Shown here piece by piece: positions 1 through 64,000 of a stretch of 64,000 bases of DNA. A program made the translations under genes and the position numbers. Each line of letters starts with the position of its first letter. The first letter of the stretch is position 1. The notes beneath the pieces are model-generated. The model worked only from the letters and a program-made list of their open reading frames with translations. It was not told where the DNA came from and made no database searches. Where the stretch lies: assembly GCA_945869265.1 (NCBI GenBank), contig CAMBOI010000008.1, forward strand, positions 1 to 64,000, in the 5' to 3' direction. Source of the DNA: an uncultured Prevotella sp. Its GTDB lineage: Bacteria > Bacteroidota > Bacteroidia > Bacteroidales > Bacteroidaceae.

Positions 1-36
1 TGTGATAATCAAAATATCTTTGATATTTAAAAATCT

Positions 37-1380
37 GTGTTAATCTGTGATAATCAGTGGATAAAGAAAGCAGTGGATAAAGAAAAGAAATATATAGTAG
101 CTTTGAGCGGAGGAGCAGACAGCGTTTGTCTGCTCCTGAAAATGCTTGATGAAGGACGCCATGTAGAGGCAGCCCACTGCAATTTCCATCTCCGTGGAGC
201 AGAGTCAGACCGCGACGAGTCATTTGTCGTCTCCCTCTGCTCTCGCCTAGGCGTACCCCTCCATCGCGCCCATTTCGACACCCGTGAGTATGCATCATTG
301 CATAAGGTGAGTATCGAAATGGCGGCACGCACATTGCGCTATGACTATTTCGAAAAGTTGCGCATAGATATTGGTGCCGAAGCAATCCTCGTGGCACATC
401 ACCGAGATGACAATGTGGAGACTGTGCTGATGAATATGGTGCGCGGCACAGGTATCCGTGGTGTTGCCGGAATACGTCCACGCAATGGGCATATCCTCCG
501 CCCACTGCTCGATATTGGTCGTTCCGACATTGAGGCATACCTTAGAGAGAGGGGCGAGACCTACGTCACCGACTCCACCAACCTTGAGGACGAGGCAACC
601 CGCAACAAGTTCCGCCTTAATGTCGTTCCACTCTTGCGCACCATTAATCCCCGTGCCTCCGAAAATATCCATTCCACATCCAAGCATCTCGCAGAGGCAG
701 AGCGAATAGTGGAATGGGCAGTGTCGATGGCGAGGGAGGAAATCATCACATCCCAAGGCGACGATCTCATCATCGATGTTCCACGTCTTGAGGCGTTTGT
801 CTCTCCCGAATATCTGCTAAATGATATTTGTCGCGACTATGGTTTCTCGACATCCCAGATTGCCGACATGTCAGAGGCCATCCGCGAGCATCATGTAGGA
901 ACTGTCTTCAGTTCAGCTACACATATTGCGGCAGTGGCAAATATCAACAATCAACTGTGCATTCAAATCTCTAAGAATATTCCCGACCAGAGTGAATATA
1001 AACTTCCCGAGGAGGGCATATATAATCTCTCGTCCACCCTCAAGGTTATCATAAAATCAGAGGTAATAGCAGATGACTTTGTGATATCCAAATCGGCGGA
1101 TTGCGCCACTCTCGACTACCGAAAGGTGGCATTTCCATTGACATTGCGCACCATAAGGGAAGGCGACCGTTTCACCCCCTTTGGCATGAAGGGCAGCAAA
1201 CTCGTCAGCGACTATCTCACCGACATCAAATGTTCCGTCATCGACAAGCGCCGTCAGCAGGTCGTTGTCGATGCCACAGGCACTATCGTGTGGCTCGTAG
1301 GTCGCCGCACAAGTGACAAATGCCGTATAGACGCCACCTCCACCACGGCTCTTGTCATCTCAAGAGTCTTATACCAATAA
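37..1380 (+). CDS. tilS: tRNA(Ile)-lysidine synthase TilS
   Basis: ALSGGADSVCLL PP-loop motif and VAHHRDDNVET in the translation. ORF is called from a GTG at 37; the real start may be the GTG at 73. Confidence 0.95.
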   Translation: MLICDNQWIKKAVDKEKKYIVALSGGADSVCLLLKMLDEGRHVEAAHCNFHLRGAESDRDESFVVSLCSRLGVPLHRAHFDTREYASLHKVSIEMAARTLRYDYFEKLRIDIGAEAILVAHHRDDNVETVLMNMVRGTGIRGVAGIRPRNGHILRPLLDIGRSDIEAYLRERGETYVTDSTNLEDEATRNKFRLNVVPLLRTINPRASENIHSTSKHLAEAERIVEWAVSMAREEIITSQGDDLIIDVPRLEAFVSPEYLLNDICRDYGFSTSQIADMSEAIREHHVGTVFSSATHIAAVANINNQLCIQISKNIPDQSEYKLPEEGIYNLSSTLKVIIKSEVIADDFVISKSADCATLDYRKVAFPLTLRTIREGDRFTPFGMKGSKLVSDYLTDIKCSVIDKRRQQVVVDATGTIVWLVGRRTSDKCRIDATSTTALVISRVLYQ

Positions 1381-1436
1381 ATGCAGGATTCCTCTTTTTG
1401 CAATACCAAGACTTTTTGCAATACCTTCTCCTTTTG

Positions 1437-1520
1437 TTCGAAGGCTTCGAACGGAGATTCGAAGCTTTTGGATCTCCGTTCAAAGCTTTCGGATGTACAT
1501 ACAAAGCCTTGTGTGGATAC
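1437..1520. repeat. Four-unit 21-bp tandem repeat (TTCGAAGGCTT.. type)
   Basis: Unit starts at 1437, 1458, 1479 and 1500 (exact 21-bp period), each TTCRAAGSYTT-like; encodes heptapeptide repeats on both strands. Confidence 0.7.
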
Positions 1521-1573
1521 AATGACATCCTGTTGAGAACATAACTCAAGTTAAGTTATGACAGTTTCTCAAC

Positions 1574-1655
1574 AGCTGTTCAGATAGTTCCATACTAGCC
1601 TGTTCAGTTCTGGTCACTATAGCCTGTTCACTTAATGTCACTACAGCTGTTCTTT
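1574..1655. repeat. Degenerate 23-24-bp tandem repeat (AGC(C)TGTTCA..GTCACTA)
   Basis: AGCTGTTC/AGCCTGTTC units start at 1574, 1597, 1621 and 1645 in the convergent intergenic region. Confidence 0.6.
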
Positions 1656-1699
1656 CCCTATTACAATAGCACAAATTTATACCAATATATTAGGGCGAA

Positions 1700-4102
1700 C
1701 TATCGTGCCTCGATAGTTATGGTCTTTGTGATATTGCGCTGGCGATTGGTGACTGTGAGGTTAATGCGACCGCGCTCGCCATTACTGCGCACTATTACAA
1801 CTGCCTTGCCACTGAAGAGCTTCATCTCTGGTTGCTTGAACGGTTGAAGGGATGTTGCGTCTCCATTGCAGGTTGCCTCAAACGATCCGGCTCCGCTCAC
1901 TTCGAAGGTGAGATTATCGGAGAGAGTGGGGCAGAAGGTACCCTTGGCATCGGTCATGCTCACCTCGATGAAAGCCATATCATCCTTGTCGGCATTGATG
2001 GTGTTGCGGTCGGAAGAGAGAGACATTGCAGTCGGTTCGCCAGCGGTGGCTATGGTCTGCTCACCTATTACACTGCCGTCCGAACCATAAGCCACAACCT
2101 GAATCTCGCCTGGTTCATATACCACGTCGTTCCAACGCAGGCGGAAACGGTCGAGACGAGAGTCTTTCTGCTTGCGGATGCGACCCTGACTCTTGCCGTT
2201 GACAAAGAGTTCTGCTTCGGGAGCGTCGGTATAGCAATACACCGGGGTCACCTCGCCTTCGCGTCCAGGCCATGTCCAATGGGGGAGGAGATGTACGGTA
2301 TGCGACTGCTTGTTCCAATGGCTGCGATAGAGATAATAGCGATCCTTGGGCAGTCCGGCAAGGTCGCAGATGCCAAAGTAGCTGCTGCGGCTGGGCCAAT
2401 ACTCATCGTAGGGAGTGGGTTCGCCAAGATAGTCATAGCCTGTCCACACAAATTCGCCGATTACCCATGGATAGTCTTCCTGACAGCGCCAGTCGTCGTC
2501 GGGAAGGTTGCTCCACGAACAGTATTCGGTGTCGTAGCTTGAGCACTGTCCGTCGGGATAGGTGTTCTTGTCGGACACGGTGACGGGGAACTTATATACT
2601 CCACGCGAACTGACTGTGGAGGCTGTCTCGCTGCCGAGCAGGAATCCCTTGGGCAACTGCTTGATGTTGTTCTCATACTTGTGGACGCGATAGTTGAATC
2701 CAGGAACGTCCATCACTTGGGCAAAGCCCGACTTCAACGCAGCCTCGGCACGGTCCATGCCCTGAGTGACAGGACGGGTGGGGTCGTATTGATGGCAGAG
2801 GTCCTGCAGGCGCTTGGATATCTCAACGCCCTCCTTGCTCCACTGTTCGGGTATCTCGTTGCCTATGCTCCACATCACGATGGAGGGATGGTTGCGATGA
2901 TGCTTCACGAGATTTATGATATCCTTGTCTGCCCATTCCTTGAAGAAGGTGGCATAGCCGTTCTTGCATTTGGGATATATCCACATGTCGAAACTCTCGG
3001 CCATCACCATCATACCGAGTGAGTCGCAGAGCTCCATCTGCATGGTGGAAGGCATGTTGTGGGCGGTGCGGATGGCGTCGCAGCCCATCTCCTTCATTGT
3101 CTTTATCTGACGGATGAGGGCAGCTTTGTTCTCGGCGGCTCCAAGCGGACCGAGGTCGTGGTGGAGACATACTCCCTTTATCTTGCGCGACACTCCATTG
3201 AGTTGGAATCCGCCTTCTTTCGACACACTGATAGTGCGTATGCCGAAGCGTGTGATTTCCTCGTCAAGCACTTCCTTCTTGCCTTTCTTGGCTGAGAGGC
3301 GAAGGGTGTATAAATAAGGTGACTCGGGCGACCATAATTGGGGATTGTTCACCGTGAGGTCGGAAATGCTTATCTCACCGTCTTTCGGAGTGATGTTGGT
3401 AGAGCTTACCTTATTGCCTTTGGAGTCAAGAATATCTGCTACAACGACGCTGCCCTTAGGGGCATCGATCACCTTGGCACTCACACTGACGATGGCCTTG
3501 GACGCATCGGCAGACACTGTGCGGACGAATGTTTCCCATGGGGCAAACTGGCATTTGCCAGTGAGCAACAAGCGCACTGGGCGATAAAGACCGCCTCCAG
3601 GATACCAGCGGCTACTCTCCTCTACATTCTTCAGATCGACGGTAATCACATTGTCGCTGCCGTCAAAGTTCAGATATTCGGTGGCATCGATATTGAAGGC
3701 ATTGTAGCCGTAGGCCCAGAATCCTGCCTTCTTGCCGTTGATGCTCACTGTGGGTTGGCTCATGGCACCATCTATCATGAGAGTGGCGCGTGAATAGCCT
3801 TTGGGCAATTTGACTGTGGTGCGGTAGTGTCCCTCGCCAATCCAGGGGAGGGCTCCAGAGCGTCCCGACTTCTCGGTTTTCTCTTTTTCGCCATTCTGCT
3901 CGATGGCAACAAACTGGAGGTCCCATTTCTTGTCAAACGGTCCGGCGATAGCCCAGTCGTGAGGCACCCTGACGTCGGTCCATTCAACATTGTCGCGCGA
4001 GAACGACCATCCGTCGCTCAGCGTGAGCATCTGCCGCTGCTGTGCCGAAGTGTTGAGGACTGCGGCAACAGCAAGTGTGGTAGTAATAAATAATTTTCTC
4101 AT
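1700..4102 (-). CDS. Glycoside hydrolase family 2 (beta-galactosidase-like), secreted
   Basis: Signal peptide; WYPGGGLYRPV, RTAHNMPS and WSIGNEIPEQW GH2 motifs. Confidence 0.9.
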   Translation of the reverse strand: MRKLFITTTLAVAAVLNTSAQQRQMLTLSDGWSFSRDNVEWTDVRVPHDWAIAGPFDKKWDLQFVAIEQNGEKEKTEKSGRSGALPWIGEGHYRTTVKLPKGYSRATLMIDGAMSQPTVSINGKKAGFWAYGYNAFNIDATEYLNFDGSDNVITVDLKNVEESSRWYPGGGLYRPVRLLLTGKCQFAPWETFVRTVSADASKAIVSVSAKVIDAPKGSVVVADILDSKGNKVSSTNITPKDGEISISDLTVNNPQLWSPESPYLYTLRLSAKKGKKEVLDEEITRFGIRTISVSKEGGFQLNGVSRKIKGVCLHHDLGPLGAAENKAALIRQIKTMKEMGCDAIRTAHNMPSTMQMELCDSLGMMVMAESFDMWIYPKCKNGYATFFKEWADKDIINLVKHHRNHPSIVMWSIGNEIPEQWSKEGVEISKRLQDLCHQYDPTRPVTQGMDRAEAALKSGFAQVMDVPGFNYRVHKYENNIKQLPKGFLLGSETASTVSSRGVYKFPVTVSDKNTYPDGQCSSYDTEYCSWSNLPDDDWRCQEDYPWVIGEFVWTGYDYLGEPTPYDEYWPSRSSYFGICDLAGLPKDRYYLYRSHWNKQSHTVHLLPHWTWPGREGEVTPVYCYTDAPEAELFVNGKSQGRIRKQKDSRLDRFRLRWNDVVYEPGEIQVVAYGSDGSVIGEQTIATAGEPTAMSLSSDRNTINADKDDMAFIEVSMTDAKGTFCPTLSDNLTFEVSGAGSFEATCNGDATSLQPFKQPEMKLFSGKAVVIVRSNGERGRINLTVTNRQRNITKTITIEAR

Positions 4103-4113
4103 TATTCAAGTTT

Positions 4114-5829
4114 TTATTTTAGTAATTTGTTCATTCTTCTTTTTGCCAACACGTTGTCGGGACATAGTTGCAACGCCTTTTTGTAGTTGGCTATTGCCGC
4201 ATCGCGGAATCCCTCTTTCTCGCAGTCTTTGGCGAGCGACACATATTCGACGGAGAGTTTCTTGAGGAAGTCGTCTTTCTTTTGCTGCTCCTTCTTCAGT
4301 CGCTCTATTTCTGCCTCCAGTTGGGGTATCTGCGACAGTTTGCGCCTTAGCAGTCGGCGGGCTGCGGGTTTCTCAATGTCGTAGCGACTGTGGATAGCCT
4401 TGAAAAACCAGTCGAGGCAGCCTTGCATGTCGCGCTCGTCGAAGGCGCGCTTAGCCTCGGCATATTCAATGTCGGCCTTGCTTTCCTTTATAGCATTGTC
4501 ATAGATTGACTGGTTGTTGTATCTATTGGCAAACTGCAACACTTCCCTGCGCACGATGACATCGCGATGTGAGAGGGGCGACTTCATACTGATGCCGTTG
4601 AGTGAGGTGCAGCGGCTTAGGGCTACATAGGTCTGGCCTCCTGCAAATGCACCTCCCGTGAAGTCGATATTGACTTGACTGAAGGTGAGACCCTGACTCT
4701 TGTGGACGGTGATGGCCCATGCCAGACGTAATGGAAACTGGGTGTAGGTGCCCAATTGCTTTTCCTCTATCTTTTTCTCCTGTTCGTTGAATGTGTATTT
4801 CACATTCTCCCATTGTTCGCGTTCCACTGGATAAACGCTACAGTCCTCTGTCTCAACGCATATTACTCCATCCTCGATACTGATGTCGGTGATGCGTCCG
4901 AGGGTGCCGTTGACCCACCTCTTTTCCTTGTCGTTGCGGATAAATATAACCTGTGCACCCACCTTCACCTCCAGTTCCATCGGGGTGGGGAGGGATGACA
5001 GGGGAAACTCGCCCTGGATGTTGCCATTGAACGTGACGGAGTCGCCGGAGAGTTCGTCGAGATGCTTGCTGTTGATATAGTCAACGGTGTCGCGACGGGT
5101 GGCTAATGTGATGCAAAGCGAAGAGTCGCCAAGGTTGAGATCTGCCCCCACACGACTGTTGAGCTTGCTGAGGTCGAGACTGTCGAAGGTGTTGGTGCGA
5201 ATACGGTCGAGGATACCGATAAACTCACTGTCCTTCTGTCGATACACCTTACGCAGTTCGATAGACACAAGCGGCATCTCGTTCCACACCCTCGCGTTGA
5301 AGAAATACATCGACGTATAAAACGGTTGGAGGAGTTGGCGCTCATCGTCCTTGATGACGGGTTCGAGCTGGAATGTGTCGCCCACAAGCAACAGTTGCTT
5401 GCCGCCAAAGGGTTGGCGATGGTTGCGGCAATAGATGCGCAGCACTTTATCAATGAAGTCGATGATGTCGGCACGCACCATACTGATCTCGTCGATGATG
5501 ATGAGTTCTACCTCGCGCAGCAGTTTGATGCGGTCGCTGCCGTATTTCAGTGTATCACGGATGTGGCGTGCGTCGTATCGCTTGTCGGTGGGCAGAAGGG
5601 GATGGAACGGCAGATGGAAGAAACTGTGCAAGGTGACACCTCCGGCATTGATGGCAGCTATACCAGTGGGAGCCAGTACGACTGTCTTCTTCTTGGTGTT
5701 GCTTGCCACATGACGCAGAAAAGTTGATTTACCCGTCCCCGCCTTTCCGGTGAGAAAGAGCGAGTGACGGGTATAGTTGATTATCTGAATGGCTTGTTGC
5801 CATTCCTTATTGTCGGTGTCGAGTTTCAT
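4114..5829 (-). CDS. Pif1-like/RecD-like helicase with C-terminal coiled coil and TPR-like segment
   Basis: Walker A LFLTGKAGTGKST, Walker B IIIDEISMV, VGDTFQLEPV, AITVHKSQGLTF, YVALSRCTSL. Confidence 0.9.
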   Translation of the reverse strand: MKLDTDNKEWQQAIQIINYTRHSLFLTGKAGTGKSTFLRHVASNTKKKTVVLAPTGIAAINAGGVTLHSFFHLPFHPLLPTDKRYDARHIRDTLKYGSDRIKLLREVELIIIDEISMVRADIIDFIDKVLRIYCRNHRQPFGGKQLLLVGDTFQLEPVIKDDERQLLQPFYTSMYFFNARVWNEMPLVSIELRKVYRQKDSEFIGILDRIRTNTFDSLDLSKLNSRVGADLNLGDSSLCITLATRRDTVDYINSKHLDELSGDSVTFNGNIQGEFPLSSLPTPMELEVKVGAQVIFIRNDKEKRWVNGTLGRITDISIEDGVICVETEDCSVYPVEREQWENVKYTFNEQEKKIEEKQLGTYTQFPLRLAWAITVHKSQGLTFSQVNIDFTGGAFAGGQTYVALSRCTSLNGISMKSPLSHRDVIVRREVLQFANRYNNQSIYDNAIKESKADIEYAEAKRAFDERDMQGCLDWFFKAIHSRYDIEKPAARRLLRRKLSQIPQLEAEIERLKKEQQKKDDFLKKLSVEYVSLAKDCEKEGFRDAAIANYKKALQLCPDNVLAKRRMNKLLK

Positions 5830-8385
5830 TTAGAAATAGACGTCATCGTATGTAGGCTTCTTTTTCTTCTTCGTTTCTGTAGCCTCGGGCTTCTTCGTTT
5901 CTGTAGCCTCGGCAGGAGTCTTGTCTGTTGCAGGGACATTCTCATTGTGCAAATTCTCATCCTTTGAGTGATGGATGATATTGCCTTGCTCGTCATACAT
6001 CACCTCAACCTCCTGCCTTGCCAGTGAATCAATAGCCACGGAGTCGGTGTCCTGACGTGAGCGGTAGTAGCTTGCACAGTTATACATCGACGAGGAAACG
6101 CTTTCGTCCTTGGGTTTGCCAAACTTGCCGTGATAGTCCTTGAAGGCGGGGTCGGAGAGCACTGACTCAAGGAAATAACCGCAGATGGGCAATGCAGTGC
6201 GGCTACCCTGACCGAGGGCTCCTGTGCGGAAGTGGATGCAGCGGTATTCGCCTCCTACCCATGCTCCTACCACCAGTTTGGGACTGACGCCTACAAACCA
6301 TGCGTCGGAGTGGTTGTTGGATGTTCCGGTCTTGCCGCCAAATTCAGTGTCGTTGAACTTGCCTATATATCCCCAAAGACTCATACTTGTGCCGCCTGGT
6401 TCGCGCAATCCACCTTGCAGCAGTTGCTGAACGAGATAGGCACTGCGATAGGGGATGGCCTGCTTCTGTTCGGAAGGAGCCACGAATATCTCATTGCCGT
6501 CGCGGTCGATGATACGTGTCACCAATACAGGTTCGTGGGCCTTTCCATCGTTGACGACGGTGGAGTAGGCATTGACGAGTTCAAGCAGGTTGACGTCGCT
6601 CGAACCGAGAGGCAGCGAAGGCGTAACATCGAGTTTGCTCTTTATACCCATCGCTTCGGCAGTGGCAGCAATGTTGGCAACACCACATTCCTGTCCGAGT
6701 TTGACGGCAATGGAGTTGATACTCTGTGCAAAGGCTGCCTTCAGGGGCAGTGAGTCGCCAGTGAAATATCCGTTGGCATTGGTGGGTGCCCATGTCACCT
6801 CCTTGTTCTGCTTCTTGTCCCACACCTTCATGCTGAAATATGAGTCAACACGCTTGTCGCAGGGGGTGAGTCCCTGATTCATTGCCTCGGTATATACAAA
6901 GAGCTTGAAGGTGGAGCCTGGTTGGCGCATGGCGGTGACCTTGTCGTATTTCCACGACTTGAAGTCGATATCGCCCACCCATGCCTTTACATGGCCGTTC
7001 TGCGGTTCCATTGCAACAAATCCGCAGTGCATGAACTTCACCATATAGCGTATGGAGTCCATGGTGCTCATCTCCAACTCTACGCTTCCCTTCTCATAGT
7101 CGAACACCTTGACTTTGTGTGGCTTGTTCATCCAATAATCCACCGAGTCGGGGTTGTCGGGATATTTCTCCTTGAGCTGTTTGTAGTAGGGCTGACGCTC
7201 GGCAATGCCTTCGATGAATCCGGATATCTCCTGATGCTTCTCGTCCTGCCATGGATTTGTGTTGCCCCAGTGGTTCTTGAAGTTGCGCTGCACCTGCTTC
7301 ATCTGCTTGATGGCAGCAGCCTCGGCATACTTCTGCATACGGGTGTCGATGGTGGTGTAGATCTTGAGACCGCTGGAATAGAGGTCGTAGCCGTTGTCCT
7401 TGCACCAATCCTTGAGGTAGTTGGCAACAGCCTCGCGGAAATATGTAGCCTGACCGTCGTAGTTGCTCTCGACGCTATAGTCGAGGGTGATGGGCTTGAG
7501 TTTGAGAGTGTCGTAGGCGGCGTGGGTGAGATCTCCATGGTTCACCATATTATTAAGTACGGTGTTGCGGCGCTTAAGACTATTCTCGGGATTAATGCGT
7601 GGGTTATAGTATGTTGTAGCCTTGAGCATACCCACAAGGATTGCTGCCTGATCGGTGGTGAGATCCTTTGGTGTGGTGCCGAAATAGGTCTTACAAGCTG
7701 TCTTGATACCAAAGGCATTGCTACCGAAATCAACGGTGTTGGCATACATGGTGAGGATGTCGCGCTTGTCGAAGATAAACTCCAGTTTCACTGCTGTAAT
7801 CCACTCCTTGCTCTTCATTATCAAAATCTTAAGGCCAGGAATGCCACCAAGAAGACCGGTGGAGTAGTTGGTGCGAACACGGAAGAGGTTCTTTGCCAAC
7901 TGCTGGGTGATGGTAGAGGCACCACGGGCATCATGGTGGATGGCGGCGTCCTTGATGGCTGCAAACACGCCGATAAGGTCGATGCCCCTGTGATTATAGA
8001 ATCGCTCGTCTTCTGTATCCACGAGAGCTTTCCAGAATTCGGGATTGACCTCCTCATATTTCACCGGAGTGCGGTTTTCATTGAAATACTTGCCTATCAT
8101 CACGCCGTCGGCACTGTATATCTCGGATGCCTGACTGCTGACGGGGTTCTTTATCTGGCTATAGCTTGGCGACTTGCCAAACAGCCATAGGAAATTGATG
8201 TCAACCGCCACTAAATACAAGATGAAAGCGACGATAAAAGAAACGAATGCAACAAGTGTCTTGGTGTACCATTTCTTTCCCTTGTACAATCCTTTGTACC
8301 ACACTCCAGCCTTGTGGAGTGATTTGCCTATGAGGTGGAGGTAGTATCCTATCTTACCTCTGTTGTCTTCTGAATTTTTGACCAT
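5830..8385 (-). CDS. Penicillin-binding protein 1A (transglycosylase/transpeptidase)
   Basis: DTEDERFYNHRGID, ASTITQQLAKNL, RQPGSTFK, GGKTGTSNNHSDAWFVG. Confidence 0.95.
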   Translation of the reverse strand: MVKNSEDNRGKIGYYLHLIGKSLHKAGVWYKGLYKGKKWYTKTLVAFVSFIVAFILYLVAVDINFLWLFGKSPSYSQIKNPVSSQASEIYSADGVMIGKYFNENRTPVKYEEVNPEFWKALVDTEDERFYNHRGIDLIGVFAAIKDAAIHHDARGASTITQQLAKNLFRVRTNYSTGLLGGIPGLKILIMKSKEWITAVKLEFIFDKRDILTMYANTVDFGSNAFGIKTACKTYFGTTPKDLTTDQAAILVGMLKATTYYNPRINPENSLKRRNTVLNNMVNHGDLTHAAYDTLKLKPITLDYSVESNYDGQATYFREAVANYLKDWCKDNGYDLYSSGLKIYTTIDTRMQKYAEAAAIKQMKQVQRNFKNHWGNTNPWQDEKHQEISGFIEGIAERQPYYKQLKEKYPDNPDSVDYWMNKPHKVKVFDYEKGSVELEMSTMDSIRYMVKFMHCGFVAMEPQNGHVKAWVGDIDFKSWKYDKVTAMRQPGSTFKLFVYTEAMNQGLTPCDKRVDSYFSMKVWDKKQNKEVTWAPTNANGYFTGDSLPLKAAFAQSINSIAVKLGQECGVANIAATAEAMGIKSKLDVTPSLPLGSSDVNLLELVNAYSTVVNDGKAHEPVLVTRIIDRDGNEIFVAPSEQKQAIPYRSAYLVQQLLQGGLREPGGTSMSLWGYIGKFNDTEFGGKTGTSNNHSDAWFVGVSPKLVVGAWVGGEYRCIHFRTGALGQGSRTALPICGYFLESVLSDPAFKDYHGKFGKPKDESVSSSMYNCASYYRSRQDTDSVAIDSLARQEVEVMYDEQGNIIHHSKDENLHNENVPATDKTPAEATETKKPEATETKKKKKPTYDDVYF
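5866..5912. repeat. 24-bp-period duplication in the PBP C-terminal tail (TETKKPEA repeat)
   Basis: CTTCTTCGTTTCTGTAGCCTCGG occurs at 5866-5888 and 5890-5912. Confidence 0.8.
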
Positions 8386-9284
8386 TCTTGTGATATATAT
8401 GTCATTATTTCTTTGTTGTCATCTGCATCAAACCATCGCACCGCCGGGTCGCGCTTAAACCATGTGAGCTGTTTGCGGGCGTATCGGCGGGTATTTCCCT
8501 TGATGCGCTCCACGGCTTCGTCAAGCGGCCAGATACCATCGAAATAGGCGAAGAGCTCCTTGTAGCCTACAGTGTTGAGTGCATTCTCATGGCGATAGGG
8601 TAACAGTCGGCGCGCTTCGTCCTCAAGGCCTGCAGCCATCATTGAATCCACACGGCGGTTGATACGCTCGTAGAGCACTTCGCGTTCGCGATTGAGGGCT
8701 ATCTTGACGATGGCAAAGGGGCGATGCTTGCGCTCGCGCACACGATAGGACGTGAAGGTGTTGCCTGTCTGATGGCATATCTCAAGGGCATGCACCACAC
8801 GCCGAGTATTGTGACGATCGACAATCGCATAGTATTCGGGATCCATCAGGCGCAATTCCTCGCACAATCTCTCAAGACCCTCGCTCTCAAGGCGTTGCTT
8901 CATCCATTGCCTTACATCATCGGTGATGGTGGGGATATCGTCAATGCCATTGCATACTGCATCGATATACATCATGCTGCCGCCTGTCATGAGGGCGATG
9001 TGGTCGTTGCGACCGTCAAACTCCTTTTCGAGTACATGAAGCACGTCTTGCTCGAACATCGAAGCGTTGTAATAGTCGCCCAAATGGAGATTGCCTACAA
9101 AGTAATGCTTCACTCTGCGCAACTGCTCCTCGGTGGGCGAGGCAGTGCCTATGTGCATGTCGCTGTATATCTGACGTGAGTCGGCATTAATAATAGGTAT
9201 GCCATAACTCTCGGCGATATCCAGACATAAATCTGTCTTGCCCACCGCAGTGGGGCCAGTGATTACAACGAGAGTATTCATCAC
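8349..9284 (-). CDS. miaA: tRNA dimethylallyltransferase MiaA
   Basis: VVITGPTAVGKTDL, INADSRQIYSDMHIGTA, TWFKRDPAVRWFD. Overlaps the PBP1A ORF by 37 bp. Confidence 0.95.
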   Translation of the reverse strand: MMNTLVVITGPTAVGKTDLCLDIAESYGIPIINADSRQIYSDMHIGTASPTEEQLRRVKHYFVGNLHLGDYYNASMFEQDVLHVLEKEFDGRNDHIALMTGGSMMYIDAVCNGIDDIPTITDDVRQWMKQRLESEGLERLCEELRLMDPEYYAIVDRHNTRRVVHALEICHQTGNTFTSYRVRERKHRPFAIVKIALNREREVLYERINRRVDSMMAAGLEDEARRLLPYRHENALNTVGYKELFAYFDGIWPLDEAVERIKGNTRRYARKQLTWFKRDPAVRWFDADDNKEIMTYISQEWSKIQKTTEVR

Positions 9285-9308
9285 CCATCAATCATCAATA
9301 ATCAATCA

Positions 9309-10079
9309 TCATCTAATGACGCCACGCTTGGATTTCTCGAAGAAGGAACAGATATACTCCACCTCCTTGGATTCGGGATATTTTGCGCGAGCTTCCTCGA
9401 TGCCTTCCTTGATAACACCCTTGGCATAGATGATGCGATAGGTGTCGTGGATCATGTCGATAGTCTCGTTGCTGAAACCACGACGGCGCAGACCGATGAT
9501 ATTGATACCGCAGTAGCGGGTGGGTTCCTTGCCGGCAATGACGAAGGGGGGGATGTCGAGACTGAAACGGCTTCCGCCCTGAATCATTACATATCCGCCA
9601 ATGTTGCAGAACTGATGGCAGAGCACTGTGGCACTGATGATGGCATTGTCGTGGACAACAACCTCGCCGGCAAACTTTGTGGAGTTGCCGATGATGCAGC
9701 CGTTGCCTACTTCGCAGTCGTGGGCAATGTGCATGTTCTCCATAAGGAGATTATTGTTGCCTACAACAGTCTTGCCCTTGCTGGCTGTGCCACGGCTGAT
9801 GGTGACATTCTCACGAATACTGTTGTTGTCGCCAATCTCGCAGGTTGTTTCCTCGCCGCGGAACTTGAGGTCCTGCGGCTTGGTGCTTATACTTGCCCCG
9901 GCAAAGAACTCATTGCCGTTGCCTATTCTTGCACCAGTGTGGATGGTGACACTGTTCATGAGGTTGTTGTTGTTGCCAATCACAGTGTTCTTGTCGATAT
10001 AGCAGAATGGCCCGATAATGTTGTTGTCGCCAAGTTTTGCCTCGGGATGGACAAAGGCCATAGGACTAATGGTATTCAT
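9309..10079 (-). CDS. lpxA: UDP-N-acetylglucosamine acyltransferase LpxA
   Basis: Left-handed beta-helix hexapeptides; IHTGARIGNGNEF, SKFAGEVVVHDNAIISA, GCIIGN; lpxC neighbourhood. Confidence 0.95.
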   Translation of the reverse strand: MNTISPMAFVHPEAKLGDNNIIGPFCYIDKNTVIGNNNNLMNSVTIHTGARIGNGNEFFAGASISTKPQDLKFRGEETTCEIGDNNSIRENVTISRGTASKGKTVVGNNNLLMENMHIAHDCEVGNGCIIGNSTKFAGEVVVHDNAIISATVLCHQFCNIGGYVMIQGGSRFSLDIPPFVIAGKEPTRYCGINIIGLRRRGFSNETIDMIHDTYRIIYAKGVIKEGIEEARAKYPESKEVEYICSFFEKSKRGVIR

Positions 10080-10102
10080 TCTTTCAGAAATTAAAAATTA
10101 TC

Positions 10103-11488
10103 TTACTTATTCTTTACGATCTGTGCGGTGAATGTAGCCTCCGAAACAATGTGGTCGCCTACGAAGACATATCCCTTCATCGACGAAATGCCATGGCGGA
10201 CAGGAGCAAGGAGGTCAACCTTGAAGAGGAGAGTGTCGCCCGGAACAACCTTCTGGCGGAACTTCACGTCGTCGATACGCATAAAATATGTTGACCAACG
10301 CTCAGGTTCCTCAAGGGTGTTGAGTACGAGCAATCCACCACATTGTGCCATCGCCTCAATCTGAAGAACTCCCGGCATTACAGGCTCCTGGGGGAAATGA
10401 CCCTGGAAGAATGGTTCGTTGCTTGTCACGTTCTTAACTCCCACAATACTTGTTGCACCAAGTTCTATCACCTTGTCAACCAGCTGCATAGGATATCGGT
10501 GGGGGAGAAGTTCGCGGATGCGGTTGACATCCATTATCGGAGTCTCATTCGGATCGTATATGGGAGCCTGAATCTCGTGCTTGCGGATTTCACGGCGCAT
10601 CTGACGTGCAAACTTATTGTTGATGGTATGTCCAGGACGGGTGGCGATGATACGGCCTTTGATGGGTTTGCCGATTAGAGCCATGTCGCCAATGATGTCG
10701 AGGAGCTTGTGGCGTGTGCACTCATTCTCCCATACAAGAGGCTTGTGCTGGATATAACCGAGATTGTTGGCGTTGCGGTGCTCCACCTTGATCATGTCGG
10801 CCAACTGGTCGAGCTGCTCTTGTGAAATCTGCTTTTCGTAGATGACAATAGCATTGTCGAGGTCGCCGCCCTTGATGAGATTGGCCTTGAGAAGAGGCTC
10901 GATGTCACGCACAAACACGAATGTGCGGGCAGCGGCAATCTCGGTGGGGAAATTAGTCATGTTGTCAAGTGAGGCAAACTGACTGTTGATGAATTTGGAG
11001 TTGAAGGAGCACATGGCGGTAAGACTGAACTCCTCGTCGGGAAGAATTACGATGGAAGAGCCGGTGGTCTCGTCCTTCACCTCTATCTTCTTGCGGATGA
11101 TGTAGTAGTCCTTAGGCGCATTTTGTTCCTCAATACCAATCTCTTGGATTTTCTCAACATACTTGATAGCGCTTCCGTCGAGGATAGGAAATTCAGGGCC
11201 GTTGACCTGTATGAGACAGTTGTCGATGCCAAGGGCATAGAGGGCTGCCATACCATGCTCAATAGTAGAAACGCGCACCTCGCCCTTGCCAAGCACTGTG
11301 CCACGCTGGGTGTCGATGACATTCTCGGCAATGGCATCTATTACAGGCATGCCTTCGAGGTCGATACGCTGTATCTTATAACCATGATTTTCGGGAGCAG
11401 GATTGAAAGTCACAGTGAGACTCAGTCCTGTATGCAAGCCTTTTCCGCAAAGCGAGAAACTGCCTTTTAATGTGGTTTGTTTCATCAT
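10103..11488 (-). CDS. Bifunctional UDP-3-O-acyl-GlcNAc deacetylase / (3R)-hydroxyacyl-ACP dehydratase (LpxC-FabZ)
   Basis: LpxC N-terminal half (TLKGSFSLCGKGLHTG, EFPILDGSA) fused to FabZ (LLPHRYPMQLVDKV, GHFPQEPVMPGVLQIEAMAQ). Confidence 0.95.
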   Translation of the reverse strand: MMKQTTLKGSFSLCGKGLHTGLSLTVTFNPAPENHGYKIQRIDLEGMPVIDAIAENVIDTQRGTVLGKGEVRVSTIEHGMAALYALGIDNCLIQVNGPEFPILDGSAIKYVEKIQEIGIEEQNAPKDYYIIRKKIEVKDETTGSSIVILPDEEFSLTAMCSFNSKFINSQFASLDNMTNFPTEIAAARTFVFVRDIEPLLKANLIKGGDLDNAIVIYEKQISQEQLDQLADMIKVEHRNANNLGYIQHKPLVWENECTRHKLLDIIGDMALIGKPIKGRIIATRPGHTINNKFARQMRREIRKHEIQAPIYDPNETPIMDVNRIRELLPHRYPMQLVDKVIELGATSIVGVKNVTSNEPFFQGHFPQEPVMPGVLQIEAMAQCGGLLVLNTLEEPERWSTYFMRIDDVKFRQKVVPGDTLLFKVDLLAPVRHGISSMKGYVFVGDHIVSEATFTAQIVKNK

Positions 11489-11544
11489 AATAGTTTTACT
11501 ATATGTTTGTATTCTTTTAGTCTTTCTCTCTTTATAGCAGACGA

Positions 11545-12576
11545 TTATTTCTTCTTCAGCTCTTCTATCTGCTTTTTCAAATCGTTAAGTTCCTTGTACA
11601 TGTCGGGCAAACGACGGAATACGGCCTGCGACTTGAAGTAGGCCTTGGGCTCCATGGGAGGTGTGCCGATGAGAGTCTGGTCGCCCTTGATATTACCGGG
11701 AACGCCCGATTGTGCACCGAGGAACACTTTGTCGCCGATAGTGATGTGACCGGCAAGACCAACCTGTCCGCCAAACATACACCACGAACCAATCTTGGTG
11801 CTGCCGGCAACGCCCACTTGGGCCGACATGACGGTGTTCTCGCCTACCTCCACATTGTGGGCTATCTGTATGAGATTATCCAGTTTCACTCCCTTGCGGA
11901 TGATGGTGCTGCCCATGGTGGAGCGGTCGATACAGGTGTTGGCACCTATTTCTACGTTGTCCTCAATAGTGACAATACCAATCTGGGGAATCTTGTCGTA
12001 ACCTTCGGCATTGGGGGCAAAACCGAAACCATCGGCGCCGATGACGCTGCCTGCATGGATTGTAACATTATTACCGAGTTGACAACCCTGATAGATGGTG
12101 ACGTTGGGATAGATGGTGCAGCCTTCGCCTAATGTCACGCCATCACCAATGACGGCATGGGGATAGACCTGACATCCACTGCCAATCTTGGCACCATCGC
12201 CGATAACTGCGTAAGCGCCGATATACACATCTTCGGCAACAGTGGCACTTGCGGAGATGGCTGCAGTCTTGTCGATGCCTTGCTTCTTGGGCATACTTGC
12301 AGCATACAACTGCAACAATTTGGCAACACACTCATAGGCGTTTTTCACGCGGATGAGGGTGGCGCTCACAGGCTTCTCTAATACCACATCGTCGTTGATG
12401 AGAACGATGCTTGACTCGGTGTCATAGATATAATGCTGATATTTGGGGTTGGAAAGGAACGAAATAGCTCCTTTCTTGCCTTCTTCAATCTTCGCAAACG
12501 TGTTGACAGAGGCGAGTTCATCGCCTTCTACTTTTCCGCCGATAAACTCGGCTATTTGTTTCGCTGTAAATTCCAT
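11545..12576 (-). CDS. lpxD: UDP-3-O-(3-hydroxymyristoyl)glucosamine N-acyltransferase LpxD
   Basis: Hexapeptide repeats, [39 protein letters not shown]. Confidence 0.95.
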
Positions 12577-12683
12577 ATACTGTCAATGTCTTGATATTAT
12601 TCTGCAAATATATATAAAATATTTGTAACAACAAGACAAAATAGCAAAAAATTGATAATTTTTTTCTATATTCCTTATTTTAT

Positions 12684-13517
12684 TTAGGAAATATAACATA
12701 TCTTGGCGAGTTCTGCCGCCATTTGCTCTTGAAGTTCCTTGGCTTTCTGAGCTGCCACCTCGGCATAATCCTCACCGTCGCTGGCATAGATAATGCCGCG
12801 TGAACTGTTGACGAGCAAACCGCAATCCTTGGTCATACCATAGCGGCACACTTCCTCAAGACTGCCGCCTTGAGCTCCCACACCGGGAACAAGAAGGAAA
12901 CTTTCAGGAGCTACCTTGCGGATATCCTCGAACATCTTGCCCTGGGTGGCGCCTACCACATACATCATGTTGTCGATGTTGCCCCACTGCTGACTCTTGC
13001 GAATGACCTTCTCGAAAAGACGCTCGCCTTCCGTGTCGGTGGTGAGTTGGAAGTCGTTGCTGCCCTTGTTGCTGGTGAGGGCAAGAAGAATCACCCACTT
13101 GCCGTCGTAGCCGAGGAACGGAGTGACGCTGTCTTCGCCCATATACGGAGCCACTGTGAGGGCGTCAACATCATATTCCTCAAAGAAGGTGCGGGCATAC
13201 ATCTTGGATGTGTTTCCGATGTCGCCGCGCTTGGCATCGGCGATGATGAAATGATTGGGGTAGTATTTGTTGAGATAATTGATTGTCTTTTCAAAGGCAA
13301 TCATACCCTTTACGCCGAATGCCTCATAAAATGCCAAATTGGGTTTGTAGGCAACGCAATATGGGGCGGTGGCGTCAATAATATTCTTATTGAATGTATA
13401 TATGGCATCATTGTCGTTAAGAAGATGTTGGGGAATCTTCTTGAGGTCGGTGTCGAGACCAACGCAGAGAAAGCTCTTCTTGGTCTTAATCTGCTCAATA
13501 AGTTCTATTCTGTTCAT
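12684..13517 (-). CDS. pyrF: Orotidine 5'-phosphate decarboxylase
   Basis: [38 protein letters not shown]. Confidence 0.95.
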
Positions 13518-13578
13518 ATATAATTTTTTAATTCTTAATTTTTAATTCTTAATTCATGATTTCAGGCCTCTGCTCTGG

Positions 13579-14691
13579 CTACAGTTCGGCTTCCTTCATT
13601 CGCTCGGCATTCTCGGCAACGGTGAGGGCATCTATCATATCCTGGATGTTGCCAGCGAGGAAGCCTTGAAGATCGTGGGTGGTGTAACCGATACGATGGT
13701 CGGTGACACGTCCCTGGGGAAAGTTGTATGTGCGAATCTTTGCACTGCGGTCGCCTGTGGAAACGAGAGTTTTGCGACGACTGGCAATATCATCGATATA
13801 CTTCTGATGCTCACGGTCGTAGATAAACGTGCGGAGGCGAGAAAGGGCACGCTCCTTGTTCTTGGGTTGGTCGCGTGTCTCGGTACACTCGATGAGTATC
13901 TCCTCCACCTCGCCAGTATTGGGGTTCTTCCAGGGATAGCGCAAGCGCACTCCCGACTCCACCTTGTTGACGTTCTGACCACCGGCTCCTGACGAGCGGA
14001 AAGTGTCCCACTTGATGTCGCCCTCGTTGATGTTAACCTCAAACTTGTCGGCTTCGGGGAGTACGGCTACAGTGGCGGCACTGGTGTGCATGCGGCCTTG
14101 GGTCTCGGTGGCGGGAACACGCTGAACGCGGTGTACGCCCGACTCATATTTCAATATACCATAAACACCATCACCGCTGACGGCAAAGTCGATTTCCTTA
14201 TATCCTCCCACGGCTCCCTCGCTTACGCTCGTTACAGAGACATTCCATCCCTTGGAGTCGCAGTATTTCTTGTACATCGCAAACAAGTCGCCGGCAAACA
14301 AGGCGGCTTCGTCGCCACCGGCACCAGCGCGGATTTCCATCTGAACATTCTTTCCATCCTCGGGGTCCTTGGGCACAAGGGCTATCTTTATCTCTTCCTC
14401 AATCTTGGGTTGAAGAGCTTCATTGTCAGCCAATTCCTCACGAGCCATTTCCTTCATCTCTGGGTCGCTCTCGTTGGCGAGAATATCCTTTGCCTCCTTA
14501 ATGGAGTTGATGCACGAAATGTATCTCTTGCGAGCATCCATAATGTCGCTCAAGTCCTTGTATTCGCGCGTCAGTTTCACAAAGCGGTCTTGGTCGGCTA
14601 TCACTGAGGGGTCGGTAATCAGAGTTGATACCTCCTCAAAACGGCTCACCAATCCTTCAAGTTTCTGTAATATGCTGTTGTTCTCAATCAT
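13579..14691 (-). CDS. prfA: Peptide chain release factor 1
   Basis: RSSGAGGQNVNKVESGVRL GGQ motif; RTYNFPQGRVTDHRI. Confidence 0.95.
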   Translation of the reverse strand: MIENNSILQKLEGLVSRFEEVSTLITDPSVIADQDRFVKLTREYKDLSDIMDARKRYISCINSIKEAKDILANESDPEMKEMAREELADNEALQPKIEEEIKIALVPKDPEDGKNVQMEIRAGAGGDEAALFAGDLFAMYKKYCDSKGWNVSVTSVSEGAVGGYKEIDFAVSGDGVYGILKYESGVHRVQRVPATETQGRMHTSAATVAVLPEADKFEVNINEGDIKWDTFRSSGAGGQNVNKVESGVRLRYPWKNPNTGEVEEILIECTETRDQPKNKERALSRLRTFIYDREHQKYIDDIASRRKTLVSTGDRSAKIRTYNFPQGRVTDHRIGYTTHDLQGFLAGNIQDMIDALTVAENAERMKEAEL

Positions 14692-14735
14692 TTATCGAAG
14701 AACTTTAATTATTTATTCCTTTAATTATTTCGATA

Positions 14736-15905
14736 TCAATCGTAGTCAAATGTTCCGTATTCCGACTTGATGGTGAGGCTCTTCTTGCCTTCCTCGATGT
14801 GACCGATTACCTGTGCGTCGATATTGAACGAACGAGATATGTCGATAACCTTCTGGGCATTCTCGGGAGACAGGTAGATTTCCATGCGATGACCCATATT
14901 GAATACCTTGTACATCTCCTTCCAGTCGGTGCCGCTCTCATCGTGAATGGCGCGGAACAGTGGAGGAATGGGGAACATGTTGTCCTTGATGACACGACAG
15001 TTGTCGCCAACGAAGTGGAGAACCTTGGTCTGTGCGCCACCTGTGCAATGAACCATTCCGTGAATGTCGCTGCGCATCTCGTCGAGCATCTTCTTGATGA
15101 CAGGAGCGTAGGTGCGGGTGGGGGAGAGAACAAGTTGACCGGCATTTACGGGTGAACCTTCGACAGCCTGGTCGAGACGATACGAACCGCTATATACCAG
15201 TTCGTCGGGCACTGCATGGTCATAGGTCTCGGGATATTTCTCTGCAAGATACTTAGAGAAAACATCGTGACGGGCGGAAGTCAAACCGTTGCTTCCCATT
15301 CCACCGTTGTATCTTGACTCGTAGGTGGCCTGTCCGCATGAAGAAAGACCGACAATCACATCACCAGGACGGATGTTGGCATTGTCGATAACATCACTGC
15401 GCTTCATACGACATGTGACGGTGGAGTCAACAATGATAGTCCTCACGAGGTCGCCAACATCTGCAGTCTCACCGCCTGTGGCATAGATGCCCACGCCCAT
15501 GTCGCGCATTTGCTGAAGGAGTTCGTCGGTACCGTTGATAATAGCAGAAATCACCTCGCCCGGAACAAGCATCTTGTTGCGTCCGATGGTGCTTGAGACA
15601 AGGATGTTGTCAACAGCTCCTACGCATAGCAGGTCGTCGGTGTTCATGATAAGTGCGTCCTGGGCAATACCTTTCCATACACTCAGGTCGCCTGTTTCCT
15701 TCCAATAAGCATAGGCTAACGAAGATTTAGTACCGGCACCATCGGCATGCATGATATTACAATACTCAGGGTCGCCACCCAATATGTCGGGGATAATTTT
15801 GCAGAATGCCTGTGGGAATATTCCTTTATCAATATTTTTAATGGCATTGTGGACATCTTCCTTGGCGGCACTTACACCGCGCATCATATAACGGTTGGAG
15901 TTCAT
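14736..15905 (-). CDS. purM: Phosphoribosylformylglycinamidine cyclo-ligase (AIR synthase) family
   Basis: MHADGAGTKSSLAY, MNTDDLLCVGA, VHCTGGAQTKVLHF. Confidence 0.85.
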   Translation of the reverse strand: MNSNRYMMRGVSAAKEDVHNAIKNIDKGIFPQAFCKIIPDILGGDPEYCNIMHADGAGTKSSLAYAYWKETGDLSVWKGIAQDALIMNTDDLLCVGAVDNILVSSTIGRNKMLVPGEVISAIINGTDELLQQMRDMGVGIYATGGETADVGDLVRTIIVDSTVTCRMKRSDVIDNANIRPGDVIVGLSSCGQATYESRYNGGMGSNGLTSARHDVFSKYLAEKYPETYDHAVPDELVYSGSYRLDQAVEGSPVNAGQLVLSPTRTYAPVIKKMLDEMRSDIHGMVHCTGGAQTKVLHFVGDNCRVIKDNMFPIPPLFRAIHDESGTDWKEMYKVFNMGHRMEIYLSPENAQKVIDISRSFNIDAQVIGHIEEGKKSLTIKSEYGTFDYD

Positions 15906-15935
15906 AAGAATATATCGTTTTCTATTTTATTTTGT

Positions 15936-16679
15936 TTATTTATCGTTCCAAAATTCCCAACTTGCGAATGCCTGCAGAAGCAACATCTCAAGACCGTTGC
16001 AGGTGCTGGCGCCCTGCTCCTTGCCCTTTTTGAGGAAAAGGGTTTCGTCGGGGTTGTAGATAAGGTCGTAAAGAAGGTTGCGGCTGTTCATAGCCTCATA
16101 AGGCAGTAGGGGACATTCATCTACATGGGGATACATTCCGCATGGAGTGCAGTTGACAATGACATTGTATTCCTTGACAATATCAGGAGTGACGTCGGAA
16201 TACTGAATGGTGCCGGGACGCTCGTAGCGGCTGACAAAAACGGTTTCAAGACCAAGGCTCTTAAGACCGAAGTCAATGGCCTTGGATGCACCACCAGTGC
16301 CAAGGATAAGAGCTTTCTTGTGATAGCTTTCCAACTGGGGGTGGATGCTTTGGGTGAAACCGATGACATCGGAGTTGTAACCCTTGAGGATGGTTTCATT
16401 ACCCTGGTGCTCAACCTTGATAACATTGACAGCACCGATGGCCCTTGCCTCGGGACTGATGTTGTCGAGGAAGGAGATGACCTTTTCCTTGTAGGGAATG
16501 GTCACATTGAGACCTCGAAGCTCAGGATTGGAATCGACAATCTCAAGCAACGAGTCGATTGTGGCAATCTCGTAGTTTTCATACACTGCATCCATATTCT
16601 CATCCACGAACTTCTGGTTGAAGTAGTTCTTGGAGAACGAATGACCTAAAGGATAGCCTATCAAACCGTATTTTTCCAT
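15936..16679 (-). CDS. aroE: Shikimate dehydrogenase
   Basis: GLIGYPLGHSFSKNYFN, LGTGGASKAI, NGLEMLLLQA. Confidence 0.95.
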   Translation of the reverse strand: MEKYGLIGYPLGHSFSKNYFNQKFVDENMDAVYENYEIATIDSLLEIVDSNPELRGLNVTIPYKEKVISFLDNISPEARAIGAVNVIKVEHQGNETILKGYNSDVIGFTQSIHPQLESYHKKALILGTGGASKAIDFGLKSLGLETVFVSRYERPGTIQYSDVTPDIVKEYNVIVNCTPCGMYPHVDECPLLPYEAMNSRNLLYDLIYNPDETLFLKKGKEQGASTCNGLEMLLLQAFASWEFWNDK

Positions 16680-16709
16680 AGCCTATATATTATATATAAT
16701 AATGTGTAA

Positions 16710-17444
16710 CTATTTTGTAGCAATATAAAGTGTACATATACCGAAGGTGAGACGAAGGAACGACGCATTGGAGAATCCAGCCTTGGCAAGAATGTGCATC
16801 ATGCGCTCGCCTTGAGGGAAAGCCTCGATGGTGGCAGTGAGATAACCATAGGCACTCGTGTCCTTGGAAATCATGCGACCTACAAGCGGCAGAACCGTAT
16901 GGGAGTAGATACCGAACAGCTGCTTCATCGGGAAGCTGACGGGTTCTGTCAGTTCGACGATACAGAGATGGCCGCCTTGTTTGAGCACACGGCACATCTC
17001 GCGAAGCCCCTTGTCGAGGTCAGGAAAATTGCGTATGCCAAAGGCTGCAGTGACAGCATCGAAGGTGTTGTCGGCAAAAGAGAGTTGCATACAGTCTTCC
17101 TTGGCAAATGAGATCACTGAGTCGAGCGACAGTTCGCTCACTTTCTTTCTGCCTACTTCCATCATGCCTTCAGAGATGTCGCAACCCACAAGGCTGTCGG
17201 GGCGCAACATCTTGGCGGCAAGAATGGCGAAGTCACCAGTGCCGGTGGCAACGTCAAGTATCTTGCGCGGGTTGTATGGAGATAATGCATTTATGGCCTT
17301 GCGTCTCCATCCCTTGTCGATGTTCCATGACAACTGGTGATTAAGCTTGTCGTAGGTGGGAGCGATGGAGTCAAACATCTTTTCCACTTGCGCTGCTTTG
17401 TCGCCACTGTTGTCGTAGGGCTTTATTTTTTCCTGGTCGTACAT
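16710..17444 (-). CDS. ubiE: Ubiquinone/menaquinone biosynthesis methyltransferase
   Basis: [60 protein letters not shown]. Confidence 0.95.
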
Positions 17445-17503
17445 AATATTGCGTGCAAAATTACAATATTTTTTTCTAATAGACGAAAAAACTTAGAGAA
17501 AAA

Positions 17504-18583
17504 TTACAATAATCCCTTTGTACTGGGTAATTCATAGTGGTAAATGTCTCTTTTTACTGCCATTTTTAGACTGCGGGCAAGTGCCTTGAAGATGCCTTCT
17601 ATCTTATGGTGCTCATTTTCACCCTCAGCCTTGATGTTGAGGTTCATACGGGCAGAGTCGCTGAGACTCTTGAAGAAATGAAGGAACATCTCGGTGGGCA
17701 TCTCGCCAACCTTCTCGCGATGGAACTCGGCATCCCATACAAGCCAGGGACGACCACCGAAGTCGAGTGCCACCTGGCAAAGACAATCGTCCATGGGTAG
17801 GGAATAGCCATATCGCTCGATGCCTCGCTTGTCGCCAAGAGCCTTGAGAAGACATTCGCCAAGGGCAAGGGCAGTGTCCTCGATGGTGTGATGCTCATCG
17901 ACATGAAGATCGCCCTTGGTATGCACCATAAGGTCCATCATTCCGTGTTTGCCAATTTGCTCGAGCATGTGGTCGAAGAAGCCAAGTCCGGTGGAGATGT
18001 CACACTTGCCTGTGCCGTCGAGGTTGATGCAGACATGGATGTCGGTTTCCTTGGTGGTGCGCTTCACCTCGGCGGTGCGCTCGCCGGCAAACAACAGTTC
18101 GGATATCTTGTCCCAAGTCATACCGTCTTTGCCCAAGATAAGCGCATTGCACCCGATGTTCTCAGCAAATTGCCTGTCGGTGTCGCGGTCGCCGATGACA
18201 TAACTGCCGGCTATATCATATTCGGGCGAGTGGATATACTTCTCAACAAGGCCTGTGTTGGGTTTGCGGGTGGGGGCGTTGTCCTCGGGGAAATGACGGT
18301 CGATGAGGATGTCGTCGAACGTGATGCCCTCGCCCTCTAATGTCTGGAGTATGAAATTATGGACAGGCCAGAATGTGTCCTCGGGGAATGAGGATGTGCC
18401 TAGGCCGTCCTGATTGGACACCAGAACAAACTCAAAGTCAAGTTTTGAACGAATAAAACTAAGGTTGCGGAATACGCCCCTCATAAACTTTAATTTCTCG
18501 AAAGCATCAATCTGCTCGTCTGCAGGTTCCTCAATGAGAGTACCGTCGCGGTCAATAAACAATATCTTTTTCATTTGATTCAT
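17504..18583 (-). CDS. hisB: Bifunctional histidinol-phosphatase/imidazoleglycerol-phosphate dehydratase
   Basis: HAD motif [16 protein letters not shown] motifs [25 protein letters not shown]. Confidence 0.95.
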
Positions 18584-19340
18584 AAGTTACATAATAAACA
18601 TATAGCATGGAAAGTCGGATGTATCCCTGGATAATGCCGGCAATGAACATGACAAATGCCGTGAGAGGGATGGAATAGGAGGGCATGCCTAAGGGGTCGT
18701 CGAACAACACGCCCATGTTGGCCTGGATGTTGGCAAGGCAAAGAACATTGGCGGGGAGAAGTATGATGCTTGATATCACACCAGTCAAGATGGATGTGAT
18801 GAGGAACACCACAAACCATTTGCCCCAATGCCGGAATCCAATTTTGTAGGCCGGCCACAGATTATTCCAGTATTTGCGCCCGGGGGTGAAGAGATAACTG
18901 AAAAGACTTTGCGCCAATGGCAAGGCAAGCAATGATCCGATGCCAAATGTAAGTATCGTCAGCGGTAACGCCACGAGCAATGTGGAGAGAAAAGCCTTGG
19001 TGGTGCGCCATTTGCCAACTTTAAGACCAGTGGCGTAAAGAATGAGTTCGGCTATCGCTCCGGCAATGATTGCAACCAAAGTGACGGAGAAAATCATTAT
19101 GTAGTCGGAAACTACATAGGTTAGTGACTGCGGATTGACCAACACACTGAGGTTGAGCCTTGGATAATAAATCACCAATATGGTGGCTAAGGTGCTGAAA
19201 CACAAACCGTAAGCAAGTGCTGCAATCCACGAGCGTCGGATGATGCCGCGGAATTGAGACATGAAAAGATGATAGCCTGTGCGTATGCATGAACGGCTAC
19301 TTCTGCTCTTTGAAAGAGACTCTGAATTGCTTTTTTCCAT
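18552..19340 (-). CDS. Multi-pass membrane protein of unknown function
   Basis: Several hydrophobic segments; same strand as hisB with a 32-bp overlap. Confidence 0.7.
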
Positions 19341-19371
19341 TGTTTAATCCTTAATTATTTCTAACAATGTG

Positions 19372-19400
19372 CAAAGATACGATTTTTTTTTGTAACTTTG
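19372..19400. promoter_or_regulatory. Divergent Bacteroidetes -7 elements (TATCTTTG on -, TAACTTTG on +)
   Basis: CAAAGATA at 19372-19379 and TAACTTTG at 19393-19400 between divergent genes. Confidence 0.6.
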
Positions 19401-19420
19401 CATCATAATTTACACTAATT

Positions 19421-20404
19421 ATGAAAATATTGAAGTGGGGCTTCATCGGATGCGGTGAAGTGACAGAGAAAAAAAGCGGTCCGGCATTCAGCGAAGTGCC
19501 TGGTTCGAGCGTTGAGGCAGTGATGAGTCGCAGCGAGGAAAAGGCGCGTAGTTATGCCGAAAGACACGGGATAAAAAAGTGGTACACTGCCGCCCAGGAA
19601 CTGATTGACGACCCGGATGTCAATGCCATTTATATTGCAACGCCGCCATCGAGCCATGCCACGTTTGCAATTATGGCAATGAAAGCCGGCAAACCGGTAT
19701 ATGTGGAAAAACCATTGGCAGCGTCGTATGAGGACTGTGCCAGGGTGAATCGTGTCAGTGAGCAGACTCACGTGCCGTGTTTTGTGGCGTATTATCGCAG
19801 GTATCTACCATATTTCCAGAAGGTGAAAAGTATTATCTGCGATGGTGTGATAGGGGATATAGTGAGTGTGCAGATAAGATTTGCCGTGCCACCGAGAGAT
19901 CTCGACTATAGTCATCCTGAGAATCTGCCTTGGCGACTGCAACCGGATATTGCAGGCGGAGGATATTTCTATGACTTGGCGCCACATCAGTTGGACTTGT
20001 TGCAGGATATCTTCGGAGTGATAATCGAGGCGCATGGAATATGCTCAAATCGTGCTGGATTGTATCAGGTGGAGGATTCTGTAAGCGCATGCTTTAAGTT
20101 TGAAAACGGACTCTCGGGTAGTGGTTCTTGGTGCTTCGTGGCATATGAAAGTGCCAAGGAAGACCGTATTGAGGTTGTGGGCACCAAGGGGCAACTGAGT
20201 TTCTCGGTGTTTACGTATGAACCTATTACACTGACGACGTCAGACGGAATCCAAACGATAACAGTGCCTAATCCGCCGTATGTGCAATATCCACTAATCA
20301 AGAGTGTGATAGAGCATTTACAGGGACTCGACATGTGCACATGCACAAGTATTTCAGCCACGCCCGTGAATTGGGCAATGGACAGAATTTTGGGGAAATT
20401 TTAA
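19421..20404 (+). CDS. Gfo/Idh/MocA family oxidoreductase
   Basis: WGFIGCGEVTEKKSGPAF, YIATPPSSHATFAIMAMKAGKPVYVEKPLA. Confidence 0.92.
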   Translation: MKILKWGFIGCGEVTEKKSGPAFSEVPGSSVEAVMSRSEEKARSYAERHGIKKWYTAAQELIDDPDVNAIYIATPPSSHATFAIMAMKAGKPVYVEKPLAASYEDCARVNRVSEQTHVPCFVAYYRRYLPYFQKVKSIICDGVIGDIVSVQIRFAVPPRDLDYSHPENLPWRLQPDIAGGGYFYDLAPHQLDLLQDIFGVIIEAHGICSNRAGLYQVEDSVSACFKFENGLSGSGSWCFVAYESAKEDRIEVVGTKGQLSFSVFTYEPITLTTSDGIQTITVPNPPYVQYPLIKSVIEHLQGLDMCTCTSISATPVNWAMDRILGKF

Positions 20405-20457
20405 TTAGGGATTAGGAATTAGGAATGAGGAATTAGGAATTAGGGATTAGGAATGAG
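20404..20457. repeat. ATTAGGA/ATTAGGG tandem repeat
   Basis: attagggattaggaattaggaatgaggaattaggaattagggattaggaatgag. Confidence 0.85.
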
Positions 20458-21559
20458 AGGTGTATTGATTGTGATATTGACGATGATGTTTGCCTTTGTC
20501 TCCAAAGCTGAGGACAATGGCAAGGGAACTATTGACTCTATACCACATCTCAACGTGAACCTCAACAATCCCGAATTAGGTGTGATAAGGAAAACGGTGA
20601 GGGGATTCAGTGCCATCGACACCAATTATGTGGAACCGCAACATTACAATTGGGCATTCATGATACAGAACACATATAATTATGACGTGTATCGATTGAG
20701 CAGTGCCTATGGACAGGAAATATTGCTTTCTCCGGACGTGTTGTTCAGAATAGGCCCTTATTTCGGATGGAGATGGATATTCCTTGGGACAACAATAGAG
20801 CTGAAAAACCTTGGAGTGGATAACAATTCATTGAAGAAGGAGTTTACGCTCAGTTTGTACAGTGCTCAAATAGGTGTTGACTTGTACTACCGTAGAACTG
20901 GAAATGACTATAAGATAAGAAAGGCGAATTTCGGTAGTGATGACGTTAATGACAAGTTGAAGAGTGTTCCTTTTGACGGACTTAATGTCGGTATTACAGG
21001 ATTTAATGTCTATTATATTTTCAATCACAACCGATTCTCATATCCAGCGGCATTTTCCCAAAGCACATGTCAGAAGATTAGTTGCGGTTCGTGGATGGCA
21101 GGATTAGGATATACACATCATAATCTTGAGCTTGATCACGAAAAACTGAAGCGGGTTGTAGAGGAAACGACCAACAATGAGGTGCAGATAGACAGTTCGC
21201 TGATGTTCAACCGACTGAAATATGATGATATTAATGTGTCTGTGGGATATGGCTACAACTGGGTGTTTGCGCGTAATTGGTTGCTCGGGGCAAGTTTGTC
21301 GTTGGCATTGGCATACAAGTGGTCGAGTGGTGACACCAACCAACCCGCAGACGATTTCTCATTCAAGAATTTCAATCTCGACGGAGTAGGCAGGATAGGC
21401 GTTGTATGGAATAATACGAAGTGGTATTTTGGCTCTAACGTTATAATGCATAGCTACAACTACAGAAAATCGCGATTTGCCGCGAATAATGTTTTTGGGA
21501 GTCTGAATATATACTGTGGGTTTAATTTTGGTATAAAAAAGTCGTATAGAAAAAAATGA
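20453..21559 (+). CDS. DUF4421-like protein, probable outer-membrane-associated
   Basis: Signal peptide; YVEPQHYNWAFMIQNTYNYDVY and beta-rich pattern with aromatic C-terminus. Confidence 0.7.
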   Translation: MRGVLIVILTMMFAFVSKAEDNGKGTIDSIPHLNVNLNNPELGVIRKTVRGFSAIDTNYVEPQHYNWAFMIQNTYNYDVYRLSSAYGQEILLSPDVLFRIGPYFGWRWIFLGTTIELKNLGVDNNSLKKEFTLSLYSAQIGVDLYYRRTGNDYKIRKANFGSDDVNDKLKSVPFDGLNVGITGFNVYYIFNHNRFSYPAAFSQSTCQKISCGSWMAGLGYTHHNLELDHEKLKRVVEETTNNEVQIDSSLMFNRLKYDDINVSVGYGYNWVFARNWLLGASLSLALAYKWSSGDTNQPADDFSFKNFNLDGVGRIGVVWNNTKWYFGSNVIMHSYNYRKSRFAANNVFGSLNIYCGFNFGIKKSYRKK

Positions 21560-22401
21560 AGTATAGGATTCTGATCATATTGTGTGTATTCCCCCTTTTG
21601 AACATTAAGGGTCAAAAAGGGCTGGCAACGGACAGCATAAATGTTGTCGGATGGCTCAACGAGGCGCGCAAACAACCCTCTTCCACTTGCCTGCCAATAT
21701 TCTTTGCAGAGAAGTTGATAGGTAAACCTTATGTGGCACACACACTGGAAATTAATGAAAGGGAGAAACTTGTGGTAAACACACGCCAACTTGACTGCAC
21801 CACTTTGGTGGAAAATGTAGTGGCATTGACTTGTGCATTCAAAAGAGGTAATGGGTCGTTTAAGGATTATAAGTATTATCTTAATATAATAAGGTATAGG
21901 AACGGGCGTAATACAGGATATGTGTCTCGACTGCATTATTTTACAGAATGGATAGATGACAACTCGCGCAAGGGAATAGTGGCAGAAAGGCAACAACCCA
22001 ATCCGCCGTTTTCGGCTGTGCAGACAATAAAGTTGGGATATATGAGCACTCATCCTAACAGTTACAAGGCTTTGAGGAATAATCCAGCTTTGGTGGATGG
22101 CATAGCCAAGATGGAACAGGCTTATTGCGGACGAAAATACAGATATATACCCAAGGCGGCTGTTAAGAACACGACGGCTATGAGGAAGGCGGTGAAGGAT
22201 GGCGACATAATAGCCATTACATGCAAAAAGAAGGGACTCGACATTGCTCATTTAGGCATTGCCGTGTGGAAGAAAGACGGACTTCATCTGCTCAATGCTT
22301 CGCAAATCCACAAGAAAGTTGTATTGGAGCCAATGACTCTCGGAAAGTATCTGTCGAAACATCCGTCGCATACAGGAATAAGAATAATTGAAATATTATA
22401 A
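21556..22401 (+). CDS. DUF1460/N-acetylmuramoyl-L-alanine amidase-like protein
   Basis: LDCTTLVENVVALTCAF with GDIIAITCKKKGLDIAHLGIAVWKKDGLHLLNAS (NlpC/P60-like). Overlaps the upstream ORF by 4 bp. Confidence 0.8.
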   Translation: MKYRILIILCVFPLLNIKGQKGLATDSINVVGWLNEARKQPSSTCLPIFFAEKLIGKPYVAHTLEINEREKLVVNTRQLDCTTLVENVVALTCAFKRGNGSFKDYKYYLNIIRYRNGRNTGYVSRLHYFTEWIDDNSRKGIVAERQQPNPPFSAVQTIKLGYMSTHPNSYKALRNNPALVDGIAKMEQAYCGRKYRYIPKAAVKNTTAMRKAVKDGDIIAITCKKKGLDIAHLGIAVWKKDGLHLLNASQIHKKVVLEPMTLGKYLSKHPSHTGIRIIEIL

Positions 22402-22417
22402 ATAAAACAGAAAAGTT

Positions 22418-22801
22418 ATGGAATTACCAGATTTTATGAGTTTTGCCAACAAGTTTTCACCATCCGACTTTGTCGATAAGGTGGCTCGTATAGCCAAGCG
22501 AGCTGGCGCAAAATTGGTTTACGCAGCGTTGATATTGTACTACACACTGCAGAGTGAAAAGGTGTCGAAAGCCGACAAGGCATTGATTGTAGGTGCTTTA
22601 GGATACATGATCAGTCCGTTTGACGCAGTGCCGGATGCAATACCAATCGTAGGTCTAACTGATGACTTGGCAGTGCTTTTGTATGTACTGAAGAAAGTGT
22701 GGGTGGATGTCGAACCGGAAATCAAGGACAAGGCACGTGCACGACTATCCAAGTGGTTTGATGAAGATGAAATCAAGGAGATAGACGAATTGAAGTTATA
22801 A
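22418..22801 (+). CDS. YkvA-like DUF1232 membrane protein
   Basis: KADKALIVGALGYMISPFDAVPDAIPIVGLTDDLAVL. Confidence 0.88.
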   Translation: MELPDFMSFANKFSPSDFVDKVARIAKRAGAKLVYAALILYYTLQSEKVSKADKALIVGALGYMISPFDAVPDAIPIVGLTDDLAVLLYVLKKVWVDVEPEIKDKARARLSKWFDEDEIKEIDELKL

Positions 22802-22810
22802 TCCAGAATT

Positions 22811-22848
22811 ATGTACATCCGGATATGAGATAGTGTCCGGATGTACAT
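22811..22848. terminator. Bidirectional hairpin terminator candidate
   Basis: Perfect 13-bp stem ATGTACATCCGGA/TCCGGATGTACAT between convergent genes. Confidence 0.8.
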
Positions 22849-22882
22849 TTATATTTTTTATTGGTATTGCAATATTGTTTTG

Positions 22883-24409
22883 TTAGAACGGCATCTGACC
22901 ATTTTCGTTAGGAGCGAAAGGACTTTCATTTTCTGGAAAGTTTCCTCCATTCATTTTGGAGCCTACAATCTCGCCACCGCCAATGGGGGCATTATTCAAA
23001 TTAGAGCTGGTGTCCTCAGGATTCTCAAATCTCGTAAACTCTCCACGGAAGTTGAGCAGTACATCGCCCGTAGCGCCTTTACGGTGCTTGGCAATGATGA
23101 TTTGCGCCATGCCATGAAGGTCTCTTCCGTTTTCGTCTTGATAGATATGATAGTATTCGGGACGGTGAACAAAAAGCACCATGTCGGCATCCTGCTCGAT
23201 GGCTCCCGACTCGCGAAGGTCGCTGAGTTGCGGTCGTTTTCCCTCAAGACCTTCGCGTGATTCAACACCACGGTTGAGCTGGCTAAGGGCAAGGATGGGA
23301 ATGTCGAGCTCCTTGGCAATCTGCTTAAGCGAGCGCGATATGGTTGACACCTCTTCCTGACGGCTGCTGAATCTCATGCCGTTGGCATTCATAAGCTGAA
23401 GGTAGTCGATCATAATAATTTTCACACCATGGTCGCGCACTAATCGGCGTGCCTTTGTTCGCAGTTCAAAAACTGAGAGTCCGGGAGTGTCATCGACATA
23501 GAGAGGCGAACCGATGAGATTGTTAAGACGTTTGTCGAGGCGTTCCCATTCGTCAGGTTTCAGTTGACCGTTCAAGATCTTACTGCCTTGAATCTCGCAG
23601 CAGTTGGAGATAAGTCGGTTGACAAGCTGCACATTGCTCATTTCGAGTGAGAAGAATGCCATCGGAACCTTGTAGTCGGCTGCAATATTCTTTGCCATAG
23701 AAAGGGCGAACGATGTCTTACCCATCGCCGGACGCCCGGCAATAATCACAAGGTCGCTGGCTTGCCATCCGCTAGTGATATTGTCGAGTTTGTGATAGCC
23801 CGTAGGCACACCAGTAAGACCGTCTTTGTTAGCTGCTGCTTTCTGAATCACTTCTACCGCATTTGATATGACAGGGTCAATCTGGGTGTAGTCCTTCTTC
23901 ATGTTGCGACGTGACAGTTCGAAGAGTGAGCCCTCAGCTTCCTGCATCAAATCGTCGATGTCCATAGAACCGTCGAACGCCTTTGTCTCTATTTCACTGG
24001 CAAACGAGATCAGTTGGCGTGCAAGGAACTTATGGGCAATGATGCGTGCATGATATTCGATGTTGGCAGACGAGGCCACCTTGTTAGACAAGTCGGCTAT
24101 ATAAATGGCGCCGCCCACCTTGTCAAGACAACCTTGGCGCTCAAGCTCATCAGTGACTGTAAGTACGTCAACAGGTTTCTCGGCTAAACTAAGATCGCGT
24201 ATAGCCGAATATATAAGTTGGTTGCGTTGTTCATAGAAACTCTCGGGAGAGAGTATCTCGCATACCACGGCATAGGCGTCACGGTCGTTCATAAGTGCTC
24301 CCAATACTGCCCTTTCCACTTCGAGTGCCTGTGGCTGAAGATGAGCGTATGAGGTGTTGTCAATGCTTTTTTTTGCCATATTGTTTTGATTTTGGTTGCA
24401 AAAGTACAA
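22883..24409 (-). CDS. dnaB: Replicative DNA helicase DnaB
   Basis: IIAGRPAMGKTSFALSMAKN, IMIDYLQLM, LSQLNRGVESR. Confidence 0.96.
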   Translation of the reverse strand: MYFCNQNQNNMAKKSIDNTSYAHLQPQALEVERAVLGALMNDRDAYAVVCEILSPESFYEQRNQLIYSAIRDLSLAEKPVDVLTVTDELERQGCLDKVGGAIYIADLSNKVASSANIEYHARIIAHKFLARQLISFASEIETKAFDGSMDIDDLMQEAEGSLFELSRRNMKKDYTQIDPVISNAVEVIQKAAANKDGLTGVPTGYHKLDNITSGWQASDLVIIAGRPAMGKTSFALSMAKNIAADYKVPMAFFSLEMSNVQLVNRLISNCCEIQGSKILNGQLKPDEWERLDKRLNNLIGSPLYVDDTPGLSVFELRTKARRLVRDHGVKIIMIDYLQLMNANGMRFSSRQEEVSTISRSLKQIAKELDIPILALSQLNRGVESREGLEGKRPQLSDLRESGAIEQDADMVLFVHRPEYYHIYQDENGRDLHGMAQIIIAKHRKGATGDVLLNFRGEFTRFENPEDTSSNLNNAPIGGGEIVGSKMNGGNFPENESPFAPNENGQMPF

Positions 24410-24473
24410 AAAATCTCCATAAAACTTTCATATTTCAGAATAAATAATTAATTTTGCAATAAAAAAAGCGACT

Positions 24474-25319
24474 ATGATAAATTTTCCTATTGCAAAAATC
24501 AATCTTGGACTCAATGTTGTGAGTAAGAGAGACGATGGTTACCATAATTTGGAAACAGTGTTTTATCCTGTGCCAATAAAGGATGCACTTGAGGTTTTTC
24601 CTATGGAAGATGGTTTTCCATCAGATGTGAGATGTGACTTGAAGGTCACTAATCTCTTCATTGACGGTGACGAACAGAAAAACCTTGTGGTAAAGGCGTA
24701 CAATATGATAGCTCAGGATTATGAGCTTCCAAGAGTGCATGTACATCTTTACAAGCATATCCCGACACAAGCCGGAATGGGTGGAGGTTCGAGTAATTGC
24801 GCATATATGATAAGACTTCTTAACGAGATGTTTTCGTTGGGAATGTCTGACGAGAAGATGATAGGATATGCGGCAAGATTAGGAGCAGATTGTGCGTTCT
24901 TCATCAAGGCACAACCTGCCTATGCTGAAGGTATAGGAGAGAAGCTTCAACCGATTTCGATAGATTTGAGCGGATACAAGATGTTGGTGGTCAGACCGAA
25001 TATTCCGGTATCTACAAAGGAGGCATTCTCGTTGATTACTCCACAGGTGCCGAAAAAGAACTGCCTGGATATCGTAAGGCAACCGATAGAGACATGGAAA
25101 GACGAACTCGTCAATGACTTTGAACGTAGTGTCTTTGCCATTCATCCCGAAATAGGGAGGCTGAAGGAAATGATGTATGAGCAAGGGGCTGTATATGCAG
25201 CAATGAGCGGCAGTGGAAGCAGTGTGTTTGGACTGTTCAGTGATACTCCCGACGAAAAATCATTCGTGGGATGTATGGATGAACTCTCTATTTTCACTAT
25301 CGATATGTCGGATATTTGA
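24474..25319 (+). CDS. ispE: 4-diphosphocytidyl-2-C-methyl-D-erythritol kinase
   Basis: AKINLGLNVVSKRDDGYHNLETVF, PTQAGMGGGSSNCAYM, MSGSGSSVFGLF. Confidence 0.95.
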   Translation: MINFPIAKINLGLNVVSKRDDGYHNLETVFYPVPIKDALEVFPMEDGFPSDVRCDLKVTNLFIDGDEQKNLVVKAYNMIAQDYELPRVHVHLYKHIPTQAGMGGGSSNCAYMIRLLNEMFSLGMSDEKMIGYAARLGADCAFFIKAQPAYAEGIGEKLQPISIDLSGYKMLVVRPNIPVSTKEAFSLITPQVPKKNCLDIVRQPIETWKDELVNDFERSVFAIHPEIGRLKEMMYEQGAVYAAMSGSGSSVFGLFSDTPDEKSFVGCMDELSIFTIDMSDI

Positions 25320-26432
25320 CATCATTCTCCATGTAAGACGAGGGAGATGCGTGATGAGTTGGGCAAGACCACCGTTGCGCATCTTCCGTGGTATGGCAAT
25401 CCATAACGACAGGGATGTCAAGGCAAAAAGCCCCCACCATTTGTATGCCCATGACATTTCAAAGACAGACATCAACAACGCCCAGACGAATGTGCTAACA
25501 AGCAACATGGAACGTGGGATAAGCATTTGCTGAATAGTCTTGTCTATATAGTTGACATTAAGATGCACTATCGAAGTGGGGAGATTTTTCATCATGCTCA
25601 GAAGGCAATTTAATTGTGCGGACATCCATCTTTGGCGCTGGAGTTGGAAATTATCCTCGTTGCCTACTTTCTCGTCAAAGACATCAATATCTTCCACATA
25701 TTTTATATATATATGTTCGATCAAGAGCATTTTCTCTATTTCCCTGTCTTCACCAGCAGTGGAGAGAAGGTGAACGTGAGCTTTGAACCAAAGATAGTCA
25801 AAGCACATTCCCGAGCCAATGAGGGCTGACGACAGACCTATGTTATTGTGACCTTTGCGGAAGAGAGAGTTGTTGATTTCCTCACTGATACCGTCAAGTT
25901 GGGCTATCTGGTTTTCGGCATTCTTTGCACAGCGGTGGCATTGTATGGCAGAAAATCCTTGATTGGATATCTCATTTAGCTTTTCAAGAAAGTCGGGTTG
26001 AACAATATTATCCGCATCGAGAATGACGATATTGTCAAAATTGTCGTGTATGTTGTCAATAGCAAACTGCAGGGCTTTAGCCTTGGAGCTATTCTCGAAT
26101 TGCGGTTGGAGTAGGGTAATCGGTAATTTAGACAACTCCGTGTTGGTTTCCTTTAGCATATGATCGGAAACAACAACCACGGAATATTTGTCATGTGGAT
26201 AGTGCTGTAGGAGGAAAGACTTTACAGTGTGAAGGATTACCTTGTCTTCGCCGTATGCAGGGAATATTACGAGATACTTCTTTTGACGAATGTCATCAGG
26301 AGTCGGTTCCCTTTTGATAATCAGCAATTGTCCAAGGGCATAAGTTATCGCGTAGAAAAATATATATCCTACGGAAAATGCAATAATGCACCATAATACA
26401 ATGTCAATGACGTGAACGGCGACCCAAACCAT
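25260..26432 (-). CDS. Membrane glycosyltransferase family 2
   Basis: VIFPAYGEDKVILHTVKSFL, ILDADNIVQPDFLEKL, QRQRWMSAQL. Confidence 0.9.
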   Translation of the reverse strand: MVWVAVHVIDIVLWCIIAFSVGYIFFYAITYALGQLLIIKREPTPDDIRQKKYLVIFPAYGEDKVILHTVKSFLLQHYPHDKYSVVVVSDHMLKETNTELSKLPITLLQPQFENSSKAKALQFAIDNIHDNFDNIVILDADNIVQPDFLEKLNEISNQGFSAIQCHRCAKNAENQIAQLDGISEEINNSLFRKGHNNIGLSSALIGSGMCFDYLWFKAHVHLLSTAGEDREIEKMLLIEHIYIKYVEDIDVFDEKVGNEDNFQLQRQRWMSAQLNCLLSMMKNLPTSIVHLNVNYIDKTIQQMLIPRSMLLVSTFVWALLMSVFEMSWAYKWWGLFALTSLSLWIAIPRKMRNGGLAQLITHLPRLTWRMMSNIRHIDSENREFIHTSHE

Positions 26433-27552
26433 TTATATGAAATAATGACAAAATGACAGAGAATGGAAGTTTGATGAAAGCCCTGTCCCAGCGCTTATCC
26501 ACAAGGTAGTCGGGAGTGGCAATAGCGAATACCAATAGTATTATTGCGGCGATAATCCACCATTTTATGGCAAGCGACATGTAGATGAATGGCAGGGCGA
26601 CACTCATCAGGAATATTATACCCATCATAGGTATGCGTGGCAAAAGCATCCACTGCAGTATTTTATCCACCAAGTCATATTGCTTGTTGTATATTGCGGC
26701 AGGCAAGTATTTGATATTCATCAAAATGGAATGAAACTGTGTAGATATCCAGCGGCTTCTTTGGCGCTTGAAGTCGGTGGTTGTTCTCACTTTCTCGTCG
26801 AACACGAAGATGTTGTCGAAATAGTCGACGAAAATGTGCTGGCGCATAAGAAGTGCTTCGAGTTCTTTGTCTTCCCATGCAGCCTTGGTCTTGCCAATAT
26901 TCTCCTTGAACCAGTTGTAGCTGAATGCCATTCCCGAACCACTTAATGCCGAAGGCAATCCAAGGGAAATATGTCCGAGACGGAACACGGTGTTGTTGAT
27001 TTCCTCAAATGTTGCATCCAGAATGGCAGTGGATGTGTCACGGTTCTTGGAAACACGATGAGCCTGTATAGCCTTGGTTCCTGCCGATTCGTATGCATTG
27101 TTTATTTCCTCAAGGAATTCGGGCAATACGATGTTGTCGGCATCAAGAACGACTGCAATATCGTAAATCTTAAATTGTGGAAGATTATTTATTGCATACT
27201 GTAATGCCTTACCTTTGGTGCTTTTCTTGAAGTTGGGCGTGAGAAGAGTGATGGGATATTGTGCCAACTTGAAGTTTGTTATCTCGCTTTGATGGTCGGA
27301 GATAACGACAACGTCAAAAAGGCGCTGCGGATACATTTGTCCTAAGACAGAATTTACCGTTCTTTCGATAACCTTGTCACATTTGTAAGCCGGTATAAGA
27401 ACGATAATTCTGTTCTGCCTCTTGGACTTGACCACCTTCGTGCCTCTCTTGATTTGGGAGGCAATGACAAACACGGTGAAATATGCAACTGTAGCAGTAA
27501 CAGTCACGAACAGTAATCCGTCAACGATATATAAAATCCACCAAAAATCCAT
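26404..27552 (-). CDS. Membrane glycosyltransferase family 2 (paralogue of the neighbouring gene)
   Basis: VLIPAYKCDKVIERTVNSVL, VLDADNIVLPEFLEEI, KRQRSRWISTQFHS. Confidence 0.9.
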   Translation of the reverse strand: MDFWWILYIVDGLLFVTVTATVAYFTVFVIASQIKRGTKVVKSKRQNRIIVLIPAYKCDKVIERTVNSVLGQMYPQRLFDVVVISDHQSEITNFKLAQYPITLLTPNFKKSTKGKALQYAINNLPQFKIYDIAVVLDADNIVLPEFLEEINNAYESAGTKAIQAHRVSKNRDTSTAILDATFEEINNTVFRLGHISLGLPSALSGSGMAFSYNWFKENIGKTKAAWEDKELEALLMRQHIFVDYFDNIFVFDEKVRTTTDFKRQRSRWISTQFHSILMNIKYLPAAIYNKQYDLVDKILQWMLLPRIPMMGIIFLMSVALPFIYMSLAIKWWIIAAIILLVFAIATPDYLVDKRWDRAFIKLPFSVILSLFHINGLGRRSRH

Positions 27553-27554
27553 AT

Positions 27555-28430
27555 TCAGTTTTTTAAGAAATCAATCACACCTTTAATTGTTGCTTGTGCA
27601 AGCTTTGGCTTGGCGCAAAGAATGTTTTTCAATATGTCTCTTGTTGCGACAATGCATATCATGTATAGATACGACAGTAATCTGAAATGTTCGGAATTCC
27701 TTTTTATGAAGAGAAGCCGGTTGCGTGTCAGATAATATGTCTTCAAAGGACTGTTTGCTCCAGTGCTTTGGCTTTCTTTGTGATAAACCGTTGCAGAGGG
27801 CTCATACCATATTTGATAACCATTGCGCTTCATCATCATCGACCAGTCCATCTCCTCATAATACAAGAAATAACATTCCGGAATTAGTCCTACCTTGTTG
27901 ACAGTGTCTCTTCTTGCCATCATGGCTGCCCCATGAGCGAATGCTGTCTGTCGGGGAGTGTCATATTGCCCTATGTCAGCCTCGTCATATCCGATGCCAC
28001 GATTGCGGCAGGTGATAAGTGACATTGGCGTGAATCCGGCATATTGTATGTGCCGATCGCCATAGAAGAAACGAATCTTGGGGCACACTATCCCAATATG
28101 TTCAGATGTATCGATACGCTTTATCAGCATGTCAATGTCGTTCATGCTTACCTCAGTGTCGTTGTTGACGAAAAAGAGGTATTTGCCTTGAGCATGCCTA
28201 ATGCCGAGATTATTGCCACCTGCAAATCCCAAGTTTCTTTCACTACGAATGCATTTCACATTAGCATAGCGAGAGGCAATCGTCTCCGCTTCGTTATTGG
28301 CAGAGCCGTTATCAACTACAATCACCTCAGTATCGTTATGGTCGAATGTCAGATGGTCGAGCAACGCACAGGTGTCACGCAATCCATTGTAGTTGACGGT
28401 TATGACAGATAGCCTATACTCTCGATGCAC
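27555..28430 (-). CDS. Rhamnosyltransferase-like GT2 glycosyltransferase
   Basis: LSVITVNYNGLRDTCALLDHL, VVDNGSANNEAE, FVNNDTEV, YEEMDWSMMMKRNGY. Confidence 0.92.
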   Translation of the reverse strand: MHREYRLSVITVNYNGLRDTCALLDHLTFDHNDTEVIVVDNGSANNEAETIASRYANVKCIRSERNLGFAGGNNLGIRHAQGKYLFFVNNDTEVSMNDIDMLIKRIDTSEHIGIVCPKIRFFYGDRHIQYAGFTPMSLITCRNRGIGYDEADIGQYDTPRQTAFAHGAAMMARRDTVNKVGLIPECYFLYYEEMDWSMMMKRNGYQIWYEPSATVYHKESQSTGANSPLKTYYLTRNRLLFIKRNSEHFRLLSYLYMICIVATRDILKNILCAKPKLAQATIKGVIDFLKN

Positions 28431-29922
28431 GTTTCTTCTCCAGTTTTAGTCGCCGGCGTTCTTCCTGTTCGGCAATCAGTTTTGCCTCCCATTCATTCCA
28501 CTCGTTTTCTATATGCGGTAGCAGATATACAGTGGCGAGTCCTCCATAGTAGATGAGGACATTGGGGAACTGTAGCAATATCTGGTTGGCATATCCACCG
28601 AGATGCATGCCGATGAAGGCTGCCGTGTAAGCTATTCCCAGTCCTCGTATCGAGGGATTTTTTAGTCGGAAGAACACTATCCAACAAGCGCCCAGGAACA
28701 TTACAGCATTAATGATACAGAATACCGTTAAGCCCACGACACCAGTTCTTACCCAAATATAAACATACTCAGAGTCGGGTGGCACCTGTGTTATAAGTTT
28801 AAACTTATTGAACGGTGGCACGTCGCCATTCTCCAGTCCGATACCCACTCCCCATGGCGCATCCACCATGTATTTTCTCAATGTGGCTTTGTTTTGTTCA
28901 CGCACTCCCAATGATGCGTCTTCCTTGTCGAAGGCAGTACGCATACGTCGTATGTTTTGGTTGCTGTCGCCAATATTTGTAAAGATGAGGATGTACAAGA
29001 ACACAAGGAATACGGCACTGACAGAGAGTATCAGTTTCTTGTTTTTGCACAGTACAATAAATACCATTATGGTGGCTATGAAACAGAACATGGCAGTACG
29101 TGTTCCCGAGCCGAAGAAAGCCCATATACCTATGCATCCCACGATAGCAAAGAAAATCCTAATTCTTGTCACCTTCATCGTGGCGGCAATTATCAGAAAT
29201 GCAGCAGATGCCACAGCTGTGTGAATACCGAAGTTGGCGGCATCAGTGAAGCAAGAGAAAAATCGGATTTTACCTCCCATGATATGTGCTGGCGAACTCC
29301 AGAGGAATCTCGATTCAGCTTCGGTCAATCCAATATTCTTTTGTTTCCACAGCCAAATGGCGGCAAATACTATGAACACTGCCCAAATGAAGAGTAATGT
29401 CATGATTTTCTTCGGAGTGTCGATGAAAAGTGTGGTGACGACAAAGGCGTAGAGAATCTGCATTGACATCAGACGCGCACCAGTGTACCATCGATATACA
29501 TCAATACCCAATCCGCATTGGTCGTTGAATATCTCAATACAGCAGAACATGACCCACACGATAGCACACAGGAACATCACATTGATCAAGCGTGAGAGAT
29601 GAAATCTCCAGTGGTCAACAAGCACCATTCCGATGAGCATCAATTCGAAGAGTTCGTTAATCAATGACACTGGTACTGGAAGATGGAAATGACGCTCGAT
29701 GAACATCACGACAGTGTTGACAATGAACAATGTATAGAACATCGCCATCTTCCTACTGAACAGGAAATATCCGACGAGAGCGATGGCAGGTATGCACATC
29801 ACCGCCACGAACGCGCTATATCCACTACTCAGGAAATTGAGTATGGCAATAGAGAAAAGGAGAAAGAGTAGGATAGCTCTTCCTCCGTTTCCCCTTGAAT
29901 ATACTGTTTTGTTATTATCCAT
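28414..29922 (-). CDS. O-antigen ligase/polymerase-like membrane protein
   Basis: Multiple TM helices; PWGVGIGLENGDVPPFNKFKLITQVPPDSEYVYIWVRTGVVGL (Wzy/WaaL-like). Confidence 0.8.
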   Translation of the reverse strand: MDNNKTVYSRGNGGRAILLFLLFSIAILNFLSSGYSAFVAVMCIPAIALVGYFLFSRKMAMFYTLFIVNTVVMFIERHFHLPVPVSLINELFELMLIGMVLVDHWRFHLSRLINVMFLCAIVWVMFCCIEIFNDQCGLGIDVYRWYTGARLMSMQILYAFVVTTLFIDTPKKIMTLLFIWAVFIVFAAIWLWKQKNIGLTEAESRFLWSSPAHIMGGKIRFFSCFTDAANFGIHTAVASAAFLIIAATMKVTRIRIFFAIVGCIGIWAFFGSGTRTAMFCFIATIMVFIVLCKNKKLILSVSAVFLVFLYILIFTNIGDSNQNIRRMRTAFDKEDASLGVREQNKATLRKYMVDAPWGVGIGLENGDVPPFNKFKLITQVPPDSEYVYIWVRTGVVGLTVFCIINAVMFLGACWIVFFRLKNPSIRGLGIAYTAAFIGMHLGGYANQILLQFPNVLIYYGGLATVYLLPHIENEWNEWEAKLIAEQEERRRLKLEKKRASRV

Positions 29923-32102
29923 TATAATTTTGCATGGCTATTTTCTGTAGCGGTGAGACCCATCTGCGACAGGCGATATACGAAGTTGTTGAACTTTGTA
30001 TATGGCGGCAGTTGGCCTACAAATTCCTCAACGGCATAGCGTTGTGACTCCGTGAGATACATGAAGAGGCTGTCCTTATTCTCAAGTTGCGACTGAAGTT
30101 CCTTCAGTGCTTTCTGGTCAACATCCTTCCATGTCCTGTTGGCTCGTGTGACGAGAAGGTTAACCGTTCCTAAGTTCAGCAATGCCGACGGTATGGAGTG
30201 CTCGTTGAGATTGGGATACTCGATGATAGCAATCTCGTCGGGCAGCAGATCAGGGCATAAGTCTTTAATGCTCTTGCTCATGATATATCTGCTGTCGTCA
30301 GCCAGGAAGTCCTCATCGTATGTGAGTTTTCTCACTTGCAGTCCCAATGTGATCCAATAATTCTCCAATTCCTGTGCCAAATAGCTCTTGCCGTTGCCTC
30401 CGTCTGTAGAGATGAGGTTAAGCACATTCTGCTGTCCTGTCTTGAAGTGGGGCAGCAGAGCTTTGCTGAGCTGGCGTAACGACATGTCGGCTATAGTCTT
30501 GTTGAATCGACGATATCTGAGGTTGCTTTCCTTTGGGAAACATCCGATGACAGGAATCTTTGTAATTCTCTCCGAACGCATACGGTCGCGCAGTGTGCGG
30601 TCGAGCAGTTCGATGAGGAGGAAGTAAATAGCTGTCATAAGGAATGTCAGTACGTAAGCACCCAACAAAATCATAAGACGGTTGGTGGGCAATGCGTTGA
30701 GCGGGAACATTGGCGGGTTGAGCACTCGCAATGTAGCCGTTGTCATCTGCAAGTTGCGCTGACGCAGACGTGCTGCGTTGAGAGCCTTAAGCATTTCCAT
30801 GTAGTTGCCCTCCACGAAACCGATGTGGCGGTCTTTTCTGTCGAGTGTTGCACCGATAGGCGAGAAGTAGAGGAACTGTCGGTCGATGCTTTGACGCATG
30901 ATGTCCTGGGCGGTCATCTTGGCTTTTGTCTTTTCCAATAAGAGTACTTGTTCAACCCAGTTGTCGAGCAATGTGTTAGCCTTTACGCCATTCTCGGTGG
31001 AGAAACTACCTGCTTCGATATCCTTGGTCAGATCCCTTACACTTTCTGCAGTATTTCTCAAATCCTTCTGAGCCTGAGCGAGTTCGTTTTGCGATTCGGC
31101 GTTGTTACCACCGCCTTCGCTCGACATAAGCTGCAGATTGGATATTCTTGACTGTATTCTTGAGATGTCGCGAACCTTGTCGGTGAATTGCTTGTTGGCA
31201 CGGATTATCTTAGCACGCTCTCCCAACTGTCTTTCAAGCCAGTCCATGAGAGCCTTTGTTGTGGTATAGTCCATCAGCAATGTGTTGTCCGACACCTGCT
31301 GGTTAGCCTCAAGGCCAGCCAACTGCTTAGTCTGCTCACCGTAGTTGATGATTCGTTTTTCAATATTATAATTGATGAGTTCATCCTCAGCGCTGCAAAG
31401 CATCTTGTAAAGACGTGCCACTTCTTTCTCGAAGAACTTGATGACGTTGTTGGTTTCTCCGAAACGGAGTTGTTGGTATTGGCGTGCGAACACGTCGTTC
31501 AAGATGTCAAGTGTGTTATAGGCAATACCAGCATCGTTGGCGCTATATCCGATATTGATAATATCACTCTTTGTGAATTGGGTGACCTTTAGTTTTGACG
31601 AGATGTTATTCAGTCCGAAATATGGATGATAATTAGTCAATCCAAAGATGAAATTATCCTGGGTCGGTTTCTCGTAGGCACGCAAGTTGGAGTAAGTGGC
31701 AGCCTCACTATTTCTGTTGATAAGTCCCTTAACCTCAGCCGGTACCGAGGCGTTGAGCTGCTTGAAGTGCTCAGCCGAGATATAGTTGTTGTCCTTATTC
31801 TCATTACCATACATCATACAACGTGCGAAGAGTCGGAGCGACACTTCGTGCAGAGTGTTGTCGGTGGTGATGATAAGCATAAGGTTGTTGATATTTGTCT
31901 GAGAGTTACCTCCAGCGATACCCGATCCGCCCTCTATGTTATAACCGGTGATCATACCGGTATAAATAGTGGTGTTAGTGTCATACTGGCGTTCCATGTC
32001 CCTTGTCAAGAACCATGCAATAACCAAAGCAATCAAAGGAAGGATTGCGAGATACCACCTAATGCGGTATAAAAATCTTACTATATATCTGAAAATGTCC
32101 AT
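29922..32102 (-). CDS. Wzc-like polysaccharide chain-length/BY-kinase-like protein
   Basis: N-terminal TM, Wzz-like coiled region, second TM, then ISTDGGNGKSYLAQELENYW P-loop-like domain. Confidence 0.82.
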   Translation of the reverse strand: MDIFRYIVRFLYRIRWYLAILPLIALVIAWFLTRDMERQYDTNTTIYTGMITGYNIEGGSGIAGGNSQTNINNLMLIITTDNTLHEVSLRLFARCMMYGNENKDNNYISAEHFKQLNASVPAEVKGLINRNSEAATYSNLRAYEKPTQDNFIFGLTNYHPYFGLNNISSKLKVTQFTKSDIINIGYSANDAGIAYNTLDILNDVFARQYQQLRFGETNNVIKFFEKEVARLYKMLCSAEDELINYNIEKRIINYGEQTKQLAGLEANQQVSDNTLLMDYTTTKALMDWLERQLGERAKIIRANKQFTDKVRDISRIQSRISNLQLMSSEGGGNNAESQNELAQAQKDLRNTAESVRDLTKDIEAGSFSTENGVKANTLLDNWVEQVLLLEKTKAKMTAQDIMRQSIDRQFLYFSPIGATLDRKDRHIGFVEGNYMEMLKALNAARLRQRNLQMTTATLRVLNPPMFPLNALPTNRLMILLGAYVLTFLMTAIYFLLIELLDRTLRDRMRSERITKIPVIGCFPKESNLRYRRFNKTIADMSLRQLSKALLPHFKTGQQNVLNLISTDGGNGKSYLAQELENYWITLGLQVRKLTYDEDFLADDSRYIMSKSIKDLCPDLLPDEIAIIEYPNLNEHSIPSALLNLGTVNLLVTRANRTWKDVDQKALKELQSQLENKDSLFMYLTESQRYAVEEFVGQLPPYTKFNNFVYRLSQMGLTATENSHAKL

Positions 32103-32123
32103 AGTCGTAAATTTTTATTGTTA

Positions 32124-33089
32124 TTATTTCTTTTGTTTAGCTGCTTTTTTAGCTTCCTTTTCAGCCTTTTCCTGGGCTTTCTTGTCAGCTTTTTCCAATT
32201 CTTGATATCTCTTTTCCTCCTCCTCAGCTTCTTTCTTTATCTGCTTTTGGATGGCTTTGTTCTCTTTGGCGATTTGCTTGTCCGACTTGACAATTGTATC
32301 GTCGAGAGTGACATCAGTTGTTGTATTAGTGATGATAGGAGTATGTGTAAGGATTTCCAATGTCACGATGTCAGTTGTAATACTTGTCTGCAATTGCTGG
32401 TAGGCATTCACGGCACCGTTCTCCCTTGCCTTGGTGAGTGCAAAGTCGGCAATGCTCATTTCGCCGTTGTGGAATTGCTCCTGTGTCAACTGGCCGGCAC
32501 CCTGATAGATGGCGGCGTTTTCGCTTGCCGTTTTCAGAGCGACGAGATCATTGGTGATTTTTACGTATAGCGTCACAATTTGCAGCTTAAGTTGGTCGTA
32601 GGCTATATCCTTTTTGATTCTGGCATCGTCAACTTCCAACTTCTTTCTTTTTACTGCAGCCTTAAGGTCAAGAATGTCCTCAAGGGGCACAGACAAGTTC
32701 ACTCCCACATTCCAATAGCTCTGCTCGCTACCCTGGAACTGGTAGATCATATTGCTGCTAAGGTTGGATGAGTTGTTTCCCCACATGTCAGTCTTGCCAT
32801 ATCCATAGCTGGCATGTCCTCTGACATAGGAGAAGATGTGTCTTTTCTGCTTTGACACTTCCGCCTGTGCTATTTCCTGTGCCTTGGCAAGGCTTAGGAT
32901 TTGAGGGTTTGACTTTGCGTTCTCAAGAAGCACACCCAATGGTGGAAGATGGAATCTAGAAAAGTCAATGGTACTGCCCTCGCTGGCGTCAAAGAAGCCA
33001 GCCGAGATACCGCTGTCGTTGTATTGTGCATTTGCCATCTGCACCGACATGGTTAATGCTGCAAATAATGCTATACGCTTAATACTCAT
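32124..33089 (-). CDS. Short TolC/outer-membrane-efflux-like protein with charged coiled-coil tail
   Basis: Signal peptide; GVNLSVPLEDILDLKAAVKRKKLEVDDARIKKDIAYDQLKLQIVTLYVKI TolC-like; K/E/A-rich tail. Confidence 0.7.
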   Translation of the reverse strand: MSIKRIALFAALTMSVQMANAQYNDSGISAGFFDASEGSTIDFSRFHLPPLGVLLENAKSNPQILSLAKAQEIAQAEVSKQKRHIFSYVRGHASYGYGKTDMWGNNSSNLSSNMIYQFQGSEQSYWNVGVNLSVPLEDILDLKAAVKRKKLEVDDARIKKDIAYDQLKLQIVTLYVKITNDLVALKTASENAAIYQGAGQLTQEQFHNGEMSIADFALTKARENGAVNAYQQLQTSITTDIVTLEILTHTPIITNTTTDVTLDDTIVKSDKQIAKENKAIQKQIKKEAEEEEKRYQELEKADKKAQEKAEKEAKKAAKQKK

Positions 33090-33131
33090 TTTGTTTTTAT
33101 TTTTGTGGTTATTTTTTACAATTATGGGTTT

Positions 33132-34331
33132 TTATACATCGTCCTTTTGAATAAAGGCGGTAAGAGTCTTAAAGATTATCTTCATGTCGAGAATGAAGTT
33201 GTAGGTCTGACCGTAGGTGATATCGAGTTGTTTACGCTCGTCAGCCGATAGTTTTCCGCTGTCGCCACGTTTCTCCACCTGCCACAGTCCTGTGAGTCCG
33301 GCTGGTGCCATAAATCTGTCAATACTGTCGTCGCTTGTGAGCTTTTCCGCCTCGTAGAGTGGGAGTGGGCGGTTGCCCACCACCGACATATCGCCTTTGA
33401 GAATGTTCACCAACTGTGGCAGTTCGTCTATGCTGTACTTGCGGATGAAATGTCCGACTTTGGTTATTCTCGGGTCGTTCTCGATTTTTACGAATGCGTT
33501 GTTGATGTCCTCATTCTTTTGTTTGTTGAAACTTGTTTCAGACACAACGAAATCATCTCCCACGAGCATCACCTCATCGTCGCTGATGAGCATTTCGGCT
33601 GCCAATTCGTCGCCGACAGGGGTGTTGTCGTCAATGGCTGTGTCAAAATGTCCCACGGGCATTGGGTTTTCCTCCACCTTGTCACTGTATTGGTTTTGAG
33701 TTTTGCTCAGTTCTTTCAGCCTTTTGTCGGCATCCATGTACATGCTTCTGAATTTCAAGAAGTCAAACACGGTGTAGTTAGTTCCGACACGTTTTGATTT
33801 GAACATAATTGGTCCATCGCTTTCAAGCTTGATAGCAATGGCGGTTATTATGAACACCGGCGATAGGATAATCAGCGCTACCAGCGAGAACACAATGTCG
33901 AACGTCCTTTTCCAAATAGGTATTTTGAAATGAAGGATGTTTTTGCCCGACGCCTTGTCGTCGAAAAGGATATTCTCCCTGCTGGTGATAAACTGAATTT
34001 TCTTGTTAATCTCGGTGACAGACGATTCACTGTTCAATGTGTCGTTGATGCCGCACTTCTGATAGGTGAGCCTTTCCTCGTCACTGAGTGTGTCAGTCAG
34101 CAAGATGATATACAATCCAGGGCATTTCTTTTTGAGGTATGTAATAGAGGTGATGTCTTCACTTTTCACTCCTCTTTCGAAAAAGACGATGAAGTGTTCG
34201 TTCCTAACCCTTGGCACACATAGTTTGGCAGCATCTTTGTAGGTGCTGGTCATCCTCACAATCTGTCCTGGGACATATTTGAGTTTGTCTCTTGTGTTGG
34301 GGTTCTTCCCTAAATATACGATACCAATCAT
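33132..34331 (-). CDS. Undecaprenyl-phosphate sugar transferase (WcaJ/PssY type) with receiver-like N-terminus
   Basis: KRTFDIVFSLVALIILSPVFIITAIAIKLESDGPIMFKSKRVG, KFRSMYMDAD, YSIDELPQLVNILKGDMSVVGNRPLP. Confidence 0.9.
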   Translation of the reverse strand: MIGIVYLGKNPNTRDKLKYVPGQIVRMTSTYKDAAKLCVPRVRNEHFIVFFERGVKSEDITSITYLKKKCPGLYIILLTDTLSDEERLTYQKCGINDTLNSESSVTEINKKIQFITSRENILFDDKASGKNILHFKIPIWKRTFDIVFSLVALIILSPVFIITAIAIKLESDGPIMFKSKRVGTNYTVFDFLKFRSMYMDADKRLKELSKTQNQYSDKVEENPMPVGHFDTAIDDNTPVGDELAAEMLISDDEVMLVGDDFVVSETSFNKQKNEDINNAFVKIENDPRITKVGHFIRKYSIDELPQLVNILKGDMSVVGNRPLPLYEAEKLTSDDSIDRFMAPAGLTGLWQVEKRGDSGKLSADERKQLDITYGQTYNFILDMKIIFKTLTAFIQKDDV

Positions 34332-34361
34332 ATATATAATAATGTATTAGGGGAGACTATA

Positions 34362-34727
34362 TCAAGGCAGTATTTTCTTGACCCTGATTTTCAGCTCCAT
34401 TGGATTGAAAGGCTTCACGATGTAATCTACTGCACCAATCTCAAGCAGACGTATGCGCTCGTTGGTGCTGTCCTCGCTGCTGAGCATGATGACAGGAATA
34501 TGGCGGAAAAGCTCGTTCTGCTTTATCCATTCAAGAAAATCATCGCCGCGCATGCCGGGCATTCTGATGTCGGATATGATCAGGTCAGGCGTGTTGCCTG
34601 CTTGAAGCCATTTTACAGCCTGCAAACCATCAGGCAACCACTGCACGTCATAGTCACTCATAAGGTATATCGACAGCACTTTGGCTATCGTTTCCTTGTC
34701 GTCCAAGATTAATATTTTCTTCTTCAT
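34362..34727 (-). CDS. Stand-alone CheY-like response regulator
   Basis: KILILDDKETIAKVLSIYL, DLIISDIRMPGMRGDDFL, VIMLSSEDS, DYIVKPFNPMEL. Confidence 0.92.
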   Translation of the reverse strand: MKKKILILDDKETIAKVLSIYLMSDYDVQWLPDGLQAVKWLQAGNTPDLIISDIRMPGMRGDDFLEWIKQNELFRHIPVIMLSSEDSTNERIRLLEIGAVDYIVKPFNPMELKIRVKKILP

Positions 34728-34912
34728 AATTATTGTGGTAATATATTACACGTGCAAAGGTATGAAAAAAAAATGAAACGTGGATGTTTTTTTTGCATTT
34801 TTTTCAATAAAAGGGCAAAAAAATTTTTTTTTTGTCTATTTTGAGGGAAAAATGGTACTCAAACGTATTATTATTAGTAAAAAAGATAATCGATTATTTA
34901 ATTTATACGAAT

Positions 34913-36406
34913 ATGGCAAGAAGGTTATTATTAGGATTTGACGTGGGAAGCAGTTCGGTGAAGGCTTCTCTCGTTGACGCAGACACTGGTAAGTGTGCTG
35001 CTACTGCATTTTATCCCGAACAGGAAGCTCCAATTCTCGCGGTAAAAGCCGGTTGGGCTGAGCAAGATCCACAGATGTGGTGGGAGAATGCCAAGCTTAG
35101 TCTCAAGAAGATTATGTGCGAGGCAAATGCCAAGGCTGATGAGATTGCTGCCATTGGTATTTCTTATCAGATGCACGGTCTTGTGTGTGTTGACAAGGAT
35201 TTGAAGGCGCTTCGTCCGTCAATCATCTGGTGTGATTCGCGTGCCGTGCCGTATGGCGAGAAAGCATTCAGTGATTTGGGTTCTGACAAATGTCTTCAGC
35301 ATCTTCTCAACTCTCCTGGCAATTTCACTGCCGCCAAGTTGGCGTGGGTCAAGGAGAATGAACCGGAATTGTTTGGCAAGATCTATAAGGTTATGTTGCC
35401 GGGAGACTACATCGCCATGCGTCTCAGTGGAGTGGCCAACACCACAGTGAGCGGATTGAGCGAGGGAATGTTCTGGGATTTCAAGGAGAACAAGGTGGCA
35501 GATTTCCTGCTCGACTATTATGGATTCGACAATTCGGTGCTGTCGGATATTGTTCCGACGTTCAGTGTGCAGAGCACAGTGTCGGCCGAGGCTGCCGCCG
35601 AAACTGGTTTGAAGGCAGGAACTCCGATTACCTACCGCGCCGGCGACCAGCCCAACAATGCCTTGAGTCTCAATGTGTTCAATCCGGGCGAGATTGCCTC
35701 TACCGGTGGCACGTCGGGCGTGGTATATGGTGTGCTTGGCGAAGTGAACTACGATCCTAAGAGCCGTGTGAACACCTTTGCCCATGTTAATCATGGCGAC
35801 GAGCAGACACGTCTTGGCGTACTGCTGTGCATCAACGGCTGTGGTATTCTCAATGCTTGGACACGCCGCAACATTGCTCCCGAGGGCATTGGATATGCCG
35901 AAATGAACAAGTTGGCAGCCGGAGTGCCAATCGGCAGCGACGGAGTGAGTGTCATCCCATTCGGCAACGGTGCTGAGCGTGTGCTCGAGAACAAGGAAAT
36001 CAACTGCACGATCAGCGGTGTCAACTTCAACAAGCACAACAAGGCGCATCTTGTCAGGGCAGCTCAGGAAGGCATCGTCTTCAGCTTCTGCTATGGTATG
36101 GAAGTGATGCAGCAGATGGGTATGAGTATCAATAAGATACATGCTGGCAAGGCTAACCTGTTCCTGAGCGACATCTTCCGCGACACACTTGCAGGAGTGA
36201 GTGGAGCGACAATCGAACTCTACGACACCGACGGCAGTGTTGGCGCAGCCAAGGGAGCCGGTATTGGAGCCGGAATCTACAAGGACAACAACGAGGCTTT
36301 TGCCACACTCGACAAGTTGGCGGTCATTGAGCCTGATGCCAGCAGGCGCTCTGAATATCTCGACGCTTATGCTAATTGGAAGAGTGTACTCAATAAGAAT
36401 GTTTAA
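34913..36406 (+). CDS. xylB: Xylulokinase (FGGY carbohydrate kinase)
   Basis: LLGFDVGSSSVKASLVDADTGK, WCDSRAVPYGEKA, AGDQPNNALSLN. Start chosen at ATG 34913 rather than 34832. Confidence 0.9.
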   Translation: MARRLLLGFDVGSSSVKASLVDADTGKCAATAFYPEQEAPILAVKAGWAEQDPQMWWENAKLSLKKIMCEANAKADEIAAIGISYQMHGLVCVDKDLKALRPSIIWCDSRAVPYGEKAFSDLGSDKCLQHLLNSPGNFTAAKLAWVKENEPELFGKIYKVMLPGDYIAMRLSGVANTTVSGLSEGMFWDFKENKVADFLLDYYGFDNSVLSDIVPTFSVQSTVSAEAAAETGLKAGTPITYRAGDQPNNALSLNVFNPGEIASTGGTSGVVYGVLGEVNYDPKSRVNTFAHVNHGDEQTRLGVLLCINGCGILNAWTRRNIAPEGIGYAEMNKLAAGVPIGSDGVSVIPFGNGAERVLENKEINCTISGVNFNKHNKAHLVRAAQEGIVFSFCYGMEVMQQMGMSINKIHAGKANLFLSDIFRDTLAGVSGATIELYDTDGSVGAAKGAGIGAGIYKDNNEAFATLDKLAVIEPDASRRSEYLDAYANWKSVLNKNV

Positions 36407-36432
36407 GTTGACGAGTTAATAGCATTTTTCAT

Positions 36433-36468
36433 AAAAGGTCATCCTTCGCAATGAAGGATGACTTTTTT
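36433..36468 (+). terminator. Rho-independent terminator after xylB
   Basis: GTCATCCTTC-gcaat-GAAGGATGAC-TTTTTT. Confidence 0.93.
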
Positions 36469-36500
36469 ATTATTGGACTCTAGGGTCAAAAAAAAACTAT

Positions 36501-37709
36501 TTATTGCAGGCTTTGCTTATACCATTCAAATAATTTTCTGACTCCCTCGTCAATCTCCACCTTGTGAGTCCATCCGAGCGAATGAAGTTTTGAGACATCA
36601 ATCAACTTGCGCATAGTGCCGTCGGGCTTTGACGAGTCAAATTCCACTATGCCCTCGAATCCTACGGCCTTCACCACCAGTTCCGACAGCTGGCGAATAG
36701 TGAGTTCCTTGCCCGTTCCCACGTTGATGTGGCAGTTGCGTATTTCGCCGAGCGCGGGGATTGCTCCTCCTCGTCCCTCACTGTTGTTGCGGTCAACGGC
36801 ACCGTCGGCCTTGGCTCCGTAGAACACGGATGAATATTTCTCGATACCGATGATGTCCTTGAAATCCACGTTGAGCAGCACGTGTACGCTTGCGTCGGCC
36901 ATATCCTCGCTCCACAGGAATTCGCGCAGCGGTTTGCCCGTTCCCCACAACACCACCTTGTTGTCGTAGATGCCGTAGAACTCCAGTGTCTTGAGTATTC
37001 GCTCGTGAGAGCTGCTGCCGTCCACATTGCCTTCGCCGACGATTGCCTTTAGTTTCTCGTTGGGATTCACCGGTCGCTTGTTCATGTCGTTCTCGATAGC
37101 TTTCCAGTTGCCGTCGTGAATGAGTTTTGCGAGATAAATCTTGCGCATCATTGCCGGCATGACGTGCGAGTTTTCGAGATGGAAATTGTCGTTTGGCCCG
37201 TAGAGATTTGTTGGCATCACTGCGATGTAGTTGGTGCCATACTGCAGGTTGTAGCTTTCGCACATCTTGAGTCCTGCGATTTTGGCGATGGCATATTCCT
37301 CGTTGGTGTATTCCAGTGGCGAGGTGAGCAGTGCGTCTTCCTTCATCGGTTGTGGTGCGTTCTTTGGATAGATGCAAGTCGAACCGAGGAAGAGCAGTTT
37401 TTTCACTCCGTGCGAATATGCATTGCTGATGACATTGCACTGCATCTTCATGTTCTGCATGATGAAGTCGGCACGATATAGCGAGTTGGCCATGATGCCT
37501 CCCACGAATGCCGCTGCGAGCACCACTGCGTCGGGTTTCTCGGTGTCGAAGAAATCCTTCACCGCATTCTGGTCGGTGAGGTCGAGTTCGCTGTGGCTTC
37601 TTCCCACCAAGTTGTTATATCCCCTTGCCTTGAGGTTGTTCCAAATGGCAGAACCCACGAGTCCGCGGTGTCCTGCCACATATATTTTGGATTGTTTGTC
37701 TAATATCAT
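36501..37709 (-). CDS. fcl: GDP-L-fucose synthase
   Basis: IYVAGHRGLVGSAIWNNL, LFLGSTCIYPKNAPQPMKEDALLTSPLEYTNEEYAIAKIAG. Confidence 0.95.
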   Translation of the reverse strand: MILDKQSKIYVAGHRGLVGSAIWNNLKARGYNNLVGRSHSELDLTDQNAVKDFFDTEKPDAVVLAAAFVGGIMANSLYRADFIMQNMKMQCNVISNAYSHGVKKLLFLGSTCIYPKNAPQPMKEDALLTSPLEYTNEEYAIAKIAGLKMCESYNLQYGTNYIAVMPTNLYGPNDNFHLENSHVMPAMMRKIYLAKLIHDGNWKAIENDMNKRPVNPNEKLKAIVGEGNVDGSSSHERILKTLEFYGIYDNKVVLWGTGKPLREFLWSEDMADASVHVLLNVDFKDIIGIEKYSSVFYGAKADGAVDRNNSEGRGGAIPALGEIRNCHINVGTGKELTIRQLSELVVKAVGFEGIVEFDSSKPDGTMRKLIDVSKLHSLGWTHKVEIDEGVRKLFEWYKQSLQ

Positions 37710-37711
37710 TG

Positions 37712-38800
37712 TTATTCAGCTACTTGCGCCTTGATAAATAGTTTCTTGACAAATGTCATGTCATGCTTCACCATGATTCTGACGAGTTCCTCGAACGATG
37801 TTTTTGTGGGATTCCATCCCAACTGCTTCTTGGCCTTGCTTGGGTCGCCGAGCAACTGATCTACTTCTGCGGGGCGGAAATACTTCGGGTCAACTTCGAC
37901 GAGAGCCTTGCCCGTAGCCTTGTCATATCCCTTCTCGTCAACGCCTTCGCCCTTCCATTCCAGTTCGATTCCCACTTCGCGGAATGCCAATGTGGCAAAT
38001 TCCCTCACTGTGTGGTATTCGCCGGTTGCGATGACGAAGTCGTCGGGCTCAGGCTGTTGCAGTATGAGCCACATACACTCCACATAGTCCTTGGCATATC
38101 CCCAGTCGCGCAGCGAGTTGAGATTTCCGAGATAGAGTTTGTCCTGATATCCCTGGGCTATGCGTGCAGCAGCGAGGGTGATTTTGCGTGTCACAAAGTT
38201 CTCTCCACGTCTCTCGCTCTCGTGGTTGAAGAGAATACCGTTGCAGCAGTACATGTTGTACGACTCGCGGTAGTTCTTCATGATCCAGAATCCGTAGAGT
38301 TTTGCAACCGAGTAGGGTGAGCGCGGATAGAATGGAGTAGTCTCCTTCTGTGGCACTTCCTGCACCTTTCCGAACAGTTCGGATGTTGAAGCCTGATAGA
38401 TGCGGCAAGTCTTTTCGAGTCCGCATATGCGCACTGCCTCCAGCAGTCTCAGCACTCCCACGGCGTCGGTGTCGGCAGTGTATTCAGGCACGTCGAACGA
38501 CACTTTCACGTGGCTCTGAGCCGCAAGATTGTATATCTCGGTAGGCTTTGTTTCACCAATGATTCTGATGAGCGACGACGAGTCGGTCATGTCGGCCCAA
38601 TGCAGATTAACCAGACGCGCCTTCTTCATGTCTCTCACCCATTCGTCGAGATACAAGTGCTCTATTCTTCCCGTGTTGAATGAAGATGAGCGGCGCAGAA
38701 GTCCGTGAACTTCATATCCCTTGTCGATTAGGAACTCGGCCAGATAAGAGCCGTCTTGTCCGGTAATACCAGTAATTAGTGCAACTTTTTTTTCTTTCAT
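37712..38800 (-). CDS. gmd: GDP-mannose 4,6-dehydratase
   Basis: [62 protein letters not shown]. Confidence 0.96.
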
Positions 38801-38843
38801 TTTCTTTTAATATTTAATATGTGTGATTTATTTTTTTCAAAAT

Positions 38844-39953
38844 TTATGCCTCTCCCGTAAACTGCTTGATTCTCTGCTCCTCGTCAAGTCGGCATATCAG
38901 GAGCGTGTCGTCGTTTTCGGCCACGATATATCCGTCGAGTCCCTGCACGATCACCTTTTTCTCCTGAGTGGTGTGGATGATGCAGTTGCTTGTTTCGAAC
39001 ACGTTGATTTCGTTGCCTATGCAACTGTTGCCGTATAGGTCCTTCTTGGTGTTGGCCAGCAGCGAGCCCCATGTCCCGAGGTCGCTCCATCCGAAGTCAG
39101 CCGGACACACGAATATCTCCTCCGCCTTCTCCATGATGGCATAGTCAACCGAGATGCTGTTGCATGTAGGGAATTTCTCGTCGATCATGAGTTGCTCCTT
39201 GTCGGTGCCGTAGATGGGCAGCATGCCCTCGAACACCTTGGAGATAGCCGGCTGATACACCCTGAAGGCGTTGACGATGGTGCTCACGTTCCAGATGAAG
39301 ATGCCTGCGTTCCAGAAGTAGTCTTTCTTGGCGATGTATTGCTTGGCAGTTTCCAGGTCGGGTTTTTCGCGGAATGAATATACGCGGAATATTTCCTTGT
39401 TGCGCAGCGAACTGTTGGACAGGTCGGCCTGAATGTATCCGTATCCTGTTTCGGGTCGTGTGGGTTTCATACCGAGAGTTACGATAGCGTCGGAGTCCAT
39501 GGTGAAGTCGAGGCACGACTTTATCACCCTTCGGAATTCCTCGGTGTTGGTGACGATATGGTCGCTGGGAGTCACCACGATGTTGGCTTTAGGGTCTTGC
39601 GACTTTATTTTCCAGCTTACGTAAGCGATGCACGGGGCAGTGTTTCTCCTGCAAGGCTCGCACAGGATATTGCCGGCAGGCAAGTCGGGCAGTTGTTCCT
39701 TGACGATGTTGACGTACGCCTTGTTGGTCACTATCCACACGTTTTCGGGCTTGCATATCCCGCTGAATCTCTCCACGGTGAGTTGCAGCAGTGATTTTCC
39801 CACGCCGAGCACGTCAATAAACTGCTTGGGTTTTTCTACTGTGCTCATGGGCCAGAATCGGCTTCCCACGCCTCCAGCCATAATGACAAGATGGTTGTTT
39901 CTACTTCCCATAATATAATAAATAATAATTAATGTTTCTTGAATTTTTTCCAC
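38844..39953 (-). CDS. manC: Mannose-1-phosphate guanylyltransferase
   Basis: VIMAGGVGSRFWPMSTVEKPKQFIDVLG; KPTRPETGYGYIQ; WNAGIFIW. Start probably internal (MGSRNNHLVIMAGG). Confidence 0.93.
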   Translation of the reverse strand: MEKIQETLIIIYYIMGSRNNHLVIMAGGVGSRFWPMSTVEKPKQFIDVLGVGKSLLQLTVERFSGICKPENVWIVTNKAYVNIVKEQLPDLPAGNILCEPCRRNTAPCIAYVSWKIKSQDPKANIVVTPSDHIVTNTEEFRRVIKSCLDFTMDSDAIVTLGMKPTRPETGYGYIQADLSNSSLRNKEIFRVYSFREKPDLETAKQYIAKKDYFWNAGIFIWNVSTIVNAFRVYQPAISKVFEGMLPIYGTDKEQLMIDEKFPTCNSISVDYAIMEKAEEIFVCPADFGWSDLGTWGSLLANTKKDLYGNSCIGNEINVFETSNCIIHTTQEKKVIVQGLDGYIVAENDDTLLICRLDEEQRIKQFTGEA

Positions 39954-40543
39954 GCAAAATATGCCGCCACGATGACAACCGCCGCCACGATGACGATTTT
40001 GATATATTCGGAGTATTCGTTGATTTTAGCCTCCAGTTGGCTTTCGGGCACAATGGAGTGTAGATACCATCCGAGGGCTGCGAGGATTGTGTTCCAGACT
40101 CCGGCTCCGATGGTGGTGTAGAGTATGAATTTTCCGAAGTTCATCTTGGCCAGTCCTGCCGGCACTGAGATGAGCTGTCTGATTACGGGCAGCAGTCGGC
40201 CGGTGAGTGTTGCCACCACACCGTGGTCGGCGAAGTATTTCTCGCTTCTTTGCACCTTTTCCTCGTTCAACAGGCACATGTGTCCCCACTTGCTTCGCGC
40301 GAAGCTGTAGATGAGCGGTCGGCCGAGATAGTAGGCGGCGGCATAGTTGATCATGGCTCCGAGGTCGGCTCCTATGGTTGCGAACACCACCACGAGCACC
40401 ACGTTCTGATATCCGGCAGCAGCGTGATAGGCTGCAGGTGCCACCACCACTTCCGACGGGAACGGTATCACTGTGCTCTCGATGAGCATCAGCAGCAATA
40501 TGGTGCCGTAGTTGAGGTTGCTTAATAACGATGATAAGTTCAT
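39929..40543 (-). CDS. DedA family membrane protein
   Basis: ESTVIPFPSEVVVAPAAYHA, YYLGRPLIYSFARSKW, GRLLPVIRQLISVPAGLAKM. Confidence 0.92.
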   Translation of the reverse strand: MNLSSLLSNLNYGTILLLMLIESTVIPFPSEVVVAPAAYHAAAGYQNVVLVVVFATIGADLGAMINYAAAYYLGRPLIYSFARSKWGHMCLLNEEKVQRSEKYFADHGVVATLTGRLLPVIRQLISVPAGLAKMNFGKFILYTTIGAGVWNTILAALGWYLHSIVPESQLEAKINEYSEYIKIVIVAAVVIVAAYFAWKKFKKH

Positions 40544-41979
40544 TAGATTTTCACATTTTTTACATAATCATAATATTGCTCTTTCTTTAACCCGGGCGGG
40601 AAGAAATCTCCGAAAATGAGTTCCACCTCGTCGGGATTGACGATGCATGCCTTCTGCATCAGTTTCACGCCCTTGGATATCTCCATCGTCCTGAGGAAGC
40701 TTACAGCTGCGTAGGTATACCCCTGATTCCATCCCTCGGGCATCACCCTCACGAGTTTTCTGTAATATGTGATGACATGTTCGTAGAGCTCATGGTCGTA
40801 GAGCGACACCATAATCTTGAATATGATTTCCGGGTCGCGCTTAGATTTCTTTACTGCTTTGTCAAAGAATTTCAGTCCTTCTTCCAACTGGTTGTTCATC
40901 AGGTGCACATGTCCGCGTAGCACGAGCCTTTGGTTTTCGGCGTTGGGCATGTCGTCGATATATTGAGAGTATTCTTCCGACAAGTCGAGATAGTCAAGTG
41001 CCTTCTCGATGTCCTTCTTTGAGCTGTAGATAAAGGCGAGGTCATCGCTTGCCTGGGTCATCACCATGGGGTCTTCTTCGCAGTGGTCGATGGCTTTATT
41101 CAGATATTTGCAAGCCTTGTCCATATCTCCGGTCATCAATAGGCATGAGCCCATTTCCACTTCGGCCTTGGCGTTGTTGGGTATGCGTTTCATGAATTTT
41201 TTAAATGCCGCAATAGCCTCTTTGGGGTTGCCTTGTCCGGCGAGCGATTTGCCCAAGCACCACAGTCCGTCGGTGTTGTCGGGATTGATGGCCAGCGAGT
41301 ATTCTGCACAGTTGCGGCATTCGTCAAACTTGTTTTCAAACAAGTATATGATGCCCATTGTGTTCCAGTATCGATACATGAAGGGATTTTTGTCGATTAG
41401 CGACTCGAGCACCTTGATAGCTGCTTCGTAGTCTCCCTTGCTGCAGTGTATGCGTGCAATGAGTTCGAGCCTTTCCTTGTGTTCTTTGTCGTTCATTTTA
41501 TTGAGCCAGCTCTCGGCGGGCATCACATAGTTGTAGTCCACAAAGAGCGCTCCGATGTCGAGCAGAAAGTTGTCTCTCTCCTCGGGCTCCAACTTTTTGT
41601 AGGCTTGGAGGATCATCCTTTCGGCGCGTGGGATATTGGCATTTGCTATCTCCAGTTCCACAGTGAGGTAGAAATAGTCGATGTCGCTCTTGTCGTCGAT
41701 GGCTTCGCATTGCCTGCGGGCTTCGTCTTTGTCGCCCATGGCGATGGCCTGTCGTGCCTTGAAGACGTGCGGGCCGATAGCCCCGGGATATAGTTCCAGG
41801 GCATAGTCGGCCATGGCGTTGGCTTTGTCTATCCGCCCGTCATAGTTGTAGTAGTCGATGATGTCGGTCATGTCGTCGATGTCCATAAACACCTTGTTGC
41901 CCTTCTTCACCGCCTCTTCATATAATTTGAGGTTTCTCTTGAATTCCTCTTTTTGGAATAGCTCCTCGTCGATGTGCAT
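40543..41979 (-). CDS. Tetratricopeptide repeat protein
   Basis: Repeated TPR helices (YWNTMGIIYLFENKFDECRNCAEYSLAINPDNTDGLWCLGKSLAGQGN). Confidence 0.9.
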   Translation of the reverse strand: MHIDEELFQKEEFKRNLKLYEEAVKKGNKVFMDIDDMTDIIDYYNYDGRIDKANAMADYALELYPGAIGPHVFKARQAIAMGDKDEARRQCEAIDDKSDIDYFYLTVELEIANANIPRAERMILQAYKKLEPEERDNFLLDIGALFVDYNYVMPAESWLNKMNDKEHKERLELIARIHCSKGDYEAAIKVLESLIDKNPFMYRYWNTMGIIYLFENKFDECRNCAEYSLAINPDNTDGLWCLGKSLAGQGNPKEAIAAFKKFMKRIPNNAKAEVEMGSCLLMTGDMDKACKYLNKAIDHCEEDPMVMTQASDDLAFIYSSKKDIEKALDYLDLSEEYSQYIDDMPNAENQRLVLRGHVHLMNNQLEEGLKFFDKAVKKSKRDPEIIFKIMVSLYDHELYEHVITYYRKLVRVMPEGWNQGYTYAAVSFLRTMEISKGVKLMQKACIVNPDEVELIFGDFFPPGLKKEQYYDYVKNVKI

Positions 41980-41988
41980 ATTTTTTTA

Positions 41989-43704
41989 CTACTTATTTAT
42001 TTTTGCCCATGTGTCCTTGAGTCCCACGGTCTTGTTGAATACGAGACGTTCGGGTGTGGAGTCGAGGTCGGGCGTGAAATATCCTATTCTCTGGAATTGC
42101 AGGAAGTCGCCCGGTTTGCATGTTGTGACGAAGTCCTCGACGTAGCAGTTGTCGAGCACTGTGAGCGACTCGGGGTTGAGCAGTTCGCGGAAGTCGCGCT
42201 CGTCGGCGGCAGGATTTTCGATGGTGAAGAGTCGGTCGTAGAGTCTCACCTCGGCCTTGTGGCAGTGGTCGCAGCTCACCCAGTGCAGCGTGCCCTTCAC
42301 CTTGCGGTTGGCTCCCTCCATTCCGCTCTTGCTCAGCGGGTCGTATTCGGCGTATATCTCTATGATGTTGCCCTCGTCGTCCTTTTTGCATCCCGTGCAT
42401 GTGACGATGTATGCGTTCTTGAGTCTCACCTCCTTGCCCGGAGTCATGCGGAAGAATTTCTTCGGTGCGTCCTCCATGAAGTCGTCGCGCTCTATCCACA
42501 GGTTGCGGCTGAAGGTGATGGTGTGCTTGCCGTCGGCCTCGTTTTCAGGATTGTTGATAGCCTCCATCTCCTCGGTCTGTCCCTCGGGATAGTTGGTGAT
42601 GACGAGTTTCACGGGGTTGAGCACTGCCGACACTCTCAGCGCGCGCTTGTTGAGGTCGTCACGCACGGCGGCTTCGAGCAGTGCGTAGTCGTTGAGTGCG
42701 TCGAATTTGGTGTAGCCTATCGAGTTGATAAACTGTCGGATGCTCTGAGCCGAGTATCCGCGTCGGCGCATACCGCATACGGTGGGCATTCGCGGGTCGT
42801 CCCATCCGCTGACGAGTTTCTCGTCCACGAGAGTGTGCAGTTTTCTCTTGCTCATCACGGTGTATGTGAGGTTGAGTCGGTTGAATTCTATCTGCCTCGG
42901 CCTGTAGTCGGCACCGAGCTTTGCCTCAGAGTCGTATTCCTTGAGGAAGTCGATGAATTTGTCGTAGAGTGGGCGATGTGGCACAAACTCGAGAGTACAG
43001 ATAGAGTGGGTGACACCCTCGAAATAGTCGCTCTGTCCGTGAGCGAAGTCATACATCGGATAGGCGTGCCACTTGGTGCCAGTGCGATGATGAGGAGTAT
43101 GAATGATGCGATACATCACCGGGTCGCGGAAGTGCATGTTGGGATTAGCCATGTCGAGCTTTGCCCTGAGCACCATCGAGCCCTCCACAGCCTCGGCGGT
43201 GTTCATCTTCTCAAACAGGGCGAGGTTTTCCTCCACGGGTCGGTCGCGGTATGGGCTTGCCTGTCCAGGCGTTGTCGGCGTGCCTTTCTGCTCGGCAATT
43301 TGCTCCGATGTCTGCTCGTCGATATATGCCATTCCTTTCTTGATCATCCACACGGCGAAGTCCCACAGCTGCTGGAAATAGTCGCTGGCGTAATATACGT
43401 TGCCCCATTTGAATCCGAGCCATTGTATGTCGTTGAGGATAGAGTCAACATATTCAGTATCTTCCTTCGAGGGATTTGTGTCGTCAAATCTCAGGTTGCA
43501 CACACCGCCGTATCTCTCTGCCACTCCAAAGTCCATGCATATGGCCTTGGCGTGTCCGATGTGAATATATCCGTTGGGCTCTGGCGGGAATCGTGTTTGG
43601 ATTCTGCCACCGTTTTTACCCTCGGCCAGGTCGGCCTCAACCATCTGTTCCACGAAGCTCAAGCTTTTCTTCTCTTCGTTTTCTTCAATCTTCTTTTCTG
43701 TCAT
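41989..43704 (-). CDS. glnS: Glutaminyl-tRNA synthetase
   Basis: RFPPEPNGYIHIGHAKAICMDFGVAE; LRFDDTNPSKEDTEYV; VMSKRKL. Confidence 0.97.
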   Translation of the reverse strand: MTEKKIEENEEKKSLSFVEQMVEADLAEGKNGGRIQTRFPPEPNGYIHIGHAKAICMDFGVAERYGGVCNLRFDDTNPSKEDTEYVDSILNDIQWLGFKWGNVYYASDYFQQLWDFAVWMIKKGMAYIDEQTSEQIAEQKGTPTTPGQASPYRDRPVEENLALFEKMNTAEAVEGSMVLRAKLDMANPNMHFRDPVMYRIIHTPHHRTGTKWHAYPMYDFAHGQSDYFEGVTHSICTLEFVPHRPLYDKFIDFLKEYDSEAKLGADYRPRQIEFNRLNLTYTVMSKRKLHTLVDEKLVSGWDDPRMPTVCGMRRRGYSAQSIRQFINSIGYTKFDALNDYALLEAAVRDDLNKRALRVSAVLNPVKLVITNYPEGQTEEMEAINNPENEADGKHTITFSRNLWIERDDFMEDAPKKFFRMTPGKEVRLKNAYIVTCTGCKKDDEGNIIEIYAEYDPLSKSGMEGANRKVKGTLHWVSCDHCHKAEVRLYDRLFTIENPAADERDFRELLNPESLTVLDNCYVEDFVTTCKPGDFLQFQRIGYFTPDLDSTPERLVFNKTVGLKDTWAKINK

Positions 43705-43804
43705 ATTTGTGTGTTCTTTATCATTTTTGGTGCAAAGATAATGTATTTAATCGATATCTCCAAATAAATTCCCTTTTTTTTTATAATGTATAGCGAAAAC
43801 TTGT

Positions 43805-44215
43805 CTAAAACGTGTTTTCCACCGTCACCAGGATCGTCTCGTCCTTATGCTCCTCGATGAGCAGAATGAGGCGGTTCAGGGCGTCGCGCGAGTGGGTTAG
43901 CACACTTGGGAATGTGCGAGTTCCGATGAGAATGCACCCGCTGGAGTTGCGCACACTGTTGCCTACGTGAATCATTATGCCCGTGAAATGTGGCACGTTC
44001 TGCAGAAACGGCATTTGGGTTTTGAATTTCGTGCTGAATCTCATTTTCAACTTGTATGTGCCTTCGGGGATGGCGGTTTTTCCCGCCACCTTTTCCTCTT
44101 TGCTCCAGTCGATTGCCCTCGGTTCGAGGGTATCGGCGAAGTACCGGTCGTCCACATACATTTTTCCGGCAGTATATGTCTTGCCTTTAATGTCTCTTTT
44201 TATTACAATTTCCAT
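43805..44215 (-). CDS. DUF5675-like protein
   Basis: VAGKTAIPEGTYKLKMRFSTKFK, MIHVGNSVRNSSGCILIG. Confidence 0.8.
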   Translation of the reverse strand: MEIVIKRDIKGKTYTAGKMYVDDRYFADTLEPRAIDWSKEEKVAGKTAIPEGTYKLKMRFSTKFKTQMPFLQNVPHFTGIMIHVGNSVRNSSGCILIGTRTFPSVLTHSRDALNRLILLIEEHKDETILVTVENTF

Positions 44216-44244
44216 AGTTCTTTGTATATATACGGGTTAAAAAT

Positions 44245-44344
44245 AAAACTGTCATCTGTCATCTGTCACTACTTTCATCCACAGATGTTTTTATCCACAG
44301 ATTTCCACAGATGAAAATTTTTATTGGATTATCACAGATTTTTT
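44245..44344 (+). repeat. Outer inverted repeat, left copy (TGTCATC plus CCACAGAT modules)
   Basis: 100 nt identical to the reverse complement of 51152-51252 except for one extra T there. Confidence 0.95.
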
Positions 44345-44434
44345 ATCCACAGAGTTTTTTGTCCACAGATTATCACAGATTAACACAGATTTTTTTAATA
44401 TCTAAAGATATTTTGATTATCACAGATTTTTTTG
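44345..44434 (+). repeat. AATCTGTG/CACAGATT array
   Basis: Continues the CCACAGAT/ATCACAGATT unit series; shares gattatcacagattaacacagattt with 55.4 kb and, inverted, with window positions 1-60. Confidence 0.9.
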
Positions 44435-44682
44435 GGCACGGAAATCCACGGCTTTTTTTAAAAAAAAGACACGGCTTGGCTCCGCATTGATATCCCACGG
44501 CACTTCGTGATTACGGCTTGCTTCGCAAGTTCACGGCTTAGTTACATTTTTCAATATTTCAATATTTTAATATTTCATTTTAGAGCCGTGTCTATACTTT
44601 AGTATAGCCTTAATGCAAATAAAGCCATTCCTATGCGCAGCCCAGCCGTGTCTTTTTTAAAAGCCGTGTCCATCCGTGCCTA
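44435..44682 (+). repeat. CACGGC palindromic element, copy 1
   Basis: GGCACGGAAATCCACGGCTTTTTTT ... AAAAGCCGTGTCCATCCGTGCCTA terminal inverted repeats; internal CTATACTTTAGTATAG and CTTGCTTCGCAAG hairpins. Confidence 0.92.
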
Positions 44683-44711
44683 AAAATAAATCATCAATAA
44701 TCAATCATCAT

Positions 44712-44766
44712 CCTAATCAGAGCCTTTGGCTCTTAATCTGTGCCAATCTGTGTTAATCTGTGGTCT
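44712..44766 (+). repeat. 55-bp exact repeat, copy A
   Basis: cctaatcagagcctttggctcttaatctgtgccaatctgtgttaatctgtggtct is identical to 55746-55800. Confidence 0.95.
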
Positions 44767-44833
44767 GAAAAAAACTATCAGTGGTCTTTTCATCAGTGCC
44801 AATCAGAGTTAATCTGTGGTCTATAAAAACCTG

Positions 44834-47107
44834 TCAGACTTTGCACTTCACAATCTCTCCGTCGATCGACTCGTAGCTCACAATCCCCCGCGCCTTCCAC
44901 TTGGCCAACAAGTTCTTGGCCGAGCCGCCTCGCTTGCCGAGCCTCGAGCGCAGGTTTTCCAAGTCCTTAAGCCGGAATATCTCGGGCAACATCTCACAGA
45001 GATTCTGCGGACCGCGATGGTTTGACAGCTTGTTCTCGGCAATCTCCTTCTCAAGCATCTCGCCGAAAATCAGCATCTTGCACCACAAGTCATATCTCAA
45101 CGACCATCTCACATAGTCCTCGATTACCGTGGTCCATTGCTGACCGTTGAGCAGCCAGAGCACCATTCCCTTGAGCCATGCTATCACCGTGGCGCGATAA
45201 CTCAGCACGAGATAACCCTCGGAGTCGTATAGTTCGGCCAGGCGCTCATTTTCGTCGCACAGATTCTGCGCAAATTTGTTGGCCTCCTCGCATTTGTATG
45301 TGCCGTGAAACGACTCCAGCAAGTCAACCACCTTGTTCACCGTGGCGCGGTATTCGTCATCGTAGATGCCATACACAGGGCGAGCGCCTTCGGGCTTGAT
45401 GATGGTAGATACCGAGAGGCGGGTGATGGTGCCGTCGGTGATGTTCTTCCTGAAGAAGTTGCGGGCGTTCTTCGGGCAGCTCGACGCATTGAAGTTGAAG
45501 CGAAGCGGAGCTATTCCCGTCACCGATGCCGAGCCCACTCGCTCCTGTCCGTGAGGACTATTGTCAAACGCTTTGCGAATGATTGTACTGACCTCTTGCT
45601 CACTATTCCGGGAGGTGATATTTTTCAGAGTGTCGAGTTCATCCACTTTTACGTAAATATATTTCTCACCGTTGTAGGCTGCGTCGGCCACTCGCTGATT
45701 GAACACTGCGTCGGTCAGATTGTCTATGAGCGACTGCACGCAGAGGTCTTTTGGTCTTGCCTCTAGCGATGTTGCCCCTTGCGGGTTTTTCAGTTTCCAT
45801 TGCGCCTCGCGTTCCCTGGCCACTTTGTCATTTTCGGATATTCTGCTCACCATCATCTGACAGGGTTTGGTGACGCATCCCTTACCTATCGACATCTGAG
45901 CTGCCAGCAATTCCATAAACGTAGCCTCGTGCAATACATTGTCCCAATACATAAATTTCACACCGCTCATGTTCACTGCCATTGGCGGGAAGAGATTTTC
46001 GCACACTGCAGGGCGATAGTATTCAGGCGCTCTGGAGCACAGTTCGCCCAAGGGTGAGGGGAGAATCGTGGGCATTTGGGGAGGCAATTTGCTGTCGAGT
46101 GCATTCACCAGTTCGAGTTGGCTTTTGCCCTTGTTCTCTTCCTCGTTGAGCAGGTTGAGCACCTTCTGCAGTTTGAAGTTGATGCCCTTGCGCGGTTCGT
46201 CGATAGCATTTTTCAGGCATTGCTCATATTCCTCCTGCGGCAGATCGCAATAGCGGGGGATGACCAATTTGAGCACATTGATGTCATAATCGCATATCGC
46301 GCGTAGCGAGCGTGCGAGGTCGAAGATGAGAGCATTGCGATTGCCCACCACAGGCTCTTTGCCACCATTATATACCTCCCAGTATTTCGCGATAATCTTT
46401 GTAAAATTATATCCGAAATAGATGACATCGCCTTGCGGTGCCGATTGCGCCTCTGCCGCCTTGTCCGATTGCTCCTCGGTCGCCTTGCTCGCCTCGGCCT
46501 CCGGCTTCGCTTCTGTCGCCGTTTCTGCCGTCGCCTTCGTCCTTTCCTCCTTCTTCCCCTCGGCTGCCTCATTTATAAATAGCTCGTCCTTGCAGAAGAA
46601 GAGATCCTGAGCATCTGCGGTAGGCGTAAAGAAGACGCGAGTGATATCTTTTGCCGCAGGATCCGCCTCCACGCCAAGCATTTTCGATGCCCATTTCAGG
46701 TTTTCCTCCTGACTCATTTCGGGATGGCGTCGGAACACCACGTGCAAGCCCTTCGTAGCCGAGCGCTCGAGCATCAGCAGTCCCAGTTCATCGGCCTTGG
46801 CGAGGATATTTTCCTTTACAATGTCAAACTGCCGTTGGAACTCCTCCTTATCCATTCCCGCCTGAAAATCCACGTCCATTCCCACCGAGTTGCTCTCCAC
46901 CGTGGCGCCTTTGAGCTTGCCGTCATTCGGCATACAGGAGTAATTGAACTGTATCATCCTGCGCTTGCCGTCAGCATTGCCGTTGCGCGCTTGTTGAGTC
47001 ATCTCGCGGTTGTGTTTTGAGTTGCGCAGTGCGGCAAATTCCTTGAAGTTCTTAATCGGGATCATAGTTTTCGCCCCGTTCTTATATTCTATTACGTGTA
47101 CGCTCAT
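44834..47107 (-). CDS. BT4734-like N-terminal domain/DUF3987 primase-helicase-like protein
   Basis: VGMDVDF, SATKGLHVVFRR, DITRVFFTP (AEP/BT4734-like); AAQMSIGKGCV degenerate P-loop, YVKVDELDTLKN, ITRLSVSTI. Confidence 0.8.
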   Translation of the reverse strand: MSVHVIEYKNGAKTMIPIKNFKEFAALRNSKHNREMTQQARNGNADGKRRMIQFNYSCMPNDGKLKGATVESNSVGMDVDFQAGMDKEEFQRQFDIVKENILAKADELGLLMLERSATKGLHVVFRRHPEMSQEENLKWASKMLGVEADPAAKDITRVFFTPTADAQDLFFCKDELFINEAAEGKKEERTKATAETATEAKPEAEASKATEEQSDKAAEAQSAPQGDVIYFGYNFTKIIAKYWEVYNGGKEPVVGNRNALIFDLARSLRAICDYDINVLKLVIPRYCDLPQEEYEQCLKNAIDEPRKGINFKLQKVLNLLNEEENKGKSQLELVNALDSKLPPQMPTILPSPLGELCSRAPEYYRPAVCENLFPPMAVNMSGVKFMYWDNVLHEATFMELLAAQMSIGKGCVTKPCQMMVSRISENDKVAREREAQWKLKNPQGATSLEARPKDLCVQSLIDNLTDAVFNQRVADAAYNGEKYIYVKVDELDTLKNITSRNSEQEVSTIIRKAFDNSPHGQERVGSASVTGIAPLRFNFNASSCPKNARNFFRKNITDGTITRLSVSTIIKPEGARPVYGIYDDEYRATVNKVVDLLESFHGTYKCEEANKFAQNLCDENERLAELYDSEGYLVLSYRATVIAWLKGMVLWLLNGQQWTTVIEDYVRWSLRYDLWCKMLIFGEMLEKEIAENKLSNHRGPQNLCEMLPEIFRLKDLENLRSRLGKRGGSAKNLLAKWKARGIVSYESIDGEIVKCKV

Positions 47108-47481
47108 TTCAATGCCTCCTTTATTTCCTTTTTCATTACTGTCTTAAAGTCAACCCCCTCGTCGTCATACACTTTCATCATCAGCAGGTAGGCTCCGTCG
47201 GCTGTCTTCGACAGACTGCCGTGCATCGTGGATTTCAGTCGCACGGCGCGACTCTTGTTCTGTCTTGTCCTCGGTGTCACCACGATATATCCCTCGTCGT
47301 CGATAGAGTAGTAGCCCCATCTGTGCACCTGCTTCACCCTGTGCGGGCGTGCCGCGTCGGGCACCACCTTCACCGTGTTGTCTTCATACACCATTGCCTT
47401 GCCGGCATATACAGTCTCTAATGTTCGCGCGCAAGAAATACCTGCTTGGCAGGCAATCTCCAAAATCTTCTTTCGTGCCAT
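47104..47481 (-). CDS. Hypothetical protein, overlaps the primase start by 4 bp
   Basis: 125-aa ORF directly upstream of the primase-like gene. Confidence 0.75.
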   Translation of the reverse strand: MARKKILEIACQAGISCARTLETVYAGKAMVYEDNTVKVVPDAARPHRVKQVHRWGYYSIDDEGYIVVTPRTRQNKSRAVRLKSTMHGSLSKTADGAYLLMMKVYDDEGVDFKTVMKKEIKEALK

Positions 47482-47508
47482 ATTCTGAAATTAAATGTCT
47501 TGAAAAAA

Positions 47509-47802
47509 TTAATACTTAAAATCCTTGTTGAAATGCTGTTCCTTGATGAGCACCATCAGAGCCCATGCCGTGCCTCTGACGTTGCGCAGTTCCTCGGGTA
47601 GCATCTTCATCGCGGTTGAGAAATACCACAGCGCATTAGCCACGTCGGGCTGCACCTCGGAGCGCAGTCCAGCCACGAAATTTACGCAGTCGCTGCCCAC
47701 TCTCTCGCTCACGCCCGTCACCACCAGGTCGAGAGTCTCCTTTGCGTTTGGATTGAGGGGATATTTCCCCGTCTCCATCATCTCAACAGTTTTTGTTGCC
47801 AT
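47509..47802 (-). CDS. Hypothetical small protein
   Basis: MATKTVEMMETGKYPLNPNAKETLDLVV...; start set at ATG 47802, not the longer 47868. Confidence 0.7.
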   Translation of the reverse strand: MATKTVEMMETGKYPLNPNAKETLDLVVTGVSERVGSDCVNFVAGLRSEVQPDVANALWYFSTAMKMLPEELRNVRGTAWALMVLIKEQHFNKDFKY

Positions 47803-47884
47803 AATCTCTTTTGTTTTTAAATTAATAATGTGTATATCACTCTCTGCGACTGTCGAATGGCCATTCATCGTCGTATTTCAGGTG

Positions 47885-47892
47885 CAAAGATA
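47885..47892 (-). promoter_or_regulatory. -7 element TATCTTTG for the primase operon
   Basis: CAAAGATA on + strand, about 83 bp upstream of ATG 47802. Confidence 0.6.
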
Positions 47893-47927
47893 AGAAGTAT
47901 TTTCCACATGGATGTAATGAAAATGCA

Positions 47928-47955
47928 TAAAAAAAGCGACCGGAAATGGTCGCTT
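47928..47955 (-). terminator. Hairpin terminator
   Basis: AAGCGACC-ggaaat-GGTCGCTT followed on - strand by a U tract. Confidence 0.8.
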
Positions 47956-47998
47956 GAAATATCTGATGATTACTCTAAGTAGATTAATAATCAGACGA

Positions 47999-48511
47999 TT
48001 AATAGGTGGTCGCTTTCGGTCGCATAATTTTTAGGAGTGTGTCACTCTCGGATGATATTACGGGTTTGTTCTTCGCCAATTTCAGCGGTTTGCCGTCTTT
48101 CACGAACAGCTTCTCGGTCAGTTCTTCCAATGTCGCCATCCTCAGTAGTTTTGAGTCGATGGCCTTCTGGTTTTTGAGTGTGACAAACTCGCGCGCCAGT
48201 TGCTTGGTCTGCAACCATACAATCTGCTTCACCTCGCCGTTGATTTCGGCCTTGTATCCCATTATGAAGAGAAACGAGTCTTCGTCGCAGTCAGGGGCGA
48301 TGAATCTTTCGTTGATGAGCTGTTGATACACCTCTCTGCCTTGCTTCTCGTTGCCATCGAGCGGGAAATGCCTCTTACCGCCCTCATTTGCGGCGTGCTG
48401 ATGGTTAATCACCGTTCCGCCCGATTCGTTCACCACGATGATCTGTGCCTCACTGAGGTCTGCTCCCTTGAACAGCCCTTCAAACATTCCTTTACTTTCC
48501 ATGTTTTCCAT
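47999..48511 (-). CDS. Hypothetical protein
   Basis: 170-aa ORF in operon with 48492-49139 (20-bp overlap). Confidence 0.75.
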   Translation of the reverse strand: MENMESKGMFEGLFKGADLSEAQIIVVNESGGTVINHQHAANEGGKRHFPLDGNEKQGREVYQQLINERFIAPDCDEDSFLFIMGYKAEINGEVKQIVWLQTKQLAREFVTLKNQKAIDSKLLRMATLEELTEKLFVKDGKPLKLAKNKPVISSESDTLLKIMRPKATTY

Positions 48512-49139
48512 TTTTCTTCTTATTATGATATTCCACTTTCCCGTTATTGCTCACCACTACCTGGGCCGCCGTGTGCACGATCGGCTGAGGCTCATGCCTA
48601 TGATTGTTGTCATATTCCTGGGGTATTTTTTCTGTCTTTTGCATTAATTCGAAAATGTCTGCTTGAGGAGCCTTGCAGTCATTCAAATAATAATGCATCA
48701 GCATATCCTTGATTACCACAGCCTGCTCGCGTGTATAGGATAGATTCTGCGCATAATCAATTATCCAGTTTGCATCTATCCTGATCGCCTTTTTCTTGAC
48801 GCTCATCACTGTGTCGCGCTCCTCTTCTTGGGCATTTATCCCTGGCTTGCTTATTATGATGTGATCCCGGGCTTCAATCTGCTTAATCTTGGATTCCAGC
48901 CTTTTGTGTGTCATCGCAAGCTTTTGGTATTGCTCGGCAGTTTTTTCCGCCTGGGTTTTCCATGCGCTATTGTCTTTCTCCAACTCTTCTGTCTGATTTC
49001 TGAGCGACTCGTTTTCAGTCTTCAGTTGTCTGACGTAGTTCTTGAAATTCACAATGCGTTGGTCGTCGTCCTTGGTTTTGTCAGCCAGGATGAGTTCGAG
49101 CAATTCTAACCCGTACAAGTCTTCATTTCTTCTTTTCAT
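48492..49139 (-). CDS. Hypothetical coiled-coil protein
   Basis: Long heptad-like region VRQLKTENESLRNQTEELEKDNSAWKTQAEKTAEQYQKLAM. Confidence 0.75.
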   Translation of the reverse strand: MKRRNEDLYGLELLELILADKTKDDDQRIVNFKNYVRQLKTENESLRNQTEELEKDNSAWKTQAEKTAEQYQKLAMTHKRLESKIKQIEARDHIIISKPGINAQEEERDTVMSVKKKAIRIDANWIIDYAQNLSYTREQAVVIKDMLMHYYLNDCKAPQADIFELMQKTEKIPQEYDNNHRHEPQPIVHTAAQVVVSNNGKVEYHNKKKNGKHGK

Positions 49140-49174
49140 ATCAAAGATTTTTGTTTGTATTTATAAAATCGCTG

Positions 49175-49182
49175 CAAAGTTA
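49175..49182 (-). promoter_or_regulatory. -7 element TAACTTTG for the 49139 operon
   Basis: CAAAGTTA on + strand upstream of ATG 49139. Confidence 0.6.
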
Positions 49183-49312
49183 ATAAAAAAATCCCGTTCT
49201 GCCAATACCCATTGTCTATTCTTAACAGATACCGAAAAAGAAAAAAGAATTCTCATTATCTGTATGTCAACAAAAATGAAGATTTTTACGCAAGGTGCAA
49301 GGGTATGAGGGA

Positions 49313-49525
49313 AGTGACAGATGACAGATGACAGTTTTGTTTTTTACTCGGATATGGGGGAGTGGGATATTTTTAGAAAATTGCTCTAAGAATTTTATGT
49401 TATATATATTTATATATATAATATATTATATATATAAATATATATAACATAACCCCTAAATCCAGGTATAACCTCATACATACATCCCGAGTAAAAAATG
49501 AAACTGTCATCTGTCATCTGTCACT
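49313..49525. repeat. Large hairpin element with perfect 58-bp central palindrome (49395-49452)
   Basis: 39-bp outer arms 49313-49351 and 49487-49525 (2 mismatches); central ttatgttatatatatttatatatataata/tattatatatataaatatatataacataa checked base by base. Confidence 0.97.
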
Positions 49526-49745
49526 AAATTGAGTGTATTGCATGGATGGGGTCATTTTCTTAAAAAACATGGAATGTAAAAACATTTAACCGAAATGATA
49601 ACGCACCGCGTTTTGGTAGTTAGACAACAATTGTGGGGTAGTTGGAGAGATGGATTATAGGCCGCGGGCGGGACGCCATGCTCCCAGAGGCTCCGCGACA
49701 GAGGGAATATGATGTTAAATGATGTTAATAGCAGTAATTTTGATT

Positions 49746-49785
49746 GCTCACAAAATTGCCATGTGCTCACAAAATCGTACCTTTG
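49746..49785 (+). promoter_or_regulatory. Promoter of the HU-like gene with duplicated GCTCACAAAAT
   Basis: GCTCACAAAAT at 49746-49756 and 49765-49775; TTG at 49755-49757 and TACCTTTG at 49778-49785, 20-bp spacer. Confidence 0.7.
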
Positions 49786-49886
49786 CAACGTGGGAATGAG
49801 AGATACTGCGCAGGCTCTCGGGACACAAAAATGTGAGAACAACAAACAAAAAATTTTTTATTAACCTTTTTAATTTAATTACAGTT

Positions 49887-50462
49887 ATGGCAATTAAGAT
49901 TCGAGCACAAGAGAAGAAGATTCTCGTGGGACCCAACAAGGGTCAGTATGCGTATGTAGCGCAAGTGGAGCTTTATTCTGCACTCACGCAGAGCAAGGTT
50001 CTTGAGGAGGCAGCCCTGAGCTGCGGTGTTAACAAGTCGGTTCTCGCGGCATCGTGGGAAGGTCTCGGGCACGTGATCAACCGATGGGCGACGGAGGGAC
50101 ACTCGGTGCCTATCCCGGGACTCGGTACGATGCGATTTAGCGTCAACTCTCAGAGCGTGGAGAAGTTGGAAGACGTGTCGGCCAAGATGATTACCACGCG
50201 CAAGGTGGTGTTCACTCCGAGTGTCGATCTGAAGAACACGCTGGCTTCCACCTCGGTGAGCATCACCTGTTACGACCGCAATGGCGACATGGTGAAGCGA
50301 GTGACGGCTTCGGGAGCGCCTGTGGAGGGCGAGGGTGACACCTCGGGCGAGGAGAACGAGACTCCGACTGACACTGGCGGCAGCGGCAGCGACAACACCG
50401 GCAGTGGCTCTGACAACACCGGCAGCGGCTCTGCCACCGATGGCGAGGACTACTACGAGTAG
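49887..50462 (+). CDS. HU-like DNA-binding protein with GSDNTGSG-rich tail
   Basis: MAIKIRAQEKKILVGPNKGQYAYVAQVELYSALTQSKVLEEAALSCGVNKSVLAASWEGLGHVINRWATEGHSVPIPGLGTMRF. Confidence 0.88.
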   Translation: MAIKIRAQEKKILVGPNKGQYAYVAQVELYSALTQSKVLEEAALSCGVNKSVLAASWEGLGHVINRWATEGHSVPIPGLGTMRFSVNSQSVEKLEDVSAKMITTRKVVFTPSVDLKNTLASTSVSITCYDRNGDMVKRVTASGAPVEGEGDTSGEENETPTDTGGSGSDNTGSGSDNTGSGSATDGEDYYE

Positions 50463-50535
50463 GTTGAGAGCCCTTCGGGGCTCTTAAAATTGAAATATTG
50501 AAATATTGAAAGATTGATGATTATTGATAAATTTT

Positions 50536-50759
50536 AGGCACGGATTGACACGGCTTTTTAAAAAAGACACGGCTGGGCTCCGCACGGGAATGGCTTTATT
50601 TGCATAAAGGCTATACTAAAGTATAGACACGGCTCATTACCGCAGAAAAGCAAACTAAGCCGTGAACTTGCGAAGCAAGCCGTAACCACGAAGTGCCGTG
50701 GTAAATATCCATGTGGAGCCAAGCCGTGTCTTTGAAAAAGCCGTGGATTTCCGTGCCTA
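50536..50759 (-). repeat. CACGGC palindromic element, copy 2 (inverted)
   Basis: TAGGCACGGATTGACACGGCTTTTT ... AAAAAGCCGTGGATTTCCGTGCCTA ends. Confidence 0.92.
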
Positions 50760-50797
50760 ATAAATTAAGGACAATTAAAATTATGGAGGACAAAATT

Positions 50798-50905
50798 ATG
50801 ACAAAAGAGAACAAAGCAAGACTGGTCAAGTTTCTGTGGAACCTCGCCTCGGCAGTATTGGCAGCAATCGGAACCGCTCTTGGCGTAAGTTGCGCAGTAG
50901 CATAA
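50798..50905 (+). CDS. Smalltalk-like 35-aa single-TM peptide
   Basis: MTKENKARLVKFLWNLASAVLAAIGTALGVSCAVA; resembles the Bacteroidales smalltalk family found next to HU-like genes. Confidence 0.7.
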   Translation: MTKENKARLVKFLWNLASAVLAAIGTALGVSCAVA

Positions 50906-50910
50906 ATTTT

Positions 50911-50988
50911 TACCACAGAGATAAAAAGAAAAAGAGATTTGTAGTTTATCGTAATATGAATACTCTAAATCTCTTAATCTCTGTGGTT
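50911..50988. repeat. Inverted repeat with CCACAGAG/CTCTGTGG ends
   Basis: taccacagagataaaaagaaaaagagattt versus aaatctcttaatctctgtggt. Confidence 0.75.
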
Positions 50989-51002
50989 CAAAATCATTTT
51001 AA

Positions 51003-51107
51003 GCAGTGAACTTGCGCAAGCAAGCCGTTATCACGAAGTGCCGTGGTAAATATCCATGCGGAGCAAAGCCGTGTCTTTTTAAAAAAAGCCGTGTCTTTCC
51101 GTGCCTA
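51003..51107 (-). repeat. CACGGC element, copy 3 (inverted, truncated)
   Basis: gtgaacttgcgcaagcaagccgttatcacgaagtgccgtgg ... ccgtgcctaaaa. Confidence 0.88.
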
Positions 51108-51262
51108 AAATAAAAATCTGTGATAATCTGTGGACAAAAACATTTGTGGACAAAAAATCTGTGATAATCCAATAAAAATTTTCATCTGTGGAAATCTGTG
51201 GATAAAAAACATCTGTGGATGAAAGTAGTGACAGATGACAGATGACAGTTTTGTTTTTTACT
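51108..51262 (-). repeat. AATCTGTG array plus outer inverted repeat, right copy (51152-51252)
   Basis: Reverse complement matches 44245-44344. Confidence 0.95.
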
Positions 51263-51275
51263 GAGGATTGATGGA

Positions 51276-52499
51276 TTAGTCAGTCAGTCCCACCGCCTTT
51301 GCCCATTTCATCTGCTTGATCGTCTCGTTGGGATTGGGCGAGAGCGACTCATACATCGGTTGGGGCACGAACATGCTCACACCACTGAATGTCTGCTCGT
51401 TGACATCGAAATCCGTGAAATCCACGCCCGTGTTCTGCAGCCACTCGGAGGCCATCTTCGAATACACCACAAATTGACCTAATGCCTGATTCCATTCTGC
51501 CAGGGCAGCCGCATCGGCATCGGTGGCATACTCCTTCAGCAAGTTCTTCGGATCGTAATATCCCTTAGCCTTCCTACCATTGTCGGCTACAAACTGACCA
51601 TAATATATCACTCGCTTTCCTTCGAAATTATCATACATTAGCAACCGCGGCATCAACCGGGCAGTGGCTGCGGCAAAGCGCTCTACACCGCCTGTGAACA
51701 TACACGACAACGGCACTCCTGATTTATCATAATTAGTCTCGATGGTAAACTCCTCACTTTTGTCGATGATATCCTTGTAGAAATCCGCCGACTCGCTGAA
51801 CGCCAGAGGGAGAACCTCTCTATAAGCGGCTCCGTCGCCAGGCACTTCGGATGGCGAACCGATGATGTATTGCGTGCAGTCTTTCAACTCGTAGGCCGTC
51901 TCCACACACTGGAAGAAACAACAGTCGCCCATGACAAAGAGAAACGGTTGCGGGAGCTGCGAAAAAACTTTAGCCAACGAGGGAATGTTTATCCATTTCC
52001 CGCTGTCGTAACTCCTGTTTCCACCATTATCTATTCCGTATGCCCGTGAGGCAGTTTTTGTGGTGGCAATCGAGTCGGCTGTGATAAACCATCCCGACCC
52101 ATGTCCCCACAGGTCGATGCCGTAGCTCTTGGCCGGATAGCGCTGCATTATATATGTGAGAATCTCGCGCATCTTCTCCGGGTCGGAGGCATAGAAATCC
52201 TCGCTGAACTGCAATCCAGTGTCCTTCACAACCTCACCGTTCTTCAGCTCTGCGATATACGGCATCTCTCTTGTCGAGGCATTGTCGAAGAATACCACGA
52301 GATGATTCTTGCTGTCGATGAGTTTGGATGCCTCGGTCATCTCCTTAAGATCGCCGGGAGCAAAACTGCTGAGCGAGTTTTCGCCCGAGATATAGATAAT
52401 CACAGTGCGTGACGCCAACTGCGGAGTTGTCGGTTTATCGTCGTCTTTTGAGCACGAAAAGAGCACAAAAGCGCAAAATGCGGTTAATAAATATTTCAT
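51276..52499 (-). CDS. Clostripain-family (C11) cysteine peptidase, lipoprotein
   Basis: Lipobox-like LFSCSKDD; VIIYISGENSLSSFAPGDLKEM; YGIDLWGHGSGWF; FVMGDCCFFQCVE. Confidence 0.9.
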   Translation of the reverse strand: MKYLLTAFCAFVLFSCSKDDDKPTTPQLASRTVIIYISGENSLSSFAPGDLKEMTEASKLIDSKNHLVVFFDNASTREMPYIAELKNGEVVKDTGLQFSEDFYASDPEKMREILTYIMQRYPAKSYGIDLWGHGSGWFITADSIATTKTASRAYGIDNGGNRSYDSGKWINIPSLAKVFSQLPQPFLFVMGDCCFFQCVETAYELKDCTQYIIGSPSEVPGDGAAYREVLPLAFSESADFYKDIIDKSEEFTIETNYDKSGVPLSCMFTGGVERFAAATARLMPRLLMYDNFEGKRVIYYGQFVADNGRKAKGYYDPKNLLKEYATDADAAALAEWNQALGQFVVYSKMASEWLQNTGVDFTDFDVNEQTFSGVSMFVPQPMYESLSPNPNETIKQMKWAKAVGLTD

Positions 52500-52516
52500 A
52501 TTCTTATTTTTTGGGG

Positions 52517-52554
52517 CAAAGTTACTGATTTTTATTTAATTATTTGTATCTTTG
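52517..52554. promoter_or_regulatory. Divergent -7 elements (TAACTTTG on -, TATCTTTG on +)
   Basis: CAAAGTTA 52517-52524 and TATCTTTG 52547-52554 between divergent genes. Confidence 0.65.
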
Positions 52555-52577
52555 CACCTAAATTTTGAAAAATTAAT

Positions 52578-53270
52578 ATGAAAAAGATACTTATTGCATT
52601 ATTTACAGCGATTTCAATGGGCGCGCAGGCGCAAAATCCATACGAGCAATGCGAGGATACTTGTCAGCATGTGCATGGCATCGACCTCAGTCATTATCAG
52701 GGCGAAGTGTTCTGGGAAACAGTGGGCGAAAACACCAAAATGGCATACGTTTATCTCAAGGCGACAGAGGGCGGCGACCGCATCGACGAGATGTATGAGC
52801 GCAACATCAACCTTGCTCATCGCTACGGACTGAAGGTGGGAAGCTATCATTTCTATCGTCCCAAGACCGAGCAGCAGAAGCAGCTCGACAACTTCAAGAC
52901 CCAATGCCTGCCGGGAGAGCAAGACCTCATTCCGATGATTGACATCGAGACAAAGCAGGGATTGCCAACTGAGGAATTCTGCGACTCGCTGATGAAATTC
53001 CTCACGCTCGTGGAGGTAGCCTACAAGCAGAAACCACTGCTATATACGGGTACGAATTTCTACAACAAATACCTGCAGGGCAAGGTGAACGACTATCAGC
53101 TGATGATAGCCCAATACACTGTGCGCGAACCAGTGTTGGCCGACGAGCGCGACTTCACCCTGTGGCAATACACGGGCAAGGGGCGCATAGTGGGCGTGTC
53201 GGGATATATCGACAAGAGCCGATTCATGGGGCAGCACGGATTGAAAGAGATAAGATTTAGACATAAATAA
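52578..53270 (+). CDS. Glycoside hydrolase family 25 lysozyme
   Basis: HGIDLSHYQGEVFWETV, FVYLKATEGG-like AYVYLKATEGGDRID, GSYHFYRP, LIPMIDIE. Confidence 0.92.
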   Translation: MKKILIALFTAISMGAQAQNPYEQCEDTCQHVHGIDLSHYQGEVFWETVGENTKMAYVYLKATEGGDRIDEMYERNINLAHRYGLKVGSYHFYRPKTEQQKQLDNFKTQCLPGEQDLIPMIDIETKQGLPTEEFCDSLMKFLTLVEVAYKQKPLLYTGTNFYNKYLQGKVNDYQLMIAQYTVREPVLADERDFTLWQYTGKGRIVGVSGYIDKSRFMGQHGLKEIRFRHK

Positions 53271-53295
53271 TTTTTTTATAAAATAAGAAAGAAAA

Positions 53296-54270
53296 ATGGC
53301 ATTGATTAATTGTCCTGAGTGCGGCCGGCAAGTGAGCGACAAGGCCGCTGTGTGTCCGCATTGCGGAGTGACTATCGCGGCAAAACCACGCAAGAGCAAC
53401 CGCGCGCCGATAATCATTACGGCGGCAGTGATAGCCCTGGCGATAGTGGCTGTGGGATTCTATTATTATAATAATGTGGAAAGCGACAACGAGATGGAGG
53501 CTTATGAGAACGCAATGGCGTGCAACGAGCCTGCCATCATGGAGAACTATCTCGACATGTATGCCGATGCACCACAGGCTCATCGCGACTCGGTGATGGC
53601 ACATCTCGCCATACTGCGCAAGGGCGAGACCGACTGGAGCGATGCCCTCGTGAATAACTCGCGCATGGCATTCGAGAACTATCTCAGAACATATCCCAAC
53701 AGCATCCACAATACCGAGGCTCTACTGAAAATCGACTCCATCGACTGGACCGTGGCAGTGAAGGCCGACAATGCTGACGCATATCAGAAATATGCCTTGG
53801 CGCATCCCGACGGCGAGCATATCGACGAGGCCAACGCCAAGATTGAACAGAAGGCAAAGACGGCACTGAATGACGAGGAGAAACTGAAGGTGACCAACGT
53901 GCTGACGGCGTTTTTCATGGCATTGGGTGCCAACGACGAAGACGACCTGACGATGACTATCGACGTGGTGCTCAACAGTTTTCTGCACAAGGCGGGAGCC
54001 ACCAAGATGGATGTCATCTCATATATGCACCGCATTCACAAGCCCGAGGACATATCATCAATCACATTCCGCATGAACAACGACTGGAAGATTGAGAAAA
54101 TCGACCTCGGCACCGACGATTGCAGTTATGCAGTGGATTTCTCGGTGGACGAGAAGATTGAGCGCACCGACAAGTCGAAGGAGACCTTCTGCTCGTATAA
54201 GGTGAGCGCGAAGGTGTCGGCTGCCGGAAAAATCACCGACCTCAACATGAAGAAGGGAGTGATTGAGTAA
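53296..54270 (+). CDS. Zinc-ribbon, single-TM protein with unknown C-terminal domain
   Basis: MALINCPECGRQVSDKAAVCPHCG, then TM AVIALAIVAVGFYYY. Confidence 0.85.
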   Translation: MALINCPECGRQVSDKAAVCPHCGVTIAAKPRKSNRAPIIITAAVIALAIVAVGFYYYNNVESDNEMEAYENAMACNEPAIMENYLDMYADAPQAHRDSVMAHLAILRKGETDWSDALVNNSRMAFENYLRTYPNSIHNTEALLKIDSIDWTVAVKADNADAYQKYALAHPDGEHIDEANAKIEQKAKTALNDEEKLKVTNVLTAFFMALGANDEDDLTMTIDVVLNSFLHKAGATKMDVISYMHRIHKPEDISSITFRMNNDWKIEKIDLGTDDCSYAVDFSVDEKIERTDKSKETFCSYKVSAKVSAAGKITDLNMKKGVIE

Positions 54271-54285
54271 GGAAAGCTTTTATTT

Positions 54286-54376
54286 AAACACAGAGACACA
54301 GAGGCACAGAGAATAATATTAAGTTTTCTGAAGATACAGAGAGAAAAAACCTCTGTGACTCTGAGCCTCTGTGTTT
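54286..54376. repeat. CACAGAGRCACAGAG inverted repeat between convergent genes
   Basis: aaacacagagacacagaggcacagag versus cctctgtgactctgagcctctgtgttt. Confidence 0.85.
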
Positions 54377-54385
54377 ATAAAAAAA

Positions 54386-54985
54386 TCACAGGCTCTGCAG
54401 TCGTGCGATGTATTTCCCGAGGATGTCAAACTCGATGTTCACCGTCGAACCTACTTGGATGTCTTGGAAATTGGTGTGCTCGAGTGTGTAGGGGATAATA
54501 GCCACCTGGAAGGCGTTGCCGTGGGGATTGCACACCGTGAGCGACACGCCGTTGACCGTCACGCTGCCCTTTTCGACAGTGAAGTAGCCCTTGCTCGCCA
54601 TTTCGGGCGCAATGCGATATTCGAATGTGAAATACTTGCTGCCGTCGGCATCCTCGATGGCTGTGCACTGTGCTGTGCAATCCACGTGCCCCTGAACGAT
54701 GTGACCGTCGAGTCGGCCGTTCATCAGCATCGAGCGCTCCACGTTCACCTTGTCGCCCACTTTCAGCATGCCCAAGTTGCTGCGATAGAGCGTCTCCTTC
54801 ATCGCAGTCACGGTATATACTCCGTCTTCAATCTTCACCACTGTCAGGCACACACCGTTGTGAGCCACGCTCTGGTCGATTTTCAGTTCGTCGCAGAACG
54901 AGCAGCGCAGCGAGAAGTCGATGTTCTCCCTGTCGTGCTTCACATCCACTACGGTTGCAAATTCCTCTACTATTCCAGAAAACAT
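54386..54985 (-). CDS. ribE: Riboflavin synthase alpha chain
   Basis: MFSGIVEEFATVVDV, SVAHNGVCLTV, MVNVERS-like KVNVERSMLMNGRLDGHIVQGHVDCTA, SLTVCNPHGNAFQVAIIPYTLEHTNF. Confidence 0.95.
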   Translation of the reverse strand: MFSGIVEEFATVVDVKHDRENIDFSLRCSFCDELKIDQSVAHNGVCLTVVKIEDGVYTVTAMKETLYRSNLGMLKVGDKVNVERSMLMNGRLDGHIVQGHVDCTAQCTAIEDADGSKYFTFEYRIAPEMASKGYFTVEKGSVTVNGVSLTVCNPHGNAFQVAIIPYTLEHTNFQDIQVGSTVNIEFDILGKYIARLQSL

Positions 54986-55051
54986 AATCTATAAAAAATA
55001 ATTATTATTACCTGTTATCACTTTTATATTCACAAAGGGGGAAAAGAATAT

Positions 55052-55255
55052 AAAAAAGGGTCGTATCGTGATTGTGATGAAAACTCCTATTTGCATAAGA
55101 TTAGGGTGCTCACCGTCGTTGTAATCCACCGGCATTGCTGCTGTCCTGCTCCAAGGATGTGGCCCGCCATTGACAAGTGAAACGGTCCCTGTTTTCGGTA
55201 TTTTTTTGATGAGTATCCCGATCTAACCGATACGACCCGTATTCCTTTTTTCCTT
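55052..55255 (-). ncRNA. Structured ncRNA, rod-like; SRP-RNA-like (ffs) or 6S-like, identity unresolved
   Basis: Perfect 11-bp terminal stem GGGTCGTATCG (55238-55228) / CGATACGACCC (55068-55058), U-run after it, internal AGGG/CCCU, ACCGU/ACGGU, UUGU/ACAA helices, apical GGCCACATCC..GGACAGCAGC. Confidence 0.7.
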
Positions 55256-55264
55256 TTGTCGGTG

Positions 55265-55296
55265 CAAAGGTACGAAGATTTTCTGAAATCTCCAAA
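55265..55296 (-). promoter_or_regulatory. Promoter of the ncRNA
   Basis: TACCTTTG (complement 55265-55272) and TTTG (complement 55293-55296) with 20-bp spacer. Confidence 0.8.
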
Positions 55297-55304
55297 TTTT
55301 TTCT

Positions 55305-55468
55305 CCACAGATTTCTTGTTTATCCACAGATTTCCACAGATGAATAATTTTATTGGATTATCACAGATTCCTTTTTATCCACAGAGTCTTTTTATTGTCC
55401 ACAGATTATCACAGATTAACACAGATTTATTTATAACTTTGTTATAATTATCACAGATTTTTTATTTT
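55305..55468 (+). repeat. AATCTGTG/CACAGATT array, third large copy
   Basis: ttatccacagatttccacagatga..attggattatcacagatt..gtccacagattatcacagattaacacagattt, same order and orientation as 44.29-44.43 kb. Confidence 0.93.
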
Positions 55469-55723
55469 TAGGCACGGAAATCCACGGCTTTTTTTAAAAA
55501 AAAGACACGGCTTGGCTTCGCATTGATATCCCACGGCACTTCGTGATTACGGCTTGCTTCGCAAGTTCACGGCTTAGTATGCTTTGTAGACGGGTCGCAG
55601 CTTAGTTTGTTTTTCTGCGGTAATGAGCCGTGTCTATACTTTAGTATAGCCTTTATGCAAATAAAGCCATTCCTATGCGCAGCCCAGCCGTGTCTTTGAA
55701 AAAGCCGTGTCCATCCGTGCCTA
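55469..55723 (+). repeat. CACGGC palindromic element, copy 4
   Basis: TAGGCACGGAAATCCACGGCTTTTTTT ... AAAAAGCCGTGTCCATCCGTGCCTA; same orientation as copy 1. Confidence 0.93.
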
Positions 55724-55745
55724 AAATATATCAATCAATAATCAC

Positions 55746-55800
55746 CCTAATCAGAGCCTTTGGCTCTTAATCTGTGCCAATCTGTGTTAATCTGTGGTCT
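55746..55800 (+). repeat. 55-bp exact repeat, copy B
   Basis: Identical to 44712-44766. Confidence 0.95.
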
Positions 55801-55828
55801 AAAAAATCTATCTGTGGTCTAAAAAACA

Positions 55829-58633
55829 TCAATCCTCGATGATCTCAGCCTCCTCGATCACCTCTTCCTCGTCCGAAGCCTTATCCGCCGAACCCGAAGC
55901 ATCAGCAGAAGAAGCCTCAGTAGAAGAATCATCATCCGTGCCATCAGAGTCGGCATAGCCCTTGAGCTCCTCCTGATACTCTCGTTCTATCTTGCGACGG
56001 CGCTCCTCCTTTATATATAATAAGGTGATGGCAATCACGGCGGCAAGAATCATGTAAATCCACAAAGCACTCTCGGAGAGCAGGAAATGCTGGGGCACAA
56101 CCACCTTCAGCGTCTTGATGTCATACTTGTCGGGCGATTCCAGCAGGAATGCCCTCACCTTAAACTCGTATGTGCCGGCAGGCAAATCGCTGTAGGTGGC
56201 AGTGCGGCTCTTGTCGGCATTGTGCCAGTCTTCCTCATATCCCTCAAGCATATACTGATAGTGAATGCGGTGCTGCAACTGATAGTTGAGCGAGGCAAAG
56301 CGGATGGAGAACTCGTCGTCGTGGTCGGGCAATTCCACCTCGCGAGAGTCGGGCACGTAATAGTCGAAATTCTGGGAGAAGCGCGGCGACTGTATCTCGC
56401 CGTTGATCATGAAGTCGGTGATACGCAGCCGCATCACCGAGCCGTTTGCGCTCACCAGTTTGCTGCGGTCAACGATGTAGTAGCCGTTGAGCGTGCCAAA
56501 GAGTATCTTGCCGTTGGGCAGAGTGATGGCCGCATCCTCGGAGCACAGTGTGTCGTCAACACCGTCGAGCATGGTGAACGTGCTGAATATCTGCTTGCGC
56601 ACATCGAAGGAGCACAGGATATGGTCGGTGGCAAACCACACGTTGCCGCGGTCGTCAAAGGTGATGCTCTTGATCTCCTCGGATGGCAGACCGTCCTCAC
56701 TGCCGAATGTGTCGAATACATACACACCTTGACCATAGTCGTCGCAACGCGAAAGACCGCCACCATTCGTTCCCACCCACATCTGTCCGTTGTGGGCGCA
56801 GGCAAGGCACACTACATCCTTGCTCTGCAGATTGTCGAGCTCGTCCTCATTGTCGGCCACAACATGTATCTTCACCTTGTTGTTGTAATACGACATCACC
56901 AGAATACCGTCGGACGAGCCTGCCCATACGCGACCGTATTTGTCGAGGGCGACAGTGCGCATCTTCAGATATGAGTCGTTGGGATAGCTCTTCATCACGT
57001 TGTTGCAGTTGAGGAAGAGGCAGCGCCCGTCCTTCTCGCGCTTCACCACGTTCACTCCGCCTCCGTATGTCGCCACCCAGATATTGCCGTATTTGTCCTC
57101 TATGGTCTTATACACAAGGTCGCTGCTGATACTGTATTTGTCGCCTGGATTGTTGCGATAGTTGGTGATGTCGAAGCCGCCGGCGCACAATGCCCCGTAG
57201 CCGCCGTTCTTGGCGCGGGGCGACAGGCGGAAGAGTCCGTTGCCCTTGGTGCTTATCCAGAAGTCGCCGTGGCGGTCTTTCATTATTCCGTATATTCGGC
57301 CGAAGGGCATTCCCTTGTCCTCGCCTCTGACGATGGTCTTGTTGGTGCCGTCGGTGATGATGAGCGAGCCCTTCTTGTTGCCTATCAGCATCACATTGTA
57401 GTGGGCGTCGTAGTACATGGCGCGCGTCTCGTTCTCGTTGTTCTCTATGGCACTGTCGTCAAATAGTTTGCGCCTCTCGATGTTGCGCTTCTGTATCTCG
57501 AGTTTCTCTAGTCCCTTGCGGCTGGTGGATTCAAACACCACTCCCTCGGGCAGGGCGAGATAGGCTGCCACGGTGTTCGACAAGTCCCATGTGTTGTAGG
57601 GATTGTTGTGGAAATACTCCACCTCGTCGGTGGCGCGGTTGTAATATCCGAATCCGCCGTGGCTCATAGTCAGCCACACCGTGCCAGCCACTTCCGACAC
57701 CTTCACTCCCGTCACGTCGTATTCGGGCACTAGCACCACTTGCGTGAACTCCTTCATGTCGCCCGTCTTCTCGTTGATGCGCGTGATGCCTTGGCCGCCG
57801 GTGGATATCCATATTGTGCCGTAGCTGTCGCGGAAGATGGAGTTGATGGTTTTGCCGGTGTCCTTGATGAGTCGCGGCTCCTGACCGTAGGCACATTCGA
57901 AAATTCTGCCCGACTTGGTGCCGACATACACGTTGTAGCCATTGGAATACATCGCTGTGATGCTCTCCTCGCCCAAAAGGGCATTCTGACTCAGCGACTC
58001 GTGGTTGGCCGTCAGTCGGCGCACTCCCTTGTCGGTGCCCACCCAAAGGTCGCCCTTGTAACCCTCGACCACTACTGTCGGCTTTAGCTGTCCCGTGGTA
58101 ATTAGTTCATTCTGAAAACCATTTTTCGTGTATTTCATCTTGTATATTCCCACACCCTTCATGATAGCAATCACCTCGCCCTTCGACGTTATCGACAGGG
58201 TGTTCTGGGTCTTTAGCATCTCGTGTCCCTTCACGTTGGCAAGAGGATTGACAATGCGGTCCTTCTGACGTTCGAGCATAAACACGCGACCGTCATACAT
58301 CCTCATCCATATGTTCTGCCATTGGTCGTTGACAAGCTCTGTGATGCGGTTGTGAAGCAGCGGCACCTTCGACTGGCCGCCCGTCTTATAGTTGAAGAAA
58401 TTGAATCCGTCGAATCTCGACAGTCCGTTCCATGTGCCTATCCATATATATCCGTAGTCGTCCTGGATAATATTGGCGACGGCATTGCTGCACAGGCCAT
58501 CGTCGGTGGAGTAGTGGGACTGCGACGCGTGCATGGTTTGGCCCTCGGCGCCCTCGACGGCTCCGATGACTAATACTGCCACAAGTGAAATCTTGACAGC
58601 AATCTTCTTGGCTATTTTATTGGTCATTAACAT
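55829..58633 (-). CDS. Two-component-regulator propeller (Reg_prop) and Y_Y_Y protein lacking kinase
   Basis: Repeated DxxGxIWIGTxxGGL blades; YQYMLEGYEEDWHNADKSRTATYSDLPAGTYEFKVRA; TM; short acidic tail. Confidence 0.88.
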   Translation of the reverse strand: MLMTNKIAKKIAVKISLVAVLVIGAVEGAEGQTMHASQSHYSTDDGLCSNAVANIIQDDYGYIWIGTWNGLSRFDGFNFFNYKTGGQSKVPLLHNRITELVNDQWQNIWMRMYDGRVFMLERQKDRIVNPLANVKGHEMLKTQNTLSITSKGEVIAIMKGVGIYKMKYTKNGFQNELITTGQLKPTVVVEGYKGDLWVGTDKGVRRLTANHESLSQNALLGEESITAMYSNGYNVYVGTKSGRIFECAYGQEPRLIKDTGKTINSIFRDSYGTIWISTGGQGITRINEKTGDMKEFTQVVLVPEYDVTGVKVSEVAGTVWLTMSHGGFGYYNRATDEVEYFHNNPYNTWDLSNTVAAYLALPEGVVFESTSRKGLEKLEIQKRNIERRKLFDDSAIENNENETRAMYYDAHYNVMLIGNKKGSLIITDGTNKTIVRGEDKGMPFGRIYGIMKDRHGDFWISTKGNGLFRLSPRAKNGGYGALCAGGFDITNYRNNPGDKYSISSDLVYKTIEDKYGNIWVATYGGGVNVVKREKDGRCLFLNCNNVMKSYPNDSYLKMRTVALDKYGRVWAGSSDGILVMSYYNNKVKIHVVADNEDELDNLQSKDVVCLACAHNGQMWVGTNGGGLSRCDDYGQGVYVFDTFGSEDGLPSEEIKSITFDDRGNVWFATDHILCSFDVRKQIFSTFTMLDGVDDTLCSEDAAITLPNGKILFGTLNGYYIVDRSKLVSANGSVMRLRITDFMINGEIQSPRFSQNFDYYVPDSREVELPDHDDEFSIRFASLNYQLQHRIHYQYMLEGYEEDWHNADKSRTATYSDLPAGTYEFKVRAFLLESPDKYDIKTLKVVVPQHFLLSESALWIYMILAAVIAITLLYIKEERRRKIEREYQEELKGYADSDGTDDDSSTEASSADASGSADKASDEEEVIEEAEIIED

Positions 58634-58821
58634 CTTTTTTTAGTCGGTTATTATAGATTATCATTTGCGAAATTACTATTTTTTTTTGTTTTATGGGGAA
58701 TAATTGCTTCTTTTTTTTCTGGCTTAACCAAAATTAACGCAAAATCGCCCTATTTTCCGTTTTTTAGCCTTAACTTTGTCCTCAAAATCTAACTTTACTA
58801 ACATCTAATTAAAAAAAGAGA

Positions 58822-61356
58822 ATGAAGAAAATAATCTTATCAGCGACGCTCGCCGTCGCAGCACTTATGTCGGAAGCCGCCGACAAGGTGTTCCTCTATT
58901 CGCCTGCCATCGACCAAGGCGTGCATGTGGCTTATGCTGCCGACGAGAGAGCTACCGCATTTTTCAATATCGGACAGATATTCCAGTCGGACTATGCCCG
59001 ATGGGGAGCCGACAAAAAAATGTACTCCGAATTTGCCATCGCGCTCGACGAGGGCGGATATGCTGCCGTCTTCCAGGTGAACGATGTGGCTCCGTGTTTC
59101 GCTGTGGCATACAGTCGCAATCTCGTCACATGGCGACCGCAGGACTATCCCCGCATGAGTCATCAGGGAGTGTTGGCACCGGTGATTGTGGCAAAGGGAG
59201 CAGGGAAATACGACGTGGTGTATCGCACAAAGGACGACAAGTATCGCAAGACGACCACCGACGCCAACTTCAGGCATTTCACCCCCGATGTGCCTGCCAC
59301 TGCCGACGAATATGCCATTGCCGACAAAAAGAGGGCAAGAGCTAAAGTGGGGAATAAGGAATTTGTAGGCAACATACTGACTATCAATGATAACGGAGAG
59401 ACTCTTAGCGGTATCAAGGCATACTTTGCCAAGCAAGCCGACAACAATGCCAAATGGGCGGAGAACTTCGCCGACGATTCCAAGCGATATGCATCGCTCA
59501 TAGCCGCTGGCAAGGCTAAGGCAAAGCTCAACATCAACGTCTTCGGCGAAAAGAAGATAAGCGACAAGCTCATCGGAATTTTCTTCGAGGACATCAGCTA
59601 TGCCGCCGACGGTGGACTGTATGCAGAGATGGTGCAAAACCGCGACTTCGAATACACGCCTGCCGACCACAGCGGATGGAACGCCTTCACAGCATGGCAA
59701 CTGGCGTCGGGCAAGCAGCCAAAGATCGTCACCTCGTCGCCGCTCAGTCAGCAGAATCCACATGCGCTCAGCATCGCTGCCGACACACTCTACAACGAGG
59801 GATGGGACGGAATGGCGCTCAAGGCTGGCGAGAAGTACGACTTCAGTATGTATGTAAAACCATCGTCGGCTAAGTCGTTTGTCGTTGCGCTCGTGGATGG
59901 CAACCGTGTGCTGGCGAGAGCGAGAATTGAAGCCAAAGGCAAGGAATGGGTGAAATATTCAGCAACGCTTACAGCGTCGGAATCCGCCTCTGCCGCTAAA
60001 CTGATGCTTGTGGCTGAGGGCAAGAAATCCGCGCTCGTGGACATGATCAGCCTGTTCCCACAGAAGACTTTCAAGGGAAGGAAGAACGGACTGCGTGCCG
60101 ATCTCGCACAGACGATTGCCGACCTGCAACCGAAGTTTGTGAGATTCCCCGGAGGCTGCATGAGCCACGGCGACGGACTGGATAATATATATAGGTGGAA
60201 ACACACCGTCGGACCGCTTCAGGATCGCACGCCCGACCGCAATATATGGAATTATCATCAGACGCGCGGACTGGGATTCTACGAATACTTCCAGTTCTGC
60301 GAGGACATCGGTGCCGAACCGCTGCCCGTGCTCGCTGCCGGTGTGCCGTGTCAGAACTCCGCTCCCGACGCCAACGGATATGGCGGACAGCAAGGCGGAA
60401 TACCTATGGACGAAATGTCTGCTTATATACAGGAGATTCTCGACATGATAGAGTGGGCCAACGGCGATCCAGCCACAAGCAAGTGGGCGAAGATGAGAGC
60501 CGAGGCAGGACATCCCGCGCCATTCAATCTCAAATACATCGGCATCGGCAACGAGGACATCATCTCGACGGCATTTGAGGATAGATTCTCGATGATATGC
60601 CGAGCCATACGCGAGAAATATCCCGAGATACAGATATGCGGCACGGCAGGACCGTTCCACAATCCGTCGTCCGACTATATCGAGGGTTGGCTCTTCGCAT
60701 TCGAACATCAGGACATCATCGACCTCGTGGACGAGCACTACTACGAGAGCGTGGGATGGTTTGTCAACAATCAGGACTACTATGACAACTACGACCGCAA
60801 GGGACCGAAGGTCTATCTCGGCGAATATGCCGCCCGAAGCGCTCACGGCAATATCGACTGCGCACTGGCAGAGGCTCTGCATCTGTGCGGTATCGAGCGC
60901 AACGGCGATGTGGTGGAGATGACTTCGTATGCACCGATGCTCTGCCACAAGAAGCATCAGAACTGGAATCCCGACATGATATACTTCGACAACGAGACCA
61001 TCGAACTCACTCCGAGTTATCATACACAACGACTCTTCTCGAAATATTCGGGCACTCACTATCTTGACTCTTACATCGACGGACTGCCCGAGGACGCACA
61101 GCGACGAGTGGCTGCCTCTATCGTATGCGACACCAAGACGGGAAAGGGCTATCTCAAGGTGGTGAACACACTGCCGGTGGCTCTCGCACTTGATGTCACA
61201 GGAATGGAAATCAGCGCCGACCGACCATTCGAGGGCTTCAGCGGAAAGCCTGGACAGGAGCGAGTGGAAGTGAAGAGCGGCAAGACGGGCAAGCTCGACA
61301 AGGACGTGTTCAAAGTGGAGCTGCCGCCATATTCGTTTAGGGTAATCGAACTCTGA
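58822..61356 (+). CDS. Alpha-L-arabinofuranosidase, GH51, with extra N-terminal domain
   Basis: FVRFPGGCMSHGDGLDNIYRWKHTVGP, KYIGIGNEDI, VDEHYYESVGWF, VYLGEYAA. Confidence 0.9.
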   Translation: MKKIILSATLAVAALMSEAADKVFLYSPAIDQGVHVAYAADERATAFFNIGQIFQSDYARWGADKKMYSEFAIALDEGGYAAVFQVNDVAPCFAVAYSRNLVTWRPQDYPRMSHQGVLAPVIVAKGAGKYDVVYRTKDDKYRKTTTDANFRHFTPDVPATADEYAIADKKRARAKVGNKEFVGNILTINDNGETLSGIKAYFAKQADNNAKWAENFADDSKRYASLIAAGKAKAKLNINVFGEKKISDKLIGIFFEDISYAADGGLYAEMVQNRDFEYTPADHSGWNAFTAWQLASGKQPKIVTSSPLSQQNPHALSIAADTLYNEGWDGMALKAGEKYDFSMYVKPSSAKSFVVALVDGNRVLARARIEAKGKEWVKYSATLTASESASAAKLMLVAEGKKSALVDMISLFPQKTFKGRKNGLRADLAQTIADLQPKFVRFPGGCMSHGDGLDNIYRWKHTVGPLQDRTPDRNIWNYHQTRGLGFYEYFQFCEDIGAEPLPVLAAGVPCQNSAPDANGYGGQQGGIPMDEMSAYIQEILDMIEWANGDPATSKWAKMRAEAGHPAPFNLKYIGIGNEDIISTAFEDRFSMICRAIREKYPEIQICGTAGPFHNPSSDYIEGWLFAFEHQDIIDLVDEHYYESVGWFVNNQDYYDNYDRKGPKVYLGEYAARSAHGNIDCALAEALHLCGIERNGDVVEMTSYAPMLCHKKHQNWNPDMIYFDNETIELTPSYHTQRLFSKYSGTHYLDSYIDGLPEDAQRRVAASIVCDTKTGKGYLKVVNTLPVALALDVTGMEISADRPFEGFSGKPGQERVEVKSGKTGKLDKDVFKVELPPYSFRVIEL

Positions 61357-61448
61357 CGAAAAAAAATCGAAAAAAGTTGTAGCATATTCTCCTCGCGTCA
61401 CGTCTAAAGTACAAAAACAGAGAAAAATTCAATAGAATATATATATAA

Positions 61449-61931
61449 ATGGAACCCAACGAGAAAGAATTCGCCCAAGTGGTGAGAGAACAGAAGTCAA
61501 CCATCTATACGGTGTGCTATATGTTCTCAAAGGACAATGATGAGGTCAACGACCTGTTCCAGGAGATACTCATCAACCTGTGGAAGGGCTTTGACTCATT
61601 CGAGGGACGAAGCGACATCCGCACATGGGTGTACAGAGTGGCGCTAAACACATGCATCACCATCGACCGCAAGAAAAAACGCAGGCGCGACAAGGAGGCT
61701 AAGGTGGAAATGGACATCAACCTATACGAGGACAACGATGCCGACACCAAGCAGGTGAAGAAACTCTATGAGCGCATCAACAAGCTCGGAGTATTCGACC
61801 GTGCCATCGTGCTGCTGTGGCTCGAAGGTATGCCGTATGACGAAATCGGACAGATAGTGGGAATATCATCCAAGAATGTCTCGGTGAAACTCGTCAGAAT
61901 ACGTGAGGAATTAAAGAATATGAACAACTAA
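61449..61931 (+). CDS. ECF-type RNA polymerase sigma factor
   Basis: DEVNDLFQEILINLWKGFDSFEGRSDIRTWVYRVALNTCI; GMPYDEIGQIVGISSKNVSVKLVRIREEL. Confidence 0.92.
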   Translation: MEPNEKEFAQVVREQKSTIYTVCYMFSKDNDEVNDLFQEILINLWKGFDSFEGRSDIRTWVYRVALNTCITIDRKKKRRRDKEAKVEMDINLYEDNDADTKQVKKLYERINKLGVFDRAIVLLWLEGMPYDEIGQIVGISSKNVSVKLVRIREELKNMNN

Positions 61932-61942
61932 AATCTTATACA

Positions 61943-62536
61943 ATGGAAAATATTAATGAACACAACGTGAATGAACTGGAGGCAATGCGCAGCCAGATGC
62001 AACTGCTCAAGCAGAAACTGGATAATCAGGAGATCATCAACGACCAATTGCTTAGAAACGCTATGTCGGGCAAAATGTCGTGGATAAGGAAGTATATCTG
62101 GTTTAAACTGCTTGTGTTGCTTCCGCTATGTACACTCAATTTCGTGGGTCTTAAACTGATGAATCCCGGACTGTCGATATGGGCTATCGCGTCAATCCTC
62201 TTGCTTGTGCTTGTGGAGATTCTGCTCGACTTTTATATTAATAATATGTCGGCGAGCGACTGGCAGTCGGAAAATTTGTTGCAGACTGCCGACAAGCTTG
62301 TGAAGATGAAGAAGCTCAGATTGTGGCAAGTGGGATTGTCGCTGCCAGTGGCAATTGCCCTTTTCGTATGGCTCTTCTCCGGATTTGAGGACAAGGTGAT
62401 GTATTACACCGTCATTGGTGGAATCGTCGGAGGTGTAATCGGCCTCACGATAGGTATCGCCATTCTCATCAAGATGCAGAGCACCAACGACGTCCTCATC
62501 AGTCAGATACGCGAGATGAAGGATATCCAGGAATGA
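61943..62536 (+). CDS. Four-TM membrane protein with N-terminal coiled coil, downstream of the sigma factor
   Basis: Hydrophobic segments; 11-bp gap to the sigma gene. Confidence 0.75.
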   Translation: MENINEHNVNELEAMRSQMQLLKQKLDNQEIINDQLLRNAMSGKMSWIRKYIWFKLLVLLPLCTLNFVGLKLMNPGLSIWAIASILLLVLVEILLDFYINNMSASDWQSENLLQTADKLVKMKKLRLWQVGLSLPVAIALFVWLFSGFEDKVMYYTVIGGIVGGVIGLTIGIAILIKMQSTNDVLISQIREMKDIQE

Positions 62537-62691
62537 ATCAAGAGTTAATTATTTGAGATTGTAATTTATCATCATTATTTGTCCCTTCGCCGCAGTGATG
62601 CGCCGGAGGGATTTTTTTGTCTCATTATTGTCCCAGTGGATAAAAAGAAAAGCCGCAAAAGGTTGACGAACAACCGATTGCGACTTGATAG

Positions 62692-62764
62692 TTGCGGAGG
62701 CAGGACTCGAACATGCGACCTCCAGGTTATGAGCCTGGCGAGCTACCAACTGCTCCACTCCGCG
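62692..62764 (-). tRNA. Initiator tRNA-fMet (CAU)
   Basis: CGCGGAGTGGAGCAGTTGGTAGCTCGCCAGGCTCATAACCTGGAGGTCGCATGTTCGAGTCCTGCCTCCGCAA: C1xA72 mismatch, A11-U24, CAU anticodon. Confidence 0.95.
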
Positions 62765-62787
62765 ATGTTATTTCTTATTTGCGGGTG

Positions 62788-62795
62788 CAAAGGTA
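62788..62795 (-). promoter_or_regulatory. -7 element TACCTTTG of the tRNA gene
   Basis: CAAAGGTA on + strand, 24 bp upstream of the tRNA. Confidence 0.7.
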
Positions 62796-62897
62796 CTGCT
62801 AAAAATTGAAATAACCAAATAATTCAGCAAGTTTTTTGCAAAAATCACCTGTTTTAGGTAAAAATTACTCTTTTTCTAACATTTTTGCGCTTTTTTC

Positions 62898-62928
62898 TTG
62901 CTTATTTGGCGAAAAATGTCTATATTTG
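62898..62928 (+). promoter_or_regulatory. Promoter of the TetR gene
   Basis: TTG 62898-62900, TATATTTG 62921-62928, 20-bp spacer. Confidence 0.6.
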
Positions 62929-62978
62929 CACACGATAAACCGAATGTGCAATAATAATACATAGGAGGAGACTGTTAA

Positions 62979-63569
62979 ATGTCAATATCGAAAACAAGAC
63001 AAAAGTTGGTTGACGTGGCTCGTCAACTATTTGCCAAAAACGGGCTTGAGAACACTACGATGAACGATATCGCAGTGCAATCGGGCAAGGGCCGACGCAC
63101 GCTATACACCTATTTCAAAAGCAAGGAAGAGGTGTATCACGCCGTGATTGCATCAGAACTCGAACTGCTCTCCGACAAGCTCGACGAGGTGGCTATGCGC
63201 AAAATACGTCCTCAGGACAAGATTATCGAACTAATCTACACGCATCTCAGCATGATAAAGGAAGTGGTGGTGCGCAACGGCAACTTGCGTGCCGAGTTCT
63301 TCCGTAACATCTGGATGGTGGAGAAGGTGAGAAAAAATTTCGACGAGGACGAAATCGACCTCTTCCGCAAAGTATATACCGAGGGAAAGCTGCAGGGCGA
63401 GTTTGATATCGACAACATCGACCTTGTGGCCGACATCACTCACTATTGTATCAAGGGACTCGAAGTACCGTATATCTACGGACGACTCGGACATGGCATG
63501 ACTGAGGAAATGAGCAAGCCGCTCGTGGCCAAAGTCGTGTATGGAGCCTTGGGAAAGGTGAGAAGGTGA
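62979..63569 (+). CDS. TetR/AcrR family regulator
   Basis: TRQKLVDVARQLFAKNGLENTTMNDIAVQSGKGRRTLYTYFKSKEEVYHAVI. Confidence 0.93.
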   Translation: MSISKTRQKLVDVARQLFAKNGLENTTMNDIAVQSGKGRRTLYTYFKSKEEVYHAVIASELELLSDKLDEVAMRKIRPQDKIIELIYTHLSMIKEVVVRNGNLRAEFFRNIWMVEKVRKNFDEDEIDLFRKVYTEGKLQGEFDIDNIDLVADITHYCIKGLEVPYIYGRLGHGMTEEMSKPLVAKVVYGALGKVRR

Positions 63570-63657
63570 GGGGAATTAGGAATTAGGAAACGAAGTTCGA
63601 CGAAGTCAATTAGGAATTATCATATATACATTATTAATAATATAATAAGAAAGAAAA

Positions 63658-64000
63658 ATGGGACTATTAACAGGTAAGACAGCACTCATCACTGGTGCTG
63701 CTCGTGGTATCGGCAAGGCCGTTGCCATGAAATTCGCTCAGGAAGGAGCTAACATCGCATTCACTGACCTCGTGCTCAACGACGACATGGCTGCAGGATT
63801 GGAAGCTACTCGCAAGGAAATTGAGGCTGTAGGAGTAAAGTGCAAAGCATACGCTGGAAACGCCGCCGACTTTGCCGAGACTGAGGCTGTGGTTAAGCAG
63901 ATAAAGGAGGACTTCGGTTCTATCGATGTGCTCGTCAACAATGCTGGTATCACTAAGGACGGACTTATGCTCCGCATGACTGAGCAGCAGTGGGACGCAG
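63658..64000 (+). CDS. fabG: 3-oxoacyl-ACP reductase FabG, truncated by window end
   Basis: MGLLTGKTALITGAARGIGKAVAMKFAQEGANIAFTD, VLVNNAGITKDGLMLRM. Confidence 0.9.
   Translation, partial: MGLLTGKTALITGAARGIGKAVAMKFAQEGANIAFTDLVLNDDMAAGLEATRKEIEAVGVKCKAYAGNAADFAETEAVVKQIKEDFGSIDVLVNNAGITKDGLMLRMTEQQWDA

What the first reader, a model, noticed from the sequence alone, without database searches (positions are those of the whole stretch)
44245..51252. A ~7-kb island bracketed by near-perfect inverted repeats and carrying a primase-like operon, unknown small genes, an HU-like protein and a smalltalk-like peptide
Seen directly: 44245-44344 and the reverse complement of 51152-51252 differ by a single T in a homopolymer. 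Inward of each lie more inverted modules (AATCTGTG array, CACGGC element). Between them are a BT4734/DUF3987 primase-like gene with two co-directional small genes, a second two-gene unknown operon, and a divergent HU-like plus smalltalk-like pair. Each group has its own TAnnTTTG promoter. No transposase, integrase, relaxase or reverse transcriptase is visible inside. Inference: a self-contained replication or nucleoid-type module whose boundaries are set by intergenic repeats, possibly a domesticated phage/plasmid remnant or an uncharacterised non-autonomous mobile unit.
Basis: partly seen in the sequence, partly recalled or inferred. Interest (0 to 1): 0.78.

Follow-up and report, generated by a model that had tools for sequence, protein, structure and literature searches.

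The report
Primase gene cluster amid dispersed repeats
The near-perfect inverted repeats are real, but they are copies of repeats scattered through this Prevotella-like genome beside ordinary housekeeping genes, so they do not mark out a mobile island; the genes between them belong to a common phage-like primase cluster that the bacterium keeps and in which one slot swaps genes.

Summary
In detail: 44245-44344 and the reverse complement of 51152-51252 are 100/101 identical, differing by one T. The boundary reading fails. The CACGGC element has about 44 copies and the AATCTGTG array has dozens in the 2.8-Mb genome, next to ordinary genes (RF3, Sua5, KdsB, UxaC). A third composite lies outside the block at 55.3-55.8 kb. 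In the nearest relative (G015) most of the same genes lie in the same place and orientation, one CACGGC copy is missing (empty site), and the conserved cluster continues past the left arm (DUF5675). The core gene is a BT4734-like archaeo-eukaryotic primase fused to a DUF3987-type ATPase; all three catalytic motifs are invariant in 42 relatives. In relatives it sits with an antirepressor, an SSB-like gene and a peptidoglycan hydrolase. Genes shared with G015 are under purifying selection (dN/dS 0.04-0.19). Two things were not in the finding. A cargo slot (47892-49165) holds two unknown genes here and an unrelated one in a near-identical strain. A 24-bp module at four places in the block evolves in concert: all 8 copies here are followed by T, all 7 in G015 by C. 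Mobility or inversion of the block is not shown.

The parts
43805..44215 (-). DUF5675 gene; in relatives it sits directly downstream of homologous primases, so the conserved cluster extends beyond the left arm
   Evidence: Pfam PF18925 E 9.7e-31; adjacency in L044, L045, L050, L051, L052, L054, L058
44236..44278 (+). module A copy A1 (outer part of left arm), about 30 bp upstream of the DUF5675 start codon
44280..44428 (+). AATCTGTG / CCACAGAT array (module B) of left arm
44429..44695 (+). CACGGC element (module E) with about 50-bp imperfect terminal inverted repeats; about 44 copies in the genome
44699..44772 (+). AATCTGTG array (module C), third module of the common B-E-C composite
   Evidence: (D2)
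44834..47107 (-). BT4734-like archaeo-eukaryotic primase fused to DUF3987-type P-loop ATPase, 757 aa; motifs D78xD80, G120-x-H122, D154, Walker A G408-K409
47104..47481 (-). 125-aa protein in operon with the primase; 120-150-aa genes of other families fill this position in relatives
47509..47802 (-). 97-aa conserved small protein
   Evidence: 80% identical in G015, dN/dS 0.19
47885..47892 (-). TATCTTTG promoter box of the small-gene/primase operon; homology with strain SUG565 ends exactly here
47892..49165 (.). cargo slot: s170+cc215 here, a 354-aa gene in G015 and a related gene in SUG565
47999..48511 (-). 170-aa unknown protein (s170); homologues beside other primase clusters
   Evidence: no Pfam, NCBIfam or PHROG hit
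48492..49139 (-). 215-aa coiled-coil unknown protein (cc215)
49175..49182 (-). TAACTTTG promoter box of the cargo operon; region conserved in G015 although the cargo differs
49305..49348 (-). module A copy A2
49395..49452 (.). 58-bp perfect AT-rich palindrome between A2 and A3; similar A-palindrome-A elements in G007, G018, G020
   Evidence: (I23)
49488..49526 (+). module A copy A3
49887..50462 (+). HU-HIG family DNA-binding protein
   Evidence: PF18291 62 bits, cut-off 26.2; 94% identical in G015
50532..50763 (-). CACGGC element copy between HU and smalltalk-like gene; absent at this site in G015
50798..50905 (+). smalltalk-like 35-aa peptide
   Evidence: NF033879 11.2 bits, below cut-off 24.7; conserved in G015, dN/dS 0.04
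51000..51110 (-). partial CACGGC element
51115..51210 (-). AATCTGTG array (module B) of right arm
51219..51262 (-). module A copy A4 (outer part of right arm)
55296..55806 (+). third B-E-C composite outside the block, same orientation as the left arm
   Evidence: (D4 98%, D8 99%)

Best explanation
The block is a chromosomal gene cluster around a BT4734-like primase-ATPase, kept at one locus in this lineage. Its inverted flanks are two copies of intergenic repeats that are scattered through the genome. The cluster probably descends from the replication-and-lysis part of a phage-like or satellite element: primase-helicase, small partner proteins, a cell-wall gene (DUF5675), and in relatives an antirepressor and an SSB-like gene. 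It is now maintained by selection. One slot between two fixed promoters carries exchangeable, mutually unrelated cargo genes. The repeats are a composite array (B-E-C) and a 7-mer-based module (A). They have settled between genes and recombine with one another, which keeps the copies of one genome alike and makes the two outer arms nearly identical. Shown: dispersal beside ordinary genes, an empty site, same-locus synteny, AEP motifs, purifying selection, the cargo swap, concerted evolution. Inferred: descent from a phage-like element, biochemical activity, and gene conversion as the homogenising process.
For: Left-arm sequence matches 55 places; the CACGGC element has 44 copies on 21 contigs, 21 of them with an array immediately 5' on the same strand. 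Copies flank KdsB-type cytidylyltransferase, RmlD, RF3, Sua5, SPOUT methyltransferase, UxaC, DPPIV and LUD genes. Empty site in G015 between HU and smalltalk. Synteny with G015, same order and orientation. AEP motifs invariant in 42 relatives and fold matches to Prim-Pol and viral DUF3987 primases. Neighbourhood in 80 loci: Rha/KilAC antirepressor, SSB-like, M15, phage lysozyme. dN/dS 0.04-0.19. Cargo swap at 47892 against a strain 98% identical in the primase. Arms: inner flank 14/14 identical within each species, 6/14 between species. All 8 versus all 7 module-A copies differ by a fixed T or C.
Against: Only one relative (G015, two contigs that break at the central palindrome) shows most of the block, so 'kept in place' rests on two genomes plus one contig. 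The primase operon has a higher synonymous divergence (dS 0.93-1.09) than glnS or GH25 (0.38), which could mean replacement by transfer. Phage ancestry is by gene content; homologues are almost absent from phage, plasmid and IMG/VR collections.
Confidence: 0.75

Rival explanations
1. The arms are the ends of an invertible or non-autonomous mobile unit: recombination or transposition acts at the two 100-bp arms and moves or flips the 7-kb block.
For: Arms 100/101 identical, and within each species alike beyond their orthologues, which implies they exchange sequence. Module A is rare (8 copies) and is present at both ends in both species.
Against: Same locus and same orientation in G015. Synteny breaks lie outside the arms on both sides. 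The same modules surround housekeeping genes, and module A also brackets DUF4301-relA. The conserved partner DUF5675 lies outside. No recombinase in the block, and no tyrosine-recombinase motif within 10 kb of 80 relatives.
Confidence: 0.08
2. The cluster is an active anti-phage or phage-satellite-like system: the primase-ATPase with antirepressor and cell-wall hydrolase acts on infecting phage DNA, and the exchangeable cargo gives specificity.
For: Cargo swap under fixed promoters. R-M genes next to several homologous clusters: type III in C3, D12 and C5 methylases. Multi-copy, diverged clusters per genome. Purifying selection.
Against: No convincing PADLOC model hits. Cargo families share no detectable domain. 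R-M proximity was not tested against a background rate. No functional data.
Confidence: 0.25
3. Module A is a functional site (binding or recombination site serving the cluster), with the AT-rich palindrome between A2 and A3 acting like an origin.
For: 24-bp core identical in all 15 copies of two species whose flanks differ by about 8-22%. A sits at primase 3' ends in three other genomes and about 30 bp before DUF5675 in the window. A-palindrome-A elements recur in G007, G018, G020.
Against: Copies also lie by thrC, relA, dtd and uvrC. Most primase clusters lack it: no close match in 80 loci except G015. Other primase-DUF5675 spacers hold different short repeats. The primase 3'-end sites may be one inherited site.
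Confidence: 0.1

Closest known systems
BT4734-like archaeo-eukaryotic primase family fused to DUF3987 ATPases (families named in PMC5862659)
   Same: AEP motifs I-III invariant; P-loop ATPase; C-terminal winged-helix-like fold match; association with mobile-element-type genes
   Different: Window protein scores below Pfam cut-offs (DUF3987 E 0.011; BT4734-like_N only in other members); chromosomal, nearly absent from the phages and plasmids searched
BrickBuilt and other MITE-like intergenic repeats of Porphyromonas gingivalis (PMC4596501)
   Same: Intergenic, modular, terminal inverted repeats plus short tandem arrays, tens of copies, conserved sites between strains, no transposase inside
   Different: Sequence differs; order here is array-element-array (B-E-C); no target duplication or partner IS shown
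REP / BIME interspersed palindromic repeats (own knowledge; cf. abstract of PMC2817692)
   Same: Composite intergenic palindromic units in mixed orientation
   Different: Longer units (216 bp plus arrays); no RAYT transposase looked for
Bacteroides thetaiotaomicron DUF3987 gene BT0709 with nearby BT0706 amidase (both listed in PMC10434189)
   Same: DUF3987 gene near a cell-wall amidase, the same kind of neighbourhood
   Different: Not compared in sequence here

Membership tests
BT4734-like AEP primase | Motif I hhhDhD/E, motif II sxH, motif III D/E | tested here: met
   VGMD78VD80, G120LH122 and D154 invariant in 42 members; motif definitions
BT4734-like AEP primase | Curated Pfam score (BT4734-like_N, DUF3987) | tested here: not met
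   DUF3987 15.3 bits vs cut-off 27 in the window protein; 4 of 11 relatives match, best 3.8e-10; BT4734-like_N in 2 of 11, best 0.0088. So 'BT4734-like' is claimed by motifs and relatives, not by a passed model.
BT4734-like AEP primase | Prim-Pol fold | tested here: inconclusive
   Foldseek prob 0.93 to CAPP Prim-Pol but E 0.17; viral primase/DUF3987 proteins E down to 3e-5
MITE (CACGGC element) | Short, non-coding, terminal inverted repeats, multi-copy | tested here: met
   216-bp consensus, about 50-bp TIRs, 44 copies
MITE (CACGGC element) | Target-site duplication | tested here: inconclusive
   Flanks ATTTTTA / TAAAAA continue the inverted repeat; no uniform duplication
MITE (CACGGC element) | Partner transposase with the same ends | not tested
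   No search was made for an IS with these ends
IR-bounded transposon or mobile island | Ends specific to the unit | tested here: not met
   Same modules at dozens of other sites and outside the block at 55.3-55.8 kb
IR-bounded transposon or mobile island | Presence/absence or movement as a block | tested here: inconclusive
   Present at the same locus in G015; no strain lacking exactly this block was found; breaks lie outside the arms
Invertible DNA segment | Both orientations observed | tested here: inconclusive
   Same orientation in the two genomes available; no reads examined
smalltalk protein (NF033879) | Score above curated cut-off 24.7 | tested here: not met
   11.2 bits
HU-HIG (PF18291) | Score above curated cut-off 26.2 | tested here: met
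   62 bits
Prophage / phage genome | Capsid, terminase, integrase or close phage homologues | tested here: not met
   No structural phage gene recognised among block ORFs; primase finds 1 of 50,697 phage records and 1 IMG/VR contig

The most novel reading that the evidence does not exclude
Module A and its A-palindrome-A elements are functional sites around the primase cluster, kept identical across copies and species by selection or directed conversion, and they take part in exchanging the cargo between fixed promoters: a cassette-swapping system without a known recombinase.
Probability: 0.07. Interest if true: 0.75.

Novelty: new member of a known kind. Interest (0 to 1): 0.33.

Why it matters
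It removes a false lead: inverted repeats are not boundaries when the same units lie beside housekeeping genes. It also gives an anatomy for a common but uncharacterised Bacteroidales gene cluster (primase-ATPase, partner genes, cell-wall gene, swapped cargo). The concerted evolution of module A at fixed positions is a testable case of sequence homogenisation between dispersed repeats in a bacterium.

Tried and rejected
Phage origin by homology: primase and s170 searched in phages, plasmids and IMG/VR, almost nothing found. Defence family by PADLOC: only weak coiled-coil-type matches. s170 structure: pLDDT 35, not used. PDB sequence search with the primase profile: no match. A common domain among the cargo families by profile-profile comparison: none above 4% probability. 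RNA reading of the CACGGC element: no Rfam match in it, and two of three pieces fold no better than shuffles (z -0.43, -0.42), the third slightly better (z -1.85); low-score miRNA matches nearby fall on hairpins. Module A as a general boundary of primase clusters: absent as a close match from 80 loci except G015. Tyrosine-recombinase motif near 80 relatives: none, though the regular expression could miss divergent ones. Simple empty site glnS-GH25: these genes are not neighbours in other genus members.
Full report
Observation. The two arms are as near-perfect as stated: 44245-44344 against the reverse complement of 51152-51252 gives 100 identities and one gap, a T in a T run. Over the wider arms (44236-44381 vs 51115-51261) it is 140 of 147. 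The inner modules are real too. Each arm is built from parts: module A (GAGTAAAAAAYAAAACTGTCATCTGTCATCTGTCAC, built on the 7-mer TGTCATC), module B (CCACAGATT array) and module E (the CACGGC element); the left arm adds module C (AATCTGTG array).

The repeats are not specific to this block. A third B-E-C composite lies at 55296-55806, most of its modules 95-99% identical to those of the left arm. In the 2.81-Mb genome the left arm finds 55 matches, and module E has 44 copies on 21 contigs, 31 of them at least 215 bp long; 21 of the 44 have a B array immediately 5' on the same strand. Sampled copies lie beside a KdsB-type cytidylyltransferase, RmlD, release factor 3, Sua5, a SPOUT methyltransferase, UxaC, DPPIV and a LUD protein. 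Module A is rarer, 8 copies: four here and four around DUF4301-relA on contig C17.

The relative G015. Same gene order and orientation: glnS, DUF5675, A1, E, primase (77% aa), 125-aa and 97-aa genes, cargo, A2, then on a second contig A3, HU (94%), smalltalk-like (89%), A4, C11 peptidase, GH25. The contigs break where the window has a 58-bp perfect palindrome (49395-49452). G015 lacks the E copy that the window has between HU and the smalltalk-like gene (about 78 bp vs about 320 bp), so E copies come and go. Against other genus members the order glnS ... ribE is interrupted outside both arms: they carry other genes there, and C11-GH25-zn324 lie elsewhere. So the arms are not the evolutionary borders.

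The genes. The 757-aa protein belongs to a family with 325 confirmed relatives in one scan of genomes, mostly Prevotella and other Bacteroidales, with several diverged copies per genome. All three AEP motifs and a Walker A are invariant in 42 members. The model (mean pLDDT 72) resembles Prim-Pol structures in part and viral DUF3987 primases overall, consistent with the BT4734-like AEP family named in PMC5862659. Pfam alone does not place the window protein above its cut-offs. In 46 well-flanked relatives the neighbours within 4 kb on the same strand are a Rha/KilAC antirepressor (16), an SSB-like gene (13), a 120-150-aa gene (23), a 130-aa gene (19) and a peptidoglycan hydrolase or lysozyme-like gene of one of several kinds (21). 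In other relatives that position is taken by DUF5675, which in the window lies outside the left arm. dN/dS between the window and G015 is 0.165 primase, 0.158 and 0.186 small genes, 0.15 HU, 0.04 smalltalk-like, 0.12 DUF5675: these genes are kept. The 170- and 215-aa genes could not be tested this way because G015 lacks them here.

Cargo slot. Strain SUG565 (primase 98% aa) matches the window only up to 47892, the end of the TATCTTTG box; beyond it carries a gene related to the 354-aa gene of G015 instead of the 170- and 215-aa pair. The right border in G015 is about 49165, at the next promoter. The 170/215 pair occurs next to another primase cluster on contig C3 of the same genome (with type III R-M, Bro antirepressor and M15 peptidase) and on G015 contig C45 beside a D12 methylase; the 170-aa gene also in L163, G028 and G008, all on contigs with a primase homologue. 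The cargo families share no detectable domain. G015 also holds a DUF4160/DUF2442 pair and DUF3990 in the same interval.

Concerted evolution. The 14 bases just inside module A are identical between the two outer arms in each species (14/14 and 14/14) but only 6/14 between species. All 8 module-A copies in this genome are followed by T, all 7 in G015 by C, including copies at the orthologous relA locus. Positions are orthologous while sequence is shared within the genome. Gene conversion between copies is the simplest account (inference); it also explains the near-perfect arms without a mobile unit.

Verdict. Real repeats, wrong boundary. A phage-flavoured primase cluster, kept by selection, with an exchangeable cargo slot, in a stretch rich in dispersed repeats. 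Unresolved: what the cluster does, whether the arms ever invert, and whether module A has a function.

Noticed in passing
window 55053-55237 (-): Bacteroidales-1 (6S-like) RNA, RF01693, 116 bits, E 2.6e-19.
   Followed up: no
L066 (G000 C17) 4682-9491; L252, L253 (G015): Module A copies around thrC, DUF4301, relA and OmpH-like genes; same locus in both species, copies homogenised within each genome.
   Followed up: partly
L249 8039-8170; L248 3238-3390 and 16800-16966; L250 14520-14645; L245 690-773: A-palindrome-A elements (AT-rich palindrome of 38-42 bp between inverted module-A copies; only one A copy detected in L245) in G020, G018 and G007, intergenic.
   Followed up: partly
L075 (G000 C3) 1993-11896: Paralogous primase cluster with Bro antirepressor, M15 peptidase, s170 and cc215 homologues and a type III restriction-modification pair.
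   Followed up: partly
L071 11091-12403: DUF3990 and DUF4160/DUF2442 genes in G015 inside the interval between cargo promoter and A2, absent from the window.
   Followed up: partly
primase-DUF5675 spacers in L050, L051, L052, L054, L058: Each spacer carries its own short-period repeat (TTACACG, TTCATAA, ACATTGT, CACAATGC and so on); 7- to 10-mer arrays also recur in the window, e.g. AATTAGG x7 at 20403-20454.
   Followed up: no
window 54278-54384: ACACAGAG inverted repeat hairpin between zn324 and ribE, close to the right synteny break.
   Followed up: no

Follow-up and report, generated by a model that had tools for sequence, protein, structure and literature searches.

A hairpin of island-specific repeats around an A/T palindrome as the possible replication origin of a PrimPol-helicase island in Prevotella

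The window, a stretch of 64,000 nucleotides, comes from contig CAMBOI010000008.1 of an uncultured Prevotella sp., whose 2.8-Mb genome is assembled in 71 contigs and whose relatives are Prevotella. Two copies of a repeat, designated A, lie at 44233-44271 (minus strand, beyond the 3′ end of a PrimPol-helicase gene) and at 51219-51262 (plus strand, on the HU side, adjoining the stop of a clostripain gene). They are mutually inverted and lie outermost in a pair of long collinear inverted repeats (44236-44662 on the left and 50556-51261 on the right, the latter with an internal duplication of about 345 bp), so that the 7.0-kb stretch they enclose (44233-51262) is a discrete island. The long inverted repeats are layered from distinct short tandem repeats (TGTCATC, ATCCACAG, CCACGG, GACACGGCTTGG and others). 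In plus orientation the island reads A′, a leftward PrimPol-helicase operon, A-palindrome-A′, a rightward HU-like gene and A. The minus-strand genes encode a ‘VirE-like’ PrimPol-helicase of 757 aa (44834-47107; hereafter VirE), two operon proteins of 125 aa (47104-47481) and 119 aa (47509-47868) that are conserved in sister species, a 170-aa cargo protein (47999-48511) and a 215-aa coiled-coil cargo protein (48492-49139), while the plus strand encodes an HU-like DNA-binding protein (HU-HIG, 49887-50462; Pfam E 7e-17). By inspection, putative Bacteroidetes -7-like boxes were assigned to the minus operon (TAACTTTGC, 49174-49182, minus strand) and to the HU operon (TACCTTTGC, 49778-49786, plus strand), and the hairpin sits between these two apparent promoters.

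The hairpin spans 213 nt (49313-49525). Its left arm A (49313-49351, plus strand) consists of three near-tandem, iteron-like TGACAGA heptamers followed by TTTT (AGTGACAGATGACAGATGACAGTTTT), and its right arm A′ (49487-49525, minus strand) is the reverse complement of A, with 37/39 positions pairing. An almost pure A/T palindrome occupies 49395-49452, and a position-by-position check found all 58 of its positions self-complementary. Folded as single-stranded DNA, the hairpin reached -63.5 kcal/mol, compared with -15.3 ± 2.7 kcal/mol for dinucleotide shuffles (z = -17.9). These measurements agree with an earlier, sequence-only reading of the window, which had described an uninterrupted 58-bp palindrome, 39-bp outer arms with two mismatches and a TGTCATC module at both island ends (here 44233-44271 and 51219-51262). 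The structure did not arise by chance and is probably not an assembly artefact, because the same genome has a second 213-bp hairpin with 84% identity, flanked by thrC and a DUF4301-like gene on contig C17, and two independently assembled contigs of Prevotella SUG565 (L068 and L081) carry the identical 58-bp palindrome. The C17 hairpin retains the HU-type promoter sequence without the HU gene and thus looks like a remnant.

When one genome per species was scanned with the arm motif, 111 stretches were retrieved, all from Prevotella or other Bacteroidales; a pattern taken from the tail of the window arm gave 0 matches in other genomes. Complete hairpins measured about 120-420 bp and had a common layout with differing interiors. 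One SUG565 hairpin (L068:3240-3448) combines the host genome's two hairpin types, fused at the 58-bp palindrome, and links the HU/clostripain side to thrC; this chimera reflects either recombination or misassembly at the palindrome. In a close relative (G015), two contigs end at the palindrome (L022, L030), so hairpins of this kind are probably a cause of fragmentation in many Bacteroidales assemblies. Nested hairpins were also observed (L050:5570-5844 and L093:5969-6240), in which TGACAGA, TCACAGA and AATCAG occupy symmetric layers round a single A/T core, as though one site had been shared or re-entered by islands of differing specificity. A TAACATTAAGGTCT repeat directly adjoins several TGACAG hairpins (L016, L070, L080, L095, L101, L102, L112) and itself serves as the arm repeat in a different class of islands (L227, L342, L344, L345).

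The window VirE protein matched no Pfam or NCBIfam family. Its sequence carries AEP-type motifs (D80, H122, D149), a P-loop (G408, K409) and a winged-helix-like C-terminal end. In the family alignment D80 is nearly invariant, H122 and D149 are invariant, the AEP motifs hhhDhD, sxH and hD are matched, and the P-loop and a conserved, winged-helix-like C-terminus recur. One relative (L086) matched DUF3987 weakly, with an E-value of 5.7e-5 that lies below the cut-off, and an AlphaFold model of VirE (pLDDT 71.5) was closest, at low TM-scores, to MCM/CMG replicative helicases and papillomavirus E1. On its motifs, VirE appears to be a BT4734/DUF3987-like PrimPol-helicase.

Many of the stretches found with the arm motif encode a relative of VirE, in the recurrent order hairpin, other genes, VirE and a single A. 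Since that sample had been selected by motif, the association was tested again on loci gathered by the VirE protein only (40 loci at genus level and 20 at family level, of which 59 were evaluable), a match requiring that 12-mers around the 3′ end of a gene recur upstream, one direct and one inverted, flanking an A/T core. By this measure, 33/59 VirE 3′ ends matched an upstream A-(AT)-A′ hairpin, compared with 6/523 other ORF ends (Fisher p = 1e-31). Three of the six background matches (L199, L201, L203) share their hairpin with the VirE end, each being the island's fourth copy of A, sited where the opposite operon ends distally; at least three of the six thus belong to the island itself, and the true background is lower still. 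Each matched VirE end corresponds to the hairpin arms of its own island, and arms show no relationship from one island to another. Among the 22 loci that first proved positive, A makes up the left arm, the right arm and the VirE end in the order seen in the window, with one or two further inverted A copies on the far side in seven of them, and the orientation of VirE relative to the hairpin was constant in all 22, none being flipped. The hairpin lies about 1.5-22 kb upstream of VirE, depending on the cargo. For 26 of the 59 loci, many of them on short contigs, no matched hairpin was found; several of these negatives lie on contigs that stop too soon, and three others among them (L191, L202, L207) have an upstream A/T hairpin with a diverged or unmatched end copy.

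At the genome level, VirE was found in 55/119 Prevotella genomes sampled and in 43/45 genomes with TGACAG hairpins. It was confirmed nearby for only about one quarter of TGACAG hairpins, an undercount arising from 8-kb slices, and wider checks added four. The A-core-A′, cargo, VirE-A layout is present in other genera too. In several islands (e.g. L111, L121, L126, L201, L218), A and the final codons of VirE overlap, always in one reading frame, and the repeat there encodes peptides such as QMTDDSF, QNTEYSF and QMADGSF, close to where the winged-helix-like region ends. A correlation between the iterons and the VirE C-terminal domain was not significant (r = 0.21, p = 0.065) and is confounded, because A overlaps those codons.

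The repeat unit itself varies from island to island, whereas the layout, A and A′ around a core of at least 90% A/T followed by cargo and VirE-A, is constant. About 17 units were distinguished: TGACAGA, TATTCAG, GTTACAG, TATCCCAG, ATACAGA, TGTGACAGT, GTGACAGC, TCTTACAG, ATGGCAG, AATCTCA, GAACGAA, AATTACA, GAGCACA, ATTACTCA, TGTTACAG, GTTGCAG and AAATGACA. The majority finish in CAG and are followed by T's, a second class finishes in ACATTAAG, and most loci have about three tandem units of 7-9 nt per arm. A 50-nt core of at least 90% A/T was present in 84/92 hairpins compared with 1/16171 background windows from loci of 51% A/T, and it was centred at a relative position of 0.52 in the hairpin. 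The core was palindromic beyond ten composition shuffles in 59/94 hairpins; some hairpins of rumen origin are rich in A/T yet lack a long palindrome, which makes the A/T core the more general feature. Because RNAalifold applied to the whole hairpin recovered only the arms, pairing within the core was counted separately: across 17 alignable hairpins the AT palindrome pairs in 91.6% of cells, compared with 25-56% after sliding, with double changes at five pairs.

These comparisons bear on the remaining claims of the sequence-only reading. Its proposal of an origin-like or recombination site between two operons fits, as many islands hold the same structure between a divergent HU-like gene and the PrimPol-helicase operon. 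It had also suggested looking for relatives that conserve a palindrome without conserving its sequence, and such relatives exist; the idea that relatives might have none is contradicted by the identical palindrome in SUG565. The view that retention of the palindrome points to a recent origin was not supported, the architecture being widespread and old, with arms fully diverged between islands and the layout and AT core kept. SbcCD-type instability of a 58-bp palindrome is doubtful on general grounds: clear palindrome instability takes lengths well over 100 bp.

Recurrent neighbours of the unit are a DUF5675-type protein just 3′ of VirE and the HU-like gene across the hairpin. The cargo is often restriction-modification (type II methyltransferases, a PglX-like methyltransferase), and a WYL protein and an ion channel with an HsdR-N protein also occur. 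A second PrimPol-helicase operon in the host genome, on contig C3 (L039:1993-12745), adjoins type III restriction-modification genes and encodes homologues of the 170- and 215-aa proteins of the window; no hairpin was found within 14 kb of it. Some cargo names, including those of the C3 genes, were assigned by inspection.

As judged by comparison of copies, the hairpin-VirE unit evidently relocates between contexts. In two species (L205 and L223), a 4.4-kb block that starts about 140 bp to the left of the hairpin and finishes with the VirE-end A is 92% identical; homology ceases at that A and the flanks are unrelated. Two unit copies with 97% identity were found in one genome. In G045, homology of the element runs about 1.45 kb past the VirE-end A, which is therefore not always the terminus. 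One complete genome contains three solo hairpins, one of them a clear deleted island, and two of the solo cases examined (the host's own C17 copy and G045 206511) look like deleted islands. No target duplication and no syntenic empty site was detected among 30 loci of relatives, and a search for the empty site of the C17 hairpin recovered the thrC-DUF4301 gap in the host genome only, the G015 contig starting at the hairpin. A plasmid or phage origin was rejected, since VirE was absent from plasmids and from IMG/VR contigs and the arm motif gave 0 matches in IMG/VR; one weak phage record for VirE had no hairpin. Circular small contigs were likewise rejected, there being no terminal overlap.

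Short tandem repeats round an A/T core beside the island's own primase-helicase have the anatomy of an iteron origin of the kind found in P4, SaPI and PLE satellites (PMC7145576), with several short direct repeats, an adjacent A/T-rich region and a linked candidate initiator gene. Our interpretation is accordingly that the hairpin serves as the replication origin of a mobile island that is integrated in the chromosome and centred on the PrimPol-helicase. We put the probability of this reading at roughly 0.52. The arms, each with three island-specific heptamers and TTTT in the window, would be tandem iterons arranged as inverted sets flanking the core. VirE, as the putative initiator, primase and helicase of this iteron-type origin, would bind A on both sides; the bound iterons would melt the A/T core, with the palindrome aiding extrusion, and VirE would then prime replication in both outward directions, along the HU-side arm and along the arm with cargo and VirE, as far as the terminal A copies. 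These copies may mark the ends or provide a second cis site. The single fixed A at the VirE end exceeds the needs of an origin alone, and the island may also be excised.

The main rival to the origin reading treats the A repeats as ends used in recombination or transposition, with A′ and A bracketing each island half as terminal inverted repeats and the hairpin being an end-to-end junction or attachment site served by an enzyme encoded elsewhere. It is possible, if on the doubtful side. The outer A copies of the window island are inverted and outermost in its bounding repeats, the L205/L223 homology ends right past the VirE-end A, one complete genome has solo hairpins of 95-97% identity scattered through it, and hairpins with different arm types are nested. 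However, among 40 VirE loci no integrase-like, transposase or invertase family recurs in the neighbourhood, target duplications and empty sites were not found in the search above, VirE was never flipped in the 22 loci examined, and the G045 homology extends beyond the supposed end. Recombination at the inverted A repeats might alternatively define an invertible, phase-variable cassette, as gene cassettes flanked by inverted repeats would allow, but the same constancy of orientation in 22/22 loci and the lack of a recurrent invertase nearby make this extremely improbable. An integron attC site or invertible promoter was rejected, given a single hairpin per island, constant orientation and no dedicated recombinase.

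Already disfavoured, and unlikely in our estimate, is the idea that the hairpin is a MITE-like or selfish intergenic repeat with no island function and only a chance link to VirE. Many copies are indeed solo and intergenic in all gene orientations, and Bacteroidales have other intergenic MITEs, such as BrickBuilt of P. gingivalis (PMC4596501). Yet arms that match a VirE end match that of their own island and are unrelated to those of others, so one spreading repeat family cannot explain the hairpins, and two of the solo cases examined resemble deleted islands. The position of the window hairpin between divergent operons and its strong predicted RNA fold could also indicate a regulatory or RNA element, namely a very strong terminator, an attenuator or a bidirectional operator. 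We consider this very unlikely, because inspection places the hairpin upstream of the two apparent promoters, gene orientation shows no preference across loci, and the recurrence of A at the far end of VirE would be left unexplained; a terminator, operator or mRNA hairpin was rejected on the lack of orientation preference and the location outside apparent transcripts.

Going beyond the origin reading, and only as a tentative and rather improbable suggestion, the islands may form a new class of self-synthesising chromosomal elements of Bacteroidales without a recognisable transposase, in which the PrimPol-helicase acts on private repeats to copy and relocate defence cargo and solo hairpins are mobilised in trans. 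The repeats acted upon would then be those at the central A/T palindrome and at both ends, and solo hairpins would be non-autonomous copies. The analysis offers a testable role for a large family of uncharacterised ‘VirE’ primase-helicases, accounts for giant AT hairpins that break assemblies, and provides dozens of natural candidate initiator-repeat pairs in which the repeat sequence is rewritten and the architecture held constant. If the islands replicate, gut bacteria would have in them a mobile carrier of defence genes, restriction genes included.

A small open-access literature search found no described hairpin-VirE element and no matched repeats. BrickBuilt is likewise an intergenic tandem-unit repeat in Bacteroidales, but it is a 23-nt minisatellite with short inverted ends, and its abstract mentions no linked primase gene (PMC4596501). 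BT4734-like/DUF3987 AEP primase-helicases share the AEP-type motifs and AAA+ ATPase, and a C-terminal winged helix has been predicted for origin recognition in related families; that work covers BT4734-like proteins and not a cognate origin (Kazlauskas 2018, PMC5862659). The features that define P4/PICI satellites, an integrase with att sites, packaging or hijack genes and viral particles, do not describe the islands, in which no terminase, capsid-redirecting, phage-hijacking or integrase genes were found. In SaPI origins, iterons flank an A/T region. SaPI/PICI and PLE elements resemble the islands in having iterons served by an island-encoded initiator, a role that VirE would fill here, and PLE iterons hold inverted sub-repeats (PMC7145576); unlike them, the islands have a palindromic A/T core and extra repeat copies at their ends. 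P4 differs in its primase family, and the repeats here form a giant inverted pair round an A/T palindrome. P4 has short repeats at its origin (ori) and a second repeat site (crr) elsewhere in the element. Both P4 and SaPI replicate using an initiator helicase and a primase (PMC7145576), and the islands are most like P4 in being compact chromosomal elements with a single multidomain primase-helicase, which in P4 is the alpha protein, a fused helicase-primase (PMC7145576).
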